In this document: one piece after another, positions 1 through 64,000 of the stretch
Numbering within the stretch: position 1 is the first letter of the stretch
Layout of the letters: each line of letters starts with the position of its first letter
Assembly (NCBI GenBank): GCA_010671905.1
Contig: JAAHII010000001.1
Span: 6,906,026 to 6,970,025, forward strand
Reading direction: 5' to 3'
Source: Leptolyngbya sp. SIOISBB
GTDB taxonomy: Bacteria > Cyanobacteriota > Cyanobacteriia > Phormidesmidales > Phormidesmidaceae
Length of the DNA stretch: 64,000 bases
Notes under the pieces: model-generated
What the model was told of the DNA's origin: nothing
Database searches by the model: none
What the model saw: only the letters and a program-made list of their open reading frames with translations
Program-made: the position numbers and the translations under genes

Positions 1-1
1 A

Positions 2-2525
2 ATATCTGAAGACGTTGAGGTTGACACCATTGAGGTCACCTCAGAAGAACAAACTGTTCCTCCCGAAGAACTGATAGAACCAGAACCAGAGGACATTCCT
101 GTTCAGCCCGTTGGTGAGCAACCCATTGTCAATACGGTTCCGGCTGAGACTGTACCTGTACAGCCCGTTGAGTTACCTCCAGTTGCTCCTATCGCTAGAC
201 CTAAGCCTGCTGTTGCGGCAGAGCCAGAAAAATCATTTCCCGCCATCACCTTCAATTTATTTGAAGTGCCCGCTTCGGAACGGCAAACTTCCCCTAATTC
301 TGAAAAACCCATTGTCTTAGATCCTTCCAAAGCCTATTCCCCCGATATCAGCAGATATACCGTCATCGACACCGAAGTGGACTGGATGCGTCATTTCGGC
401 ATTAGCAATACGCCCTATTGGGTGCGTGGTAAAGCACTTTGTGATTGGGCAGAAGAGTGGTTGCGGGGCTGGAACCGGACTCATCAAATTGCTGAAATCA
501 AACGCTCGCCGTGTAAAAAGCTCGCCGACCTGCTACATCCTGTTGCGGTTCCTGCTGATTGGACTGAGCAACAGTGTTTAGCTGTCGTAATGCACTCGGA
601 GCGATACCGGTCATACCCTCTTGCCAACCTTCTTGCTGAATTAACCAAGAGTGATCCGAGCGTTTGGCTCGATGCTCCCTCTCCCGAAAATCTGGCAAAG
701 TGGTTGGAGATCGAAGTTCCTCAAGAAGCCTACGTTCTAGAGAAAGCTTGGCAGGCTCAGCGTCCTAAGTCTGCTTTGACTCCTTACTATCAAACTACTG
801 ATAAGCAACAACTCCTCAAACAGTGGCTTGGCATTGCCGACCCTAAACTGAGTGAACTCGGCTCCTATACGCTCCCCGATGTCCCGTCGTCGCTGAAAGC
901 TGAATTCGAGGCTTTTTGGGAACGTGAACTCTATCGCACCCATGGAAGCATCCTTGACAATTTAGATTTCCATACGCAACCAGCTCCGAAAAGAGTTGCT
1001 GAAACTGCGTACAAAGTCCTTCAACAACATCCCGATTTCATCACCTCGGAACGCCAAAAACACCTCAAAGGGTACATCGCTTATCCGCAGTACGAAGAAC
1101 TGACGCAGTATCAGCGGCCCCCTGAATCGCAATCATTATGCTTAGATGCCTCTGCTCCAGATGCTTTGCAATGGGTGACAGATCAATATTTACCGCTGCG
1201 GCGATGGGAAACCAACGGCACGAATTTAACATCAGAGAGAAAAGTTTGCGATCGCCTCGCAGCCAGCTTCGAGGAGTGGATACTCAAGCACTATCCTGAT
1301 CTCACTGCTGAGAAAGCAGCCAATTCATGGTTGAACTATAACGTCGGTTATCACGCTGAAGAATTATGTTTGCAAGGATCCGTATTTTGGGTTGTTGTCG
1401 ATGGCTTTGGGATGGCTAGACCACCAAACGTTGTTGGCCCTACTGACTGAGCAAAAACAGCTACAACTTGAGCGAGGTTTAGAACCTCGATTTAGCATCT
1501 TGCCAACCAAGACTGAATATGCCAAGTGGAGCTTATACAGTCAACGCCGTCCTAACCATGAGTCTTGGAAGCCGGATGCTGGTGAAGGATTCAAAGCTAA
1601 TGACTTCCTAATGCAAAATGGCAAGCGCTACACTGATAACGACGTCGTTAAGAAGCGACTACAGAAAGACCTCCAATCGGGTAGCCAGCAACTCTACTGT
1701 TGGGATACCGATCGCTTTGACAAACTCTTCCATGATGAAGTGGATTGGGAGGAGCTTTACACAGTCAAGCGCCCCAGGGAGTTGAGAGCGATCGCCGAAG
1801 ATGTCCTACGCTTCGTAGATATGCATCCCCAGAAAGAGACTTTACGAGTCGTCATCGCTAGCGACCACGGCCAGCTCATGGGTAAGTCCAACAAACTGCC
1901 ATCATTGTCCGAAGATTTGGAAATGAAGGGGCGAATGGCGATTGGCAAAGCAGATCATCCGCAACTTGTAGTTCTCGACAGAGAGCGTTTTGATCTGCCC
2001 CATGACATCAGTGTTATTCGAGGACCTGATAGCTTTAGTTCCTTCAGCTATGCCGACGACAAAAGCATTGTGGGGTGCCATGGTGGACTCTATCCAGAAG
2101 AAGTCGTCATCGGCTTTTCCGTGCTGAATAGATCAGTCAAACGCTTACCTGTCATTGTTAAATGCTCCGGCTCGGGCCGACCTGGTGAAGCGGGCATTGT
2201 CAAAGCTGAGATTAATAATCCCAACACCGTTGCAATTGCCGACCTCAAACTCGTCGTTCATCAACTAGATGAGCTTCAGCAAGGTACCGAACTCGTTGGA
2301 ACTGTCGGCCCGAAAGAAACTCAAACCTTTGATATCGAAATCTCGAATTGGCCAGAGCTACCCCCCTCTCACAATGGCAATTCTCTACCCCTAAAAGGCA
2401 AACTCGAATTCCATTATCAAAATGCCGAAATGGGAACGGCTGAATTGGATCAAGATTCAGTCATTGAAGTGAAACAGATTTTTAGCAGTGGATTGGAGAG
2501 CGGACTCGATGACTTCTTTGAATAG
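2..2525 (+). pseudogene. pglZ: PglZ-family BREX phosphatase-like protein, 5'-truncated, frameshifted
   Basis: The frame is already open at the window edge, where it reads through an acidic, proline-rich linker, so the true start lies upstream. The C-terminal half carries the PglZ (alkaline phosphatase superfamily) motifs VVVDGFG, SDHGQ and HGG, followed by a beta-rich tail. PglZ is a core component of every BREX anti-phage system and is needed for host modification and phage exclusion. The frame shifts inside the first metal-binding motif. Frame 2 reads VVVDGFGMARPP and stops at 1450; the downstream frame resumes as GWLDHQT and runs to 2525. Removing one G from the GGG at 1409-1411 gives VVVDGFGWLDHQ, so a one-base insertion or a sequencing error explains the break. 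The stop overlaps the brxL start by 17 bases. The family call is confident; whether the gene is dead is not. Confidence 0.8.
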
Positions 2526-3957
2526 CTCTGTTTATAACAGCGATCGCGTCTGCGAAGTCTTCGGTAACCTCAGTATCGACAAGACTCGCTTACCATCCAG
2601 TGGCCTTACTGGAGCCGGAGTGCCCAGCTTTGTTGCCGAGTGGCTGCTCGATAAGGTTGTCCCTGGCAGTGGATCTCTCTCAACAACTGAAGCAGAAAAA
2701 ATCAATGCCTTTGTAAGCAAAGCCTTTCCTCGCAAAGACGATGCCAACGTCATCAACTTTAAACTGACTCAAGGTGACATATACAAGCTCATCGCCCTTC
2801 TCAAAGTCCGGGTCAAGCTTGAACAGGGGAAAGGTGCTATTCCTGATCCCGAAGCACAAATTCCCGTCCTCAGCCTAAATAAGTGCGCTATCCCCACAGA
2901 CCTCATTGAGCGCCACGAAATGCTTCTACGACAAGGGGTTTGGGGCAAAATTTCCTTGGGTTTGTTGCCAGATGGCACTCCTGAAGTGATTGATTTCGAT
3001 CCTTTTCAATGCTCCAATGTTGAGCTTGGAGCCTATGCTGCATGCCGCAAGCAATTCAGTACCGCTGAATGGCGCGACCTCATGTTTTGCTCCATGGGGT
3101 ACAACCCCGAGCATCCCAAATACACCCTGGATGCCAAGACCTGGATGCTGGCACGCTTGCTTCCCCTTGTGGAAGCTAACTACCACCTGATGGAGCTAGC
3201 CCCTAAAGGTACCGGCAAAAGCTATGTTTACGAAAACATCAGTAGTAAAGTCTCCCTAGTCAGCGGCGGCAGAGTTTCCCGTGCCCAACTGTTCTTCAAC
3301 GCTAGAACCCGTGAGGTCGGGATTCTCGGTCGCCATGATGTCGTCGTTTTAGACGAAGTTCAGAGTTTAACGTTTGATAACCCTGATGAAGCGATCGGGC
3401 CTTTGAAAACGTATCTTGCTAGCAACCGATTTAATTGTGGGGGCTACCAAGAGATCTCCAGTGATTGTTCACTCATGCTGCTCGCCAACATCGAGTTAGA
3501 TGATCGTCTGCAACCTAAGCATCCTGATAATTTGATTGTCGATCTCCCCGTATTTTTCTCTGAAACCGCCTTACTCGATCGCTTCGCTGGAATCGTCCCT
3601 GGTTGGGAAATTCCCAAGTTCACCCGCGATATGGCTGCATCACAAGTAGGACTGAAAATGGATTTCTTTGGTGAGGCTCTCCTTAGCCTCCGCCGCGACA
3701 ACCGCTACTTTACCTACGCCCAAAACCACACCAAGTTTGACCAAAGCGCTTCCGTTCGTGACCAAAACGCTATCCTCAAATCCGCTTCGGGTTTCCTGAA
3801 AATCCTCTACCCCCATCTGGACCTCACATTGATGGATTACGAACGGGATTGCCTCAAACCAGCTTGCAAACTTCGACAAGCCATCCGAGACTCTGAGTAC
3901 ACCCTCGACGACGAGTTTCATCAATTTGGTCGCGATATCTTAGTGGAGAGTTGTTAA
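2509..3957 (+). CDS. brxL: BREX protein BrxL, short form (Lon-like AAA+ ATPase)
   Basis: This 482-residue protein is the BrxL component of BREX. Residues 227-238 read LMELAPKGTGKS (Walker A, GTGKS at 234-238), residues 278-283 contain the Walker B VVVLDE, and the motifs VSGGRVSRAQLFFN, LPGWEIPKF-type and LDRFAGIVPGWE are those conserved in the family. Longer BrxL proteins of about 680 residues carry a C-terminal Lon-like protease domain. This one stops soon after the ATPase region, matching the short form of the family, so peptidase activity is not expected. I chose ATG 2509, which overlaps the end of pglZ by 17 bases and implies translational coupling; an in-frame GTG at 2488 is the alternative. 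The pglZ-brxL order is standard at the end of type 1 and type 4 BREX operons. Confidence 0.85.
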   Translation: MTSLNSSVYNSDRVCEVFGNLSIDKTRLPSSGLTGAGVPSFVAEWLLDKVVPGSGSLSTTEAEKINAFVSKAFPRKDDANVINFKLTQGDIYKLIALLKVRVKLEQGKGAIPDPEAQIPVLSLNKCAIPTDLIERHEMLLRQGVWGKISLGLLPDGTPEVIDFDPFQCSNVELGAYAACRKQFSTAEWRDLMFCSMGYNPEHPKYTLDAKTWMLARLLPLVEANYHLMELAPKGTGKSYVYENISSKVSLVSGGRVSRAQLFFNARTREVGILGRHDVVVLDEVQSLTFDNPDEAIGPLKTYLASNRFNCGGYQEISSDCSLMLLANIELDDRLQPKHPDNLIVDLPVFFSETALLDRFAGIVPGWEIPKFTRDMAASQVGLKMDFFGEALLSLRRDNRYFTYAQNHTKFDQSASVRDQNAILKSASGFLKILYPHLDLTLMDYERDCLKPACKLRQAIRDSEYTLDDEFHQFGRDILVESC

Positions 3958-3974
3958 GAAAGCTCCCAGCCAAC

Positions 3975-5144
3975 CTACCATTGATAAAGCTTAGAAAGCG
4001 CCTCCAGAAAATTAATTCCTTCATCTAGAGAGCTAAAAACTTTCGTAGAGGCTGCTCTTAGCATATCAATGTATTTTGCTTGTTCATGTTCTAAGCTTGC
4101 CCATTCATCGATAAAGATGACGACTTTATTTAGTGCTTTGGCGTAACCCAACTCTAAAGCCAGAGCATAACCGCCAGGGTTTGCGTTTTCCAAATATGCA
4201 AAAACCATGTGGGACTGGGCAACTCCTTCCAAATCCCACAATGTATATTCGGCAGGATCAGACAAGTTATGCTGTCTAGGGTCTATATATTCAAACTCAG
4301 GCACAGCTAATTTCACTCGGTCCTGCCAATCTGAGCAAAACCCACCAGCCAGATAAACTGTTGTCTTACCAGTCAGGGTTCTGGTCTGCTTGCCAAATTC
4401 AGCCAAACGATCTTCTTTTTCTGCTTCTTTACTGAGAGCAATAAAAGCCATCGAAAATGGGATCTGGAGGGAACGCCTATGAAACTGATAGTACCTCTCT
4501 AGAAAGGGAATCGACAAGAAGAGAAGAGTAATCCATATTACCCAATTCATCGCTTGGACACTTGGAACCAAACCAATCTTCTGAAGTGCGGTCAAAAGTG
4601 CCCATAGCAGAGCAATTAAAATCAGGTCTGTAGCAATTCCCAAATTCAACAAAGAAATGAAAACAAAGCGATAAACCAGAGAATTATCCGATGATGTCGA
4701 TAGAGCCAGATTTCTCCAAAATCCAAAGCCTTTCTCACTTTCCGGAAAACCATCTAGTGATGGAAATTTCTTTGAAATTTTACTGACAAATCCAGAAAAA
4801 TCTGCTCGGCATTCAATTTGCTCCCTCAACTCCTTGCCTGACTTGATAAAACTGAAATATGTGGAAAAAATAGGACATGTTTTGAAGAGTTTTTGAAAGC
4901 ACGGCTCAATAATGAAACTGGTCAATCCCTTTCCAACACTTGAAACAGCATGACCTGCAATGTAGGAAATGGCAATCAACAGTATCCATCCCGAAACATC
5001 ACTTATTGGGAAAAGCTGAGTCGAGCCGAATAGGTTAGGCTGATCCAGAATCACCCAAATTCCTAAAATAAAAATACCACCTGGAATAATGGTCCCGACA
5101 ATGTCAATAAAGAAGCGGTCTAGAGCCGCAAAAACTCCTTCCAT
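3975..5144 (-). CDS. Membrane protein with C-terminal nucleoside 2-deoxyribosyltransferase-like domain
   Basis: This 389-residue protein has hydrophobic segments near residues 12-33 and 50-70 and two more between about 155 and 220. After a charged linker there is a cytosolic-type domain from about 262 to the end. That domain starts with KTTVYLAGGF and contains DPRQHN, a D-rich stretch ending in VAQSHMVFAYLE, then NPGGYALALELGYAKA. This is the layout of the nucleoside 2-deoxyribosyltransferase fold (DUF4406-like), and the Glu of LELGYA sits where the family nucleophile is expected. The gene converges on brxL with a 17-base gap and is divergent from the cysteine desulfurase. Related folds cleave N-glycosidic bonds of nucleosides or NAD in bacterial immunity. 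An effector role at the membrane is my inference. Base composition is AT-richer than the flanking genes, consistent with separate acquisition. Confidence 0.6.
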   Translation of the reverse strand: MEGVFAALDRFFIDIVGTIIPGGIFILGIWVILDQPNLFGSTQLFPISDVSGWILLIAISYIAGHAVSSVGKGLTSFIIEPCFQKLFKTCPIFSTYFSFIKSGKELREQIECRADFSGFVSKISKKFPSLDGFPESEKGFGFWRNLALSTSSDNSLVYRFVFISLLNLGIATDLILIALLWALLTALQKIGLVPSVQAMNWVIWITLLFLSIPFLERYYQFHRRSLQIPFSMAFIALSKEAEKEDRLAEFGKQTRTLTGKTTVYLAGGFCSDWQDRVKLAVPEFEYIDPRQHNLSDPAEYTLWDLEGVAQSHMVFAYLENANPGGYALALELGYAKALNKVVIFIDEWASLEHEQAKYIDMLRAASTKVFSSLDEGINFLEALSKLYQW

Positions 5145-5319
5145 AATCGTAGTTTCTCCAACTTTGTGAGGTATGCTTCGTCATACGATTTAACTTTATG
5201 ATTAACCACTTCGGCGACTGTTTTCAGCCACCAAGACCTTTAGCAACTGATTTGTGATCTGCTTCTTGAAAAGGTACCAATCGTAATTGTCTATCAAATT
5301 GTCCACTGGTTAGCATTCG

Positions 5320-6477
5320 ATGATTTACCTCGACTATCATTCCACTACACCTGTAGATCGCCGCGTCGCCCAAAAAGTCATGTGGGCTATGACTGATGGC
5401 TTTGGAAACGCGAGCAGCACTGATCACGAGATCGGAGATGTTGCTGAGGCTGCTGTAAAGGAAGCAAAGGGCCATATTGCCAACCTCGTTGGAGCCTCTC
5501 CCCGCGACATCATTTTCACGTCTGGCTCTACCGAGAGCATTAACCTTGCCATCCGAGGCACTATTCAGCATCTAGAAAACAAAGGCATTCATCCCCACAT
5601 TGCTCTTTCCGCTGTCGAACACAAAGCCGTTCTCGATACCTGCCTTGCTCTCGAAGAGCAGGAGCGCGTCAAGCTCTCAATCCTTCCAGTAAATACCCAA
5701 GCTCGCATCGACCTGGCTCAGCTAGAGCAAGCCTGCGCCAGCGGCATTCATCTCCTCTGTGTCATGGCCGCTAACAATGAAGTTGGCACCATCTACCCCA
5801 TCGAAAAAATCGCCCACATCGTCCAAACTTACAACGTCCCCTTCCTATGTGACGCCTCACAAGCGATCGGCAAAGTCCCCATCCACTTCCAAGACTGGGG
5901 CATCATAATGCTCTCCCTCTCTGCCCATAAGTTTTACGGGCCTCAGGGGGTTGGGGCTCTAGTCGTCAAACGCGGGCACCCCTTAGAACCATTACTCTAC
6001 GGAGGTGGCCACCAGCGAGGCTTGCGTTCAGGCACCTTGAACCTTCCCGGTATCGTTGGGCTGGGTGAGGCATGTCGGTTACGGGCTTTAGAGATGGAGG
6101 AAGATGAGAGAGCGATTGGGAAGAAGCGCGATCGCCTCCAGAAGCTCCTGACTGAAAAAATTCCAGGACTTGTCGTAAACGGCGATCAGGAAAACCGCCT
6201 CGCCGGAAATCTCCATATCTCTATTCCCGGACTTCCCAATAGTGCCGTGATTGCCAGAGTCCGACATCAGCTAGCCATCTCTACTGGCTCAGCCTGCTCA
6301 TCTAGCGTCGAAGCTCCCTCCCACGTTCTCCGCGCCATGAATCTAGATGAGGACATAGTCGAAGGTTCGCTTCGAATTGGGCTTGGAAAATTCAATACTA
6401 TTGCTGAAATCGAAGCCGCTGCCAGCATCTTGGCTCAAGCTATCCAAGCGGTTCGAGAAGCTATGGTCACCTCATGA
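5320..6477 (+). CDS. Cysteine desulfurase, IscS/NifS/DndA family
   Basis: This 385-residue PLP-dependent enzyme should remove sulfur from L-cysteine as an enzyme-bound persulfide. It begins MIYLDYHSTTPVD, the usual N terminus. The PLP lysine is K204 in SAHKFYGPQG, and the active-site cysteine is C326 in STGSACSS, on the mobile loop. H112-type residues in SAVEHKAV and the SGT of LRSGTLN also fit. Length and motifs are complete. Its place beside BREX genes rather than an isc or suf cluster suggests it donates sulfur to a defence-related DNA modification, as DndA does in phosphorothioation. It could equally be a housekeeping desulfurase next to a defence island. No obvious iron-sulfur scaffold gene is near. 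The family is certain; the partner is unknown. Confidence 0.85.
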   Translation: MIYLDYHSTTPVDRRVAQKVMWAMTDGFGNASSTDHEIGDVAEAAVKEAKGHIANLVGASPRDIIFTSGSTESINLAIRGTIQHLENKGIHPHIALSAVEHKAVLDTCLALEEQERVKLSILPVNTQARIDLAQLEQACASGIHLLCVMAANNEVGTIYPIEKIAHIVQTYNVPFLCDASQAIGKVPIHFQDWGIIMLSLSAHKFYGPQGVGALVVKRGHPLEPLLYGGGHQRGLRSGTLNLPGIVGLGEACRLRALEMEEDERAIGKKRDRLQKLLTEKIPGLVVNGDQENRLAGNLHISIPGLPNSAVIARVRHQLAISTGSACSSSVEAPSHVLRAMNLDEDIVEGSLRIGLGKFNTIAEIEAAASILAQAIQAVREAMVTS

Positions 6478-6527
6478 TGTCGCCAAGTAAGCCCTCAAGA
6501 TTCAGTCCATCGGGCCTGATTTAATCA

Positions 6528-6680
6528 TTGGTCCTTTTTTACCTGGAAACAGGACAGGGTAAAAGGCGCGATCGCATCCCAGCGGCACTCCAGGCAATTC
6601 AGGAACTCTCGGCATTTTTGGACCAACACATCGGTAAAGGCATCGCTATTGAAGAAGGGCTCGAAGCCGAAGGAACTTAG
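6528..6680 (+). CDS. Possible short ORF or gene remnant
   Basis: An open frame starting at TTG 6528 reads LETGQGKRRDRIPAALQAIQ and continues to EEGLEAEGT, about 50 residues, ending at TAG 6680. The amphipathic helical pattern and the lack of rare codons look like the C-terminal end of a real protein. A stop lies just upstream in the same frame, and there is no good ribosome-binding site. It may be the decayed 3' end of a gene once downstream of the cysteine desulfurase. I do not recognise the family. Confidence 0.2.
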   Translation: MVLFYLETGQGKRRDRIPAALQAIQELSAFLDQHIGKGIAIEEGLEAEGT

Positions 6681-6701
6681 CCTTTCATGGCTACGAATAA
6701 A

Positions 6702-6721
6702 GCCCAGCAGTTCTGCTGGGC
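6702..6721 (-). terminator. Hairpin terminator for the leftward gene
   Basis: A perfect 9-bp stem, GCCCAGCAG paired with CTGCTGGGC, has a two-base spacer. Read on the minus strand it is followed by TTTATT, giving a rho-independent terminator for the gene ending at 6745. Confidence 0.55.
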
Positions 6722-6744
6722 CTCGTATCCAAGAAGTAAGTGCT

Positions 6745-7023
6745 TTAGTTTGTGTTAACGATACGCTTTGTCAGTATCCGCATCACCTCTCCAGGATTAA
6801 CCGTTGGCAAGGGTTGGGACCATTCCTCAGGACGGGCATAGCCCAGCCGGTACAGCGTTAACACGCACGATTGAACGACCTGAGGACTCCCGATCGCCAA
6901 CACCCGCAAAATATCCGGCGATGGCTTATCTCTCAGATCGATTAGTGGCTGAGCTTCCGCTGGCACCATCGCGCCAACATCCTGCTCCACCCATGCTTCA
7001 GATTGCTTTGTTTCTGTCATCAT
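6745..7023 (-). CDS. Small hypothetical protein
   Basis: This is a protein of about 92 residues with the stretches LIDLRDKPSPDILRVL, IGSPQVVQSCVLTLYRLGYA and LPTVNPGEVMRILTKR. I recall similar short proteins in other cyanobacteria but cannot assign a function. No membrane segment or signal peptide is visible. ATG 7023 is preferred over the in-frame ATG at 7038 because GGAG lies about 8 bases ahead of it. A hairpin terminator follows the stop on the same strand, which supports it as a transcribed gene. It lies at the boundary between the defence block and the conjugative element and points away from the XRE regulator. Confidence 0.55.
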   Translation of the reverse strand: MMTETKQSEAWVEQDVGAMVPAEAQPLIDLRDKPSPDILRVLAIGSPQVVQSCVLTLYRLGYARPEEWSQPLPTVNPGEVMRILTKRIVNTN

Positions 7024-7142
7024 TGAAATCAGCTCCATAAGAGAGTGCCCCCAGCCCCACGTTTTCCAGGCGACAGGGCTGGGTTTTAAGGTTTACGGGG
7101 AAAGAAAATTTCAGCCCCTAATCAACACTATCACTCAGCAAT

Positions 7143-7193
7143 AGTATTCGCCCGTCAAGAGTATCCACTCGCCAAAAGTATTCTCCCCATAGA
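7143..7193 (+). promoter_or_regulatory. Three tandem 17-bp repeats, candidate operator
   Basis: Three head-to-tail copies start at 7143, 7160 and 7177 with exactly 17-base spacing. Their common core is AGTATYC-N-CYC. They end 17 bases before the start codon of the XRE-type protein at 7211. Regular spacing, about 1.6 helical turns, suggests cooperative binding by a small repressor, most likely that protein itself. Confidence 0.5.
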
Positions 7194-7210
7194 GGTGATA
7201 CTTTCATGGC

Positions 7211-7435
7211 ATGGGGATGATCAACACTATTGCGGAGTTTGCCAAGGCTCAGGGCTGCAAAAATGCCTACGAGTTTTGGAAGGTCACGGGATTATCTCAG
7301 CCGACCACTTACAGGCTCTATAACGATCCCAGTGCCTATCCTTCTAAGGAAACGCAGGAAGCTATTTGTAAAGCCTTTAACGCTCAACCGGGTGAATTCT
7401 TGCGATACGTCCCTGATGATAATGAAGATGAGTAA
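7211..7435 (+). CDS. XRE/Cro-type small DNA-binding protein
   Basis: This 74-residue protein contains one helix-turn-helix. NAYEFWKVTGLSQPTTYRLY matches the helix-turn-recognition-helix pattern of Cro/C1-type repressors that select a target with a TTY/TYR-type second helix, followed by KETQEAICKAFNAQPGEFL, the conserved third and fourth helices. The acidic C terminus (DDNEDE) is short. Such proteins act as dimers that repress phage or plasmid genes. The three 17-bp repeats directly upstream are the obvious binding site and imply autoregulation. The start at ATG 7211 follows GAGGTGATAC. Its target beyond its own promoter is not evident; the small leftward gene at 6745-7023 is divergent and could share control. 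Confidence 0.75.
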   Translation: MGMINTIAEFAKAQGCKNAYEFWKVTGLSQPTTYRLYNDPSAYPSKETQEAICKAFNAQPGEFLRYVPDDNEDE

Positions 7436-7515
7436 GGCATCATCGTTTTCCGTCGCGCTACTGCTAAACCCAGCAGACCTGCGCTATCCTGATCTCTTCC
7501 CAACTTAAAGCCTTC

Positions 7516-8001
7516 CTAGACGCCACCAAATGGCAAATCCCAGAGAAAGTTACAAAGGTAGCTTTCTTCTCCGAATTGGACGTAGCGATATAAACAGCCC
7601 ACCTCTTGATTGGGAAAGATCACGGTTAACTTGGTTACTTGCCCAAGTGAACTCAAGGTCCTTACACTTTGGTTGGTTGAAATATTCTCTGCCTGCACAA
7701 TACGCTGAATAGACGCTAATGTCCGCCAACCACACTGCGGCGCAGGCGATTCGCTTTCCCATACTTCCGAAATGAGAGACACTGCATCCGGTGATAGTGC
7801 TTCTGGACACAATGACTCCGGCAGCCCGATCGCCGTCGTCAACCGCTCATCCGACCACCATGCCCACCACTCGGTGCGATGCACCAATTCAGCACTGGGA
7901 GCTTGGCGAATAGAAGCGATCGGGGTTTGGTCCAGTGCCGCTAATCTCAAAGCCTCCAGCCAAGTAACTGCCGTATAGCATCGGGTTAAAAATCGGGCCA
8001 T
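7516..8001 (-). CDS. Hypothetical protein
   Basis: About 161 residues from ATG 8001. It is tryptophan-rich near the middle (HRTEWWAWWSDERL) and ends in an aromatic stretch (YRYVQFGEESYLCNFLWDL). I see no signal peptide, membrane span or known motif. Shorter open frames exist in both directions here, but this one is longest and has the most protein-like composition. It may form a unit with the ribbon-helix-helix gene at 8183-8644, which lies upstream on the same strand. An in-frame start at 8034 would add 11 residues. I do not recognise the family. Confidence 0.45.
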   Translation of the reverse strand: MARFLTRCYTAVTWLEALRLAALDQTPIASIRQAPSAELVHRTEWWAWWSDERLTTAIGLPESLCPEALSPDAVSLISEVWESESPAPQCGWRTLASIQRIVQAENISTNQSVRTLSSLGQVTKLTVIFPNQEVGCLYRYVQFGEESYLCNFLWDLPFGGV

Positions 8002-8182
8002 GACGTCGCTGCCTTGCTCACTGTGGCAAATCACCTCAACTCCAGCCCAGTGGCAAACTGTCTTTCGCTACCCTCCCCATTCGCTTCGAGAGCAGCTCCT
8101 GTCATAGATTTGTTTTCTATTCAATCCTGAGTCTCGTCTCGCAACATTCATCGGGAACCATGCTGCGGTTGTTAGAGGCTAA

Positions 8183-8644
8183 CTACGACACCACGTCTTG
8201 ACCATCCTCAATCTCAGCTTCCATACGAGCCATGGCTCGTTCGTAAACCCGTAGCCCCAACAACACCAGACGCACCAACATTTGGTCGGGATGACGCTGA
8301 CTCGCTTCGGCAAGTTCCGCAATCCGCTCAGCCGGGATGTGCTCATTGAATAGCACTAGATTCGCTTCGAGTTCGTGAACGAGCGGACGGCGATGCTTTT
8401 GGGCACTTTCCCTAAGTTGCTCCCCAGTTTCGCTAGTCAGAAGTAATTCCAGTAACTCAGCCAGAAAGGGCGATCGCTTTTTATTGCCTTCCGCTTCACA
8501 TTGCGCCTCCATCGCCGCCAGCAGTTCTGCACTCATATAGAACGTCGGACGACAACCCCCCTCTGATTCCTGAGAGGTCACCGAAGATTTGTTCTTGCTG
8601 CGAGAGGTCGGGGAATTCACGATGATTTGTCGTAATAAGAGCAA
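8183..8644 (-). CDS. Ribbon-helix-helix-like regulator
   Basis: A protein of about 153 residues. After a basic, serine-rich start (SPTSRSKNKSS) it has RPTFYMSAELLAAMEAQCEA followed by RSPFLAELLELLL, the strand plus two helices expected of a CopG/MetJ-type ribbon-helix-helix. A long helical C-terminal part (RIAELAEASQRHPDQMLVRL) probably mediates oligomerisation. TTG 8644 is used because AGGA lies about 11 bases upstream; GTG 8620 is the alternative. The palindrome at 8662-8676 sits immediately ahead of the gene and is a plausible operator. The gene is divergent from the secretion operon starting at 9106, so it is a candidate conjugation regulator. The regulatory role is inferred from fold and position. 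Confidence 0.5.
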   Translation of the reverse strand: MLLLRQIIVNSPTSRSKNKSSVTSQESEGGCRPTFYMSAELLAAMEAQCEAEGNKKRSPFLAELLELLLTSETGEQLRESAQKHRRPLVHELEANLVLFNEHIPAERIAELAEASQRHPDQMLVRLVLLGLRVYERAMARMEAEIEDGQDVVS

Positions 8645-8661
8645 CTAGATCTATCCTAACC

Positions 8662-8676
8662 TCCTACTGAGTAGGA
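8662..8676. promoter_or_regulatory. Perfect palindrome, candidate RHH operator
   Basis: TCCTACT-G-AGTAGGA has two perfect 7-bp arms around a single base, 18 bases ahead of the ribbon-helix-helix gene. Its core ACTGAGTAG recurs at 8954-8962 ahead of the secretion operon. Confidence 0.45.
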
Positions 8677-8955
8677 CAAAGGAGAGCTAAGAAGCTTCAC
8701 AAAAACTATTCGGTCATTCCCTTAAAAGGACATTGACTTTATGTCAGCTTCATCCACGAGTTCTCCTACAAAGTCAGAACGGCAAACTAGATTTTCCCAT
8801 TCTTATGAACCGGGTCATTGATCACTGCCCAGAAGGCATCATTTTTAACAGGGCTTGTGAATACAGAGGTAAACAGCTCACGTGTCGGCTTACAGCACTT
8901 TCCAAACAAAATCTAAAACCTGCTTTACTTTTCAGAAATATTGCTACAGTATGAC

Positions 8956-8988
8956 TGAGTAGTACTTTTATTAATTTAGTATTACTCA
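8956..8988. promoter_or_regulatory. Inverted repeat ahead of the T4SS operon
   Basis: TGAGTAGTACT (8956-8966) faces AGTATTACTCA (8978-8988) across an 11-base AT-rich gap; 10 of 11 positions pair. It shares the TGAGTAG core with the regulator's own palindrome, suggesting one protein binds both. Confidence 0.45.
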
Positions 8989-9105
8989 CTAGGGGGTGAG
9001 CGCTGAACTGGCCGTCAACTTACGGCTTTCTGGCTCAAGTGATATCTCACTCACCGTCGTTCAGGGCGTTATCTACCTACTTCGATTCGCTGTGGAGTAG
9101 GTGCT

Positions 9106-9579
9106 ATGAAAGTTTTTCTCACTCAATTGGGTCATTGGCCCACATGGTTTTGGCGTCTGCCGTTCCCAGCGCTGAGGCTGGGGCTGATCATTTTCCTGTT
9201 GCCGTTATCTTCCATTTGGCCCCAATATTCTCGTCTCCGCACTTTGAGCGGCTGGCGACGGTTCGGCATAGTGGCCGGAGTGCTACTGTTCATCGCCATC
9301 ACCAGTCATGCCAATCCCGCGATGGCACAGCTCTTCGATACCGTTGAAGACCAAGCCCAAACCCTGTTTGGTGAATACCTTGATAGCGGCATCATCGCCT
9401 TTATCTTTGGCGTGCTCCGCATCGTTATCTGGGTCTCTGCTGTGGGCTTTGTGTTCTTCGCGGTGTATCAAGCCCAACGCGGCGAACAGTGGCAGCCGCT
9501 GCTGCAAAACGCCTTCATCATTATCGCGGCAGTCGTGATTGTGGAAGGGCTAAGTCGCCTCTTCTTCGGCACCGTTTGA
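9106..9579 (+). CDS. VirB2/TrbC-like conjugative pilin
   Basis: This 157-residue protein has a long hydrophobic leader (segments at about 25-37 and 53-67) ending in an NPAMA-Q cleavage site after residue 74. The predicted mature part is 83 residues with two membrane helices (about 93-118 and 133-150) joined by a short polar loop. Long signal peptide plus a small two-helix mature protein is the signature of VirB2/TrbC pilins, which form the conjugative pilus. It is the first gene of the operon, directly ahead of VirB3- and VirB4-like genes, the normal order. Sequence identity to known pilins is not obvious by eye, so the call rests on architecture and position. Confidence 0.65.
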   Translation: MKVFLTQLGHWPTWFWRLPFPALRLGLIIFLLPLSSIWPQYSRLRTLSGWRRFGIVAGVLLFIAITSHANPAMAQLFDTVEDQAQTLFGEYLDSGIIAFIFGVLRIVIWVSAVGFVFFAVYQAQRGEQWQPLLQNAFIIIAAVVIVEGLSRLFFGTV

Positions 9580-9592
9580 GGAGGGTTCGGTT

Positions 9593-9904
9593 ATGAGTGA
9601 TGAACCCTCCCGCTTGTTTTGTCGGGTGAATCCCAGTCTGGGCAAAAACCCTTCCCTCGGCCCCATTCCCGCTAATCTGCTCGCCCCCTCCGGCGCGATT
9701 CTCGTCGGCTTCTACATCTTGATTGAAGTCTTACTAAGTCTAGGCTTTGTCCTATTTCTGTTGCTCAGTTTGTGGGGTGTTTCGACCTGGTGGGTGGTGG
9801 TCGGCGAGAAGACCTGGCGATTTACCCACAAGTTTATTCGCGTCCCGCAGTGGAAGCGGGGCCATGTGTCCTATCAGCGTCATCAGTTAAAACGTCATGA
9901 ATAA
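9593..9904 (+). CDS. VirB3/TrbD-like T4SS inner-membrane protein
   Basis: 103 residues with a short cytosolic N terminus and one or two adjacent membrane helices (about 35-75), then a basic tail (KRGHVSYQRHQLKRHE). VirB3-family proteins have this size and topology and work with the VirB4 ATPase in the inner membrane. GAGGAG lies just ahead of ATG 9593, and the stop overlaps the VirB4-like start by 8 bases, which points to tight coupling. Position between the pilin and VirB4 supports the call more than sequence does. Confidence 0.6.
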   Translation: MSDEPSRLFCRVNPSLGKNPSLGPIPANLLAPSGAILVGFYILIEVLLSLGFVLFLLLSLWGVSTWWVVVGEKTWRFTHKFIRVPQWKRGHVSYQRHQLKRHE

Positions 9905-12728
9905 ACCCCGACTGGGCACGCAACGCTATACCTTTCGCCCGTTTGAAGATGAATCGCATCTGGAATGCCTCTGCCGTTTGCAGCTGCGGGGCCGCGATGT
10001 CGGCGCGTATCTGCTCAAACAACGCAGGCAATACAGTTTGGTCTTTGGCTTTTGCAGCCCCGGCGTTCACACCCTGTTGCCTGCTGGGCAGGCTGAGCAG
10101 ACCCTGAAGCGCCTGGAAGAAGGACTGAAAGGCTTTCGACCGGGAGATCGCCTACGGATTCATCTGCGCTCGTTTGGCGGCGATCGCGATCGACAACAGG
10201 CATTAGAGTCCCAGATTCAGGGATCTGGTCAGCTAGAAAGTCAGTTCCTCCTGCTGGCGCAACAGCGAGCCACTCGTGAACTCACCGAATCTCAGCAGCG
10301 CCAACCCAAGCAGCTCTATCTGTTTGCCACGACGCCACTGGAGGCCGGGGAAGAAAAGCGAGCTGACTTCACGGAGAAGCTGCTGGCCTGGGTCGTCGCT
10401 CAGTATGACGCTTTCAAAGGTCTGAAAGAGCAGCAGGAACAGCAATCCTACATACAATTGTTGACCCACGGCTTTACCGAAGGGTATCTGCACTGGGAGC
10501 AGCAACTGAATGACCGCATGGGTTTGCAGGTGACGCCGATGGGTGTCGAGCAACTGTGGCAATACCTCTGGAGTCAGTTCAATTCCACCACCGCTCCTCC
10601 GGTACCGCAATGTCTAGAGCTAAGTGACGCTGAGGGGAAAGCGGAACTCTCGGAAACGATCCACGAGCCTCTGCACACGGTTTCACGGTTGATTCGTGGC
10701 GAGCAGGGGCAGCCGCGCTCTCCCCAAGCCGACCGGCAGTGGGTGCAGGTCAATCAGAAGTTTGTGGGCGCGGTGGTGCTGGAGTCGAAACCCGCTGGCT
10801 TCACTACACCGGAGCACCAACTGTACTATCTGTGGCGAGCGCTGTCGCAATTTCCCGACTGTGAGTTTGTCTGTGAGCTGGCCGCAGCGGAGCGCCTGAT
10901 GACGCGGGTGACGCTGCAACGGCTGACCAAGCAAAGCGTCACCGCCACCTTTCGCGCCAACCTGCTGCGCGATGTGGATGTCGCTTCCCAGATGCGGCTG
11001 AAGCAAGGCGTCGAGGCCCAAGAAAAAATCTATGAAGGAGCACTGCCGATTTGGGTCAGCGTGGTGGCGCTGATTCACCGCGACAGCCCCGAATCCCTGG
11101 CCGAAGCCTGCCAGAAACTGACCCATGCCTTTCATCAGGGCGATTTTATTCGGGAGACGGAAATCGCTTGGCAGTTGTGGCTTCGCTCACTGCCCATCGT
11201 TGCCGGTTGGCTGTTGGAGGACGGTCGCAAACAGCTGTATCTGACCAATGAAGCACCGGGGTTAATGCCAGTCTCTTGTACCCGAACGATTGATCTTCGC
11301 GGCATTGAGCTGATTACGCGAGCGGGGCAGATGCCGGTTTACCTTGACTTTGTCCATCAGCATCGCGGGATGTTGATTTTTGGCGAAACTCGCAGCGGCA
11401 AATCGGTGCTGGCGTCAGAGATCTTCGTGTGGGCGATCGCCAACGGCATGAATGTCATTTCTCTCGATTACCCAAAGCCCGATGGCACCACCACCTACAC
11501 CGATTTGGTGAAGTTCTTCGGCGACCAGGGAGCGTATTTCGACATCGGCTCTGAGAGCAACAACCTGTTTCAGATTCCTGACTTGCGGGGCCTGCCAGAG
11601 ACGCAACGGCAGGAATGGCTGGATGACTATAAGGAGTTTCTGGTCAAAGCCCTGGACACGATGGTGATGGGGACGGAGACGGATAACCAGTTGGGCAAAC
11701 GGGTGCATACCGTGCTCTGGCAGGCCCTGGCCGCGTTCTTCGAGTCGCCCAAATTGTTAGCTCGCTATGAGGCCGCGTTTGAGGGCGGCTTTGGCAGTGC
11801 TGCCTGGCAGCGAATGCCGACGCTGGTGGACTTTGTGGAGATTGTGGCTCAGCTCGATTTGGAGGTGGAATCAGCCCTACTGAATGAAGCCGTGGCCACC
11901 ATTCTGCTGGAGCTGCGGGGCTGGCTATCGAGCCGTGTCGGTCGGGCCATTTCTCAACCATCGACTATTCGCACCGATGCTCGCTTGACCGTCTTTGCCC
12001 TGCGGAATGTGGGGGACAACATCGAAGCGGCGGTGTTAGCGCTTTCGGCTCAGTCGATGGCGTTCCGGCGAGCGCTGGAAGTCTCCGATTCGCTGCTGGC
12101 GATCGATGAAAGCCCGATTCTGTTCAAGTACAACGGCATTGCTCAGATCATTGGCCAGGTCTGTGCCAACGGGGCAAAGTCCGGCATCCGTCCGCTGATT
12201 ATTGGTCAAGATCCGGACACCATTGCGCAATCTGTGGCCGGTTCCCAGATTCTGCAAAACCTGAACACCCGCTTCATTGGGGCGATTCAGCCCAATGCTT
12301 TGCCGTCCTACCAGCGATTGTTTGGCTATAACCCGGAAGTGCTGCGGCCCAATACCGATGAATCCTTTCGCATTACGCCGGGTCGCTTGTGTTCCCATTG
12401 GCTAGTGGATGCAGACTCCCGGTTGACGCCCTGTTCCCACTATCCGTCACCGGAACTGCTGGGAGCAGTGGCCAACAATCCCAAAGAGCAAGCGGCCCGT
12501 CGTCGGGTGCTGGCCCAGCAGCCCAATAAGTTTGCGGGCTACAGCGCCTTTGCCAAAGCCTACGTCCAAGCGTTGCAGAATGGTCAATTGCTGGATGAGA
12601 TTGCGCTTGACGGACCATCCCTAGGTGAGTTTGAACCGCTTACGCAATTATCTGAAACGGCAGACGAATCCATCCCGGTGCATCAAAACGGCCATGCCCA
12701 TTCTGCTTACTCTCGGAGGTCATCATGA
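9897..12728 (+). CDS. VirB4/TrbE-like conjugation ATPase
   Basis: This 943-residue ATPase powers type IV secretion. The N-terminal half (to about 450) is the VirB4 accessory region. The P-loop GETRSGKS is at 496-503, preceded by HRGMLIF, and a Walker B-type LLAIDESP lies near 735. The C terminus includes an RHS-like segment and the NLNTRFIGAIQPNALPSY stretch typical of arginine-finger regions in this family. Length agrees with VirB4, TrbE and TraC proteins. It overlaps the previous gene by 8 bases and the next by an ATGA junction. The gene appears intact. Since VirB11 is not visible, this and the coupling protein may be the only secretion ATPases. Confidence 0.85.
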   Translation: MNKPRLGTQRYTFRPFEDESHLECLCRLQLRGRDVGAYLLKQRRQYSLVFGFCSPGVHTLLPAGQAEQTLKRLEEGLKGFRPGDRLRIHLRSFGGDRDRQQALESQIQGSGQLESQFLLLAQQRATRELTESQQRQPKQLYLFATTPLEAGEEKRADFTEKLLAWVVAQYDAFKGLKEQQEQQSYIQLLTHGFTEGYLHWEQQLNDRMGLQVTPMGVEQLWQYLWSQFNSTTAPPVPQCLELSDAEGKAELSETIHEPLHTVSRLIRGEQGQPRSPQADRQWVQVNQKFVGAVVLESKPAGFTTPEHQLYYLWRALSQFPDCEFVCELAAAERLMTRVTLQRLTKQSVTATFRANLLRDVDVASQMRLKQGVEAQEKIYEGALPIWVSVVALIHRDSPESLAEACQKLTHAFHQGDFIRETEIAWQLWLRSLPIVAGWLLEDGRKQLYLTNEAPGLMPVSCTRTIDLRGIELITRAGQMPVYLDFVHQHRGMLIFGETRSGKSVLASEIFVWAIANGMNVISLDYPKPDGTTTYTDLVKFFGDQGAYFDIGSESNNLFQIPDLRGLPETQRQEWLDDYKEFLVKALDTMVMGTETDNQLGKRVHTVLWQALAAFFESPKLLARYEAAFEGGFGSAAWQRMPTLVDFVEIVAQLDLEVESALLNEAVATILLELRGWLSSRVGRAISQPSTIRTDARLTVFALRNVGDNIEAAVLALSAQSMAFRRALEVSDSLLAIDESPILFKYNGIAQIIGQVCANGAKSGIRPLIIGQDPDTIAQSVAGSQILQNLNTRFIGAIQPNALPSYQRLFGYNPEVLRPNTDESFRITPGRLCSHWLVDADSRLTPCSHYPSPELLGAVANNPKEQAARRRVLAQQPNKFAGYSAFAKAYVQALQNGQLLDEIALDGPSLGEFEPLTQLSETADESIPVHQNGHAHSAYSRRSS

Positions 12729-13534
12729 CTCGTAAAACTTGTCGTCGAACACGCTTCGCCGTCTTACTAAGTGCCAGCATCGGACTCGGTTTCTTGGGTA
12801 TCAGCACTGCTACGGCGTCTTTGTTGCCTGGTGGTTGGGGCGATGCGGTGCCAGAGCTGTCTCTCGAAAGTTGGCAAAATCCCTTGGAAGATGTCTTGGC
12901 CCAGATCGAACAGACGACGACTCTCGCTGAAGAGACCTTGCAACAGGCATTGGGGGAACAGTGGGCGCAGCTGCAAGATTGGCTCAGTGCCCAACTCCCA
13001 GAACCGTTCCAGGTGCGAGAGGGTGAAGTAGCAGGCACCGCCAATATCCTAACCACCGACCCCACCGCGCAACAGCAAGAACTCGCCAACCTCTACGACC
13101 AAGTTATCGCCCGCACGATGGCGGCTCCCTGGCTGGGAGAACAGGGGCAGGAGCGCTTGGCAATAGAAGCCGAGCAAACCACCGCCGTTCTGGAATCCAG
13201 TCAGGCCACGGTTCAAGACGTCCAGTCCATGGCCGAGACGGCCCAGGGATTGACAGTGACCCAAGATGTCATGAAGCAGAACGCGCAAATCGAGGCGGCG
13301 GTCGCGGCCCTGCTGCATGAGCAAACTCAACTCACCGCTGAGAATCAAACGTCGCTGGAACAACTGCAGCAGCTGCAGGCCATGTTGGCTCAGCTATCTG
13401 CCAACACCAGTGCGGGCATTGATGCGGCGAATCGCCGCGAACAGGTGGAACGCCAAATTTCGATTTCCGGTTCGGCTGCCGCACCGCTCTACATTCCGGG
13501 TGCTCTAGGCACAGATAGCGCCCCAACGGATTGA
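12725..13534 (+). CDS. VirB5/TrbJ-like periplasmic T4SS protein
   Basis: 269 residues. A Sec signal peptide (basic RKTCRRTR, hydrophobic core about 13-30) is followed by a mature protein that is almost entirely helical and glutamine-rich, with heptad-like segments at about 55-75 and 190-240. VirB5/TrbJ proteins are secreted, coiled-coil, pilus-associated adhesins at this operon position, between VirB4 and VirB6. Translation is coupled to the VirB4 gene through ATGA. The call rests on context and architecture, since VirB5 sequences are poorly conserved. Confidence 0.55.
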   Translation: MTRKTCRRTRFAVLLSASIGLGFLGISTATASLLPGGWGDAVPELSLESWQNPLEDVLAQIEQTTTLAEETLQQALGEQWAQLQDWLSAQLPEPFQVREGEVAGTANILTTDPTAQQQELANLYDQVIARTMAAPWLGEQGQERLAIEAEQTTAVLESSQATVQDVQSMAETAQGLTVTQDVMKQNAQIEAAVAALLHEQTQLTAENQTSLEQLQQLQAMLAQLSANTSAGIDAANRREQVERQISISGSAAAPLYIPGALGTDSAPTD

Positions 13535-13538
13535 GGCC

Positions 13539-14660
13539 ATGATCGTCATGCTGTATTCACACTTCGGATCGATATCTCTCGCCCAAATTACCGGCGGACT
13601 TGGCATTCTGGACGACAGCGTCCAACAGCTTGAGGCGGTGCAGCAAGCCTGGGATGCCCGCTGGGAGGACATCTTTAGTGACACCAGCGGTCTGTATCTG
13701 GGTATCAATCAGTTTGCCTCGATTATTCTGGTGGGCGCGTTTCTCTTCTTCGCGGTGGGCTGGGTCAAGGAAGCCCTGGAGCGCGGCATGTTTCCGGCTT
13801 TGCCCAACGTGATTTGGGTGCTGACCATTGCCGCCTTGCTCTTTAACAACGGCGCAATGCTCGGTTCCGCCACGTTAGGTATTCGCAACCTGATCAACAG
13901 CCAAACACAAACCGTCTTGCAGGTGCAAGTGGGCGAAATCTCGATGATAGAAGCCCTCAATGATGTCATCGTTTCCCAGCAGGCGAAAGCCTTAATCCAG
14001 CAGGAATACGCCAGCTGCGATGCCCAAACCGGACAGGCTCAAGTGGACTGCTTCCGGCAGGCAGGAGAACGGGCGCAGCAGGTGCTGGAAGAGGAGTATC
14101 GGGCTCGGGGCTTCTGGACGGCGGGTCTGGAGCGGCTGTGGGATCGGGTGCAGCAAATTACTCAAGTGGTCGAGGAGACCTACAGCAGCGGGGACGCGCC
14201 TATTGCCGGGAATCCACTGGGTGACATTCTCGTCGGCACGGTCTTGCAAACCGGCAGTCAAGCGCTGGCAGAGCAATTTCTCAAGGGCTGGCAGTGGGCG
14301 TTCGCCAATTTGCTGGAGATGGCCATGCTGCTAACAGGGCTGATTGGCCCGATTGCCGTGGCGGGTTCCGTGATTCCGCTCCAGGGACGACCGCTGTGGG
14401 CTTGGCTGGTGGGCTTCTTCAGCCTGGGCATGGCCAAGTTTTCCTACAACGTCATCGTCGGTCTGGCCGCGACAGTCGTCGTAGCTGCCGATGCCCAAGC
14501 CGCCGGGGATTTTGGCTTTCTGCTGCTCATTAGCGTGCTGGCTCCCATCCTGGCGCTGGCCATTGCTGGGGGAGCCGGGATGGCGGTCTTCCGGGGCGTC
14601 TCTGGCGGCGTCACCCGCCTGATTGCCGTGGGTACGACCGCATTGCCGATTCCGAGGTAA
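13539..14660 (+). CDS. VirB6/TrbL-like polytopic T4SS protein
   Basis: 373 residues with hydrophobic segments near 55-80, 88-105, 255-280, 285-310, 325-350 and 350-365, and a periplasmic-type loop (about 120-240) holding a C-x-n-C pair (SCDAQ and DCFRQ). VirB6/TrbL proteins are polytopic, contact the substrate DNA during transfer and have this size. It lies 4 bases after the VirB5-like gene and 3 bases before the VirB8-like gene. The glycine/alanine-rich end (AIAGGAGMAVFRGVSGG) is usual for the family. Confidence 0.65.
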   Translation: MIVMLYSHFGSISLAQITGGLGILDDSVQQLEAVQQAWDARWEDIFSDTSGLYLGINQFASIILVGAFLFFAVGWVKEALERGMFPALPNVIWVLTIAALLFNNGAMLGSATLGIRNLINSQTQTVLQVQVGEISMIEALNDVIVSQQAKALIQQEYASCDAQTGQAQVDCFRQAGERAQQVLEEEYRARGFWTAGLERLWDRVQQITQVVEETYSSGDAPIAGNPLGDILVGTVLQTGSQALAEQFLKGWQWAFANLLEMAMLLTGLIGPIAVAGSVIPLQGRPLWAWLVGFFSLGMAKFSYNVIVGLAATVVVAADAQAAGDFGFLLLISVLAPILALAIAGGAGMAVFRGVSGGVTRLIAVGTTALPIPR

Positions 14661-14663
14661 GTC

Positions 14664-15410
14664 ATGGAACTGTTTAAGCTCACACGGAAAACCAAGCTGC
14701 CTCAGGTGCGCTCCAGTGACATTCTGCCGCTGGCGTTTGCGGGGTTGGCGATCGGAGCATTTTTACTATCCGTTGCCTTCCTCTGGTTAGCGGCCTCCTT
14801 GGCACGGGTGGCGAATCAGGAACCCCCGACGTTGGTGCAGCAGGTGGATGGCCGCACGTTGACGGTGCGGCCTGCTGACTATCGTTACCGCGAACCCGAG
14901 GTGATTCGGCAAGCGGTCTCGGATTGGGCAGTGATGACCTTCACCTGGGGGCAACTGCCAGGGGAAAACCAAAAATCGATTGATGAAGGCGTGAAGGTGA
15001 CCGGGGGCGATCTCGTATCCACGGCAGCCTGGGAAGCCTCGTTTCTGCTTGCGCCAGACTTTCGCGATGCCTTTTTAGAGACTTTGGCTGCTGAGGTGAT
15101 TCCACCGGGCGTTTTTGAAGGCAAAGTCTCAGCAGTCTTAATCCCGCAGCACATTTCACCGCCGCAGGCCCTGGGCGAAGGCCGCTGGCAAGTCGATCTG
15201 GTCGCCACCCGTATCCTCTTTGCCGCCAGCAATCCTTCGGGGACGACGGTGTCCTTTAACCGTCGCCTGACGGTACGCGCCGTCGATCCGCCTAGTAATC
15301 CCTTGCGGAATGATGCCTCGGAGGAGCAAACCGTGGCCTATCGCCTGTTAGAGAGCGGCATCCAGATTGAAGCGATTCGTCCCATTCAACCGGAGGAGTT
15401 AGCCGAATGA
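14664..15410 (+). CDS. VirB8/TraE-like T4SS assembly protein
   Basis: 248 residues with a short basic cytosolic N terminus, one membrane helix at about 25-50, and a periplasmic alpha/beta domain starting near 60. Topology and length fit VirB8 or the F-type TraE protein, which nucleate the inner-membrane complex. Features such as the DWAVMTFTWG segment and the final NRRLTVRAVDP strand fit the NTF2-like VirB8 fold. It precedes a VirB10-like gene and overlaps it by ATGA. Confidence 0.6.
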   Translation: MELFKLTRKTKLPQVRSSDILPLAFAGLAIGAFLLSVAFLWLAASLARVANQEPPTLVQQVDGRTLTVRPADYRYREPEVIRQAVSDWAVMTFTWGQLPGENQKSIDEGVKVTGGDLVSTAAWEASFLLAPDFRDAFLETLAAEVIPPGVFEGKVSAVLIPQHISPPQALGEGRWQVDLVATRILFAASNPSGTTVSFNRRLTVRAVDPPSNPLRNDASEEQTVAYRLLESGIQIEAIRPIQPEELAE

Positions 15411-16987
15411 GTCAACAGCATCCCACTGAACCCAACTTAGAAAGTCTGCGGGAGATGACCGGTGCGCCTGATATATCGGAGCCGCTGGTCAGCGCAGCGG
15501 ACTTTGACACGGAGCCTATCCAGTCGGCACGGCCCTTGTGGAAGTTGCCGATTCCGAAACTTGTGCTGATCGGGTTAGCGCTCCTCCCGGTGTTTGCCTT
15601 GGCGGGGCTTTTTATCGCCGGAGGACGTCAGACCCAACAGGCTGCTCCTCTGGGCACCCCTGGCGATGAGGATGCAGGCGAGGCTGAGGGTAATAGTGCT
15701 GAAACGGAACTGGAACAAGCGCAAGCCGAGATTGCTACTCTGAAGGCGCAAATGGCCTTAGAAGATCAAGGGCAACTGGAACCAGCGTTTTCTTCCTCGC
15801 CGCAAGTGCCTGACTCGTCTCAGGAAACGCCAGTGCCTATGCCTTCCTCGGCAACGGTGTCACCACCCCGGACTCGATCAGCGGCGACATCAGCGGTTCG
15901 ATCTGCGCCTCGAACGATTACGACGACTCCACGGTCTCCTGCCATTACCGCAGCCCCGCAGCCGGAAATTGCCGTGAATCCAGCGGAGCGGTGGCGCGAA
16001 CTGGCTCAACTGGGCAGTTATGGCAATGTGATACCGACGGAGAGCAATGAAGCATCAGGGAGTATAACGACAATCGCGAATCAGGCTGAGTTCACCGATC
16101 GACCCATTTCGCCCGCGATCGCTCAGACTTCTTCCCTTCCAGCATCTCCTCAAATCACGGCGCATCAAGCCAGTGCCCCTGAAGCGTCGTTGTCAGCAAT
16201 CCAACCCAACTTCTCTACCGCCGAGAGTCCAAATTTCGAGCTTTCAACGGATACCCTGCCGCCAATGACGATGGCGCTCGAACCATCTCTTGCTGAGGCA
16301 CCGGCCATCTTAGCGGCAGCCGAGGCGCGAATTCTGCAAACGACTACCTCACCATCTGTGTTGGTTGTAGGCACCCAGTCAGCGGCAGAGCTGGCTACAC
16401 CGGTGGTGCTAGAAGCAGCAGTTGCCGACAGCCATTATCGTGTCGTTTTGTCTGAACCCCTCAAAGATCATCAAGGACAGGTCGCGATTCCTGCCGGGGG
16501 CGAACTCCTGGTGCAGGTGGATGCGGTGTCTGAGAGTGGTCTGGTGCAGCTCTCGGCGGTGCAAGCGGTTTGGGAAGAACAGGGCTGGCAGCGGGAACTG
16601 CAATTGCCAGCAGGTTTTGTGCAGGTGCGGGGCGTTGCAGGCACACCACTGATTGCCGATCAGTATCGCGACGTGGGGCCAGAGATGGCGGCGATGGATG
16701 CCGGACAGGTCGCGATCGGGGCGGTGCGTCGAGCCAGCGAACTCTACAACCGCACCGATACTCGCGTCGAAACTGGCAATGGTTCCACCGTGGTAACGGA
16801 GTCCAATTCTGAGCCCAATCTGCTGGCAGGGCTGCTGGAAGGGGGCACCGAGGTTCTCCTGGACACGCTATCGGAGCGCAATCAACAGGCCATGGAGGAA
16901 TTGGCTGAGTGGCCTCGCATTGCATACATCGAAGCCGGTCGCCCGGTGCAGATTTTTATTAACCAAACGGTGCAGATGCCGATTTAA
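15407..16987 (+). CDS. VirB10/TraB-like T4SS core protein
   Basis: 526 residues. A cytosolic N terminus of about 48 residues is followed by a membrane helix (about 51-72), a helical segment (ELEQAQAEIATLKAQMALED), a long Pro/Ser/Thr-rich periplasmic linker (about 125-330), and a C-terminal beta-rich domain from about 340 with the motif VAIPAGGELLVQVDAV, as in the TrbI/VirB10 barrel. VirB10 spans the envelope and transmits energy to the outer-membrane channel. Length and domain order match the family. The C terminus ends in VQIFINQTVQMPI, and similar IFVNKDVVF-like ends occur in VirB10 proteins. Confidence 0.75.
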   Translation: MSQQHPTEPNLESLREMTGAPDISEPLVSAADFDTEPIQSARPLWKLPIPKLVLIGLALLPVFALAGLFIAGGRQTQQAAPLGTPGDEDAGEAEGNSAETELEQAQAEIATLKAQMALEDQGQLEPAFSSSPQVPDSSQETPVPMPSSATVSPPRTRSAATSAVRSAPRTITTTPRSPAITAAPQPEIAVNPAERWRELAQLGSYGNVIPTESNEASGSITTIANQAEFTDRPISPAIAQTSSLPASPQITAHQASAPEASLSAIQPNFSTAESPNFELSTDTLPPMTMALEPSLAEAPAILAAAEARILQTTTSPSVLVVGTQSAAELATPVVLEAAVADSHYRVVLSEPLKDHQGQVAIPAGGELLVQVDAVSESGLVQLSAVQAVWEEQGWQRELQLPAGFVQVRGVAGTPLIADQYRDVGPEMAAMDAGQVAIGAVRRASELYNRTDTRVETGNGSTVVTESNSEPNLLAGLLEGGTEVLLDTLSERNQQAMEELAEWPRIAYIEAGRPVQIFINQTVQMPI

Positions 16988-17419
16988 CTCCCTATCGATT
17001 GAGAGGTGTTCACATGGTTCGAAGATGGATGGTTGTGAGCTTAGTCGTGCCCCTTTGGAGCTTCACGTTGCCGAGTTGGGGACAAGGCACTCGCACCGTT
17101 TCGACGGCAGCAGCACGCGGTGACGCGAATCTGATCACGGTAGAGTTATACCCTGGCCACGGGGTCACCCTCAATTTTCGGCTCACCGAGGCTTTTGTGC
17201 GCCGGGCCTGGTTAGATGATCCGTCTCAAGTCACTCTGGATTTTGATGATGGGCGCTGCATCATGACTGTGGACGAGTGTGCGGCTACGGTGATTCATCT
17301 GCGCCGCATTCATCCTCTGACGTTTCCGGGTCTTCCTGCCACAGTCACCACCACGCTGACGGTGGTCACGGATACTGAGGTGTATGCTTTCCAACTGGCC
17401 TTTCCCGACTCAGGCTTCC

Positions 17420-18802
17420 GTTAGTGTCCTAAGTTATTCGCCACGAACAGCGAGGATGCCCAAGCCCGCTAGAAGTAGATTACTGCCGATAAGGAGTGAT
17501 TTACCATGCCCACGATTGCCGAGCGCACCGAGGAAATTCGACGGGTTCAAAATCAAACGTTTCAGCAATCGCTGAACGAGGCACTGGCGGCTGAATTACG
17601 CCGGAATGTCGTCCAGACAGTTCAGACGGTGTTGGAAACCGCGTTGGTCGAAGAACTGAAGCAGGACTTGTCCGCCTTTGAAACGGCTCCACCGCGTCGT
17701 TCGGGCTATTACGGTCGGGTGGTCGATACCCAGTATGGCCGCATTGAGGCGCTGCGGGTGCCGAAATTGCGGGAGCGTAATCGGGAGCGGCAGTGGCACA
17801 TCCTGTCGCGGTATCAACGGGGACTTCAGGGCTATCTCGATTGGGTGTGCTATCTGTATGTGCTGGGGCTTTCGCTGCGGGACTTGCAGGTGCTTCTATA
17901 CTGGCAGTTGGGTCAGGTGTTGTCGCGCAACGCCGTCAACCAAGTGACGTTGAGGGTCCATGAGCGGATGACAGCGGCGTGTCAAGCCCGGATTGAAGCC
18001 ACACCTAGCGTGCTGATGGTCGATGGGGTGTGGGTGACGATTCAGTCTGCCACCGAGGCCATCAAAATCGACCGGGCGGGTCATCAGCGCCCGGTGCGCC
18101 AGGCCGAAGACCGCGTCATCTTGGCGGTGATGGCGGTCTGGCCCGATGGGAGCCATGAACTGCTGCATTATGAAATCGTTCAGCAAGAGTCAACAGACAC
18201 TTGGCAGCAGCTCATAGAACACTTGATAGCTCGTGGCTTAGACCCCGAAGCGGTGCACATCGTGGTCAGTGATGGCACCAAAGGATTGCTCGCGGCCCTG
18301 GCCAAAACGCTGCCTCAGGCTCAGCAGCAGCGATGCATCACCCACAAGGTCCGGGGGTTGGAGGACTACCTAGAATATCGACAGTTGCCGACCAGCGATG
18401 AGCAAGGGCGTCCTCTCGACCGCCCCACTGCCAAGCGGCAGCGCAAATCGGCGCTCTTCAACGATGCCTATGACATCGACGAGGCCCCCACCTACGAAGC
18501 CGCTCAGGCGCGTCGTCAGGCTTTTGTCGAAAAGTGGCAAGACCTCGAACCGAAGGCTATCCGGAACTTTCAACGGGGTATCGAGCGCACGTTAACCTTT
18601 TATCAGCTTGATGACACCTGGCATCGCTCCATGCGCACGACCAACGCCCTCGAACGATTTTTTCGCGACTTTCGAGCCAAGGCTGACGAAATCGGCGCTT
18701 TCCCCAATGAACAAAGTTGTCTCACTCTATTCTTTCTCGTTAAGCAGCTAGAACATGCCAAACACAACCGTTCTCCCTTGGCGAATAAATCGGGACACTA
18801 AC
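17420..18802 (+). mobile_element. IS256-family insertion sequence, 1383 bp
   Basis: Terminal inverted repeats start GTTAGTGTCC at both ends and pair over about 24 bp with three mismatches (the second block is TTATTCGCCA). The flanks carry GGCTTCC at 17413-17419 and 18803-18809, a 7-bp target duplication (7 of 8 if eight bases are counted, the family norm). One transposase gene fills the element, and its TAA stop lies within the right inverted repeat. The clean duplication and intact transposase point to a recent insertion. Confidence 0.9.
17506..18801 (+). CDS. IS256-family (Mutator-like) transposase
   Basis: 431 residues, full length for the family. The DDE catalytic residues are visible: D173 in SVLMVDGVWV, D256 in HIVVSDGTKG and E383 in TTNALERFF. 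The C-x-x-H-type segment RCITHKVRGL follows the second Asp, as in Mutator/IS256 enzymes. The N-terminal part (RTEEIRRVQNQTFQQSLNEA) is a helical DNA-binding region. It is the only gene in the element, catalyses cut-out or copy-out transposition, and looks intact. ATG 17506 has AAGGAG about 9 bases upstream. Confidence 0.9.
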   Translation: MPTIAERTEEIRRVQNQTFQQSLNEALAAELRRNVVQTVQTVLETALVEELKQDLSAFETAPPRRSGYYGRVVDTQYGRIEALRVPKLRERNRERQWHILSRYQRGLQGYLDWVCYLYVLGLSLRDLQVLLYWQLGQVLSRNAVNQVTLRVHERMTAACQARIEATPSVLMVDGVWVTIQSATEAIKIDRAGHQRPVRQAEDRVILAVMAVWPDGSHELLHYEIVQQESTDTWQQLIEHLIARGLDPEAVHIVVSDGTKGLLAALAKTLPQAQQQRCITHKVRGLEDYLEYRQLPTSDEQGRPLDRPTAKRQRKSALFNDAYDIDEAPTYEAAQARRQAFVEKWQDLEPKAIRNFQRGIERTLTFYQLDDTWHRSMRTTNALERFFRDFRAKADEIGAFPNEQSCLTLFFLVKQLEHAKHNRSPLANKSGH

Positions 18803-19102
18803 GGCTTCCCGAGCTATCGCATCGTCAACATTGCACCTGAAATAACGCCGACACAACCGATCGCGATTGCTGGCACTTCCGGAGCGCAGTTAGTAGAGCA
18901 GGGCTTAGCAGTGGCTCAACAACGCCAGCTCATTGTCGCTGGCGATCCGCTATGGGAGCGGGTTCAAGCTTTTCTCGCACAACTCAAACAGGGTGTCTCC
19001 CTCTCCGAAGCCACCCAAGCTGCTGGGATTTCCACAGCACTTGTGTTTCAGCTCGCGGAGCTGGGACAGCAAACCTCTATCCAGAACTGAAGGAGGAATG
19101 AC

Positions 19103-20938
19103 ATGCGATTCATTTCTTGGCTCCGGCGCACTTTACTGTTGGGGCTCACGCTTGTGACGGTGCTCTGGCTACAGCCTCCACCCATGCAGGCGATCTTGAA
19201 CCCCTCTGACGACTGGATTCCCACCACTGCCATGACTTGGGATGAACAGTACGTCCGCCTGCCCGATTGGTCGCAACTAACGTTTGGCAATTTGCCGCCG
19301 TTGATGAGCGATGGCAGTTTCGACGCTCCGGAAGACATCATTCAAAGTCTGGGATACGACCTCTCCCGGCAATGGACGGCGGGACAGTCCCTGGAGACGG
19401 TGCTGAAGCTGGGTGACTTTCAGACCAGCCTCTATTTGCAGCTCTTCAATCTGGAAAACATTGCTGAGTTGACTCAACTCGATCTCAACCAGATTGCCTT
19501 AGAAGCATTGGATTTGGCGGATTGGCAAACGATAGAGGACTTAGTGAACGCCATTCCGACTTTAGGAAACCTGTTCGTTGATCAAGTACCGCCCGTGGCA
19601 GCTCTCGTGGATTCGGTCATGCCCCAAACTTTGCAGGCAAGCGTCAGTGATTTGACGCTGTCGGAGATTATCTCCCAATTCCCTGACTTGGCGCAGGAAT
19701 CTCTCGGGCAACTGGGAGACCAGCTGAGTCAATTTGCTCTGACCGACATTCCCGGACTCTCCACGGCCCCGCTCCAAGCCTTTCGCGATTGGGGCAACAG
19801 CACACTGGTGGGAGTCCCCGGTTTATCCGCTGTGCCCTTTGATCAGATGCCGAACCCGCTGTCATTTACGGGGGCGATCGGGCAGATTGATATCGTTTTC
19901 GGCCCCGCAGAAACCCAGCGACAGCAAACCGTCTCTGGCAGTTATGCCAAAGGCTTCCAAGTGCCATGCAAACAAAACTGTGGCCATATTGAGTTGACCG
20001 GCCTGCCGGAACTCCAGGGCAAGCAGTGGATTTCGGGGCAGTTTCAGTCGGTCGAAGGTGGTGAAGGGATATTGGCAGCAGCGAACGGCGGCTTAGAACC
20101 GACCGGACGTCATCCCTTTGGGGAAGCATTCAAGGTCGTTGTTTGGGATGTGGATGAAAGCCACGGCACCGTCAGCACCGCGATGTTCTTTCGCATGTGT
20201 CAACAAGGTGGCTGGTTTGCCCCTGATCTCGGCTGTACACCTTATTTCATTGGCCCCGTTCCCTTCCTCACTTATCAAGAAACCGAGTTTCTACTGTTAG
20301 GTCCCTTAGAGCAGACAAGCACTCCCTCAACATCTCTACCTCTGGCCGCTGGAGTGACTTCTGAGCATTCAGCAGCAGCTTCAGAAAGTTCTCCCGCTCC
20401 GTTCCTGGACAGTGTCAATACTTGTCAGCCTGCTTCTGGCCAAATGACGGCTTCAGCGTTAATCGAGCAAATCGTGCCGCCTGAGCAAAAGGCAAACTTC
20501 GTCGGCCCGTTCGTGTGTGATGGTCAAGGAAACTGTGGGCGATCGCTCGGGCGCTATAGGTTGATGAGCTATCGACCTGAGGTGCGGGCACTCATTGAAT
20601 CGCAACCTGGAGGTGCAGAGTTCCTGGCTCGCGTCGACGCGGGTGAAGCGATCGCGGATGAGGAATTGCCGTCATTCCTACCGTTAGCGGCTCAACAGCA
20701 TCAGCTACAGCTGGATCTGAACTCGCTTGTGCAGCAGGCACAACAGGAAGGGCTCACCGGTCAGGCGCTGCTGGAGCGGGTCAATCAGCTCTATTGGGGC
20801 GGGACGGGAATTCCCAACGAAGCGATCGTCGCCGATATTCACGGCAAAGCCCGTAGTTTGGCTTCTGAACCGCTGTCACCATGCTTGTCCCCTCTAGATT
20901 TCTCCGCTGACCGTCCTGCAGAGGAGGCTGATCGATGA
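19103..20938 (+). CDS. Exported protein of unknown function in the T4SS operon
   Basis: 611 residues with a clear signal peptide (RFISWLRRTLLLGLTLVTVLW, cleavage near MQA-I). A leucine-rich helical region occupies about 60-200 (repeated D-L-x-x-I/W motifs). A beta-rich central domain spans about 225-390 with paired cysteines (VPCKQNC, FRMCQQGG, LGCTPY). A Ser/Thr-rich linker follows, then a C-terminal helical domain with SVNTCQP and VCDGQGNCGRSLGRYRLMSYRPEVR. The last part has a lysozyme-like feel (GRYRLMSYRPEVRALI), and a VirB1-type peptidoglycan hydrolase role is conceivable but not shown. AAGGAGG precedes ATG 19103. Its stop overlaps the next start by ATGA. No family recognised. Confidence 0.7.
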   Translation: MRFISWLRRTLLLGLTLVTVLWLQPPPMQAILNPSDDWIPTTAMTWDEQYVRLPDWSQLTFGNLPPLMSDGSFDAPEDIIQSLGYDLSRQWTAGQSLETVLKLGDFQTSLYLQLFNLENIAELTQLDLNQIALEALDLADWQTIEDLVNAIPTLGNLFVDQVPPVAALVDSVMPQTLQASVSDLTLSEIISQFPDLAQESLGQLGDQLSQFALTDIPGLSTAPLQAFRDWGNSTLVGVPGLSAVPFDQMPNPLSFTGAIGQIDIVFGPAETQRQQTVSGSYAKGFQVPCKQNCGHIELTGLPELQGKQWISGQFQSVEGGEGILAAANGGLEPTGRHPFGEAFKVVVWDVDESHGTVSTAMFFRMCQQGGWFAPDLGCTPYFIGPVPFLTYQETEFLLLGPLEQTSTPSTSLPLAAGVTSEHSAAASESSPAPFLDSVNTCQPASGQMTASALIEQIVPPEQKANFVGPFVCDGQGNCGRSLGRYRLMSYRPEVRALIESQPGGAEFLARVDAGEAIADEELPSFLPLAAQQHQLQLDLNSLVQQAQQEGLTGQALLERVNQLYWGGTGIPNEAIVADIHGKARSLASEPLSPCLSPLDFSADRPAEEADR

Positions 20939-21466
20939 GACGTCTCTTCAGATTCAGAGTCATCCTGCCAACTGCACTGCTGATAATCGTTAGCGTTGGC
21001 ATCCTCTACGCTCACTCCCCCTCAGCCCAGTTGGCAACTGGCTCGTGAGGCTGCGCCGTCTGCGCTGCTAACCCAAGTGGCAGCAGACAACCTGCATCCT
21101 GATGTCACGGTTGATGCGGGACAAATGAGCGTCCTCAAGCTCCAGCAAGCGGGGCAAGCCCAGCCGCTGTATCTGATTGACGCCCGCTTGGTTGACAGTG
21201 AAACGCAACCGCTTTGTGGGGTCGCTGGTTGCGCCCTGTTTGGTTATATCCGCGAGCAGTCAGGCTTTCGGCAAGTATTGAAGGCTTATCTCAACCCCCA
21301 CCTGCCGCAGGGACAGACTCTGCTGCAACCGACGGGTGATCTCCATCAAGGCCTGCCCACGCTCGTGGCCCTGCAGCTGGTAGAAACTGACCTCCAGCAA
21401 ATTACCCTGGCCTTCGATGGTCAGACCTATGCCGTTGACCGTCTTGACTATCTTCCCCATGAGTAA
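20935..21466 (+). pseudogene. Exported hypothetical T4SS-associated protein with a one-base frameshift
   Basis: ATG 20935 overlaps the previous stop (ATGA) and opens a signal peptide, MRRLFRFRVILPTALLIIVS, but this frame stops at about 21047. The adjacent frame then carries about 140 well-formed residues (PSWQLAREAAPSALLTQ to RLDYLPHE) with two cysteines (LCGVAGCALFGYI). Removing one C from the C5 run at 21017-21021 joins leader and body as AHSPQPSWQLA. The alternative is a TTG start at 20996, which would lack a leader. Either a true mutation or a homopolymer miscall. The stop overlaps the coupling-protein start. Function unknown; position suggests a periplasmic accessory. Confidence 0.55.
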
Positions 21467-23174
21467 ACCTGTGCTGCTACAGCAACCGGTAGACCTGTCC
21501 ATCTTGCAAGAGGTGGCCGAGTCTTTGCTGGACTCGGGCATGGGCAGTTTATTGCTGGGCATTGCCGTCCTGTGGGTGGGGATGGCGCTGTTGGGCGGGA
21601 AATCCAAACAAGCGCTAGCAACGGGACGCTTTGCCGGGAAGGTGGAGCGGTCAAAAGCGAGACGAACAACTCGCCAGCAGCAACAGCAGCGTCGGACTGC
21701 CAAAGTGGCTTTACGAGCAGGCATCCTGGACCTGCCTCAAGCACAGCAGAGTGTGGTCGTAGCAGGTGCGCCTGATTCCGGTAAAACCTACAGCATTATC
21801 GATCCAGCGATTCGCTCGGCGATCTCTCAGGGCTTTCCCATCGTGGTCTATGACTTCAAAGGTAGCCAGCTCGCTACCCATGCCGCTTGGGCTGCCAGTC
21901 AGGGATATCAGGTCGATGTGTTTGCGCCGGGGCAGCCCTACACGGGGGTCTTTAATCCCCTGGATTTTTTGGCCGATGAAACGGATACCCTGATGGCGGC
22001 ACAGCTAGCTTACGTGCTGCAAAAGAATACGCAGCGGGACAGCGGCTACCGGGAAAATGATTTCTTCAACAGTGCGGGCACCAATTTAGTCGAAGCGGTG
22101 ATGCTACTCGCCAAGCTGACGCCTTATCCCGATTTGCTGATGGCCAGCAAACTGCTGAATCTGTCTGAGCTTCCGGCTCGAATTAAACAGGCAGGCGAGT
22201 CGGGTTTCATTCCCCCTTGGACGTTGGAGAGCTTTAGTCAGCTCATGGCTTCCGAAGGTGCGGAGAAGCAGATTGCGGGGATTATCGCCACGGCGCAACG
22301 CACGTTCAAAAGCTTTACGGGCAAGCAGCTAGTGTCCAGCTTTTGTGGTCCAGCGACTCTACCGTTGGATTTGCAAGGCAAGCGGATCTTGTTTCTACAA
22401 GTGGATATCCAAAAGCGCGATGCGGTGAGTCCATTACTGGCAGCGATTCTGCACCTGCTAGTGACGCGGAACTTTGCGCAACCGCGCCAGGAACCATTAG
22501 TGATTGCTCTAGATGAATTGCCGACGCTGTATCTGCCGGATTTGCCCAAGTGGATTAACGAGTTTCGCTCCAACGGGTTTGTGGCGCTCTTGGGCTATCA
22601 AAACTTTGCTCAACTGCAGCATATCTATGGGCGAGAACTGTCGCGGGCGCTCTTTGCCGCCTGTGGCACCAAGGTGTTTTTCAATCCCAAAGACCGCGAA
22701 ACGGCGCAGGAATTTTCGGGCTATTTGGGCGAGAAAGAGGCCCGAATTTTCACTAAATCCCGCAGTCACGGTCGTTATGGCAGCCACAGTCGCTCTGAGC
22801 AGGTACAGCGAGTGCCGTTGATGACCGCAGACCAGATTCTGAAGCTAGACCAGGGGGAATGTATCTTTATCAATCCGGCCTATCGCGGTCGCAATGAAGC
22901 ATCGGTGCCCCTGCGGCTCAAAGTGAAAATTCCGCATCGGGAGCGCCAGATGCAGCAGCGGAGTGAGGATTTATGGTCTAGCCGAGTCAAGCAGCGGCTG
23001 AGCGATCGCGCTCAACAGCAGCGAACCCTAACCAACCTGAATCAGGCCAATACTATGCGGCGAGAATTCGTAGAACGCCTTTTGCCGCTGCCAGTGGGAA
23101 AAGGTCAGGGAGATGCCATGTTCGATGCCGATATCGGCGAGGACGAATTTGATGAAGTCTTTTTTAGGGAGTGA
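21459..23174 (+). CDS. VirD4/TraG-like type IV coupling protein
   Basis: 571 residues from ATG 21459; an earlier in-frame ATG at 21417 would overlap the previous gene by 50 bases. A membrane helix near 27-47 is followed by a P-loop, GAPDSGKT at 103-110, the IVVYDFKGSQLA segment and a Walker B region with PLVIALDELPTLYLPDLPKW. The motif FRSNGFVALLGYQNFAQL matches the coupling-protein sensor region. Such ATPases (T4CP) recruit the relaxase-DNA complex and pump it into the channel. Only one N-terminal helix is visible. The presence of a coupling protein shows this operon served DNA conjugation rather than protein secretion alone. Confidence 0.8.
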   Translation: MSKPVLLQQPVDLSILQEVAESLLDSGMGSLLLGIAVLWVGMALLGGKSKQALATGRFAGKVERSKARRTTRQQQQQRRTAKVALRAGILDLPQAQQSVVVAGAPDSGKTYSIIDPAIRSAISQGFPIVVYDFKGSQLATHAAWAASQGYQVDVFAPGQPYTGVFNPLDFLADETDTLMAAQLAYVLQKNTQRDSGYRENDFFNSAGTNLVEAVMLLAKLTPYPDLLMASKLLNLSELPARIKQAGESGFIPPWTLESFSQLMASEGAEKQIAGIIATAQRTFKSFTGKQLVSSFCGPATLPLDLQGKRILFLQVDIQKRDAVSPLLAAILHLLVTRNFAQPRQEPLVIALDELPTLYLPDLPKWINEFRSNGFVALLGYQNFAQLQHIYGRELSRALFAACGTKVFFNPKDRETAQEFSGYLGEKEARIFTKSRSHGRYGSHSRSEQVQRVPLMTADQILKLDQGECIFINPAYRGRNEASVPLRLKVKIPHRERQMQQRSEDLWSSRVKQRLSDRAQQQRTLTNLNQANTMRREFVERLLPLPVGKGQGDAMFDADIGEDEFDEVFFRE

Positions 23175-23179
23175 TGATG

Positions 23180-23539
23180 ATGCCCATCAACCATATGGTT
23201 CCAGACCTCAATAACTGGGGAGTATCTGATCAAACGATCGCGATCTTGAGGCGAGAGCCAAACATCCTGGCAGACATTGCCAAGGCCAGGAATCGTCCCC
23301 CGTTACCACCAGGCTACTGTCCTGATGTCATCGAGGTGCTGTTTGAGGATGTGCCTTATTTGCGTTCTGAACAAGGGGTATTGTCCGTGTTGCGGGATTG
23401 CCTACCCGACTATCAGCCTCGATTCATCGAATATCGCATGGATGAGGAAACGGCTTTTTTCCAAGTCGGCAGCGACATCGTTGTGAACCGCCTGGAGGGT
23501 ATCGCTGACTTGATGGGGAGGATATCATGCCGTTCGTAA
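23180..23539 (+). CDS. Hypothetical protein
   Basis: About 119 residues, soluble, acidic. The segment GVSDQTIAILRREPNILADIAKARNRPPLPPGYCP is followed by a mixed alpha/beta region. Several ATG codons lie together (23174, 23177, 23180); the last is about 8 bases from AGGGAG and is preferred. It sits between the coupling protein and a repeat-containing protein and overlaps the latter by 13 bases. No family recognised. It could be a relaxosome accessory factor, but that is only position. Confidence 0.5.
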   Translation: MPINHMVPDLNNWGVSDQTIAILRREPNILADIAKARNRPPLPPGYCPDVIEVLFEDVPYLRSEQGVLSVLRDCLPDYQPRFIEYRMDEETAFFQVGSDIVVNRLEGIADLMGRISCRS

Positions 23540-25071
23540 TCAGTGCTCAAGAAGCCCAAGCCATGCAGGAGGATGAGGTGCAGTTGGTGATGGCAGTGGC
23601 TCAGATGAGCCAGCGGTTGCCGTTGGTCTTGCATCAGTTGGTCAATGTGGCTCCAGTTTCCTCCACGCCAGCGGATGGCCTCCGAATTTTTCTGGGGCGA
23701 CGGTTGGTCTATGGCCATTTAGCAGACGGCACTTCTCGTCGGGAATTAGACCGCAATGGCGCTCAAATCATTCTGGAGGCAATTCAGAAGCCTGTTCTCG
23801 CAGGCGTTGACCGCGATGCTTATCGCGGTAAGGTGCCCGCCATTGAGATTCGCGATGGGGAGTCGGTGCTGTTTCGGGAAGAGCGAGATGGCACCGTGAC
23901 GGTGAATCAGATTCAGCTCCAGATATCGGGTGCAGACCAAACGGTCTTGCAAGAACCACCCCGGACAGAAGTTACTACGAATGGTTCAAGTGCGCCCCAG
24001 TTGCCCGAGTCATCTCCTCCAGATCCAACCGAGGTGGCTCAAGTGGCGAGTCGATTGATTAATCCGTTCAATGAGGCTAAGCCGCTCTACGACGAAGTGT
24101 CGGTGGGGGCCTATCGGATTCAGCAACAGGGCCATCATCTGTCGGTGCATCGCGAGAATGAGCTAATTCTGGTGGTGCGTGACGGGGAAGTGGTTTCCCA
24201 CCAGCTCAAGGATGCCGATCGCGCCGCTTTCCTCAAATTAGAGACCCAACTCTCGCCAGTGGCGTCACTCCAAGCAAACTCACAAGTTGCTCAAACTGAG
24301 AGTCCACGAGATAAGCCGCTGGCTACTCCTTTAGCGGTGCTGGAGCAGGAAACGGCGCAGTTGCCAGACAGTTCCACCAAAACGCTGCTGCAAGCGACGG
24401 TTAACGACTGGCAACGACAGGGCGTGGTTGAACGAGCAACCAATTGGCTTACCAATCAAATAGCCTCTAGGCGTGATCAGCAACTAGCGCGAACCGTGCT
24501 GGAGTTGTTTCAGCGGGGCTACAGCCGCACAGGAGATCGCGCGTATCATGTCGGTAACTACACCCTCAGTCGTCAAGGACAAACCCAATACACGCTGAAG
24601 GATGCGCGGGGAGTCCTGATGCAGTTTCAAACTTCCAATAGTTTGGGATTGGGTCGGCAGGTACAAGCTCAGGATGTGAGCGATCGCCTCAGCGACTTTC
24701 ATCGACACACTTTACAGGGGCTGCGTCAGAACCGCCAGTTGATACCTCAAAGTACTCTGGAAAGTGAAGCGACCTATGCGGCGAAGACTCGCCAAGTAGA
24801 ACAGACGGTTCGTCACTTTCTTCAGAAACATGTCCAGGCCAGCAGTTGGAGCAAAGAGGGCGGTCAGTTCAAGCTTGAAATAGGAAAAGCAGACGCGGTG
24901 CGCATCCTCGACCAGTGGGGGCGAGGCGTCGTCTATGACCACCATCAGGGAGAAGTGTCCTCCCGTCTGACCGCCCAAGATTTCGCTTATTTCAGTCGGC
25001 TACAAAAGCGAATGCAGCAAGTTGAACAGAAAACAGTCCAAGCATCTAAACCCCAACTCGAAATCGGTTAG
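23527..25071 (+). CDS. Repeat-containing hypothetical protein of the conjugative element
   Basis: 514 residues, soluble. I see at least three related beta-rich units of about 60-70 residues: YRGKVPAIEIRDGESVLF (near 98), VGAYRIQQQGHHLSVHRENE (near 195) and VGNYTLSRQGQTQYTLKDAR (near 345), plus a diverged one near 440 (GGQFKLEIGKADAVRIL). Each is followed by a helical stretch (for example ADRAAFLKLE, QDVSDRLSDFHRHTL, QDFAYFSRLQKRM). The pattern suggests a tandem ligand- or DNA-binding domain. No relaxase histidine triad is seen. The start is at ATG 23527 with GGGGAGGA upstream. Function unknown; its place between coupling protein and methylase suggests DNA processing or an element-borne accessory role. 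Confidence 0.55.
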   Translation: MPFVISAQEAQAMQEDEVQLVMAVAQMSQRLPLVLHQLVNVAPVSSTPADGLRIFLGRRLVYGHLADGTSRRELDRNGAQIILEAIQKPVLAGVDRDAYRGKVPAIEIRDGESVLFREERDGTVTVNQIQLQISGADQTVLQEPPRTEVTTNGSSAPQLPESSPPDPTEVAQVASRLINPFNEAKPLYDEVSVGAYRIQQQGHHLSVHRENELILVVRDGEVVSHQLKDADRAAFLKLETQLSPVASLQANSQVAQTESPRDKPLATPLAVLEQETAQLPDSSTKTLLQATVNDWQRQGVVERATNWLTNQIASRRDQQLARTVLELFQRGYSRTGDRAYHVGNYTLSRQGQTQYTLKDARGVLMQFQTSNSLGLGRQVQAQDVSDRLSDFHRHTLQGLRQNRQLIPQSTLESEATYAAKTRQVEQTVRHFLQKHVQASSWSKEGGQFKLEIGKADAVRILDQWGRGVVYDHHQGEVSSRLTAQDFAYFSRLQKRMQQVEQKTVQASKPQLEIG

Positions 25072-25124
25072 GTCGAATACAGGGCTCCGGCATCTACCAC
25101 GCTGTTTCACGTCCGGAGCGTCTC

Positions 25125-26579
25125 ATGAGTCATCCCCAGCTAGTGGATGTCTTTACCCAGCATTTTCTCGCCGAGCAAGGCTTCACGTCGATTATGGAAG
25201 CTCGACGGTTAGCTGCGTCAGTATTGGACGAACCCGTGCGACCGGGAACCGCTCTGGCGAAAGTCGTCGATGAATCCATCGAAGCAGCAGTGGTGCGAGC
25301 TGGTCGTCACATTCTCCAGGACACCGATGGGATTGACGACACCTATGATCGGCTGGTGGAGCTCTTGCAACGGCAGCCCAACCTGAGCGTGCGGTCCTCC
25401 ACCTCGGTACTCCAGCAGGCCTACAGTACGCCGATTCCCATCGCCTATCTCGCCTCGGTGCTCGCCGGTATTGATGCCGCAACCACCGTCTATGAACCGA
25501 CTGCCGGGAATGGAGCTTTACTGATCGGGGCCAATCCCCAACGAACGATCGCCAATGAACTGAATCCAGATCGGTGTGCGGAGTTGAGCACACGCGGCTT
25601 CCAGCAACTGACTCAGAAAGATGCCCTGACCTTCCGACCGGCAACCGAGGTCGATGTCGTCATCTGCAATCCCCCCTTTGGTTCCGTCAAAGACCCCAAA
25701 CTGCATACTCGTCGTTTCTCGATCGCAGATACTTGGACAACCCAAATAGACCAGGTGATTGCGCTCAATGCCTTATCGGTGATGAAACCCAACGGTCGCG
25801 CCGTCCTGATTCTCGGCGGTAAGAAAGGCTTTGAATCAGATCTCCGCTCCGAGCGCTACAACAGCCGCGAGAGTCGCGCCTTTTACTACCTGCTTTACCA
25901 GCACTATCGCGTAACGCAGCATTTCTCCCTCTCCGGCGACCTCTACCGGAAGCAGGGAGCCGGTTTTCCCATTGACCTGATGGTGATTGAGGGACGCGGG
26001 CCAGCCGAACGCCCCCTCCCTGCCGCCGAAGTGCCTACCCTCTACCAATCGTTTACTGAACTCAAGGAGACCTTGCCCCATGAACCCATCCGAAACCGCC
26101 CTCTCCCGGTGGCTATACCCCTTCATGAATCCGCAGTATCCGACCTTTCCCATTCTCTGGATGCCCGAGACGATGTGTTCGCTCTTCGTCGTCAAAGTAC
26201 CTCCAGAGTTGGAAACGCAGGACGAGGCGACCTATCTGGCACTGATGCAAACTCGTCTGGACAGCATGATTCAGACCTGGATGGAAGCGACTTCTCAGAC
26301 GGAAACCCAACAGTTACTCGCCACTACCCTCAGCCAGCTCGATTCAGCTCAGGAAGTCCCCATTCTGGAGTCGGACGACAATCCGGAGTTCGCCTTGAGC
26401 CAGTGGCGACAGCAGTGGAGCGAGACCCTGATTCTCAACAACTGGCGATTTCGGAACCGGATGCGCCATTACGGCCTGACCTTTCCCGCCAAAGCGATCG
26501 CCCCCGAGTCATCCGAATCACCCAGATTGGCTCGCCCTCCACGACGAGACCACGCTGGAGGAGTGGCTCACCGATCTGA
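25125..26579 (+). CDS. N6-adenine DNA methyltransferase-like protein
   Basis: The first 318 residues form a class I SAM-dependent methylase: a helical N-terminal region, then TTVYEPTAGNGALLIGAN (motif I, about 122-140), ANELNPDRCAEL, DALTF, and VVICNPPFGSV (motif IV NPPF, about 178-188), then GRAVLILGGKKG. NPPF/NPPY marks N6-adenine or related amino-methylases. The last 165 residues are rich in Ser, Arg and Asp and overlap another gene in a different frame (26080-26587), so they are probably not genuine. A frame slip near the CCCC at 26076-26079 may have removed the natural stop, which could form an ATGA junction. The neighbouring helicase suggests a DarB-like anti-restriction pair. Confidence 0.7.
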   Translation: MSHPQLVDVFTQHFLAEQGFTSIMEARRLAASVLDEPVRPGTALAKVVDESIEAAVVRAGRHILQDTDGIDDTYDRLVELLQRQPNLSVRSSTSVLQQAYSTPIPIAYLASVLAGIDAATTVYEPTAGNGALLIGANPQRTIANELNPDRCAELSTRGFQQLTQKDALTFRPATEVDVVICNPPFGSVKDPKLHTRRFSIADTWTTQIDQVIALNALSVMKPNGRAVLILGGKKGFESDLRSERYNSRESRAFYYLLYQHYRVTQHFSLSGDLYRKQGAGFPIDLMVIEGRGPAERPLPAAEVPTLYQSFTELKETLPHEPIRNRPLPVAIPLHESAVSDLSHSLDARDDVFALRRQSTSRVGNAGRGDLSGTDANSSGQHDSDLDGSDFSDGNPTVTRHYPQPARFSSGSPHSGVGRQSGVRLEPVATAVERDPDSQQLAISEPDAPLRPDLSRQSDRPRVIRITQIGSPSTTRPRWRSGSPI

Positions 26580-26587
26580 CCCCGTAA
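26080..26587 (+). pseudogene. Small hypothetical protein, frameshifted near its end
   Basis: ATG 26080 opens a frame with protein-like content (SETALSRWLYPFMNP, MQTRLDSMIQTWMEATSQ, ILNNWRFRNRMRHYGL). In the third frame, downstream of a C5 run at 26501-26505, the sequence DWLALHDETTLEEWLTDL ends at TAA 26587, which looks like its natural C terminus. Removing one C from the run joins them as an intact protein of about 168 residues. As sequenced, the frame instead runs on into the helicase gene without a stop. Probably a homopolymer miscall or a recent mutation. It lies between methylase and helicase; no family recognised. Confidence 0.45.
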
Positions 26588-26607
26588 CGCTTCACTCGGA
26601 GTCTGCC

Positions 26608-29600
26608 ATGAATACTTCTCCAACTCCCAGCACAGCAGAGGCTTATGACGCCCAACCCCGGCAGGTGCCGTATGTCCCCAAGAGTCAGGGATTTTCGACT
26701 CAAACCCTAATTCCCTACAACATGGCCAGTGCCGCACAGCAGGCTCTGGATCGCTTTGAGCAGCGCCACGGCAGTATCGATGCCTACCTGGCCCAGCGGT
26801 TGGGCTATGGCTCAGTCGCTGAACTGCATCAGTACTTCAGCGCTGAACAGGTGGATGCGGCTGCCTTGGCGATCGGCAATCTGGAACAGGGTGCGGGATT
26901 TATCACGGGAGATCAGACCGGTATCGGTAAAGGCCGCATCTGCGCCAGCATCATGCGCTATGCCCAGCAGCAGGGGAGGATCGCCATCTTCATTACCAAG
27001 GACAAACCCCTCTACGCCGACATGATGCGGGATGTAGGGGATATCGGGATGCGCCGGTTTACCCCGTTCATCACCGACAGCAGTACCGAGATTCCCTTGA
27101 CCAGAGGCGGTGTTTTGAAAACCGCTGGCGCGGCCAAACAACAGCAGGAAATGCAGACAATAATGCAGCGGGGCCATCTCGGGCACTACAGCGCCATCTT
27201 CACCACCTACTGCCAGCTTCAGACAGTGGGCAAGAAAGAACCCCTGCGGCGCGATTTTCTACGTCAACTCGTGCCTCAGGCCATCCTAATTCTCGATGAA
27301 GCCCACCAAGCAGGCGGCAGCAAAGGCGGCTGGAAAGCAGCGGGGCCGCCAGACCGCGCCGATTATGTGCGGGAGTTGATCGACCAGGCTTCTGGAGTCT
27401 TTTACTCCTCCGCCACCTACGCCAAACGGCCTGACGTGATGGACTTGTACGCTCGCCGCACCGACCTGCGGCTCGGCGTCAGCAGCATGACGGCTTTGGA
27501 AAATATCCTGACCCACGGTGGCGTGCCATTGCAGCAGATTGTCGCGAGCAAATTTGTGGCCTCGGGGCAGATGCTGCGGCGGGAGCGCTCCTACGAAGGC
27601 ATTACCTTTCAGGCAATAACGGTGCCGGTAGATCGGGTAGTCGCGGACGATTTTTCGGCAGCGATGCGGGCGATCAAAGACTTCGATCACGCCAAGCAAA
27701 AAGCCGTTAAAACCATCAGCAAGGAACTCAAAGCGGAAGCTAAAGCGCTGGGAGAAGATGGGGCGATCGGCGAGGTGGGGGCGAAGAGTACGAACTTCAC
27801 CTCTCTGATGCACAACTGCATTGAGCAGGGGCTGCTGGCGCAGAAAGCGGATGCCACGGTGCAAGCGGCGATCGCCGCTCTCCACAATGGTGAAAAGCCG
27901 GTCATCACCTTTGCCAACACCATGGGCAGCTTCATCCAAGCTTATGCGGATGCTCAGGGCTTGAATCCCGGCGATGAGCTGGATCTGTCCTTTGGCGATT
28001 TGCTGGAGCGGTATTTGGAGCGCTCTCGCGATGTCGTTGTTAAGGATTATCGAGGCAAAGCGACGAGATCGCGCCTCACGGATGAACAGCTGGGAGTCGA
28101 GGGTGTGCTGGCTTACGAAACTGCCCTGAATGCCATTCGAGAAGCCGACTTCAGCGGCATTCCCATCAGCCCCATTGACTATATTGAACAGCAGTTGGAG
28201 CGAGCCGGATATCGCGTCACGGAAGTCACGGGACGCAAGGCGGGAATTGACTATGCCGCCGATGGCTCCATGACCTACCGAGTACGGGCCGATCAGGAGA
28301 CCACCGCCAAAGGCAAGATCGATGCGGTCGCTAAATTCAACGCGGGAGATGCCGATGTTATCTTGCTGAACTGTTCGGGCTCCACGGGCATTTCGCTCCA
28401 TGCCTCGGAGAAGTTTGCGGACCAGCGATCGCGCCACATGATTGTGGCTCAGGCCGAGCGGGACATCAACGTGTTCATGCAGATGCTGGGGCGGGTGCAT
28501 CGCACTGGGCAAGTGGCCTTGCCTAGCTACACGTTGCTGATGGGTGACTTACCGGCTGAGAAGCGACCCGGTGCAATTCTCTGTCGCAAGATGGCCAGCC
28601 TCAACGCCAACACCACGGCAGCAAGGGAGACGGATATTTCGCTCAACACCGTCGTCGATTTTATGAATCCCTACGGTGAGCAGGTGGTCACGGAACTGTT
28701 GAATGATGACCCGGAACTTAACGCCCAACTGGATTTCCCGGTGGCTCAGGCGGACAACGATGCCTCCGATATCGCTCTGATTAAGAAGGTCACGGGGCGG
28801 ATTCCGTTGCTACCGATTGAAGAGCAGGAGGCCCTCTACAGCCTGCTTGAGTCGGAGTACCGCGACTTGGTAGACCAGGCCCGCGCTATGGGCGAAAACA
28901 TTCTGGAAGCGGATCAGCTCGACCTGGATGCTCGGCCTTTAGCGCGGATGGAAGTGGTTGCCGACAATAGTGATACACCTAGCGAGTTCACGGGGCCGGT
29001 GTGTCTGGAAGTGGTAGATGCTAAGAGCCAGACCAAGCCGCTGACCCAATTGCAAGTCATCAATGCAGTGCGGGAGTCTGTGGGATTAGAGATGGTGAAA
29101 GCGGTGGAGCTGCGCGATCCGGGCATGGTGGAGGAGCGGGCGAGGCAGCAGGCGGATGGTGCGATCGCCTCCCTCCAAACCGAAACCGATCAGTATCGAC
29201 AATTGGCTTTAGCTGGCAAGCAGGACGCAAAAGCGAGAGACAAGTTAAGAGATCGCCTCGATCAGCAGCTCAGCCACGTCACCCAAGTTTTAGAAGAATT
29301 TGTTCCCGGAACACCGCTCCGCTTAGTCACTCCAGCCAGCCAGACCATTTTCTATGGCGTGGTAGCGAGTATTGATGCCAAGCCGCGATCCGGCAGCCCT
29401 GCTGCACCAAACCGCTGGAAGATCCGGATTCTGGTGGCTGACTCCGTCCGGCAACTCACGGTTCCTCTCTCGAAATTCAATACCGGACGCAGTGGTGCAT
29501 TGGCAGCAACCATCCAGACCGAGGATTGGCTCGGCAATGATGTCTACGGCTTGTTTGACCAGCAGCAGTCCGCTGGCCGCATGAATCGGCAAATCTTCAC

Positions 29601-31968
29601 CGGCAACCTGATCAAGGCGTTTGAGAAATATCCCCAGAGCAAGTTGGTGAACTACACCGACTATCAAGGACAAGTTCGTCAGGGGCTGATGATGCCCAAG
29701 GGCTTTGATATTCAAGAGGAAATCAAGCAGGAGCCGGTGGCTTTCAGCACGCCACAACAGGTGATCCAGTTCATTGCTAAAGAGACCGATCGCCGAGGCA
29801 TCGTCAAAACCCTGGATGAACTCCTCACCCTAAAAGCCCAATTCAACGGTGATGGCTTTGTGTTGCAGACGCCAAAGTCTAAGGAGTCAGGTGGTAAGTA
29901 TTTCTTGGATGAGGGACTTATTGTCTCTGCTGGATCAGACTTTTATTCCGTCAGCGATCGCATGGAAGTCGTCATTCCACCCGCCCGACTGGAGCAAGCT
30001 TTGGCGGTGTTGATGCACCAGCGCCACTACACCCTAGCCGCCTTTGAATCGAAGGATATTGCCCGTAAGTTTCTGGGGGTGTCTTTGCCCAAGCTGGAAA
30101 CCGTTGAGGTCTCCGTCCCTGAACCGCCGCCTGTAACCCCTAGCCCCAGCCCAGTCGGCCAAGCACCAGCTCCGCCCATTACGCTCATGGGCCAGCTCGA
30201 AAGGCGGATTCTGCGATTTCTTCGCGAGGCAGGCATCGAAAACGCGGTGATGCACACCGACGAGTTTCATCTGCGTATTGAGAATGAGCCCTACATTCCG
30301 CTGATAGTGGAGCGGCAGGGAGATGAGCTGTATCTGACCCACTACCTGACCCAAAACGGCGACCTGTTCATCGACACAGAGATGGTATTCACGATGTTGC
30401 CGGAAGGGCAATTGCGGTTCAAGGAAACAGCGGTGCAGAGCCTAGCTGGTGGCGAGTCACGACGGCCTGATCGCGGCTTTGCCCAGATGTTTTCCAAAAA
30501 CATCCTGAATCAGGGATTTGCCGAAGCGGCGAAGGCCCAACTCCAGAGTCAGTCAGAGCAGAGAGAAGCAGCCGCAGGGAGTGAACCGCCGGAATTTCAG
30601 GAACAAAACCTGTTCAATGTCGATGCCTTCACCGCAGGATCTACAAACGCTCCGTTATCAGGATCAGAGCCTACTTGGTTAGCCTCCCCATCTCCCCCAA
30701 GCTCTCCATCTTCCCCATCTTCTTCACCCCCCACTCACTCCCCATCATCTCACCCACCCCACCGACCCTCACTCACCTCACCCCTACCAGCACCCTCCCT
30801 GAAGGAAATTGCCGATGAAGTGCGGGATGCTGATCTAGAAGTCGTGGCCGTAAATCTCGGGCTGGAACTAGATCGCTACGACAAACACAAGTGGCGAGAC
30901 GGCGACCACATCATCAGTATCAGCGGACCTTTGTTTATGGATTGGCTGGCGGATCAGGGGGGGCGGGGCGCGATCGATCTGGTGATGCATGTTCAACAGA
31001 TTGAGTTCAAAGAGGCTGTCGAATGGCTATCGGGGCAAGACCTCTCTCAGCGCCCGGCCCATATTCGGGTTCATGCTCAGGCTGAGGAACGGGAGCCTCG
31101 TCAACTCGCCATGCCAGATCCCAGCGAATATCGCTGGCAGGCAGTTCGGGAATACCTGGTGGAGACTCGCAAGCTACCAGCAGCGCTAATTGATCGCCTC
31201 CATGAGCGCGGCTTAATCTATACCGATAACCACCAGAATGCAGTCTTTGTCCGCCACAGCTTGAAGAAGAATACTTGGGCAAGGGGCGAGGTGACGGGAG
31301 CCAGCTTGCGTGGCACTTGGGGTGAGGACAACCACTATCAAGGTCTCGCTCCGGGTTCGGCTAGAGACCGGGGCTGGTTTTGGCTTGGCACTGGCAGTGG
31401 CAAGGTGAGTCGGGTACTGCTAACGGAATCGCCCATTGATGCCATGTCGCTGGCGGTGTTGGATAAGGAGCGACAGGCTGTATCGGGGGTGACGATCTAT
31501 CTGTCGAGTGACGGCTCTGGCGGTGTCCCCCAGGAAACATTGAAGGCAGTTCTCAGTCAGGGTGGGCGAGTTATCGCGGCATTTGATGCGGACAAAGCGG
31601 GAGAGTCGATGGCTTGGCGGTTGGCACAACAGATGCCGGGGATAGCGCGGTTGATGCCGAGTGATGGCAAGGATTGGAACGAGCAGTTGATGAATGCTCC
31701 CAAAGACCGGACACACTCAACTGCCAACCTTAATCTTGCCCAAATGCATCAGTTCTGGCGATGGCATTTTTCAGCAAGAACTTTGGGACGATCTGATGCT
31801 TATTTGAAGCGCATCACAGAAGTAGCTAGAGAGGTCTTAAAGGGCGCACCTTTGCCGGAGAAGGCTCAAATAGCCATGCAAATAGATTTAACAGAAAGTC
31901 GTGCTCGCCAAGGTCTTCAAAGAGAGGAAATATCTACACAGCAATCAAGTGGCATTGGCAGAGCTTAG
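26608..31968 (+). CDS. Strawberry-notch-type helicase fused to DUF3991/TOPRIM primase-like domains
   Basis: 1786 residues from ATG 26608. Part 1 (about 1-750) is a superfamily 2 helicase of the Strawberry-notch group: GDQTGIGKGR (Walker A), ILILDEAHQAGG (DEAH box) and a C-terminal half with NCSGSTGISLHASEKF and QMLGRVHRTGQ (motif VI). The middle is helical. A Pro/Ser-rich linker (about 1355-1395) joins a C-terminal part with a DUF3991-like region (AVREYLVETRKLPAALIDRL) and a TOPRIM domain: LLTESPIDAMSL (metal-binding Glu) and AAFDADKAG (DxD). Such large multi-domain proteins are known in phages and conjugative elements as polyvalent proteins, delivered with the DNA to counter host defences or start replication. 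The open frame extends further upstream, but ATG 26608 is the likely start. Confidence 0.75.
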   Translation: MNTSPTPSTAEAYDAQPRQVPYVPKSQGFSTQTLIPYNMASAAQQALDRFEQRHGSIDAYLAQRLGYGSVAELHQYFSAEQVDAAALAIGNLEQGAGFITGDQTGIGKGRICASIMRYAQQQGRIAIFITKDKPLYADMMRDVGDIGMRRFTPFITDSSTEIPLTRGGVLKTAGAAKQQQEMQTIMQRGHLGHYSAIFTTYCQLQTVGKKEPLRRDFLRQLVPQAILILDEAHQAGGSKGGWKAAGPPDRADYVRELIDQASGVFYSSATYAKRPDVMDLYARRTDLRLGVSSMTALENILTHGGVPLQQIVASKFVASGQMLRRERSYEGITFQAITVPVDRVVADDFSAAMRAIKDFDHAKQKAVKTISKELKAEAKALGEDGAIGEVGAKSTNFTSLMHNCIEQGLLAQKADATVQAAIAALHNGEKPVITFANTMGSFIQAYADAQGLNPGDELDLSFGDLLERYLERSRDVVVKDYRGKATRSRLTDEQLGVEGVLAYETALNAIREADFSGIPISPIDYIEQQLERAGYRVTEVTGRKAGIDYAADGSMTYRVRADQETTAKGKIDAVAKFNAGDADVILLNCSGSTGISLHASEKFADQRSRHMIVAQAERDINVFMQMLGRVHRTGQVALPSYTLLMGDLPAEKRPGAILCRKMASLNANTTAARETDISLNTVVDFMNPYGEQVVTELLNDDPELNAQLDFPVAQADNDASDIALIKKVTGRIPLLPIEEQEALYSLLESEYRDLVDQARAMGENILEADQLDLDARPLARMEVVADNSDTPSEFTGPVCLEVVDAKSQTKPLTQLQVINAVRESVGLEMVKAVELRDPGMVEERARQQADGAIASLQTETDQYRQLALAGKQDAKARDKLRDRLDQQLSHVTQVLEEFVPGTPLRLVTPASQTIFYGVVASIDAKPRSGSPAAPNRWKIRILVADSVRQLTVPLSKFNTGRSGALAATIQTEDWLGNDVYGLFDQQQSAGRMNRQIFTGNLIKAFEKYPQSKLVNYTDYQGQVRQGLMMPKGFDIQEEIKQEPVAFSTPQQVIQFIAKETDRRGIVKTLDELLTLKAQFNGDGFVLQTPKSKESGGKYFLDEGLIVSAGSDFYSVSDRMEVVIPPARLEQALAVLMHQRHYTLAAFESKDIARKFLGVSLPKLETVEVSVPEPPPVTPSPSPVGQAPAPPITLMGQLERRILRFLREAGIENAVMHTDEFHLRIENEPYIPLIVERQGDELYLTHYLTQNGDLFIDTEMVFTMLPEGQLRFKETAVQSLAGGESRRPDRGFAQMFSKNILNQGFAEAAKAQLQSQSEQREAAAGSEPPEFQEQNLFNVDAFTAGSTNAPLSGSEPTWLASPSPPSSPSSPSSSPPTHSPSSHPPHRPSLTSPLPAPSLKEIADEVRDADLEVVAVNLGLELDRYDKHKWRDGDHIISISGPLFMDWLADQGGRGAIDLVMHVQQIEFKEAVEWLSGQDLSQRPAHIRVHAQAEEREPRQLAMPDPSEYRWQAVREYLVETRKLPAALIDRLHERGLIYTDNHQNAVFVRHSLKKNTWARGEVTGASLRGTWGEDNHYQGLAPGSARDRGWFWLGTGSGKVSRVLLTESPIDAMSLAVLDKERQAVSGVTIYLSSDGSGGVPQETLKAVLSQGGRVIAAFDADKAGESMAWRLAQQMPGIARLMPSDGKDWNEQLMNAPKDRTHSTANLNLAQMHQFWRWHFSARTLGRSDAYLKRITEVAREVLKGAPLPEKAQIAMQIDLTESRARQGLQREEISTQQSSGIGRA

Positions 31969-32051
31969 GGTAATTGTTTTTGAAGCGACAAAAATGAAGC
32001 TGTCTTTCAGATTATAGAAGCCTATAAAGAATGGATTTTCAGAAGTCTATT

Positions 32052-32083
32052 TAGCCATATCTCTGAGGCATGAAGGCTTATTC
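32052..32083 (-). promoter_or_regulatory. Orphan copy of the island-specific promoter
   Basis: On the minus strand GAATAAGC (32083-32076), then CAGA, then TATGGCTA (32059-32052) with the same 24-base offset as the other nine sites. It points left into the 3' end of the helicase gene, where no minus-strand gene follows. The gene it served is apparently missing. Confidence 0.6.
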
Positions 32084-32120
32084 AACTTCCTTATTTCCAA
32101 TCAGAATAGAAACTGAATAA

Positions 32121-34703
32121 GTGGAATTTCCTAGAAGTACACAGTCACGAGTGGCCACTCAAGCTGTTACTAACTGGATAGATTCCATGAATAGCCCTCT
32201 TGATAATTCCCAGTTTTTGGGACAACTTGAGCTAACCGATTCGTCTGCTTCATCTGCGAGCGGTTCATCAGATTACACCAGCAATCTTCTTGATCTCAAT
32301 GACTCTACTCCGCTTCTGTTGCCCAGCTCAGAAACATGGCTGACTGCTGATTCACTGCTGCCTACCGAGCCAAAAGTTGATTTGTTGAGCAGTCATTACC
32401 TGAGTCTGTACGATTCATTTGAAGCTGCTATCAGCACTCTTGGCAAGCTATCTGATGCGGCTGACGACTCTGGCTTTAACCAGAATGATATGGCGCTGTT
32501 AAGCCATGAATCTGATGCATTAATTGCGCCACAAAACAATACCTTCTCTACTGCTCAAAACGTTGGCACGCTGGTGGGTGCTAGAAGCTTTGGGGGTACA
32601 GTCAGCGCCAGCGACACGATTGATTTCTTCCGTTTCCAGCTTGACACTCAAAGTGATCTTAATTTGCTGCTATCGGGACTGAATGCTGATGCCGATTTGT
32701 ACCTCATGAAGGATTTCAACAATAACGGTGTCTTTGATTCCGGAGAGATTATCGACGGCTCTATCGAGTTCGGAAGCAGTGTTGAAGCCATTTCCCTCAA
32801 CAATCTCTACCAGGGTGAATATTTCATGGGGGTGGTGCAATACAGCGGCAGCACGAGCTACCAACTGTCGGCTTCAGCCTCCCCAGACGGTGGCTTGGGC
32901 CATGATGCGGGCAGCCTGAGTGCCGATAGCTTTGACCTTGATTTTAGTCAGGCGTATTCCGTCTTTTCGGGTAATGGCAATGTGGACTTTGGTTACGGCT
33001 ACGGCGATGTGCTGAATCTGTCGAACCTTTCCGTCAACAACGTTGTGGGCTGGAATCCGGTCGCGGCGACGGGCGGTGGCGTAATTTATAACCCCGGCAA
33101 TGGCGATCGCGCCTTTGATGCCATGAGTCTGAGCAGCGGTCACCAAATCCTGATGGAAGGTCTGGACGGTATTTGGTTCCAGGAGGGGTATTACAGCTTC
33201 AACAGTGATGTGTTGCCCAATGACCCGATGTTCAGCGAGCAGTGGAACCTACACATGATGGGAGTTCATAATGCTTGGCGGTTTACCCAAGGGTCGGATG
33301 ATGTGCTGATTGGTGTGCAAGACACCGGCTTAGGCTTTAACAACAATGGCCAACTGCACGCAGACTTGGATGGCTCGCGCACGTTTGGCATTGCCAGCAA
33401 CATCGACGACGACTTTTTTGAAGGAACGTCTTCCCACGGGACGGCGGTGCATGGCATCATCGGGGCCGCTGGCAACAATGGCATTGGCTTGGCGGGCATC
33501 AACTGGAATTCGGATGTGGCGCATTTGGATGTGTTTGGGCCAGATCAGTTTGACCTGGATGAGGCGACGAGCCTAATGGCTGATTATGCCACCTCGACGG
33601 GGCGGCGGTTAGTGGTCAACATGAGTTTGGGAGCCCACGGAGCGGGATTCGGAGCCATGCCCGCTTTGGAGCAGTTGATTGCGCAAAACGCCGATAATGC
33701 CCTGTTTGTGATTGCCTCGGGCAACGATGACGACGGCTTCACGTCGTATCCGGCTTTGTTAAATCAGGCCTACGACAATGTGATGGCGGTGGGCGCTTCG
33801 TGGGGGGCGCAAGACTGGTACGGCGACCCGACGGAACCGGGCGATCGCATTTCGTATCCCGGTTGGTGGGGTAGTAACTATGGCTATGGGCTGTCGTTGA
33901 TGGGACCGTCGGAAGTGATCACCACGAAGGCGACAGACTCGGGCTGGAACACCAGCTTTAGGTATTACCAGAACGCCCCAGCAGTCGGGAGCCAAACGCC
34001 CTTTAACGGCACCTCTGCCGCGACGCCGAATGTGGCTGGCGTGGCCTCACTGGTGTGGAGTGCCAACCCTTTCCTGAGTGCGGGAGAAGTTCATCAGGTC
34101 ATGCAGGAAACGGCAGTGGACTTGGGCTTTCCGGGCTATGACTACGAGTTTGGCGCGGGGTTTGTGAATGCCGATGCGGCGGTGCGGCGAGCCATGGCGC
34201 TGCGGAGTTCTTTCCAGCCGGGGAGTGCGGCCAGTGATGCGGTGGCAACTACCGTGCTGCCGGACATGGCTTGGTCAGCGGAGATGGGAGATGCTCAACT
34301 GACGGAAACGATCGCCAGCAGTGCGGCGACCGATCGCGACGGTCTCGGTGAAGAGTCGCTAGCGGCGGTGTCAACCGAGCTAGTGGATAAGTCGGCGGCG
34401 GTGCTGGAGGCGATCACCCTCGATCGTATCGAGTTGCCCACTGTTCAGAACAGAGCGGTGGGCGTGGGGACGCTAGCGAGAGAGGGGTCTGATGGAGCGA
34501 TCGCACCGGAAACCGTAGCGCTACCCCAGCTAGCAAAGGCTGAACTGGCGGCTGACTCTGGCACTTCAGCGCCCCGACTGGAGCAGCAGTGGGCGCTGAC
34601 GACTGAGGCGAATTTACTAACCACGAATTTGGTGCAGCCGTTGGATGCGGTCTTGGCGGCTGAGGTGGATGCTTTGACGGGTGAACTCGTCGCGGCGGTG
34701 TAG
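32121..34703 (+). CDS. S8 (subtilisin-like) serine peptidase with PPC domain
   Basis: 860 residues counted from GTG 32121; ATG 32187 is an equally good start. No classical signal peptide is seen. A PPC (pre-peptidase C-terminal) type domain lies at about 135-255 (FSTAQNVGTL, SASDTIDFFRFQL, ADADLYLM). The S8 domain follows with D401 (GVQDTGLGF), H439 (SSHGTAVHG) and S632 (NGTSAATPNVAG), so the catalytic triad is complete. After about 690 there is an Ala/Glu/Thr-rich tail of unknown role. Members of this group in cyanobacteria are often calcium-dependent or exported. It opens the protease island; the TPR-CHAT gene downstream also carries a PPC-like domain. A terminator follows the stop. Confidence 0.85.
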   Translation: MEFPRSTQSRVATQAVTNWIDSMNSPLDNSQFLGQLELTDSSASSASGSSDYTSNLLDLNDSTPLLLPSSETWLTADSLLPTEPKVDLLSSHYLSLYDSFEAAISTLGKLSDAADDSGFNQNDMALLSHESDALIAPQNNTFSTAQNVGTLVGARSFGGTVSASDTIDFFRFQLDTQSDLNLLLSGLNADADLYLMKDFNNNGVFDSGEIIDGSIEFGSSVEAISLNNLYQGEYFMGVVQYSGSTSYQLSASASPDGGLGHDAGSLSADSFDLDFSQAYSVFSGNGNVDFGYGYGDVLNLSNLSVNNVVGWNPVAATGGGVIYNPGNGDRAFDAMSLSSGHQILMEGLDGIWFQEGYYSFNSDVLPNDPMFSEQWNLHMMGVHNAWRFTQGSDDVLIGVQDTGLGFNNNGQLHADLDGSRTFGIASNIDDDFFEGTSSHGTAVHGIIGAAGNNGIGLAGINWNSDVAHLDVFGPDQFDLDEATSLMADYATSTGRRLVVNMSLGAHGAGFGAMPALEQLIAQNADNALFVIASGNDDDGFTSYPALLNQAYDNVMAVGASWGAQDWYGDPTEPGDRISYPGWWGSNYGYGLSLMGPSEVITTKATDSGWNTSFRYYQNAPAVGSQTPFNGTSAATPNVAGVASLVWSANPFLSAGEVHQVMQETAVDLGFPGYDYEFGAGFVNADAAVRRAMALRSSFQPGSAASDAVATTVLPDMAWSAEMGDAQLTETIASSAATDRDGLGEESLAAVSTELVDKSAAVLEAITLDRIELPTVQNRAVGVGTLAREGSDGAIAPETVALPQLAKAELAADSGTSAPRLEQQWALTTEANLLTTNLVQPLDAVLAAEVDALTGELVAAV

Positions 34704-34760
34704 CCCACCGCATCGTGTCTCCCTTTTGTGTCCTCATAAAGAGGCTTTGAGTGAGTGATG

Positions 34761-34794
34761 GCCCTGGGTTCAAGCCGAATACAGGGCTTTTTTA
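34761..34794 (+). terminator. Rho-independent terminator after the S8 peptidase
   Basis: GCCCTG pairs with CAGGGC across a 17-19 base loop and is followed immediately by TTTTTT. It lies 57 bases past the peptidase stop and just ahead of the promoter of the next gene. Confidence 0.6.
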
Positions 34795-34803
34795 AGCAAA
34801 TTT

Positions 34804-34835
34804 GAATAAGCTCTCAGCTATGAGAAATAGATACT
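34804..34835 (+). promoter_or_regulatory. Shared island promoter ahead of TPR-CHAT gene a
   Basis: GAATAAGC at 34804 and TAGATACT at 34828 (offset 24). Predicted transcription start is near 34842, about 22 bases before ATG 34864. This copy and the one at 58093 form a subclass with TAGATACT and no CAGA. Confidence 0.7.
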
Positions 34836-34863
34836 GAAGAAGTGGCTAACGGGAGCAACAACG

Positions 34864-37800
34864 ATGGGGTTGAATCAAAGCCTTGCGAGGGGAATGGTGG
34901 CCATGTTGGTGGCTGTTAGCCCACCACTCAACTTAGTCAGAGCAGCGTCCGCCTTACCTCAACAACTGGCTCAAATAACTCCCACTACTATTACAGGGCA
35001 GCTAGATGAGAACAGTAGGGCTTCAGAAAATGGAGTTTATTACAACATCCACACCTTTGAGGGAACTGCTGGAGACAGCTTAAGCATCGAGCTAACTAGT
35101 GAAGCATTTGAGGCCTATGTTTTCTTGGAAGGACCAGATGAAGAACTTTTAGCCCACGATAGTAGTAGTGGTGAAGGTGCTAACTCTTGGATTGCAGTGA
35201 CATTGCCTACCTCTGGTACCTATAGAATTTTCGTCACGTCCTACTATACCGAGGTAACAAGGCCATACGCTCTAACTTTGAGACCGGCATCGGTCGCTGA
35301 TGTAGCTCGATCAGAAGCGCTGCAGCAGGCCGCAAAAATTAGTCAACAAGTTGATGATCTTTACGAAGCAGAAGAATATCAGGACGCGATTCCTTTGGCC
35401 GAAGAAGTGTTAGCTATTCATCGCAATCATCTCGGAGAAAACCACCCTGATTTGACCACTAGCCTCAATAATCTAGCAGAGTTGTATCGACTTCAGGAAC
35501 TCTACGACAAAGCTGGGCCTCTTCATCGAGAAGCCTTAGCCATTCGTCGCGAGCATTTCGGAGAGCGTCATCTAAAAGTTGCGCAAAGCCTCAATAACCT
35601 AGCGGTACTGTATGACGATCAACAGTTATATGATCAAGCAGAGCCTCTTTATCAAGAATCTTTAGCTATTCGTCGCGCGCTTCTAGAAGAGTCGCATCCT
35701 CTTGTTATCCAAAGCCTTGAAAATTTGGCTGGGCTATATCTGGATCAAGGTCGTTATAAGGAAGCAGAGCCTCTCTATCAACAATCTCTAGCCATCAAGC
35801 GCCGCCTTGGAGAAGGCGATCCTGATTTAGCCATCAGCCTCAATGATTTAGCGTTGTTATATCTCTATCAAGGTCGCTATGGTGAAGCTGAATCCCTTTT
35901 GCAAGAGTCTCTAGATATTCGCCGTGAGCACCTCGGAGCGGCCCATTCCGATGTGGCCCAAAGCCTTAACAATTTGGCAGAGCTGTATCGATTTCAGGGG
36001 CGCTATGTGGAAGCTGAGCCTCTTTTTCAAGACGCTTTAGCTATTGAACGTGCCCAGTCAGAACAGAATTATGCAGCAATTGCCATCGTGATTAATAACC
36101 TAGCGTTGCTATACCGATTACAGGGGAGCCACGACGAGGCCGAGCTCTACTATCGGGAATCCCTAGACATCCGCCGCAAGCAGCTAGGTGAGCGACATCT
36201 TCACGTGGCTACTAGCTTAAACAACCTGGGAGCGTTGTATCGAATTCAAGGCCGCTATGATGAGGCCGAATTCCATCTCCAAGAAGCCCTTGCTATTACT
36301 CGTGAACAACTGGGGAGGCGTCATCCTGATGTGACCTTCAGCCTTCAGAATCTGGCGAGCTTATATCATGACCAAAGTCGCTATGGTGACGCAGAATCGA
36401 GCTATCAAGAAGCTATCTCTATCCTTCGAGAGCAATTAGGGAAACGCCACCCTAATCTCGCAGTTAGCCTTTTTAGTCTTTCTGGGGTTTACCATGACCA
36501 GGGAAAAACTGATTTAGTAGTTCAAACTTTTGAGGAAAGTTTGTCTATTGAGGAATGGAATCTGGAAATCAATCTGACGACGCTGACCGAGGCTCAAAGA
36601 CAGGAATATGGTGCTACTCTGTCAAACACGACGAATGCAGCTGTATATTTCCCTTTGCAAGCTCTGCAAAATGAAGATGCGAAAAAGCTGGGTTTGACAA
36701 CATTGCTACGACGGAAAGGTCGCCTGCTGGACGCGGGCAGCAGTAGTCTTCAGCGCCTCCGGCAAAATCTCACTCCAGAAGATGAGAAATTGCTGGATGA
36801 TCTTGTCATCGTGCAGCAACAGCTCTCGGCCTTGACCTTTAATTCCCCCACCAATTTACCGCCAGAACAATATCGTGAGCAGCTAGCAAAACTGGAAGAC
36901 CAAGTCACAGATCTGGAAAAGGCACTGGCCCAGCGCAGTGCTATCTTCCGGGTCGAAAGCGAACCAGTAGAGATTGTTACTGTGCAAGCCCAAATTCCGG
37001 CTAATAGTGTGCTAGTAGAATACGCTCGCTATAGACCCTACCATGGCGATTTTGGTGACCCGCGCTATGCCGCTTACCTCCTATTCCCTGATGGCCGTAT
37101 CGAAGTGGTTGACCTGGGCGATGCTGCTGAGATTGATGCTGCCGTGCAGTCCTTCGTCGGGCTACTGCAAAATCGCAGTGCCCAGTTTCAACGCAGTGCT
37201 CCGGTACCGACTCTCCGTGAAGAAGATGTTGAGCAGCTGACAGACAATATCAAAGAACTGGTCTTTGACCCGATCTCCCCTTACCTCCAAGACACCGACC
37301 ATATGCTCATCTCCCCCGACGGTCAACTCAACCTGCTGCCCTTCGAGGCGCTGCAAACCGAAGCGGGTGGCGAGTACCTAGTGCAACAATTCCAAATCAG
37401 CTACCTCAACTCCGGGCGCGACCTGCTCAAGTTCGATGTCATTGAGCCCAGCCAAAATCCTGCCGTCATCGTTGCCAATCCCGATTACGAAACCGCCTCC
37501 AACTCCCCTCTCCCAGATTTGGGAGAGGGGCTAGGGGTGAGGGCTGAGCGGCCAGATTTGGGAGAGTGGCCGGGGGAGAGGGCCACGAACCACCGCTCTA
37601 CCGAACTCAGCCAGCTCCAGGTCGGCCCCCTTCCCGGCACCGCCGCCGAAGCCGAGGCCATCCGCCCCCTCCTCCCCAACGCCGACATCCGTACCGAGGA
37701 CGAAGCCACTGAAAACCTGATCAAATCCGTCCAAGCGCCGCGCATTTTGCACATCGCCACTCACGGCTTCTTTCTCCCGGATGTAGAGCTGCCGGAATCC

Positions 37801-38298
37801 AGCGATCTAGGCGGTGGCCTCATCGCCAGCAATGATCCGCTGGCTAGTTCAGGGCCTCGCGGCATCGTGGCGGAAAATCCCCTCTTGCGTTCCGGCCTCG
37901 CTTTGGCAGGCTTCAACACCCGCAGCAGTGGCAGCGAAGACGGCGTCTTCACCGCCCTCGAAGCCTCTCAGCTCAACCTGTTTGGCACTCAACTTGTCGT
38001 CCTCTCCGCCTGCGAAACCGGACTCGGCGAAGTGGCGAATGGCGAGGGTGTGTACGGGTTACGCCGCGCTTTTGCTCTGGCGGGAGCGGAAACTCAACTG
38101 ATGAGCCTGTGGAACGTCAGCGATTATGGCACCCAAAGCCTGATGGCTCGCTACTACGAAAACCTCACCGCTGGCATGGGCCGCAGTGAGGCGCTGCGAG
38201 AAGTGCAGCTCGACATGATTGGGCAGGGCGGGGAGTACAGCCACCCCTACTATTGGGCCGCCTTCATTCTCGCAGGCGACTGGCGGCCCCTCGAATAG
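34864..38298 (+). CDS. PPC-TPR-CHAT protein a (caspase-like protease)
   Basis: 1144 residues. A signal peptide (about 1-28) precedes a PPC-like beta domain (about 38-140; NGVYYNIHTFEGTAGDSLSI). About nine 42-residue TPR_10/12-type repeats (ERHLKVAQSLNNLAVLYDDQ) run from about 155 to 560. A helical linker with RRKGRLLDAGS leads to the CHAT domain (about 690-1144). The caspase-like dyad is His967 (HIATHGFF) and Cys1050 (LSACETGLG), both present. CHAT proteases are related to caspases and separase and act in cell-death or regulated-cleavage pathways; TPRs usually sense partners. The leader predicts a periplasmic location. It is the closest relative of the gene at 58153-61224 in this window. The CHAT linker carries a palindromic repeat insertion at 37505-37584. 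Confidence 0.85.
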   Translation: MGLNQSLARGMVAMLVAVSPPLNLVRAASALPQQLAQITPTTITGQLDENSRASENGVYYNIHTFEGTAGDSLSIELTSEAFEAYVFLEGPDEELLAHDSSSGEGANSWIAVTLPTSGTYRIFVTSYYTEVTRPYALTLRPASVADVARSEALQQAAKISQQVDDLYEAEEYQDAIPLAEEVLAIHRNHLGENHPDLTTSLNNLAELYRLQELYDKAGPLHREALAIRREHFGERHLKVAQSLNNLAVLYDDQQLYDQAEPLYQESLAIRRALLEESHPLVIQSLENLAGLYLDQGRYKEAEPLYQQSLAIKRRLGEGDPDLAISLNDLALLYLYQGRYGEAESLLQESLDIRREHLGAAHSDVAQSLNNLAELYRFQGRYVEAEPLFQDALAIERAQSEQNYAAIAIVINNLALLYRLQGSHDEAELYYRESLDIRRKQLGERHLHVATSLNNLGALYRIQGRYDEAEFHLQEALAITREQLGRRHPDVTFSLQNLASLYHDQSRYGDAESSYQEAISILREQLGKRHPNLAVSLFSLSGVYHDQGKTDLVVQTFEESLSIEEWNLEINLTTLTEAQRQEYGATLSNTTNAAVYFPLQALQNEDAKKLGLTTLLRRKGRLLDAGSSSLQRLRQNLTPEDEKLLDDLVIVQQQLSALTFNSPTNLPPEQYREQLAKLEDQVTDLEKALAQRSAIFRVESEPVEIVTVQAQIPANSVLVEYARYRPYHGDFGDPRYAAYLLFPDGRIEVVDLGDAAEIDAAVQSFVGLLQNRSAQFQRSAPVPTLREEDVEQLTDNIKELVFDPISPYLQDTDHMLISPDGQLNLLPFEALQTEAGGEYLVQQFQISYLNSGRDLLKFDVIEPSQNPAVIVANPDYETASNSPLPDLGEGLGVRAERPDLGEWPGERATNHRSTELSQLQVGPLPGTAAEAEAIRPLLPNADIRTEDEATENLIKSVQAPRILHIATHGFFLPDVELPESSDLGGGLIASNDPLASSGPRGIVAENPLLRSGLALAGFNTRSSGSEDGVFTALEASQLNLFGTQLVVLSACETGLGEVANGEGVYGLRRAFALAGAETQLMSLWNVSDYGTQSLMARYYENLTAGMGRSEALREVQLDMIGQGGEYSHPYYWAAFILAGDWRPLE
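37505..37584. repeat. Genomic palindromic repeat inserted in frame in CHAT gene a
   Basis: CCCCTCTCCC (37505-37514) and GGGAGAGGGG (37521-37530) form a perfect 10-bp inverted repeat around AGATTT, followed by CTAGGGGTGAGGGC and a second, partial copy (AGATTTGGGAGAG). This is a repeat type widely dispersed in bacterial and cyanobacterial genomes. Here it adds about 25 residues to the CHAT linker without breaking the frame. Confidence 0.6.
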
Positions 38299-38338
38299 GT
38301 GAAACGGTCGCTCCCGTGAACGCCAGCACGCCAGCAGC

Positions 38339-38833
38339 CTAGCCGGCTGAACTATCGGACCAATTCATTTCGACCAACTGACGCTGGCCATTTTCGATCA
38401 ACCATGAATAGACCTCTCGAATGGCCGTGCCATCCTGGCGAGACAACCGGTATTCGAGGGTGCAATAGGTAACTTCTTCGCTGGTAGCCGGTCTCTGGGT
38501 GGTTTCACAGGCGGCAGACTGGAGCGTCGCCGATTCGACGGTTTCATAGTCGTTGGTCACATCGGCACACAGCGCGGCGAAATCAGTGCTGGACACGTCG
38601 CTGAAAACGGGTTGAATGAAATCTTGGTAGAGGCGATCGCAGTCTCCGGCTTGAAAATGAGCCCGAATTTGGTCGACTTCCTGCTGGAATGCAGTGACTT
38701 CTTCGAGACTCATGTCAGTGGTATTGGTAATGGTGCAGCGATGGCCCAAAAATGAGAGCATGAGCACCAAGCCCAGGCCCACTATGCTGCCGCAACCTCC
38801 GGCTTTGGATTTACGATTGGCTGATTCAGTCAT
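38339..38833 (-). CDS. Membrane-anchored hypothetical protein
   Basis: 164 residues from ATG 38833 (an upstream in-frame start at 38863 adds 10). A basic, Gly-rich N terminus is followed by a single hydrophobic segment (about 14-32) ending in GHRC. The rest is a soluble alpha/beta domain with cysteines (GDCDRLY, ALCADV, SAACETT, YCTLEYRL) and a final beta pair (REVYSWLIENGQRQLVEMNW), recalling NTF2-like or DUF4019-type domains. It converges on TPR-CHAT gene a and is followed on the same strand by CHAT gene b upstream. The island promoter is not found ahead of it. Function unknown. Confidence 0.6.
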   Translation of the reverse strand: MTESANRKSKAGGCGSIVGLGLVLMLSFLGHRCTITNTTDMSLEEVTAFQQEVDQIRAHFQAGDCDRLYQDFIQPVFSDVSSTDFAALCADVTNDYETVESATLQSAACETTQRPATSEEVTYCTLEYRLSRQDGTAIREVYSWLIENGQRQLVEMNWSDSSAG

Positions 38834-38960
38834 GATGAAAACGCGATAGAGAACAGGCAGCAACGGTGTCGGTCACCCGTTTGCTCCAGTTCCTCTCTAT
38901 TGCTCAGTGGACTGAACTGATACCTCTGGTCACGCCAACCTTTAGCCTGAGGGCACTGCT

Positions 38961-41900
38961 TTAGTCAGCTTCCCCAATGAGGGTAAACGCCGCCCAGTGT
39001 TTAGGATCATCAGGATATTGCTGCATCGTCGTGAGCATGGCTTGCCGCAGCGCTTGAGCCTTGTCCTGTCCCTGATCCAGCTGGTTGTAGAACGCCACCA
39101 TGAGTTCCGCTGTGGAGGCATCCGGCACGGCCCAGAGCGACACCACCACGCTGGGAGCCCCAGCACTGATAAAGGCGCGAGACAGTCCTACCACCCCATC
39201 CCCCGTAATGCGGCCCCGCCCAGTATCGCAGGCACTCAGCACCACCAGGTCAGCGTTGAGGTTCATGCTGTAAATCTCGGCGGCAGTGAGCAAGCCGTCT
39301 TCACCATTGCCGGGGGTAAGGGCGATCGCCCCCGGCAAGTCGCGCACGCCTGATTCATCGGGAAAGCCGTACTCCAGCAGGCCGTGGGTCGCCAAATGCA
39401 GCAATCGCGGCTCCGTCATCTGCTGCTTGATATAGGCTTCGGTAGCGGCACTGCCCGTTAGCGCCTCTGCCCCAAACAAGTCGGCAATTTTTATGGCTTC
39501 CTCCTCTGCCCCAAACAAGCCGGGAAGCGGGCCGTCCGAGATTTCTACCGTTGGCATGTCGGGATTGCCCACGACCAGCACATCGTCGGGTGAGGCAATA
39601 TCGCCCCGCTGCTGCCGCTGTTGTCGGGTCAAGTCCAGCACGTGAATGGAGGGGGCCGTGAGGAGCGTGTGCTGTTCAATCAGATAACTGCCATCAGCAT
39701 TTAGCAGGGCCGGAAAGGGCACCAAAAACAAATCGCCCTGGGGAATCATGATCACCCGCTGTTCTGGATCGGTAGGGAGTAGATCAGCAATGGGGGCCAT
39801 CAGCAACTCATGCAGTTGGGTGAGCTTGGCGGTGGTTTCAGCGCGTTGCTGAGCCAGCACTTCGGGTCGTCTTTGGGGGCGAGCCCCGGCCCGACTCCCG
39901 CGTACCCCGATCGCAGCTCGCGTATCAATCACTAGATCAGCCAACTCAATGCCCGCGAGTGACTGTTGCCGAAAGGTGATGTCTCCCGTGGGCGCAATCA
40001 CCCAAATGTACAGTTCGGGCGAATCATCGGCCCCGACGATGGAATATTCGACGAGGGTGGCGTTTTGCTGCTGGGCAGTTTGTCGCATCTGGTCGAGATT
40101 GGGTGAGGCTGTGTCAATCTCCAGGTCAGTGCGATCGCCCAGCCGCACCGTCAACGACTCCACAAAGGCGCGGGCGCGACCTCGTTCGGCGACTTCCAGG
40201 GCTGACAAGGCTTTAGCTGGATCGTTCTGGGCTACCAGCACTCGCTGGAGGGTGTCATAGGCGGCCAGTTGCGTGTCAAACAGAGCAATTTTGTCAGTGT
40301 CCTGGAGTTCTGAGGGGCGCAGCGATTCTAGCAGGGCAATCGCCTCATAAAGCATCGTTTCCGCTTCGGCAAGCTGTCCGGTTTGTAGCAGCATTGTGCC
40401 TAAATCGCTGAGGGCCTGAGCGCGACCGGGGTGATCGCCCGTTTCTTCGTGCAGCGAGATCGCTTCTCGCAGCAGCGTGGTGGCTTCGTCGAGGTTACCT
40501 GAGCCTGCCTGAGCGATCGCTAACCCGTTAAGCGTTAGCCCCTCATGGCCTTGTGCTCCAATGCGCCGCTGCAGATCTAGCGCCTGCTGCAAGGCTTGCT
40601 GGGCATCGGCATAGTCGCCAAGCTGTTCGCGGAGGAAGCCCACGTTGCGGAGACTGCGAGATTCCCCAATCGGGCTACCGATGTCCTGCCAAATTACGAG
40701 TGCCTGAGCGTAGGCATCCAGCGCTTCTTGAGACTTGCCTTGCTCAGCATACAGATTGCCGATGATATCCAAAGTTGAAGCTTCGCGAGAGCGATCGCCA
40801 ATTCGCTGGGAAATCTCCAGCACTTGTTGATTGAGGGCGAAAGCGCGATCGTACTGTCCAATCTCGCTGTAGGTTAATCCCAATTGCTGCCGAGCATAAG
40901 CTTCTCCGTCCAAATCACTGATATCGGTGACAATATCTAGCGCTTGCTGTTGGGCTGCAATCGCTGCCACATAGTCTCCTTGGATGCTTTTAATCCGGCC
41001 TGTCAAAACCAGCAAATCAGCTTGGGTTGGCCTAGCACCAATCTCTTGAAGAATGGCAAGGGATTGCTGACCATAATTCAGTGCTTGAGCAAACTGACCC
41101 CGATCAAGTTCAATCACGCTCAGAGTTGAAAGAATGAATGCCTGATCGGAGCGGTGATCGATCTCTTGACTGAGGGCGAGAGCTTGCTGCAAAACTTCAA
41201 CTGCCTCGTCATAACGACCCTGCATGTAGTAAACATTGCCAAGACGGTTAAGTAGGTCAGCTTCGTCGGGGCGAAAACTAATCTCTTGAACGATATTCAG
41301 CGCCGATTCAAAACTTTCCAACGCGCTGGGGTAGTCACCCTGGACCTAATAGCTCTGACCCAGATTTGTCAGAGCTAGCACAACGTTTGGTTGAGACTTT
41401 GATTCAGTTGCCAAAGCTAGTGCTTGCTTAGCGTAGCCCAGGGCAGTAGGATACTCACCCATGTCTCCGTAGGTTGCGCCTATCGCACCAATTGCTCTGG
41501 CCTCCTGAGCTAGGTCACTTGTGTAGGTTTGAATAATTTCCAAGGATTGCTCGTTCAGCAATAGTGCCTCTGTATACTGTCCACGAGCGCTATAATTAGC
41601 AGCCATACTACCAAGAATTTTTGATTCGCTATCCCATGTCACCTCGATACAGCCCCTGGCGAGAATTTTCGCGAATTTCTGAATCTCGTCGCTCTGTTGA
41701 ACCAGATAGTTCAGGTACCAGCTCACTACCAAATACCTCATCAAGCACTTCGTGAGTTTGAGCTTTGGAAACACAAGTTTCCTCTAAGGTTTCGGCACCA
41801 TCAGACGCCTCCAAGCGATGACGATTATCTCTATTGATTGCGAGTGCCTTCTCAAAATTCTTCAGAGATTCGTCATAGTCACCTTGATCACCGAAGAGGA

Positions 41901-43962
41901 CACCCAAATTCAGCAAGGCGGTAATCTGCCCTGGCACGTTTCCCTGCGCTTGAGCAACGGCTAAACTCTCTTCATAAGCAGCGATCGCTTCTGGATACTC
42001 TCCTAAGTCTTGCTGAATTGAAGCAATTGTGAGGATGGCAGCCAGTTCTCGTTCTGGATTGTCACTTTGACGAGCCAACTCTAACCTTCGTTGAGCAACA
42101 GCCAAGGCCTCTTGGTAGCGGCTCAGTCGGTTGTAATCGACATACAGCCCCATTAAGGCACTGTTTTGAAAAATAGGATTTTCAATTTGCTGAGAAATAT
42201 CTAACAGTTTTTGACTAATTTTTAATGCTGATTCATAATCCCGCTGCGCGTAGTAAACCCATCGCATTCCCGCATAGGCATTGAAAATAGAGATCGGAGC
42301 ATCCCCAACAATATCAATGCCTCTTTCGGCATAATCAAAGTCAAACTTTGAAAGTTGCGGCGATTCTTCAAAAGACTGGGCAACTTTCAGCTTTTCTTCA
42401 GCATAGAAAATACTTTGCTCGTAGGCTGCTAGCGCTTGGTCGTATTCCTCTGCTTCGAGATACTGCTCTCCCCAAGAGTCATACAGATGTCCCAAGTTTC
42501 CTAGCGCTGTTAACTCTGAATTACGGCTCGGAAGCTGTCGCGAAATTTCAAGTGCTTTTTCCGCTGCTGCTATTCCTTCTGGATAGCGACCTAATTCTTC
42601 ATAAGCATCGCTGAGACTCTGATAGACATTGACGATTCCGGCGAGGGCGTTCTTTTCGCTCGTCAATCGAGTCTGTACATCAATTGACACTCCTCTGTCG
42701 CGAAGAGCTGATTCATTTTCGATATAGAGGCGATCGCTCTCGCGACTCAGGGGCAGGGATGCTTCATAGGCGACTAAAGCCTCTTGTAAAGCCGTAATTT
42801 GCTCCTCAAGCCGCCCTTCATTGTATAGTCTTAACGCTCGCACTCCGTAATAGGCCGAACCAATCAGGTCATAGCTTTGAGGTACAGCAGTCACTGAGGT
42901 CACTAAGTCCAGCATGAAATCCGAGTTAATGACTTCGCTTTCTCTGGTTAGGGTGAGTGCTTCCTGTGCGGTTGCTAATGCTTTTTCTGCGGCAGCTATA
43001 CTTTCTGGCTCTAACAATTCCGCTTGTCGATAGTCCTGTTCAGCAATTAAACTTCTCGCCTGGGTTTGCAGACTACGGCTGATAATTTGATACGACTGAG
43101 CAACCGTCACCAAGGATTGAGGAACTGCTAACGTCAGATGATGAATAAACGCCTCATTTTCGGCCTGTTTGGCTCTGTCAAGTCCTTGTCGCGCAATTTG
43201 TACTGATCGTTCAGCCGCTTCTAAGCCTTGCTTTCCTAAAGCTAATGCCAAACCATATTCTTCTGCGTTGTGCAGCTCAAATGCTTGACTGTTTTTTTCT
43301 AGACCGATGGAATCATAAATACTCGATCTACCCAAATAGCTACTTAGCTCATAATTGGTATCTCCTACTGCTTTCGCAAGGCTCAGCATCTTTTCAAAGT
43401 GCTCTAATGCCTCTGTATAACTGTCTTTATTTTCGTAAAAACTTGCGAGGTCGAGAAGGGCTTCTAGCTCAGCGTCACGATCGCCCCCTTCCCTGGCCTC
43501 ATCCAACGCCTGCTGCAATTCCGCGAGTGTCGTGTCTTCTTGCCAGGTGAGCGCATAGCTGCCAACTTCTCCTGCACTGAACGAGGTCGCCCAAACGGTA
43601 TAGGTGCCAGTGCTCGGCAGCGTCAGCCAAATTTGAGCATTGCTATCGTCGCCGTCATCATTTTCCGCCAGCCGCTCTCCGTCAGGCCCAAACACCACCA
43701 GATACGTGTCGAACTCCTCACTGACGAGATCGATCGAGATCGCCTGTCCCTTGGTGCCTTCAAAGGTATGAACCTCGTAATACTCACCGCCATCGAGAAC
43801 GGCATCATCCGCGCCTAGCGTTCCATTGATCGACTGCGATCGCGACTCTTCCGCTTCCCTTGCAGGTGCTTGGGCTAACTCAATGGTTTGAGCAGTAGTG
43901 AGGGTGGGAAAAAGGAGGGCCAGGGCGATCGCAGATCCGTAGACTTTGGAGACTAGATGCAT
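38961..43962 (-). pseudogene. PPC-TPR-CHAT gene b, broken by a frameshift and a nonsense codon
   Basis: Read on the minus strand from ATG 43962, this would encode about 1650 residues: signal peptide, PPC-like domain (about 38-145; GGEYYEVHTFEGTKGQAISI), a long helical/TPR region, and a C-terminal CHAT domain with HLATHGLLEYG and LSACDTGRGR, so the His/Cys dyad is present. Two lesions break it. The first frame ends at 41629; removing one G from the GGG run at 41633-41635 restores it as RGDMDSESKILGS. Further on, TAG at 41348-41346 interrupts LTNLGQSY-x-VQGDYPSAL in an otherwise open frame. The promoter upstream is intact. The distal part from 41321 could be expressed only if translation restarts. 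A close match in CHAT style is the gene at 48762. Confidence 0.75.
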
Positions 43963-43992
43963 GAGAGTTACTAAAAATAGAGAGGCGTCTTC

Positions 43993-44024
43993 AGCCTATA
44001 TGTCTGAGACCACGCCACTTATTC
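43993..44024 (-). promoter_or_regulatory. Shared island promoter ahead of CHAT gene b
   Basis: Minus strand: GAATAAGT at 44024, CAGA, then TATAGGCT at 44000 (offset 24). The predicted start lies about 24 bases before ATG 43962. Confidence 0.75.
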
Positions 44025-44140
44025 ACTGCTCCGCAAAACTTGATATTGCTACAGCAATGCCTTGCCATCCGACCGTGCCATCGACTCTATCTTTACGACT
44101 CCGTTAAACTGATCATAGCCCTACTGCGTGGTCTTTACCC

Positions 44141-44812
44141 ATGTCTGGTTCCCCCGCTAAAACGCTGCAACCTGCACCAGAGCAGGCCCATCCGCGCGAT
44201 ATAATTTTCCCGCCGGGTGACCTCTACAGCGACGAACCCCCGTTGGAAAGTTCTCTGCACTTACAGCAAATGATATTGCTGCTCTCTTGTCTCGATTGGC
44301 TGTGGAAAGACCGCACCGATTACTTTTCGGCGGGCAACCTGACGATTTACTACAGTCCCGATCAGCGCAAGTCAGAGGACTTTAGAGGGCCAGATTTCTT
44401 TGTGGTGCTGGGAGCGGAAAAGCGATCGCGCAAAAGCTGGGTTGTATGGGAAGAAGGCGGCAAATATCCCAATGTCATTGTGGAGCTACTATCGGACAGC
44501 ACCGCCGATACTGACCGCACCCTCAAGAAAGAGATTTATCAAGACACCTTTCGCACCCCAGACTACTTTTGGTTTAGCCCTGACACGTTGGAATTTCAAG
44601 GGTTTCATCTGGTCGATGGGGCCTATCAAGACCTTCTTCCCAACGAGCAGGGCTATTTGTGGAGTCAGCAGCTTCAGCTCTTTTTAGGCATTCATGAGGG
44701 GCAACTCCGCTTTTTTACCCCAGCAGGACAGCTCATCGAGACGCCAGAAGAACGTAATGAAAAGCTGGCGGCGAAGCTGCGAGAGCTTGGTGTTGACCCG
44801 GATACGGTTTGA
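44141..44812 (+). CDS. Uma2 family (DUF820) PD-(D/E)XK nuclease-like protein
   Basis: 223 residues matching the Uma2 family that is greatly expanded in cyanobacteria. Visible features: YYSPDQRKSEDFRGPDFFVVLG (the aspartates of the nuclease core), a WVVWEEGGKYPNVIVELLSDST segment with the E-x-L-S motif, and DRTLKKEIYQDTFRTPDYFWF near 120-145. The fold is a restriction-endonuclease type, but a physiological role is not established. It has no island promoter and may be an unrelated passenger. The start at ATG 44141 follows a pyrimidine-rich leader with no strong ribosome-binding site. Length is normal. Confidence 0.8.
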   Translation: MSGSPAKTLQPAPEQAHPRDIIFPPGDLYSDEPPLESSLHLQQMILLLSCLDWLWKDRTDYFSAGNLTIYYSPDQRKSEDFRGPDFFVVLGAEKRSRKSWVVWEEGGKYPNVIVELLSDSTADTDRTLKKEIYQDTFRTPDYFWFSPDTLEFQGFHLVDGAYQDLLPNEQGYLWSQQLQLFLGIHEGQLRFFTPAGQLIETPEERNEKLAAKLRELGVDPDTV

Positions 44813-44858
44813 GGGCACATCAGCAACGCTGTACCGAATTGGGTGTGACGACTGCTGA

Positions 44859-44893
44859 CTTCGACTCCGCTCAGCCAGCGCGACTCCGCTCAG
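44859..44893. repeat. Dispersed repeat CTTCGACTCCGCTCAG, two copies
   Basis: CTTCGACTCCGCTCAG at 44859-44874 and a shorter copy CGACTCCGCTCAG at 44881-44893. The same 16-mer occurs as an inverted pair inside the CHAT gene at 51258-51309. It resembles short dispersed repeats common in cyanobacteria. Confidence 0.6.
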
Positions 44894-44952
44894 TCAGCAC
44901 GATGTGTAGCTTTTCCCTACAGGGTTCGGGCAAGTTAGCCCTCCCCCAAAAG

Positions 44953-45459
44953 CTACTCGGCTACTTGGGAGCCTGCTGCACAAACCACTTCGACTTGCTC
45001 CCCGGTTTGCACAAACTGCGGCGGGGCCGGTGGCGACTGATGAGGTTCATGGCTGATGCACAGTAGCGTGTCGAGGCTAGGAGGCTCATCTGGGGCCTCA
45101 GCGATCGCATAAGCCACCCCGGTAAAACTCCTCAGCTCTGGCAGTTTTGCTGTGGCTGTTACGAGAGCAGCCTGTCCCTGCGCATCGAGCGCGATCTCAT
45201 AGCGGTAGTTCTCAGTTTCAGGCGGAATATTGATCTTGAGGCTGGCCAGGTCATCGGTAAACTGCTCGGCTTCGATAAAGTGGGCCTGCTGCCCCCGCAA
45301 CATCGCCCCCACATAATTGTCGGCTTCAGATTCGCGGGCTCGGTTGGCTTGGTTTTCAAATGCCGTGCCTACGATGTGGCTACAGCCGACGAGCAAGAAC
45401 ACGCCGCCTAGCCCGCAAAGAGCCAGACGCTGTCGATTTCGGGACTTTGGTTGATGCAT
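44953..45459 (-). CDS. Type IV pilin-like G/H family lipoprotein
   Basis: 168 residues from ATG 45459; an upstream GTG at 45510 would lie before the predicted transcription start. The N terminus is basic (PKSRNRQR) with a hydrophobic core and a lipobox, FLLVGC-S, predicting lipidation at Cys. After it, ARESEADNYVGAMLRGQQAHFIEA and FTDDLASLKINIPPETENYRYEI match the cyanobacterial type IV pilin-like G/H family, although the usual prepilin cleavage site is replaced by the lipobox. It has its own copy of the island promoter (45540 to 45509), divergent from the promoter of CHAT gene c. This links an envelope lipoprotein to the protease regulon. Function unknown. Confidence 0.7.
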   Translation of the reverse strand: MHQPKSRNRQRLALCGLGGVFLLVGCSHIVGTAFENQANRARESEADNYVGAMLRGQQAHFIEAEQFTDDLASLKINIPPETENYRYEIALDAQGQAALVTATAKLPELRSFTGVAYAIAEAPDEPPSLDTLLCISHEPHQSPPAPPQFVQTGEQVEVVCAAGSQVAE

Positions 45460-45508
45460 GAGAATGCTCCTAATGACAATACAGCGAGTAGTTACGTCCG
45501 CTGCTGTC

Positions 45509-45540
45509 ACGTTCTATGGCTGAGCTACCAGGGCTTATTC
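45509..45540 (-). promoter_or_regulatory. Shared island promoter ahead of the pilin-like lipoprotein
   Basis: Minus strand: GAATAAGC at 45540, CAGC, then TAGAACGT at 45516 (offset 24). It is the weakest -10 match, but spacing is exact. Divergent from the promoter at 45591. Confidence 0.6.
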
Positions 45541-45590
45541 ATCCAGCTCGACTAACGGCATTGCTAATTCAAAAAAGATAATCTGAAGCC

Positions 45591-45622
45591 GAATAAGCTC
45601 TCCCGGCTCAGAGCTATATGCT
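45591..45622 (+). promoter_or_regulatory. Shared island promoter ahead of CHAT gene c
   Basis: GAATAAGC at 45591, CAGA, then TATATGCT at 45615 (offset 24). The predicted start is near 45629. Confidence 0.75.
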
Positions 45623-45637
45623 GTTGTCATCTCAAGA

Positions 45638-48503
45638 ATGGAGCTGTTTCTGATGCGTCGTCCGGTAAAGCTGTTTGGGGCAATTGCGATCGCGGTAGCT
45701 ATCCTGCCCATTGCCAATTTGCCGGGAAGGACTAGCGAACTCAAAACCAACTATCTTCAGCACTACTCACCATCTGAATCGTCAAATCATTACCTCGACA
45801 AAACAACTCCACTTCCAGCCCCTGATCAACCTTTGACTATTGCGACTACATGGTGCGAGGGCCACAGAAGAGAAGCTTGCGAGCGCAGGCGAGAGGAATT
45901 GGAGAAGCAACTTGAAAGATGCGAAGAGAGTTCATGTAGTAATAAAGCAGAAATTATTATTGAACTTAGCAATAGTTATTTCTATTTAGGTGAGTATTTA
46001 CGAGTTATTAATTTTTTAGAAGAAGTCTTAGAAGATGTGCGGGAGCATGGAGATCATCATCTAGAAGAAAAAATACTTACTGGCATTCAAAATAACCTAA
46101 GTCGTGAGATTTGGAGATTTAATGCGATTTCTGGCACTGTGAGTAGAATTTCTCCTTTTATATCATATAAAGATGGTGAAATGACTTGGCAAGAAGTAAT
46201 TGATGTCTCTGAGTTGAATCTTTTTGCGGCTCGTGAAATTGACGATGTATATCACCAAATAATAAGCCTGCATGGATTAGGTTGGGCACATAGAAATATT
46301 GCCTCATATTCAGAGGCAATAGAATTCTATAACCAAGCTCTGTCTCTTATCGAAGAGAATATAGAAACAGACATAGAACAATTCAACTCAAGTAGAAGTT
46401 TCTTTTCGTCCCGTAAATCTTTTTTGCTAGTTGACATGGGTGTCGTCTATACGGATTTAGCACAATATGAGGAAGCACTTCTATTTTTAGAGCAATCACT
46501 AGCGCTTGTGGAGGAAGAGGGTGACTGGCGAGGTTTTCCCTTGGCGAGAATAGGAGAGATTTATTTGAGGAGAGAGAATCTTACTAGGGCTTTAGAGTAT
46601 TTTGAAAGTGCTAGAGATGACTATCAAGTTGACTTTGACCGATATGCGGTATATGTCGGTTTGGGTGCTGTTTACTTTAAAACTGGGCGCTATCGCGAGG
46701 CAGTACAGGCCTTTGAAAGGGGTGTTAATCCTCCAATGGGAGATCCTGGAGGAAAAGGATTTGCGTTGAACGGCCTTGGACGGTCTCAGGTCGAACTGGG
46801 AAACTATGCTCAAGCTTTTGAAAGTTACCGGCAGGCTTTAAGGCTATTTAAGGATCTCAATGAACCGTGGGGAGAAAGCCAAACTCTCGGCAACATGGCC
46901 GCACTGACTGAAAGACAGAGTGAAACCGAGTTGGCAATCATACTTTACAAAGAATCCGTCAACATTTTAGAGGCAATTCGAGACAATCTGGCTGACTTGC
47001 CGGTTAATGTGCAGCGGTCTTACGCTGAGTCAGTGTCAGATCGCTACCGAGATTTAGCTGGTCTTTTACTTCGTGAAAATCGCATCATTGAGGCACAGCG
47101 AATACTCGATTTGCTGAAAGTTCAAGAGCTGGACGATTATATTCGTGGGGTGGAACGCACTAGCGAGACCGTCACTGGAGTAGATTTTTTGCGGCCAGAA
47201 GAAGCAATTCTGGCTCGTTATCATGAGCTACAAACGTCCGCTGTTGAGATCGGCCAAGAACTTGAGGAATTAAAGGATACCGCTCAAGAGCAGCGCACCG
47301 ATGAACAGGTGCAGCGGATTGCCCAATTGACTGACTTGCTCGACGAAATTAATGGTGACTTCCGCAACTTTGCCCGCAGTTCCGAAATCCGATCGCTCAT
47401 CGACCAGCTCAGCTTTGAAGCGCAAGAAGCCAGCCTCAGCCTCAATCAGCTCGATCGCCTGCGTGACGAACTGCAACAGCTCAACGCTGCTATCTTTTAT
47501 CCCTTGATTTTGGAAGGTCGGCTCGAACTGGTGATTACGGTGCCCGACTCCCCGCCCCTGCGCCGCACGGTTGATGTGTCCCGTGAGGAATTGAACGCGG
47601 CGATTCTGGAGTTTCGCACAGCGCTGACCGATCCGGGGTCTGATGCGGCAGCGCCTGCCCAAAAGCTTTATGACTGGCTGGTGCGCCCACTGGAGGCTGA
47701 CTTAGCCGCCGCCGGAGTCAAGACCATCATCTATTCTCCCGATGGGCAGTTACGCTACATTCCCTTAGCGGCGCTACATGATGGCGACAATTGGCTGATT
47801 CAGCAGTATCGGGTCAATAACATCACGGCGGAGTCGCTCACCGACCTGACCGAGAGCAACACTACGCAGCCCAAGATTCTCGCGGCGGCCTATGCCGATG
47901 AGTCGCTGGTGCATACTCCCGAAGTGAACGGTACGACTTACACGTTTCGCGGCTTGCCCGGTGCGGGTTTAGAAGTGGATCTGCTCCCGACCGAGACCAA
48001 GTACTTTGATACCGCCTTTAGCCTGGCGGCGGTGCGCCCGATATTGGATGAGTACAGCATTCTGCACTTTGCCACCCATGCGGCGTTTGTGCCCGGTGTG
48101 CCGGAAGACTCCTTCATTCTGTTTGGTAATGGCGACACCCCGACCCTGCGCGATGTGGAAGATTGGTCGCTGAATGGGGTGGATTTGGTGGTGCTGAGCG
48201 CTTGCGAAACTGGCGTGGGCGGACGCCGTGATGTCGTCGCTCTGGAAAGTCAGCGACAACGGCACCCAAGCACTGATGACGGAGTTTTATACGGCGCTGA
48301 CGGAAGCTGGCATGACCAAGGCCGCAGCATTACAGACCGCGCAAACCGCATTGATTACCGGAACATCTGACGCAGAGGATGGGGGAGACCGCGCCGGGGC
48401 ACCTCCTACAAGCCGCGATCGCACCGCCGCTACCGACGCCTATCCCGGCTACAGTCATCCTTACTATTGGGCACCCTTCATTCTTATTGGGAATGGTCAG
48501 TAG
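45638..48503 (+). pseudogene. TPR-CHAT gene c with an internal deletion in the CHAT domain
   Basis: From ATG 45638 (or 45653, which gives a cleaner signal peptide) the protein has a leader, a short Cys-rich region (ERCEESSCSNKAEI), diverged TPRs (about 100-430), a helical linker and a CHAT domain. The caspase-like His (HFATHAAF) and Cys (LSACETGVG) are present. Directly after ACETGVGG about 20 residues that all relatives have (the NGEGVYGLRRAF-like stretch) are missing and the frame changes. The true C terminus, AVMSSLWKVSDNGTQALMTE, continues in another frame to 48503. As read, the protein ends with unrelated residues at 48370. Because codons are lost, this is a real deletion rather than a one-base miscall. 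The 5' part is AT-richer than neighbouring genes. Confidence 0.75.
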
Positions 48504-48699
48504 GCCAAGGCGATCGCTCCGACATCACGGGGCTAGGCGCTTTTGGGTGTTGGGCAGTGAACAGCGATCGCGATCGCCCTAGAATCAGCCGAGCCCACTG
48601 ATCTCAACTCCATGCAGTTGGACGACACATCTTATGGCCAATAAAAAAATTGCGTTGGCCCCTTGCCTCTCCATCTCATGCCAAAGCTTTCCTAAAACT

Positions 48700-48731
48700 G
48701 AATAAGCTGCCACTGACCAGAGCTATATGCT
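48700..48731 (+). promoter_or_regulatory. Shared island promoter ahead of CHAT gene d
   Basis: GAATAAGC at 48700, CAGA, then TATATGCT at 48724 (offset 24). Predicted start near 48738, 24 bases before the ATG. Confidence 0.8.
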
Positions 48732-48761
48732 GATGTCAGCTCTAAAAGGAAAGCCCCACCC

Positions 48762-51700
48762 ATGCGCCCCGCCGCCTACTTCCTTAGCCTCGTTACCTTC
48801 ACCGCCCTCCTCGTTCCCGCCTTGGAAGTTGCTGCCACCGCCGCCCAGAGACCTGTTTTGTTTGAAGAAACCCAATTTCTCACAGCACTCAGTCCGGTCA
48901 GCCCTGCTGAAGCTCTGCCAGGTAGGGAGTCGTTGCACCTTGAAGCGGCAACCCCGCAGCGTGTGGCTCAGGCGGATGGCGATCAAAGTGAAATAACCAG
49001 ACTTTTTGAGCAGGGGCTGGAACAGTTCAACCGCAGCCAATTTAGAGAAGCCATTGCCACTTGGGAGCAGGTGCTCACCCTGATGCGTGATGCAGGCAAT
49101 CGCCAAGGCGAAGGCACTGTATTGAATGCGTTGGGAGCGGCTTATCAAGATCTGAGTCAATACGAGCAGGCTATTGGTTTGCACGAAGAAGCTATCGCCA
49201 TCGCTCGCGAGGTTGGCGATAGTGCTGGGGAAGGCAATGCCCTGGGAAATTTAGGCGTCGTTTATGAGAATTTGGGGGAATATGAGCAGGCGATTGAATT
49301 CTACGAGCAATCTCTAACCATCGCCCGAGAAATTGGCAATCGCGCCGGGGAAGGCAATGCCCTAGGAAATTTAGGCGTCGTTTATGAGAATTTAGGGGAA
49401 TATGAGCGAGCCATTGACCTCTACCAGCAAGCCCTAATGATTACCCGCGAGATGGGTAATCGCCCCGGAGAAAGTCTGGCCCTAGGGAATTTAGGCATCG
49501 TTTATGAGAAGTTGGGTGAATATGAGCGGGCTATCGACCTATATGAACAAGGTCTCGCCATAGCTCGTGACCTTGGGGATCGCGCTGGAGAAGCGGATGC
49601 TCTAGGCAATCTAGGTGGCGTTTACCGTAGCACTGGTCGCTATGAGCAGGCGATTGATCTAAATGAGCAAAAACTAGCAATTATGCGGGACCTTGGGGAT
49701 CGCGCTGGAGAAGCGGATGCTCTAGGCAATCTAGGTGGCGTTTACCGTAGCACTGGTCGCTATGAGCAGGCGATTGATCTAAATGAGCAAAAACTAGCAA
49801 TTATGCGGGACCTTGGGGATCGCGCTGGAGAAGCGGGTGCTCTAGGCAATCTAGGTGGCGTTTACCGTAGCATTGGTCGCTATAAGCAGGCGATTGATCT
49901 ACATGATCAAGCCCTAGCAATTATGCAGGAAATAGGCAGTCGTGCTGACGAAGGATTAGTTCTGAATAATTTAGGCATCGCTTATCGGAATTTGGGTGAA
50001 TATGAGCAGGCCATCAACCTTTATCGACAAGCTCGCGTCATAGCTCGCGACCTCGGCAATCTCCCTAACGAAGGATTAGTTCTGAATAATTTAGGCATCG
50101 TTTCCGATAATTTAGGTGAATATAAGCAGGCCATCGACTTCTACCAGCAAGCCCTAGATATCGCCCGCGAGATTGGTGATCGCCCTGGAGAAGGTCGGGC
50201 TCTGGGGAATTTAGGCATCGCTTATCGGAATTTGGGCGAATATGAGCAGGCCATTGACCTCTACCAGCAAGTCCTAGCGATTGCCCGCGAGATTGGTGAT
50301 CGCGCCGGAGAAGGAGCTGCCCTGGGAAATTTAGGTCTCGCTTACAGTAGTTTGAGGCAATATGAGCGGGCCATCGACCTATCTGAACAGCATCTTGCCA
50401 TTGCCCGCGAGATTGGTGATCGTGCTGGAGAAGGTCATGCCCTTAACAATCAGGGACTCGCTTTGAATAACTCGAATAAGTTCACAGAAGCTGCTGCTGT
50501 GTTGGAGCAGTCCATTCAAGTTTTTGAATCTCTACGCGATGAACTGTCGGACAATCATCTGATTTCAATTGCCGATACCCAGAGAGCAGCCTACCGCAAT
50601 CTGGAAAAAGCCCTTGTCGCTCAAGATCAGATTGCTGAAGCGTTAGCTATCACTGAGCAGGGAAGAGGTCGGGCATTTGTATTGCAGTTGATCAGTCGCC
50701 TCACTGATAAGAAAGAACAGACTGCGCTAGAAGCCACTTCGGTAGCTGAGACTCCCTCCGTGGTCGAGATTCAACAAGTTGCCCGCGACACCAACACGAC
50801 GCTGGTAACTTACTCTCTTCAATCCAACCAGGCGGTATTCATTTGGGTCGTGCAGGCTGATGGTGGCATCGAGTTTCGCTCAGTCGAGTTCGAGGGGGGT
50901 GATGATGATGGTCTAGTCGTCAATCCCATTGCCTCCATTGATGGCCCGGTCTATCGCAGCGCTAGCCCCGACTCCGCCATTACCGCACTGGTCACCGACT
51001 CCCGCTCTGCCGTTAACGAGAACAACAACCCCAACACGCCCCAACTGCAAAAACTGCACGAGATCTTGATTGACCCGATCTCCGATCTCCTCCCTACCGA
51101 TCCTAATGCCCAAGTGGCCTTTATTCCCCAAGGCGAGCTATTCCTTGTGCCCTTTGCCGCTCTGCAAGATGACGACGGCACCTACCTGATCGAAAAACAC
51201 ACCATTCTCACGGCACCGTCGATTCAGGTCTTTGGGCTGGCTAGTGAGGTAGGCTCTCTTCGACTCCGCTCAGAGAGCGAAGACAATCGTTTCCTGAGCG
51301 GAGTCGAAGGAAATGCTCTGGTAGTTGGCAATCCCACCATGCCGACCGTCTGGCTGCCCACCGACAACGGCTTTGCTGAAACACAACTTTCCTACCTCAG
51401 CGGAGCTGAAACCGAAGCCAAAGCCATTGGCGAGTCCTTTGATATTCCCGTACTGACGGGTGGGCAGGCCACCGAAGCCCGTATCAAACAAGAGCTGCCC
51501 AACGCCTCCCTCATCCACCTCGCCACCCACGGCTTGCTGGAATACGGCATCCCCGAATCCTCCGGCGTGCTCGACGTGCCGGGTGCCGTGGCTCTGGCTC
51601 CTGGTAATGGCGAAGACGGGCTACTGACTTCGGCAGAAATTCTGCAAATGGACTTGCAGGCCGATTTGGCCATCCTCAGTGCTTGCGATACCGGACGGGG

Positions 51701-52031
51701 CCGGATCACCGGTGATGGTGTTGTAGGGTTGTCCCGTGCCCTGATTACCGCTGGGGTACCCAGCGTCATGGTGTCCCTCTGGGCGGTGAACGACGACAGC
51801 ACCAGTATTCTGATGCAGCGCTTCTATAAGTTTCTTGCCACGGGCGAATTCACCAAAGCCGAAGCCCTGCGCCAAGCCCAACTCAGCCTCCTCTATGACG
51901 AAGATGTGGAAACTCGCCTGGAAGCCGTCCGCACTGGGGCCGCACCGCAGTATCGAGAAGGCTTTGAACCTGTGGGAAATCGCCATCCTTATCACTGGGC
52001 ACCCTTCGTCCTCATCGGCAATGGGCAGTAG
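48762..52031 (+). CDS. TPR-CHAT protein d (caspase-like protease)
   Basis: 1089 residues. A signal peptide (about 1-29) and short linker precede about fourteen 40-residue TPRs (about 75-590; unit NALGNLGVVYENLGEYEQAI). A helical connector (EQGRGRAFVLQLISRLTDKK) leads to the CHAT domain from about 660. The dyad is His923 (HLATHGLLEYG) and Cys975 (LSACDTGRGR). The repeats are of the LGN/AGS-like, two-helix type (TPR_12) with strikingly uniform sequence, including DNA-identical 120-bp copies at 49569-49836. A perfect 16-bp inverted repeat is inserted at 51258-51309. The CHAT domain is closest to that of gene b. Protein is predicted to be exported; the TPR superhelix probably recognises a partner that controls proteolysis. 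Confidence 0.9.
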   Translation: MRPAAYFLSLVTFTALLVPALEVAATAAQRPVLFEETQFLTALSPVSPAEALPGRESLHLEAATPQRVAQADGDQSEITRLFEQGLEQFNRSQFREAIATWEQVLTLMRDAGNRQGEGTVLNALGAAYQDLSQYEQAIGLHEEAIAIAREVGDSAGEGNALGNLGVVYENLGEYEQAIEFYEQSLTIAREIGNRAGEGNALGNLGVVYENLGEYERAIDLYQQALMITREMGNRPGESLALGNLGIVYEKLGEYERAIDLYEQGLAIARDLGDRAGEADALGNLGGVYRSTGRYEQAIDLNEQKLAIMRDLGDRAGEADALGNLGGVYRSTGRYEQAIDLNEQKLAIMRDLGDRAGEAGALGNLGGVYRSIGRYKQAIDLHDQALAIMQEIGSRADEGLVLNNLGIAYRNLGEYEQAINLYRQARVIARDLGNLPNEGLVLNNLGIVSDNLGEYKQAIDFYQQALDIAREIGDRPGEGRALGNLGIAYRNLGEYEQAIDLYQQVLAIAREIGDRAGEGAALGNLGLAYSSLRQYERAIDLSEQHLAIAREIGDRAGEGHALNNQGLALNNSNKFTEAAAVLEQSIQVFESLRDELSDNHLISIADTQRAAYRNLEKALVAQDQIAEALAITEQGRGRAFVLQLISRLTDKKEQTALEATSVAETPSVVEIQQVARDTNTTLVTYSLQSNQAVFIWVVQADGGIEFRSVEFEGGDDDGLVVNPIASIDGPVYRSASPDSAITALVTDSRSAVNENNNPNTPQLQKLHEILIDPISDLLPTDPNAQVAFIPQGELFLVPFAALQDDDGTYLIEKHTILTAPSIQVFGLASEVGSLRLRSESEDNRFLSGVEGNALVVGNPTMPTVWLPTDNGFAETQLSYLSGAETEAKAIGESFDIPVLTGGQATEARIKQELPNASLIHLATHGLLEYGIPESSGVLDVPGAVALAPGNGEDGLLTSAEILQMDLQADLAILSACDTGRGRITGDGVVGLSRALITAGVPSVMVSLWAVNDDSTSILMQRFYKFLATGEFTKAEALRQAQLSLLYDEDVETRLEAVRTGAAPQYREGFEPVGNRHPYHWAPFVLIGNGQ
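49569..49836 (+). repeat. 120-bp tandem duplication within the TPR array
   Basis: The 120-bp unit (one 40-residue TPR) is repeated without a single difference from 49569 to about 49836, more than two full periods. Neighbouring repeats are clearly diverged. This marks very recent expansion by slippage or unequal recombination. Confidence 0.85.
51258..51309. repeat. Perfect 16-bp inverted repeat inserted in CHAT gene d
   Basis: CTTCGACTCCGCTCAG (51258-51273) and its exact complement CTGAGCGGAGTCGAAG (51294-51309) flank 20 bases. It adds about 18 residues (within GSLRLRSESEDNRFLSGVEG) absent from relative b, and keeps the frame. Confidence 0.8.
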
Positions 52032-52060
52032 CTGCGACTCTGCTCAGCGATCGCGGGTGT

Positions 52061-52092
52061 GAATAAGCCCTAAACTGCCAGAGATAGTCATG
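52061..52092 (+). promoter_or_regulatory. Shared island promoter ahead of the sigma-like regulator
   Basis: GAATAAGC at 52061, CAGA, then TAGTCATG at 52085 (offset 24). The predicted start near 52099 lies past the ATG at 52090, which favours ATG 52141 as the true start. Confidence 0.65.
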
Positions 52093-52140
52093 ATTGCAAG
52101 CCGCAAACGGTTTGCGCGATCGCCTTTAGGTTTTGACTTT

Positions 52141-53478
52141 ATGAGTGTTTCTGACTACTGGCATTTACAAAAGCTCGACAGCACCGGGCAAAGTCGGCGG
52201 CAGCAATTGACGGCGGCCTACACCTGGTTACTAGAGCAAGCTCCCAACGCCGTCGAAGAGACTGATGACGATCATCGCCTGTTGCAGGCGCGACTGCTGA
52301 GTGACTGGCAGCAGGGGCAGATGGCCCTGGCACTATTGTGTTTGCGCTGCGCGGTGTCCCATGCCATTCTCCGCGCTTGCTGGCAGCTCGTCAGTCAGTT
52401 TGGGGATTACTACCAGTTTTGCCGCGCTGACCTATTGCCCTTTGTCTTGGATGACGAAGGACGGCCCCTGAGCGACTATCAACCGTTCGGTGTCCACATT
52501 GTCGAGACCTACACCCCAGGCCGCGCCAGTTTAGAGGGCTGGGCCGCCCACCTAACGCGCAATCATCGCGAACTTAACCAGTTCCTCATCGAGCGGGGGC
52601 TATATCGAGTCAGCGATTGGGCCATTTTGAACGATACCCAAGTGAGTCAGCTATCCCGAATTCTGGGCGAGTTTCATCGCCTCACCGAGGCCGAAATCGC
52701 TGCGGCGGAAACCCTGCTCAGCCGCTATCACGACGTCTATCGCCGCGATCGCCTCCAGCTTGCCACCGGTCGTAAACGGGGTCGCTGTCAGATGCCCAGC
52801 GATCACCAATTGCATGCCATCAATGCCAAGCTGGCCCCCCGAACGGTGCTGGGCCAGCTGCGACAGTTAGCCTACTGGCTGCGGCAATACCGCATTCATG
52901 TGCGGGGTGGGTTGCCGCTGCTGGAACCCCTAGATGCTGAAGAGAGCCAGGAACTGCCCGCCCCCGCACCCAGCGACAGTGACACGCAACAAGAGGACTT
53001 TTTGCAAGCCTATCGCCAACAGTTCGAGGCGGCTCTAGCCGTCGCGATGAGCGACACCCTGCAAGCTTACTGCGATAAGTTGCGGCGCAAAAAAGCGGAG
53101 AAAGCCGACGACTTTCTCAAAGCGCTGCACCTATTTCACTGTGAAGGCGAAAGCATGAAAGCGATCGCCCCTAAGCTGGGCCTGACCAATCAAGTCGCCG
53201 TCACTCGCCTGATGAATTTGAAACGGTTTCGCGCCGACGTACGAAGCGCCTTGCTGACCCAACTCCAGTCCCGCGTGCGCGACACCGCCCTAAACTTTAC
53301 CTCTGCTGAACAGTTGCAGGCCCTGGGCGATCGCCTCGACGCCCTGCTTGCCGAAGAAGCGGATCGGCTGATTGGCGAAGCCGAATCCGAAGCCAAAATC
53401 CCCCATAATCGCACGGCCAATAGTCGCTTTGCACGGCAGCTTTGCGCCAGTCTACAGCACCTAACAATTTCCACCTGA
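52141..53478 (+). CDS. Sigma-factor-like regulatory protein of the CHAT operon
   Basis: 445 residues from ATG 52141 (MSVSDYWHLQKL); an upstream ATG at 52090 lies ahead of the predicted transcription start. I recall this family from cyanobacteria, directly upstream of DUF1822 and CHAT-CHASE2 genes. Central motifs are NRELNQFLIERGLYRVSDWA and LSRYHDVYRRDRL. Near the C terminus, EGESMKAIAPKLGLTNQVAV followed by TRLMNLKRFRADVRSAL reads as a helix-turn-helix like sigma region 4, which contacts the -35 element. A clear region 2 is not seen. Since its own gene has the island promoter, it may be the specificity factor that reads that promoter and controls itself. The sigma role is inference; family and operon position are firmer. 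Confidence 0.5.
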   Translation: MSVSDYWHLQKLDSTGQSRRQQLTAAYTWLLEQAPNAVEETDDDHRLLQARLLSDWQQGQMALALLCLRCAVSHAILRACWQLVSQFGDYYQFCRADLLPFVLDDEGRPLSDYQPFGVHIVETYTPGRASLEGWAAHLTRNHRELNQFLIERGLYRVSDWAILNDTQVSQLSRILGEFHRLTEAEIAAAETLLSRYHDVYRRDRLQLATGRKRGRCQMPSDHQLHAINAKLAPRTVLGQLRQLAYWLRQYRIHVRGGLPLLEPLDAEESQELPAPAPSDSDTQQEDFLQAYRQQFEAALAVAMSDTLQAYCDKLRRKKAEKADDFLKALHLFHCEGESMKAIAPKLGLTNQVAVTRLMNLKRFRADVRSALLTQLQSRVRDTALNFTSAEQLQALGDRLDALLAEEADRLIGEAESEAKIPHNRTANSRFARQLCASLQHLTIST

Positions 53479-53642
53479 GAACTCAAAACTCAAAATTGAG
53501 AACTCATTGGGATTCCCCAAGCGAAATCACAGTTCCCGCCCATTCCCCCATCTCCCCATGCACCGCCCCCAACCAGAATCTTACTTTTCTCACCGATTCC
53601 TCAATCGCCCTCCTGTCGTTATTCTTTGAGTGAGCACACATC

Positions 53643-54728
53643 ATGGTTAGTCTCTTGTCTACCCGACCCGATTTCTCCTCTCTAGCAGAGGTCACGGTCT
53701 TACCAGAATCCCTAATCGAGCAGGCTTTACGCCGCTGCCAGGGCGTTACCGATGGCGACGAGCAGTGGGACTGCTACCTGCGATCGCTGGCCTTAGCGGG
53801 CGTACGGCACTGGCTCGAAGCAGGCAGTATTCCCTTCACTATTCGACTTAGCGATCACCAACCCGCTAGCATCACCTCGATGCTTCAGGTGAACGGCTGG
53901 CGAGTCGGCGTCGCGATCGTGCGCAGCCTGCCCACGGAAGCTGTCACGATTCCCCGAGCAGCAATCGCTGGAGCCACCGGCATCGACCTGTGGCTCTTGG
54001 TCGAAGTACAAGAAGAACTCGGTCAAATTAGAGTGCTGCGCGGTCTTGAAAGCCCGCACATTGCGGCTCGCTCCACCGTGCTCAATACCGCTGGCGAATA
54101 CGTTTTGCCCCTCACCGCTTTTACCCTATCGCCGGATCGGGTCTTGTTTCAGCTCAGTCACTTACCGGCTTTGGACACCCAGACGGCACATCGACCTCTT
54201 TCCCAGGCCCTAGGGCAAGCAGTAATGAATGCCGGTCGCTGGCTCAACAACCAACTCGATGACGTCGCCCAACAGTTTGCCTGGACGCTGCTAGACCCGC
54301 TCACGCCTGCGAGTGAACTGCGATCGCCCACCCAAGAACTGGAGTCCATTTTGCGCGAGGTCAAACCCTCCAGCCTGAATGTTCCCTCCCGTGCCCGCGC
54401 TGCCTTTACCGAAGTGTTGATTGCGGCGGTACCGCTCCGTCTCTATGCCCTGATCTGGAGCGTCTTTGAGGACACTACGCCCGAGTGGAGCTTGCTAGTC
54501 TTTCTTGGCCCATCTCCCGGCGAACTGTTGCCTGCCGGGCTGCGGCTCCGCATTCGCGATGATGAGTCCGTACTGGTGGAGGAACGGTTTGAGGCTTACT
54601 CAGAGGCTACTTATCTATATGCTCAAGTCTTTGGCCAATGGGACGAAACCTTCTTCCTCGAAATCTTTCCGCCGAACGATTCTGAACCCCTGGCCTTACC
54701 CGCCTTTGAGTTTCAACCCGACGCCTAA
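53643..54728 (+). CDS. DUF1822 family protein
   Basis: 361 residues, no signal peptide or membrane span. Features of the DUF1822 family: a start with PESLIEQALRRCQ, the ALAGVRHWLEAGSI segment, RVGVAIVRSLPTEAVTIPRAAI and ATGIDLWLLVEVQEELGQIRVLRGL. The family is almost restricted to cyanobacteria and nearly always sits between a sigma-like gene and a CHAT-CHASE2 gene, as here. Its biochemical role is unknown. The C-terminal half (about 240-355) is beta-rich (LYALIWSVFEDTTPEWSLLVFLG) and could contact the CHAT partner. The 164-base gap from the sigma-like gene shows no island promoter, and the downstream gene follows 5 bases after the stop. Confidence 0.8.
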   Translation: MVSLLSTRPDFSSLAEVTVLPESLIEQALRRCQGVTDGDEQWDCYLRSLALAGVRHWLEAGSIPFTIRLSDHQPASITSMLQVNGWRVGVAIVRSLPTEAVTIPRAAIAGATGIDLWLLVEVQEELGQIRVLRGLESPHIAARSTVLNTAGEYVLPLTAFTLSPDRVLFQLSHLPALDTQTAHRPLSQALGQAVMNAGRWLNNQLDDVAQQFAWTLLDPLTPASELRSPTQELESILREVKPSSLNVPSRARAAFTEVLIAAVPLRLYALIWSVFEDTTPEWSLLVFLGPSPGELLPAGLRLRIRDDESVLVEERFEAYSEATYLYAQVFGQWDETFFLEIFPPNDSEPLALPAFEFQPDA

Positions 54729-54733
54729 GAACG

Positions 54734-57136
54734 ATGGTTTATCAACTCAACATTCAAAAAATACAAGACGTTTGCCTGTTTGAGCTGACCTGGGGACGAA
54801 CGCAGCGGCTAAAGACTCAGATTCCCTATCCAGAAAAGCTTGAGACTTGCTATCGCCAATGGCAGCGGGCATATCTCAATTTTTATCGGCAGGCGCTGCG
54901 GGGGCGAGCCGGAGTCACGGGCCAAATGGTGGCAACAGCCACCGTGGACTGGCATCAGCATCTCGTCGATGCCGAAGGTCAGTTGCTGTTGGAGTTTCAC
55001 CGCTGGCTACGGCAAGGGGAACTGACCGACATTCGCCGTACCTTAATCCTGGCGGCTAAAACTGCCCCTGTCGATTTGTTTCTCACCTGTAATCCGATTG
55101 AGATGGCTCGGCTGCCTTGGGAAACCTGGGAAATTGGTGCAGAATATGGCGGTGCCCCGATTCGCATGTCGCGATCGCCCGTCAATATTCCGGTTTCGGC
55201 GGCACCAATGGCTCAGCGGGGTAAGACACGAGTCTTGGCCATCATCGGCGAGGAAAACAACCTAAACTTGTCGGTCGATCGTGAGGCCCTCAAAGCACTT
55301 GAGCATTTGCTGGATGTCACCTTTATCGGCTGGACACCGGGTCAAGATGCCGCCGCTCTGAGAACGGCCATCTGTCAGGTGATCGCCGATCCGCAAGGGT
55401 GGGATGTCCTCTTTTTTGCCGGACACAGCAACGAAGCCGATGTCGTCGCGGGTCATATTTATGTGGCTCCTAATACAGCCCTTTCCATCCACGAACTCAA
55501 GTCCTACCTGCAAGCGGCCCAAGCAAATGGCCTCCAGTTCGCCCTGTTCAATTCTTGCTCCGGCATCACCATTGCTGACGCTCTGATTGAACTGGGTTTG
55601 AGTCAAGTGGCCATCATGCGGGAACCCATTCACAACCGGGTAGCCCATGCGTTCTTGCTGACGTTTTTGCAGTCCCTGGCTCGCCATGAGGATGCCCATT
55701 CGGCATTACAGGCGGCCTGTCGCCACCTCAAGTTAGAGCAGCATCTGACCTTTCCCTCCGCTCATCTGGTGCCCTCCTTATTTCGGCATCCCGATTCGGT
55801 GCCGTTTCAAATTCCTGAGCGGGGCTGGCGACAGGAACTGCGGCGCTGGCTACCCGGTAAGCGACAGGCGATCGCCCTCAGCAGCGTGTTTCTGCTGAGC
55901 CTGATTCCTGGCGTTCAATCAGCTTTACTATCCGGTCGATTACTCGGGCAGGCGATGTATCGCAATCTCACGGGGCAAATGCCCACTGCGCCGCCAGAGG
56001 TGGTGCTGATTCAAATCGACTCGGACTCCCGTCAGGCGGCACCGGAACTGATCGATATTTCTCCCATTGATCAATCCTATTTAGCGCGGGTGGTGGATCG
56101 CCTAGTGGACCAGGACGCTGACGTCATTGGGATTGATTATTTGCTCGACTTGTACCCTACAGAGCAGTCACCGATCTTGGCGGAAACGCTGCGGAGTGCC
56201 GTCTCAGAAGCCAATACTTGGCTGGTGTTCAGTGCTCGTCTGGAAAATGAGCAGGAACAAGGTGTCAACCCACAGGCGGAGATTATCGATTCGGCTTGGG
56301 CCCTGGAAGGCTATACCAATGCCCCCCGTTGGTACATGACCTTGCCCTGGCAAGAGGCAATTTGCCAAACCACCTGTCCGTTTGGCTTTCTGCTAGCATT
56401 GACCGCCCAGCACAAGCGCACCGATGCCGCACCGACACCAGAACTCTCTCGCCAAACGGCTCTCAGACCTGAATTAGTCCGAGCCGCCTCAGTCTCTGGC
56501 CATGCCCCCATCCAAACCTTGATCCAGCGTCGATTGTCGTTGGTGACGGTTCTAGCCAGCCAAGTCGGTAGCCAATCGCTGCGCCCGATTTTGGATTTTT
56601 CGTTGCCGCCAGATCGCGTATTTCAGCGGGTATCGGCCTACGAGCTACTGGATGGCACTTTGGACGAAGCCGAGGCCGAGGCGATCGCCAACGCGTCGGT
56701 TGTGCTCGTTGGCAGCTTACTTCACACCGAAGACCGGGTCGATCAACGTTGGCAAGAACTCACAACTACGCCCGGAACCATTGCCTACTGGCGGCGCTGG
56801 GGACGCGATATCGGGTATGAACCTATCTTTGGCGGCGTCGAGAGCCTCGCGTATGAAGTGCATCATCACTTGCGATCGCACCTGGTAACGCCCGTACCGA
56901 CTGCGTGGCTGGTGGCATTATTCGCATTGGCTGCTCCCTCGTTATCGCTGTATGGGTTGAGCCGCCTCTCATCGCGGCAACAGGTTTTTTATACTTTGGT
57001 AGGAATTTCCGTTGGCTTCGGCATCGTCAGTCTACAGACGGCTGTTTCCATGGGACTCCTCATGCCCTGGTTATTACCGGGTGCAGTGATTTGGATTTAT
57101 GGATTACCCGTAATTAGGAGGTTACCAAAATCATGA
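54734..57136 (+). CDS. CHAT-CHASE2 membrane protein (caspase-like protease with sensor)
   Basis: 800 residues. The N-terminal CHAT domain (about 90-350) carries His231 (FFAGHSNEAD) and Cys275 (FNSCSGITIA), the caspase-type dyad. A membrane helix at about 378-400 is followed by a CHASE2 sensor domain (about 410-690; EVVLIQIDSDSRQAAPEL, DADVIGIDYLLDLYP, VVLVGSLLHTEDR) placed outside the cytoplasm, then three membrane helices (about 715-795). CHASE2 domains sense extracellular or periplasmic signals. The topology suggests that the sensor regulates a cytosolic protease. The start lies 5 bases after DUF1822, and the end overlaps DUF928 by ATGA. This is the only CHAT gene here without TPRs and with a predicted cytosolic protease. 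Confidence 0.85.
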   Translation: MVYQLNIQKIQDVCLFELTWGRTQRLKTQIPYPEKLETCYRQWQRAYLNFYRQALRGRAGVTGQMVATATVDWHQHLVDAEGQLLLEFHRWLRQGELTDIRRTLILAAKTAPVDLFLTCNPIEMARLPWETWEIGAEYGGAPIRMSRSPVNIPVSAAPMAQRGKTRVLAIIGEENNLNLSVDREALKALEHLLDVTFIGWTPGQDAAALRTAICQVIADPQGWDVLFFAGHSNEADVVAGHIYVAPNTALSIHELKSYLQAAQANGLQFALFNSCSGITIADALIELGLSQVAIMREPIHNRVAHAFLLTFLQSLARHEDAHSALQAACRHLKLEQHLTFPSAHLVPSLFRHPDSVPFQIPERGWRQELRRWLPGKRQAIALSSVFLLSLIPGVQSALLSGRLLGQAMYRNLTGQMPTAPPEVVLIQIDSDSRQAAPELIDISPIDQSYLARVVDRLVDQDADVIGIDYLLDLYPTEQSPILAETLRSAVSEANTWLVFSARLENEQEQGVNPQAEIIDSAWALEGYTNAPRWYMTLPWQEAICQTTCPFGFLLALTAQHKRTDAAPTPELSRQTALRPELVRAASVSGHAPIQTLIQRRLSLVTVLASQVGSQSLRPILDFSLPPDRVFQRVSAYELLDGTLDEAEAEAIANASVVLVGSLLHTEDRVDQRWQELTTTPGTIAYWRRWGRDIGYEPIFGGVESLAYEVHHHLRSHLVTPVPTAWLVALFALAAPSLSLYGLSRLSSRQQVFYTLVGISVGFGIVSLQTAVSMGLLMPWLLPGAVIWIYGLPVIRRLPKS

Positions 57137-57822
57137 GTTGGCATCTGCTCAAAAATGCATCGGCTGCGAGTGGCGTATTGGGTTTACTCGGGCTAATGGC
57201 TAGCCTCGCGATCGCCCAAGACTCGCCACTCGCCGCCCCTGAAATCAATGGGTTTCTGGACTGGCTAAGGCATCCCGACGATGGCACCCCACCCCGGGGT
57301 CCTCGTCCGGGGGAAGGCAGTTTTTGTGTCGTCAACTATGCTTCGGGGGCAGAGAATGTGGTTTGGAGCGATCGCCCCACCTTCATCATCCAGGGTAGTC
57401 CCCGCAGTTTGGCCCTCTATCGCGACACGTCCCAAGAGCCCATCTGGGAACATCCGGTCAATGATGCTGAGGTGGTCGTCTACACCGGCCCCCCGCTGGA
57501 GCCCGACACCGCATACACCTTCCGGGCACGGCATCCGCGCTTTGAGTCCAGCATTTTCGAGCAGCGGGAACTGCGGATGATGAGCTTTGACGAGGAAATA
57601 CAGACCACAGCTAACCTGATATCCCTGGAAGGGGAAATGCGGAACGGGGAGTCTGTCACAGAGGCTGATATCGCGATCGCGCGGGCCGACTATTTTTGGC
57701 GATTTGGGTTAGAGACCGAGGCGTGGGCTGCCACTTGGCCATTGCAAAAGGAATCGCCAGAAATCGCTGAGGCGATCGCCACGAGCGTTGAAGCCCTCTG
57801 CACTCCTGAAACGGCTCCTTAG
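57133..57822 (+). CDS. DUF928 family exported protein
   Basis: 229 residues with a signal peptide (hydrophobic core about 12-26, SLAIAQ-DS). The mature part begins with a Pro/Arg-rich stretch and a beta domain: FCVVNYASGAENVVWSDRPTF and SPRSLALYRDTSQEPIWEH, then YTFRARHPRFESSIFEQREL, and finally a helical region. This is the DUF928 layout, in which a periplasmic beta-sandwich precedes a helical region. Members accompany CHAT-CHASE2 genes in cyanobacterial genomes and may bind the CHASE2 periplasmic domain. It is coupled to the previous gene and ends the operon. No terminator is obvious after the stop. Confidence 0.8.
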   Translation: MSWHLLKNASAASGVLGLLGLMASLAIAQDSPLAAPEINGFLDWLRHPDDGTPPRGPRPGEGSFCVVNYASGAENVVWSDRPTFIIQGSPRSLALYRDTSQEPIWEHPVNDAEVVVYTGPPLEPDTAYTFRARHPRFESSIFEQRELRMMSFDEEIQTTANLISLEGEMRNGESVTEADIAIARADYFWRFGLETEAWAATWPLQKESPEIAEAIATSVEALCTPETAP

Positions 57823-58092
57823 CAGTGACGTGAAGCAACGATCAGCTGGAAATGTCAGAGCATCTTGAGTGTCTGCGTCAAGACAACAGGTGATCGCTGC
57901 GGAAAACTCGGAATGCTTTAGTAACTCAATAGCAAAAGCGTTGCTCATAGGAGCATAAGTAAGTTGAGCGATCGCCCTAAAACATAATCGTCTCGCACTC
58001 AAGTAGCAGAGCTGGCTGCACAGGATAAACTGCTGACAGAGCCATTGCCAATCCGTCGATAACGGGAGCAGCAGAACTTTTTAAGCAGATTT
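57823..58092. other. Intergenic region upstream of CHAT gene f promoter
   Basis: About 270 bases with no supported gene. I see no repeat and no clear terminator. Confidence 0.5.
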
Positions 58093-58124
58093 GAATAAGC
58101 TCTTAGCCGTTGGAAATAGATACT
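58093..58124 (+). promoter_or_regulatory. Shared island promoter ahead of CHAT gene f
   Basis: GAATAAGC at 58093 and TAGATACT at 58117 (offset 24). The predicted start near 58131 places the ORF-extending GTG 58132 at the transcript end and favours ATG 58153. Confidence 0.7.
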
Positions 58125-58152
58125 TGATGAAGTGACTACTTGGAACATGGCG

Positions 58153-61100
58153 ATGGTGTTGAATAGAAAACTCGTAGGCGGTTTAACATCAATGATGCTA
58201 GCGGTTAATGGCTTAGCCTTACCCGTTGCTGCCACACCTTTAGAACAAACCACTCTCACTGCCCAAGAAACTGACGAAGATGCGGCTGCCTCAGAGCAAT
58301 TTCTAGAGATACTACGGCGCACTTTGGGAGTTCCTCAAGAAACTGACCAAGATGCCGCAGTCTTGGAGCAAGCTGCCGCCCTAAACCAGCAAATCGTAGA
58401 GCTCTATCAAGCAGGGCGATATTTAGAAGCTATTCCTCTCGCAGAAGAAGCACTCTCGCTTAACCGAGAACGGCTAGGTGCTCGTCATAGAGCTGTTGCT
58501 ACTAACCTCAACAACCTAGCAAGGCTGTATGTAGAATTGGGACGCTATGACGAAGCCCAGCCACTGTACCAGGAAGCAATAGCTATTCTTCGTGAGCAGT
58601 TAGGAGAGCGTCATTCAGATGTTGCACTTAGCCTAAACAACTTAGCCGGATTGTATAAAAATCAAGGACGCTTTAGTGAAGCCGAGGCGCTGTATCAAGA
58701 AACAATAGCTATTTTTCGTGAGCAGTTAGGAGATTATCATCAAAATGTTGCACTGGGTCTAAATAACTTAGCATTGCTGTATCAAACACAAGGACGTTAC
58801 ACCGAAGCTGAGTCGCTATATCAAGAAGCAATAGCTATTCGTCTAGAGCTATTTGGAGAACGCCATATTACGCTGGCAACTCCTCTCAGCAATTTGGCAT
58901 TGCTGTATTGGGAGCAAGGACGATATGAAGAAGCTGAACCCTTACATAAAGAGTCTCTCTCTATTTTGCGAGAACAATGGGGAGATCACCATCCCTCGGT
59001 GGGTATTGGTCTCGATAATTTAGCAGAACTCTATCGCGTACAAGGACGCTATGACGAAGCCGAGCCGCTATTTAAAGAGGCTCAAGTAATCTTACGAGAG
59101 TACTTAGGGGAGCGCCATCCTGACGTCGCAATAAATCTTGGTCACCTAGCAGGAGTACATCAGATTCAGGGGCGCTATGAAGAGGCTGAACAGCATTACC
59201 TGGAAGCTATAGATATTCTTCAAGAAGCGCTTGGAGAGCGGCATCCTGTTGTCGCGGTCAGCCTTAACAATCTTGCGGTGCTGTACCGTATTCAGGGACG
59301 CTACCAGGAAGCAGAAAACTTATATCAAGAAGCACTGGATATTCGCCAAGAGCAGCTTGGAGAGCGTCATCCTGTTGTCGCCGCAACCCTTAACAATCTT
59401 TCAACGCTATATCGAACACGAATGGATACAGGAAGAGCATTAGACTATCTTCAGAAAGCGCTGGAAATTGAAGAGCATATCCTGTCGTTAAACCTGATTT
59501 CCCTTACTGAAGCTCAACGGCAGGACTTTGCTGCTGCTGTAGACTCTACAACTCGTGCTATATCGCTCTCAATAGAAGTCCCGGAGGCATTGCCTTTGGG
59601 GCTGTCCACTTTACTTCGTCGCAAAGGTCGCCTACTAGAAGTTGGTAGCAACAGTTCTCAAGCATTACGTCAAAATTTGGACGAAGAAAGTCAATCTCTA
59701 CTAGACAACCTTGCGAATATACGCCAATCTCTTTCTAAGCTTATATTTAGTCCTCCAACCAATCTTTCAAGTGAGCAATACCTCACTGAAATCACCAGAC
59801 TAGAGCAGCAATCCGAAGATATAGAGAAAAAAATATCGCAGCGCAGTGCTGTCTTTCGGGCCGAGAGCCAGCCTGTGGAGCTTGCAAATGTGCAAGCTCA
59901 GATTCCGGCGGATGGGATACTACTTGAGTATGCTCTCTATCAGCCCTTTAATATTTCTGATCAATCCATCTGGTGGGGCGACCCGCGCTACGCCGCCTAC
60001 CTCCTTTTCCCAAATGGGCGCATTGAGGTGGTTGACCTGGGCGATGCTGCGGAGATTGATACGGCAGTACAGTCCTTTGTCAGGCTGCTGCAAAACCGGA
60101 ATGCTGAATTTAAGCGCACCGGAGCTAGGCCCAGACTCCGTGAAGTCGATATTGAACAAGTCACCAGCAATGTTAAGGAACTGGTGTTTGACCCGATCGC
60201 CCCTTATCTACAAGACACCAACCATCTCCTCATCTCCCCCGACGGTCAGCTCAATCTGCTGCCCTTTGAGGCACTGCAAACCGAAGCAGGTGGCGACTAC
60301 CTGGTGCAGCAATATCAGATCAGCTACCTCAACTCCGGGCGCGACTTGCTCAAGTTTGACGTCATCGAGCCCAGCCAAAATCCTGCTGTGATCGTGGCTA
60401 ACCCTGATTATGAAACGGCTGACTTTCTCCCACAGGGAGATGCTATCGCGAACGACTCCGCGCAGCCAGCAGTAGCCGTCGCGCCCCGAGCAGAGTCGAT
60501 GGGCGACAATCGCCGTTCCACTGAACTCAGCCAGCTCAACGAGTTCGCCCCCCTCCCTGGCACCGCCGCCGAAGCCGAAGCCATCCGTCCCCTCTTACCC
60601 AACGCCGTCATTCGCACCGAATCCGACGCCACCGAAAACCTGCTTAAATCAGTGGAGTCACCCCGCATTTTGCACATCGCCACCCACGGCTTCTTTTTGC
60701 CCAATGTCGATCGCCCTAACCCTAGCGGTCAGCGCGGCATCAGCGTCATTGCCAGCGACAATCCCTTTGCTACTGCCGTCACCCCCGGCGTTGTCGTCGA
60801 AAATCCCCTGTTGCGCTCTGGCCTCGCGTTGGCTGGGTTCAACACCCGCACAAGCGGCAGTGAAGATGGCGTCTTCACCGCGCTGGAAGCCTCCCAGCTC
60901 AACTTATTCGGCACTCAGCTCGTCGTCCTCTCCGCCTGCGACACCGGCCTTGGCGACATCGCCAATGGTGAAGGCGTCTATGGCTTGCGGCGCGCCTTTG
61001 CCTTGGCCGGAGCTGAAACTCAACTGCTCAGCCTCTGGCAGGTGGACGACTTTGGCACCCAAAGCCTCATGGCCCGCTACTATGAAAACCTCACTGCTGG

Positions 61101-61224
61101 AATGGGCCGCAGTGAAGCGTTGCGCGAAGTGCAGCTTGAGATGATTGAGCAGGGCGGCGAGTATAGCCATCCCTACTACTGGGCTGCATTTGTCTTAACG
61201 GGCGATTGGCGACCTTTAGAGTAG
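58153..61224 (+). CDS. TPR-CHAT protein f (caspase-like protease)
   Basis: 1023 residues from ATG 58153, chosen because the following MVLNRKLVGG lines up with the start of gene a (MGLNQSLARG) and the earlier GTG lies at the predicted transcription start. A signal peptide (about 1-25) and a Gln/Glu-rich linker precede about eight 42-residue TPRs (about 80-430; ERHPVVAVSLNNLAVLYRIQ). The linker RRKGRLLEVGS and the CHAT domain follow. The dyad is His845 (HIATHGFF) and Cys929 (LSACDTGLG). From about residue 590 it is near-identical to gene a (for example EPSQNPAVIVANPDYETA), while the TPR regions differ in number and sequence and it lacks the PPC domain. That looks like a shared effector with swapped sensors. 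Confidence 0.88.
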   Translation: MVLNRKLVGGLTSMMLAVNGLALPVAATPLEQTTLTAQETDEDAAASEQFLEILRRTLGVPQETDQDAAVLEQAAALNQQIVELYQAGRYLEAIPLAEEALSLNRERLGARHRAVATNLNNLARLYVELGRYDEAQPLYQEAIAILREQLGERHSDVALSLNNLAGLYKNQGRFSEAEALYQETIAIFREQLGDYHQNVALGLNNLALLYQTQGRYTEAESLYQEAIAIRLELFGERHITLATPLSNLALLYWEQGRYEEAEPLHKESLSILREQWGDHHPSVGIGLDNLAELYRVQGRYDEAEPLFKEAQVILREYLGERHPDVAINLGHLAGVHQIQGRYEEAEQHYLEAIDILQEALGERHPVVAVSLNNLAVLYRIQGRYQEAENLYQEALDIRQEQLGERHPVVAATLNNLSTLYRTRMDTGRALDYLQKALEIEEHILSLNLISLTEAQRQDFAAAVDSTTRAISLSIEVPEALPLGLSTLLRRKGRLLEVGSNSSQALRQNLDEESQSLLDNLANIRQSLSKLIFSPPTNLSSEQYLTEITRLEQQSEDIEKKISQRSAVFRAESQPVELANVQAQIPADGILLEYALYQPFNISDQSIWWGDPRYAAYLLFPNGRIEVVDLGDAAEIDTAVQSFVRLLQNRNAEFKRTGARPRLREVDIEQVTSNVKELVFDPIAPYLQDTNHLLISPDGQLNLLPFEALQTEAGGDYLVQQYQISYLNSGRDLLKFDVIEPSQNPAVIVANPDYETADFLPQGDAIANDSAQPAVAVAPRAESMGDNRRSTELSQLNEFAPLPGTAAEAEAIRPLLPNAVIRTESDATENLLKSVESPRILHIATHGFFLPNVDRPNPSGQRGISVIASDNPFATAVTPGVVVENPLLRSGLALAGFNTRTSGSEDGVFTALEASQLNLFGTQLVVLSACDTGLGDIANGEGVYGLRRAFALAGAETQLLSLWQVDDFGTQSLMARYYENLTAGMGRSEALREVQLEMIEQGGEYSHPYYWAAFVLTGDWRPLE

Positions 61225-61280
61225 GCGCGATCACCTTCGCGTTGTTCACTCCACCAAGACCCCGCTGGCTGCGACACCGC

Positions 61281-61793
61281 TCAGCCAGTGTTTGACCCAG
61301 CGATCTGAATCTCATCGGCTAACACCGACAGTGCGACGCGATCGCCATACCCAATGCCGTCAATCTTCGGCATCAGCACCTCAATCAAATCTGGCTGTTG
61401 AAAGTGCATTGGCTTCGTTTCAGGATGGGGATAGTAAACCCAACCGTCGAACATGTTGCCATTCCAGGTCAACCGACAGTGTGAAAACGAAAACGTCTCG
61501 GGGGCGTGGGCATCGGTCCACGCCACTTGCTCCAGGGTGATTTCGGGCTGCGTCATGCGGAACTGGTGCGGAGCGTTGGCGGAGCCTCTCCCGTGGAGAA
61601 TCGCCACGTTCAGCGTCCCCAAATAATAAGGCCGCACATCAAACCCTCGCGCCAAAAAATGCGGCAGTTGCATCGCCAGCGCCCCTTGAGGATATGGGCT
61701 ACTCTCTGTCAGACCTGAGGCGACCCGATACCCCTCGGCAATCGTACCGGTTACGGTTTGCCACTGCCCCATGCCGTTTTTGGGTCCTGTCAT
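61281..61793 (-). CDS. Hypothetical protein, possibly riboflavin-kinase-like beta barrel
   Basis: 170 residues from ATG 61793; other starts (61844, 61772) are possible. It contains TVTGTIAEGYRVASG, then YPQGALAMQLPHFLARGFDV and YYLGTLNVAI, then DLIEVLMPKIDGIGYGDRVAL near the end. The pattern of a GxV-x-G strand, a LGTLNV strand and a late IEVxMP-GDRV pair recalls the CTP-dependent riboflavin kinase fold of archaea, but catalytic residues cannot be confirmed by eye. It lies opposite to its neighbours, has no island promoter, and may be a housekeeping gene. The fold assignment is a guess. Confidence 0.5.
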   Translation of the reverse strand: MTGPKNGMGQWQTVTGTIAEGYRVASGLTESSPYPQGALAMQLPHFLARGFDVRPYYLGTLNVAILHGRGSANAPHQFRMTQPEITLEQVAWTDAHAPETFSFSHCRLTWNGNMFDGWVYYPHPETKPMHFQQPDLIEVLMPKIDGIGYGDRVALSVLADEIQIAGSNTG

Positions 61794-61995
61794 GTCTGGG
61801 TATGTTCGCCTCAGCAACCAGCATCCTTGAGCGCGCGTCAACAATCAATCACAGAAATTTTTAGGGATAGGCATGACAGCGCCCGCATTCACTTAATAGA
61901 CTACTGTCGGCTTTTTCCTGAAAGGATTTGACCCCTCAATGACGACAGGTCCTAGCCAACCCGCTCGACATCAGCAGCTTGCCCTGACAAAAAGT

Positions 61996-62027
61996 GTATA
62001 AGCTGCTCGCTGCCAGACAGATATCTC
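61996..62027 (+). promoter_or_regulatory. Shared island promoter (variant) ahead of the TPR protein
   Basis: GTATAAGC at 61996, CAGA, then GATATCTC at 62020 (offset 24). Weaker at both boxes but with the same spacing and the CAGA core. Confidence 0.55.
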
Positions 62028-62053
62028 TGTGAACCAAGATTCACGGTGCCACG

Positions 62054-62797
62054 ATGACCGCCCCCGAATTTCTCACCTCCCCACTATCCCTGCCAATTCA
62101 AACGACAATGGTCAAGGCCGATCTCCCCCCTAGCGATTTATTCGTCATCTTGGCGATCGCTCACAAAGATCTCATTTGGGCTAATCATCATTACCAGCAA
62201 GGGCAATTTCCCGAAGCGTTAGCCAAGTTTGAAGCAGCCCTCAGTTACTACACGCAAGCTCAAGAGACCACCGGTATGGGCCAAAGCCTCAACGGTTTGA
62301 GTGCGGTGTATTTATCTCTAGGGCAACCGGAGCGATCGCTAATTTGCAGCCAAGCCGCCGCCGCCATTTTGGAAGACACTGAGGCGAAGTACGACTATGC
62401 GATCGCCCTCCACCAACTTGGCCGTAGCCATTTTGAGTTGCAGCACATTGCCCAAGCGGAGCAAAGCTATGTAAAAGCGCTCAAGCAGTTTTATAGCTTG
62501 CCAGATATTGACTACGAAAATCGCATCCTGATCGACCTTGGAGGCATTTATGCCCAACAGCACAAATTTCTCTTTGCCCTCGCCTGCTACGAGTCCGTTC
62601 TCGACAGTTTGATCGTTAACCCATTTCTAGAGAACCGCCGCGAGACGCTGAGCGCCGTGGTGCAGGCCGTAGCACAACTTAGCCAGCACGAAAAACTAGG
62701 GAAGGGAGCGATCGCCGCGTTTCAATCCGTGCTCAAAGAATACAGTCTGGCCGCCTATCACCTGCAAGTTGCGTCTCACCTGCGACCGTCCCGGTAG
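62054..62797 (+). CDS. TPR-only protein
   Basis: 247 residues with no signal peptide. Four to five TPRs occupy about 30-200: WANHHYQQGQFPEALAKFEA, SLNGLSAVYLSLGQPERSL, ALHQLGRSHFELQHIAQAEQ and DLGGIYAQQHKFLFALACYE. The end is a Leu/Gln-rich helical region. No CHAT or other catalytic domain follows. It has the island promoter, though a weaker one, so it probably belongs to the same regulon and might act as a cytosolic adaptor or inhibitor of the TPR-CHAT proteases. That role is only suggested by co-regulation. Confidence 0.75.
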   Translation: MTAPEFLTSPLSLPIQTTMVKADLPPSDLFVILAIAHKDLIWANHHYQQGQFPEALAKFEAALSYYTQAQETTGMGQSLNGLSAVYLSLGQPERSLICSQAAAAILEDTEAKYDYAIALHQLGRSHFELQHIAQAEQSYVKALKQFYSLPDIDYENRILIDLGGIYAQQHKFLFALACYESVLDSLIVNPFLENRRETLSAVVQAVAQLSQHEKLGKGAIAAFQSVLKEYSLAAYHLQVASHLRPSR

Positions 62798-62879
62798 GCT
62801 TTGCCGACCAGAGCAGAATGTTGACGGGGTGAGGCGATCGCTTGCCAAAATTCCGTGAAATAAAAGATTGCCTGAAGGT

Positions 62880-62911
62880 GAATAAGCTCTCGTAGCCCAG
62901 AGCTATATGCT
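62880..62911 (+). promoter_or_regulatory. Shared island promoter ahead of CHAT gene g
   Basis: GAATAAGC at 62880, CAGA, then TATATGCT at 62904 (offset 24). A full match to the consensus. Confidence 0.8.
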
Positions 62912-62944
62912 ACTGACACCCCTCGCAAAGGAAATCACCTAACT

Positions 62945-64000
62945 GTGCAACTTCTCCCCAGAACGCTTAGTTTCATTGCTATAAGCACCATTCTTGTAGC
63001 TACTCAGTTTTTTATGTTGTTTCAGTCTGCGGTTTTCACTGCAACGTCAGCGCAGAGTATCTCTCAAGTAGACCGTAAGGCTGAAGCTGATCGCCTTTTG
63101 CAACAGGGCATCCAACAACGAGCTTCGGCCCAATATCAGGAGGCAATTGCCTCCTTTGAAGCGGCTCTTGCTATATACCAGGAAATCAATGATCAAAAAG
63201 GAGAAGGAGAAACACTCAGTTTCTTAGGGGTTGTTTATATGGACTTAGGACAGTTCCTCACTGCTGCTGAATATTTAGAGCGAGGCGCGGCGGTTGGTTC
63301 TGGCAATGACGTCGAAGCTGACTCTACGCCCCTGCCGATTAATACATCTGATGTCTGCTCATTTTCAAACCTTGAAACCAACAACCAAATCAGCAAAAGC
63401 TATCAAGATGTCGGTATTGAGCAGTATCCGATGATGATCAGTCAGCTCGATACGTACATCGGATACACGCGCAGAGATGGTGATCTTATAGGCGAATTTA
63501 GAGCCCTGACTCAGCAGGGAAGCATCCACTATGCCTTTGGGGAGTATGCTCTAGCTGAGGGTGCTTTAAGATCTGCTCTCGATACTTTTGTCTCTATCCC
63601 GACTTCGGAGTTACCTGAAACATCTCAGATTTCTTTTCTAGGCACTTCTCAAAACACTTACAAGCATCTTCAGCAGGCTTTATTTGCCCAAAACAACATC
63701 GAGCAAGCTCTTGTAGTTTCAGAAGAAAGCCGAGCTAAAGTCTTCGAGTTTTTGATATCAGATCACATCGAATCTAATACAAGCCGTCCATTGATTCTTA
63801 ACGCCTTATCTATAGAAGACATTAAAAAAATTGCTCAGCAGCAAAATGCTACTCTCATCGAATATACGCTGGTCGATAAGAGTAGCCTCGTGGAACCTGT
63901 TGTTTACATCTGGGTTGTTCAACCATCAGGAGAAATTTTTGCCCGAACTGTCGATCTATCTGGGGAAGCGCTCTTGGAGCTAATCTGCTCAACTCGCTCA
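62945..64000 (+). CDS. TPR-CHAT protein g, cut off by the window end
   Basis: The frame from GTG 62945 is open for 352 codons to the window edge. AAAGGA lies about 12 bases ahead of it. A signal peptide (core IAISTILVATQFFMLF) precedes TPR-like helices (about 45-110; LQQGIQQRASAQYQEAIASF) and a more diverged helical stretch. From about 255 (EESRAKVFEFL) it matches the connector of genes b and d, and IAQQQNATLIEYTLV near 290 matches IAQQQNATLVEYSI-type sequence at the start of their CHAT region. The catalytic His and Cys should lie just past 64000. It has few TPRs, so it is a short-sensor version of the b/d type. Confidence 0.7.
   Translation, partial: MQLLPRTLSFIAISTILVATQFFMLFQSAVFTATSAQSISQVDRKAEADRLLQQGIQQRASAQYQEAIASFEAALAIYQEINDQKGEGETLSFLGVVYMDLGQFLTAAEYLERGAAVGSGNDVEADSTPLPINTSDVCSFSNLETNNQISKSYQDVGIEQYPMMISQLDTYIGYTRRDGDLIGEFRALTQQGSIHYAFGEYALAEGALRSALDTFVSIPTSELPETSQISFLGTSQNTYKHLQQALFAQNNIEQALVVSEESRAKVFEFLISDHIESNTSRPLILNALSIEDIKKIAQQQNATLIEYTLVDKSSLVEPVVYIWVVQPSGEIFARTVDLSGEALLELICSTRS

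Follow-up and report, generated by a model that had tools for sequence, protein, structure and literature searches.

Many cyanobacteria have large numbers of TPR-CHAT and caspase-like proteins, and how these are turned on is, to our knowledge, an open question. Among the systems described so far, gene neighbourhoods combining an EACC2-caspase, an ECF sigma factor and DUF1822 were published in 2021, together with an autopeptidase/sigma idea in which transcription of many genes would be controlled (eLife, PMC8195603). A second system is the CASP module of type III-E CRISPR, where a CHAT protease cuts the inhibitor of a sigma factor and motifs for this sigma factor lie in its own locus (PMC10028731). 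The locus described here shares with the former DUF1822, a sigma gene and a caspase-like protein, for which CHASE2 is an optional part (PMC8195603), and with the latter (Csx29, Csx30, CASP-sigma) a CHAT protease, a sigma factor and a third protein (PMC10028731).

A four-gene operon and its promoter

The window, meaning the whole stretch of 64,000 nucleotides that was analysed, contains a cluster that the initial annotation had read as an operon. All four reading frames are present in the ORF list of the window, so that this layout is confirmed:

52141-53478, + strand: sigma-like gene, 445 aa (ORF opens at 52090), with a region-2-like part at about residues 62-178, a region-4.2-like helix-turn-helix at 319-358 and a long insert between them
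53643-54728, + strand: DUF1822 gene, candidate anti-sigma factor
54734-57136, + strand: gene of a caspase-like (CHAT) protease whose CHASE2 domain is anchored in the membrane; His231 and Cys275 are the predicted catalytic residues
57133-57822, + strand: DUF928-like gene, with an N-terminal hydrophobic segment

The start of the sigma-like protein at 52141 fits its relatives, whereas the first in-frame ATG at 52090 does not. The DUF1822, CHASE2 and CHAT labels given earlier agree with Pfam (1.1e-24, 3e-11 and 1.6e-7, respectively). The DUF928 label suits the family, in which 16 of 34 scanned members match DUF928, but finds no support in the window protein itself, for which Pfam returned no match at E up to 1 and, on repeat, none at 0.01. 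Against PADLOC, none of the four proteins gave a match at E up to 0.001. The same order of sigma, DUF1822, CHAT-CHASE2 and DUF928 genes recurs in the same genome with very diverged sequences, including a clear DUF928 gene (9.5e-35).

A promoter with the layout TGAATAAG-N11-CAG-N3-TA lies 81 nt upstream of the 445-aa gene; position 52061, where the initial annotation began the cluster, is the G of TGAATAAG. The earlier proposal that the sigma-like gene carries the promoter of a regulon is supported. The motif at 52060-52086 recurs in the window:

52060-52086, + strand: putative autoregulatory promoter, -35 element TGAATAAG at 52060-52067, CAG at 52079-52081, TA at 52085-52086, predicted +1 near 52096
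48699-48725, + strand: same promoter, upstream of TPR-CHAT gene 48762-52031
48762-52031, + strand: TPR-CHAT protein gene with an N-terminal hydrophobic segment, regulon member
34803-34829, + strand: same promoter, upstream of TPR-CHAT gene 34864-38298
45590-45616, + strand: same promoter, its first T replaced by C, upstream of the TPR-CHAT gene starting at 45638
58092-58118, + strand: near-match (GG instead of AG), upstream of TPR-CHAT gene 58132-61224
62879-62905, + strand: same promoter, upstream of a TPR-CHAT-like gene running off the window
45515-45541, - strand: same promoter, upstream of type IV pilin-like G/H gene 44953-45510
43999-44025, - strand: same promoter, upstream of TPR gene 41629-43962
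32058-32084, - strand: same promoter, with no fitting downstream ORF of at least 100 aa on that strand

Five of the six TPR-CHAT ORFs in the window are preceded by the motif or a near-match. For the pilin-like G/H gene, the Pilin_GH match is that of a close homologue in L033. Genome-wide, one form of the motif has 11 sites, all within 57 kb, and a second form has 13, of which 12 fall in the same 57-kb stretch and one elsewhere; the control was 0 for both. The shared promoter motif is thus far beyond chance. A pyrimidine-purine step is preferred at offset 35-36, as expected of a start site. An early pattern, TGAATAAGC-N8..12-TGCC, had merely two scattered matches and was superseded after all GAATAAG sites in the window had been read.

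The motif and its regulon across genomes

The motif tracks the gene. In 77 genomes, 155 sites (control 15), including 13 from the window's own genome, were found in 40 carriers of the sigma-like gene, against 15 (control 12) in 37 non-carriers. At least two sites were present in 26/40 carriers and 2/37 non-carriers (Fisher p 2e-8).

De novo analysis of upstream regions recovered the same elements. Upstream of 74 unselected orthologues, the leading dyads were TGCAT-15-AGA (30), ATAAG-11-CAG (27) and TGAAT-19-ATA (17), compared with a best chance dyad of 8 in mononucleotide shuffles and 7 in dinucleotide-keeping shuffles. This run supersedes two earlier counts: TGAAT-19-ATA in 18/22 loci, which was circular and went unused, these loci having been picked for TGAATAAG, and TGCAT-15-AGA in 31/51 loci of the other group (shuffled maximum 7), which had not been picked by that motif. 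The orthologue set (A2) consists of the window and 74 of 80 loci, the best of 126 relatives; L082, L109, L120 and L125 (partial or broken) and L091 and L139 (duplicates) were left out. Loci L146-L163 and L165 were mostly taken in because they hold motif sites, and sets A1 and A9 hold 22 of 35 listed ORFs and 34 of 48, respectively.

Both clades of the family show the same de novo layout, with TGAATAAG in one and TGCATAAG in the other, and CAG and TA stand at a constant distance from either element. The strict pattern occurs upstream of 42/74 orthologues, with A (20) or C (22) and never G or T as its third base, and of 43/75 genes when the window is included, where shuffles gave a mean of 0.05 and a maximum of 1 in 200. 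Genome-wide, the form of the -35 element follows the sigma type: A-type genomes hold 54 A and 2 C sites and C-type genomes 18 A and 76 C, counted by hand among listed matches only, in 25 of 30 genomes (G079, G084, G086, G087 and G093 left out). Each genome was classed by the sigma gene of the locus in question (for L131, from its position in the tree), and the count drew on 34 of the 80 loci, minus 3. The C-type signal is weaker over control (94 sites against 29 in 17 listed genomes, two of which have A-type sites only), and the loci that served to define the C-type motif form are also those in which it was counted. The Calothrix sp. NIES-4101 copy (L138) is one C-type orthologue. Three protein columns separate the A and C clades perfectly, two of them where the helix predicted to read the DNA begins; this correlation between recognition helix and -35 base amounts to a single event on the tree.

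These distributions bear on whether some other regulator reads the motif, with the sigma-like gene merely one of its targets. The strict motif is absent from 32/75 upstream regions and a looser one from 29/75, and 8/40 sigma-bearing genomes yielded no site, which is what such a regulator could produce. Against it stand the agreement of motif number with gene presence, the match between A/C form and clade, and the five same-genus genomes without the gene, which have 0, 1, 1, 1 and 0 sites. We regard this explanation as very improbable.

TPR-CHAT genes had been proposed as targets, and the regulon is indeed rich in them. Among the 25 Pfam families listed, TPR is found in 38/73 regulon proteins and 8/69 neighbourhood controls, and CHAT in 20/73 and 6/69; the control set (A8) comprises 69 of 75 sampled proteins, 6 having been set aside for their length. 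The predicted members also include some RTX, pilin-like and caspase-domain proteins. Many of the products are probably exported. A crude hydrophobicity rule for signal peptides showed little difference (16/73 regulon, 11/75 control). A second rule, which takes charge and small residues into account, found 41/73 against 21/75, although it was devised after the first had failed and carries little weight. Tat-like starts number 6/73 and 3/75.

The 445-aa protein as a candidate sigma factor

The 445-aa protein is probably a diverged, ECF-like alternative sigma factor; the signs are individually weak and agree with one another. In profile alignments (hhalign), the family matches ECF region 4.2 with a pairwise E of 1.8e-4 and a probability of 48%, over the columns that form the modelled helix-turn-helix. 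A region 2.3-like stretch is common to a second, short sigma family (24 columns, E 2.9e-4, probability 40%) and is the sole part of region 2 that aligns to sigma70 (E 0.1). The two segments occur in the right order. The short family itself is clearly ECF-like (133 columns, E 5.9e-9), and one of its proteins fills the sigma slot of the second operon copy. Alignment of the sigma-like profile to a single short sigma sequence gave a chance-like match, the family alignment doing better, and nothing was found against the DUF1822 profile. Upstream of 25 short-sigma genes, the long-sigma motif is absent (0/25, serving as a negative control), and the best motif of their own reached 6/25 against a shuffled maximum of 5.

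The sigma-like character first proposed for this protein is supported. Its C-terminal helix-turn-helix, earlier suggested to bind the -35 element, appears in the AF2 model (helices 319-334, 339-345 and 351-358), but it is not at the extreme C-terminus, as 87 mostly helical residues follow. Fold matches of the model, including those for region 2, stayed below significance, and Foldseek found no significant match (best E 1.3). By title, 48 of the 50 entries listed by VIA-align are transcription complexes or sigma models, although VIA merely re-ranks Foldseek's own list, sigma chains are abundant in the PDB, and the Z values are below 8, a level reached by unrelated helical models. A sequence search with the sigma-like profile found no related solved structure, the matches being two cellulase-type chains (E 0.11 and E 0.85).

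The protein could instead be a DNA-binding activator that occupies TGAATAAG at the -35 place, while the housekeeping sigma factor reads TA at -10. Pfam finds no sigma domain in the window protein, a DeoR helix-turn-helix matches residues 315-372 of its model (rmsd 3.3), and TANNNT appears at offset 25 in 11/106 and at offset 27 in 17/106 A-type sites, all of which would suit an activator. Among 75 members (from the best 80 of 126 relatives), Pfam assigns Sigma70_r4_2 to 4 (best 2.6e-4), HTH_40 or HTH_18 to as many, and DUF3106 to 7. An activator fits poorly with the single distance that CAG and TA keep from the -35 element in both clades, the lack of a conserved TATAAT downstream, the order of the region 2.3-like and 4.2-like segments, and the ECF-like protein in the same slot of the second operon copy. 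We therefore consider it quite unlikely.

As a sigma factor, the protein would be predicted to transcribe its own gene, an autoregulation that is common, if not universal, among ECF sigma factors. We call it ECF-like and do not file it as ECF because about 140 residues separate the end of the region-2-like part (~178) from the start of the region-4-like part (319) in the model; by definition, regions 2 and 4 of ECF factors are less than 50 residues apart (cited in PMC11119718).

A proposed circuit and its relation to known systems

We propose that the sigma-like protein recognises TG[A/C]ATAAG-N11-CAG-N3-TA as -35 and -10 elements a constant distance apart, with transcription starting about 10 nt after TA, and that this promoter would serve both its own operon and the regulon rich in TPR-CHAT proteins. 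DUF1822, the constant neighbour, most likely holds the sigma factor inactive, and CHAT-CHASE2 most likely senses a cue outside or at the membrane and lifts this block by cleaving DUF1822. The freed sigma factor would then amplify its own operon and make the regulon products. We find it reasonably probable that the locus is such an ECF-like sigma autoregulon, held by DUF1822 and released by CHAT-CHASE2 cleavage.

The role of DUF1822 follows from its position. The gene adjoins the sigma-like gene in 77 of 81 loci, a set that, like the 129-site set, includes near-copies from related strains, and it lies within 1.5 kb of the short-sigma gene in 27/30 loci. DUF1822 is the best candidate regulator because it neighbours two very different sigma families; as the sigma factor's partner it is supported by this association only. 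The DUF1822 set (A3) comprises the window and 61 of 76 relatives. In the structural model, the N-terminal half is PD-(D/E)XK-like and the C-terminal part Ig-like. As a candidate PD-(D/E)XK nuclease, the model aligns in VIA to Eco15I (Z 8.0, 114 residues) and to ST1444 (Z 7.9, 108 residues), with an rmsd of 3.0. A search of the DUF1822 profile against the PDB matched 8 MHC chains, none below E 0.014, which we take to be chance; none of the 8 was Csx30. By a crude rule, 95/98 relatives lack a signal peptide, and the protein has one borderline hydrophobic stretch.

DUF1822 might alternatively act as an adaptor or co-activator, with the protease targeting either the sigma factor or its own chain, in line with the autopeptidase activation proposed in PMC8195603. 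The listed fold and sequence matches of DUF1822 include no anti-sigma protein, which favours this reading. Loci without CHAT-CHASE2 at the expected position nevertheless keep DUF1822 beside the sigma gene, as would suit a direct regulator of the sigma factor more than a protease adaptor. We judge the adaptor role doubtful, if a serious contender.

CHAT-CHASE2 has the features of a membrane-bound protease. The His231 and Cys275 dyad is invariant in 51/51 close relatives, and the CHASE2 part lies between membrane segments (hydrophobic stretches at 380-398, 717-735, 755-773 and 770-788). Residues 1-181, upstream of the CHAT match, have no Pfam match, and the profile found no related solved structure (two matches at E above 0.5). 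This protein could be one more effector of the operon, without control over the sigma factor: CHAT proteins are frequent in the regulon, and 23/68 loci with room for it lack it at the expected position. Yet no other CHAT protein of the operon has several membrane segments, and the four-gene order has been kept in the very diverged second copy, so we hold an effector role to be unlikely.

Returning to release by cleavage, we offer a broader version tentatively, with slightly less than even confidence. Here a caspase-gated sigma regulon would be widespread in cyanobacteria: CHAT-CHASE2 would cut DUF1822 on an external cue and free a previously unannotated sigma family, which would transcribe itself and an exported CHAT/caspase arsenal. 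The -35 base would have changed a single time, from A to C or the reverse, accompanied by corresponding changes in the recognition helix. The system probably spreads, because sigma-like relatives sit on cyanobacterial plasmids: of 18 records, 7 are mobilizable, 5 conjugative and 6 non-mobilizable, and 16 annotate the relative as a hypothetical protein. In Leptolyngbya boryana, one plasmid carries relatives of the sigma-like and CHAT-CHASE2 genes some 1.1 kb from each other.

Our literature search found no paper joining sigma factor, CHAT domain and cyanobacteria with tetratricopeptide or with caspase. The portions of PMC8195603 drawn on here, unlike the present analysis, do not mention a promoter, a regulon, autoregulation or two separate sigma families, and they call DUF1822 a TPR protein, whereas our model has no TPR array. 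Our family has region 2.3-like and 4.2-like segments in common with the cyanobacterial sigma70/ECF factors of a census (PMC11119718), but most members of our family are too diverged for Pfam, and some 140 residues lie between the two parts. Because of this divergence, the family was probably missed by a domain-based census. As in the regulated proteolysis of membrane anti-sigma factors (RseA-DegS and RsiW, named in PMC10028731), an envelope signal would become sigma release by proteolysis; unlike in those systems, the protease and not the predicted inhibitor would be in the membrane.

The nearest precedent for a proteolytic circuit of this kind would be Csx29-Csx30-CASP-sigma. In that system RNA acts as the trigger by way of Cas7-11, and a TPR-CHAT protein serves as the protease (PMC10028731), whereas the protease here has membrane segments and CHASE2, and none of the four operon proteins has a Cas7-11 or Csx30 Pfam domain. 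Cleavage has been shown for CASP (PMC10028731), while here we infer it. A sigma factor with a precise promoter that can be read genome-wide makes both regulon and trigger directly testable, and the locus would represent a CRISPR-independent case of a caspase-like protease controlling transcription.

The operon and its promoter in the home genome

The initial annotation had placed four genes, encoding a sigma-like protein, DUF1822, CHAT-CHASE2 and a DUF928-like protein, in a single operon, and ORFs and domain scans find all of them in the window (6906026-6970025 of contig 1; genome size 8.34 Mb). The best 80 of 126 relatives of the sigma-like protein in a named collection are all cyanobacterial by title. 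All GAATAAG sites in the window have a common layout, in which TGAATAAG is followed by CAG from +19 nt and TA from +25 nt, counted from the first T.

Operon genes and motif sites in the window (position, strand, feature)
52141 (start chosen by comparison), +, sigma-like gene, 445 aa
53643-54728, +, DUF1822 gene
54734-57136, +, CHAT plus CHASE2 gene
57133-57822, +, DUF928-like gene
34803, +, strict motif before TPR-CHAT ORF starting 34864
45590, +, motif with first base C, before TPR-CHAT ORF starting 45638
48699, +, strict motif before TPR-CHAT ORF starting 48762
58092, +, near-match (GG for AG) before TPR-CHAT ORF starting 58132
62879, +, strict motif before TPR-CHAT ORF starting about 62945
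44025, -, motif before ORF 41629-43962

The proposed tie between the sigma-like gene and this promoter is borne out genome-wide: all 11 matches to GAATAAGC-N11-AG-N3-TA fall within 6938083-6995090, around the gene, as do 12 of the 13 matches to TGAATAAG-N12-AG-N3-TA, the remaining one lying at 3889399 (reversed controls 0 for both forms). A sixth TPR-CHAT ORF, 38961-41321 (-), its CHAT read from sequence, has no motif upstream; it appears to be the rear part of a split gene, with 41629-43962 (-) as the front part, and the homologue in the cyanobacterial locus L033 (13654-18669) is a single ORF of 1671 aa.

Some further features of the window were observed. The TPR-CHAT gene 45638-48503 looks broken, with an ORF stop at 48370, just past the catalytic Cys motif, and the remaining CHAT end in a different frame (48228-48503). 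A perfect regulon promoter at 32058-32084 (-) has no fitting ORF of at least 100 aa downstream; a similar site in a related genome (L033, 4067, -) lies before a 168-aa ORF. PADLOC models mark PglZ and BrxL genes at 266-3957 as a BREX-like defence locus, with PglZ divided between two overlapping ORFs (266-1450 and 1392-2525). The ORF list places conjugation or type IV secretion ATPase-like and coupling protein-like genes at 9897-23174, with a transposase-like ORF between them, which suggests a mobile element beside the regulon.

A predicted core promoter with two forms

We compared 77 genomes, of which 40, counting the home genome, carry the sigma-like gene at E up to 0.001. The TGAATAAG-N12-AG-N3-TA form occurs at 155 sites (control 15) in carriers versus 15 (control 12) in the 37 non-carriers; 26/40 carriers have two or more sites versus 2/37 non-carriers, and 8/40 carriers have none. 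A de novo motif search in the 300 bp upstream of 74 unselected orthologues recovered TGCAT-15-AGA (30), ATAAG-11-CAG (27) and TGAAT-19-ATA (17), against best shuffle counts of 8 (mononucleotide) and 7 (dinucleotide-keeping). With any third base of the -35 element allowed, the strict pattern lies within 450 bp of 43/75 genes (shuffles mean 0.05, maximum 1), and that base is A in 21, C in 22, and G or T in 0; the C form was derived from the very orthologue loci in which it is counted, whereas the window supplied the A form. Three more genes have a looser form, leaving 29/75 upstream regions with neither; a weaker scan of 800 bp gave near-matches in 10 of these, from which we discounted L067 (another gene's site) and L088 and L142 (apparent chance matches).

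Among the matches listed, genomes of A-type carriers hold 54 A and 2 C sites; where the carrier is C-type, the counts are 18 A and 76 C, and these A sites are near control level (29 control matches, both letters pooled). The A/C label changes once on the protein tree. Alignment columns 29, 350 and 352 split A from C carriers without error among 46 labelled proteins, and in a predicted helix-turn-helix, columns 350 and 352 fall where the third helix (351-358) begins. That these two columns read the A/C base is suggestive rather than proven, because the tree holds a single switch.

Across 106 A-type and 23 C-type sites, offset 35 is a pyrimidine in 88% and 87%, respectively, and offset 36 a purine in 93% and 96%; C-type sites have an A-rich stretch upstream of TGCATAAG, and the housekeeping TATAAT is not conserved in either set. 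The motif is thus a predicted core promoter, beyond a mere binding site. Its median distance to the start codon of non-sigma genes is 63 nt (65 sites within 150 nt).

The 1.93 Mb of loci contain 129 distinct sites versus 1 for the reversed control, a count that is descriptive only, since loci were partly picked for holding sites. Among distinct non-sigma downstream proteins, TPR_12 is found in 38/73 and CHAT in 20/73, versus 8/69 and 6/69 neighbourhood controls. The first 37 of the 73 include RTX repeats (HemolysinCabind) in 7, Peptidase_C14 in 4 (neighbourhood controls 2/69) and PPC in 4. At L049, L151, L084 and L136, regulon promoters precede several similar RTX-like-looking proteins beginning MVLDI...GDD, mostly 54-63 nt upstream of the start codon. 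At L037, L038, L046, L092, L146, L149 and L161 they precede proteins whose N terminus looks Tat-like (RRHFLQ or a variant of it); the four Peptidase_C14 (caspase) proteins are probably among these.

Probable sigma identity and a second operon copy

The window's sigma-like protein has zero Pfam matches, and Sigma70_r4_2 matches 4/75 family members. Profile comparison (for which E-values, here and below, are pairwise, not database values) aligned region 4.2 with cyanobacterial ECF factors (E 1.8e-4, probability 48%); with sigma70 the alignment was confined to the region 2.3 stretch (E 0.1). The AF2 model is locally confident (pLDDT 89.9, pTM 0.57). Its top three Foldseek matches are each to chain F of an RNA polymerase entry, at non-significant E (1.3 to 2.2). 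In VIA-align, 48/50 listed entries are transcription complexes or sigma models by title (Z up to 7.9, large rmsd), the other two being a DeoR helix-turn-helix and a transporter.

A second, diverged module with unchanged gene order is also present in the home genome:
L164:7149-17879 (contig 1, about 277148-287878), 301-aa short ECF-like sigma, DUF1822 (1.6e-54), CHAT-CHASE2 (CHASE2 1.4e-57), DUF928 (9.5e-35), TPS-TPR-CHAT fusion

The 301-aa protein has weak Pfam matches only (Sigma70_r2 0.012, Tcp11 9.4e-4). Its family matches ECF factors along 133 columns that span regions 2 through 4 (E 5.9e-9, probability 95.9%), and has a 24-column stretch of region 2.3 in common with the family of the window protein (E 2.9e-4, probability 40%). 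The TGAATAAG promoter is absent from the 280 bp upstream of this copy.

A constant partner, a protease and known systems

In 77/81 loci a DUF1822 gene comes no more than 600 nt after the long sigma-like gene, often overlapping its end (164 nt separate them in the window), and a DUF1822-like ORF lies at most 1.5 kb from the short sigma gene in 27/30. CHAT-CHASE2 and the DUF928-like gene are at their usual distance in 45/68 and 36/60 loci; some loci have an inserted TPR-CHAT gene, and in others no such gene comes next. Given these adjacencies, sigma and DUF1822 form the predicted core of the module, as expected of a sigma factor with its regulator. The CHAT residues His231 and Cys275 are invariant in 51/51 close relatives and, judging from the family, would be catalytic. 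The CHASE2 match (391-729) is bordered by hydrophobic stretches, at 380-398 on one side and from 717 onwards on the other, an arrangement consistent with a protease in the cytoplasm and a sensor outside. The promoter, its link to the gene, the conserved partner and the intact protease dyad can be regarded as established from sequence.

The DUF1822 model (pLDDT 88.5) lacks a TPR array, whereas a 2021 paper describes DUF1822 as a TPR protein (PMC8195603). The N-terminal half of the model is PD-(D/E)XK protein-like at a borderline Z of 8.0, and the C-terminal part is similar to Ig-like sandwiches. That paper already reports a caspase-like gene, an ECF sigma gene and DUF1822 as neighbours. Literature searches, among the results covered, returned no publication on a promoter or regulon of this sigma-like family; as far as they reach, what is new is the promoter with its regulon, the association of one constant partner with two sigma families, and the base switch.

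By analogy with CASP, the type III-E CRISPR system, the sigma-like protein would initiate transcription, DUF1822 would inhibit it, CHAT would cleave DUF1822 and CHASE2 would act as the trigger. In CASP, the sigma inhibitor Csx30 is cleaved by the CHAT protease Csx29, and CASP-sigma motifs are present in its own locus (PMC10028731).
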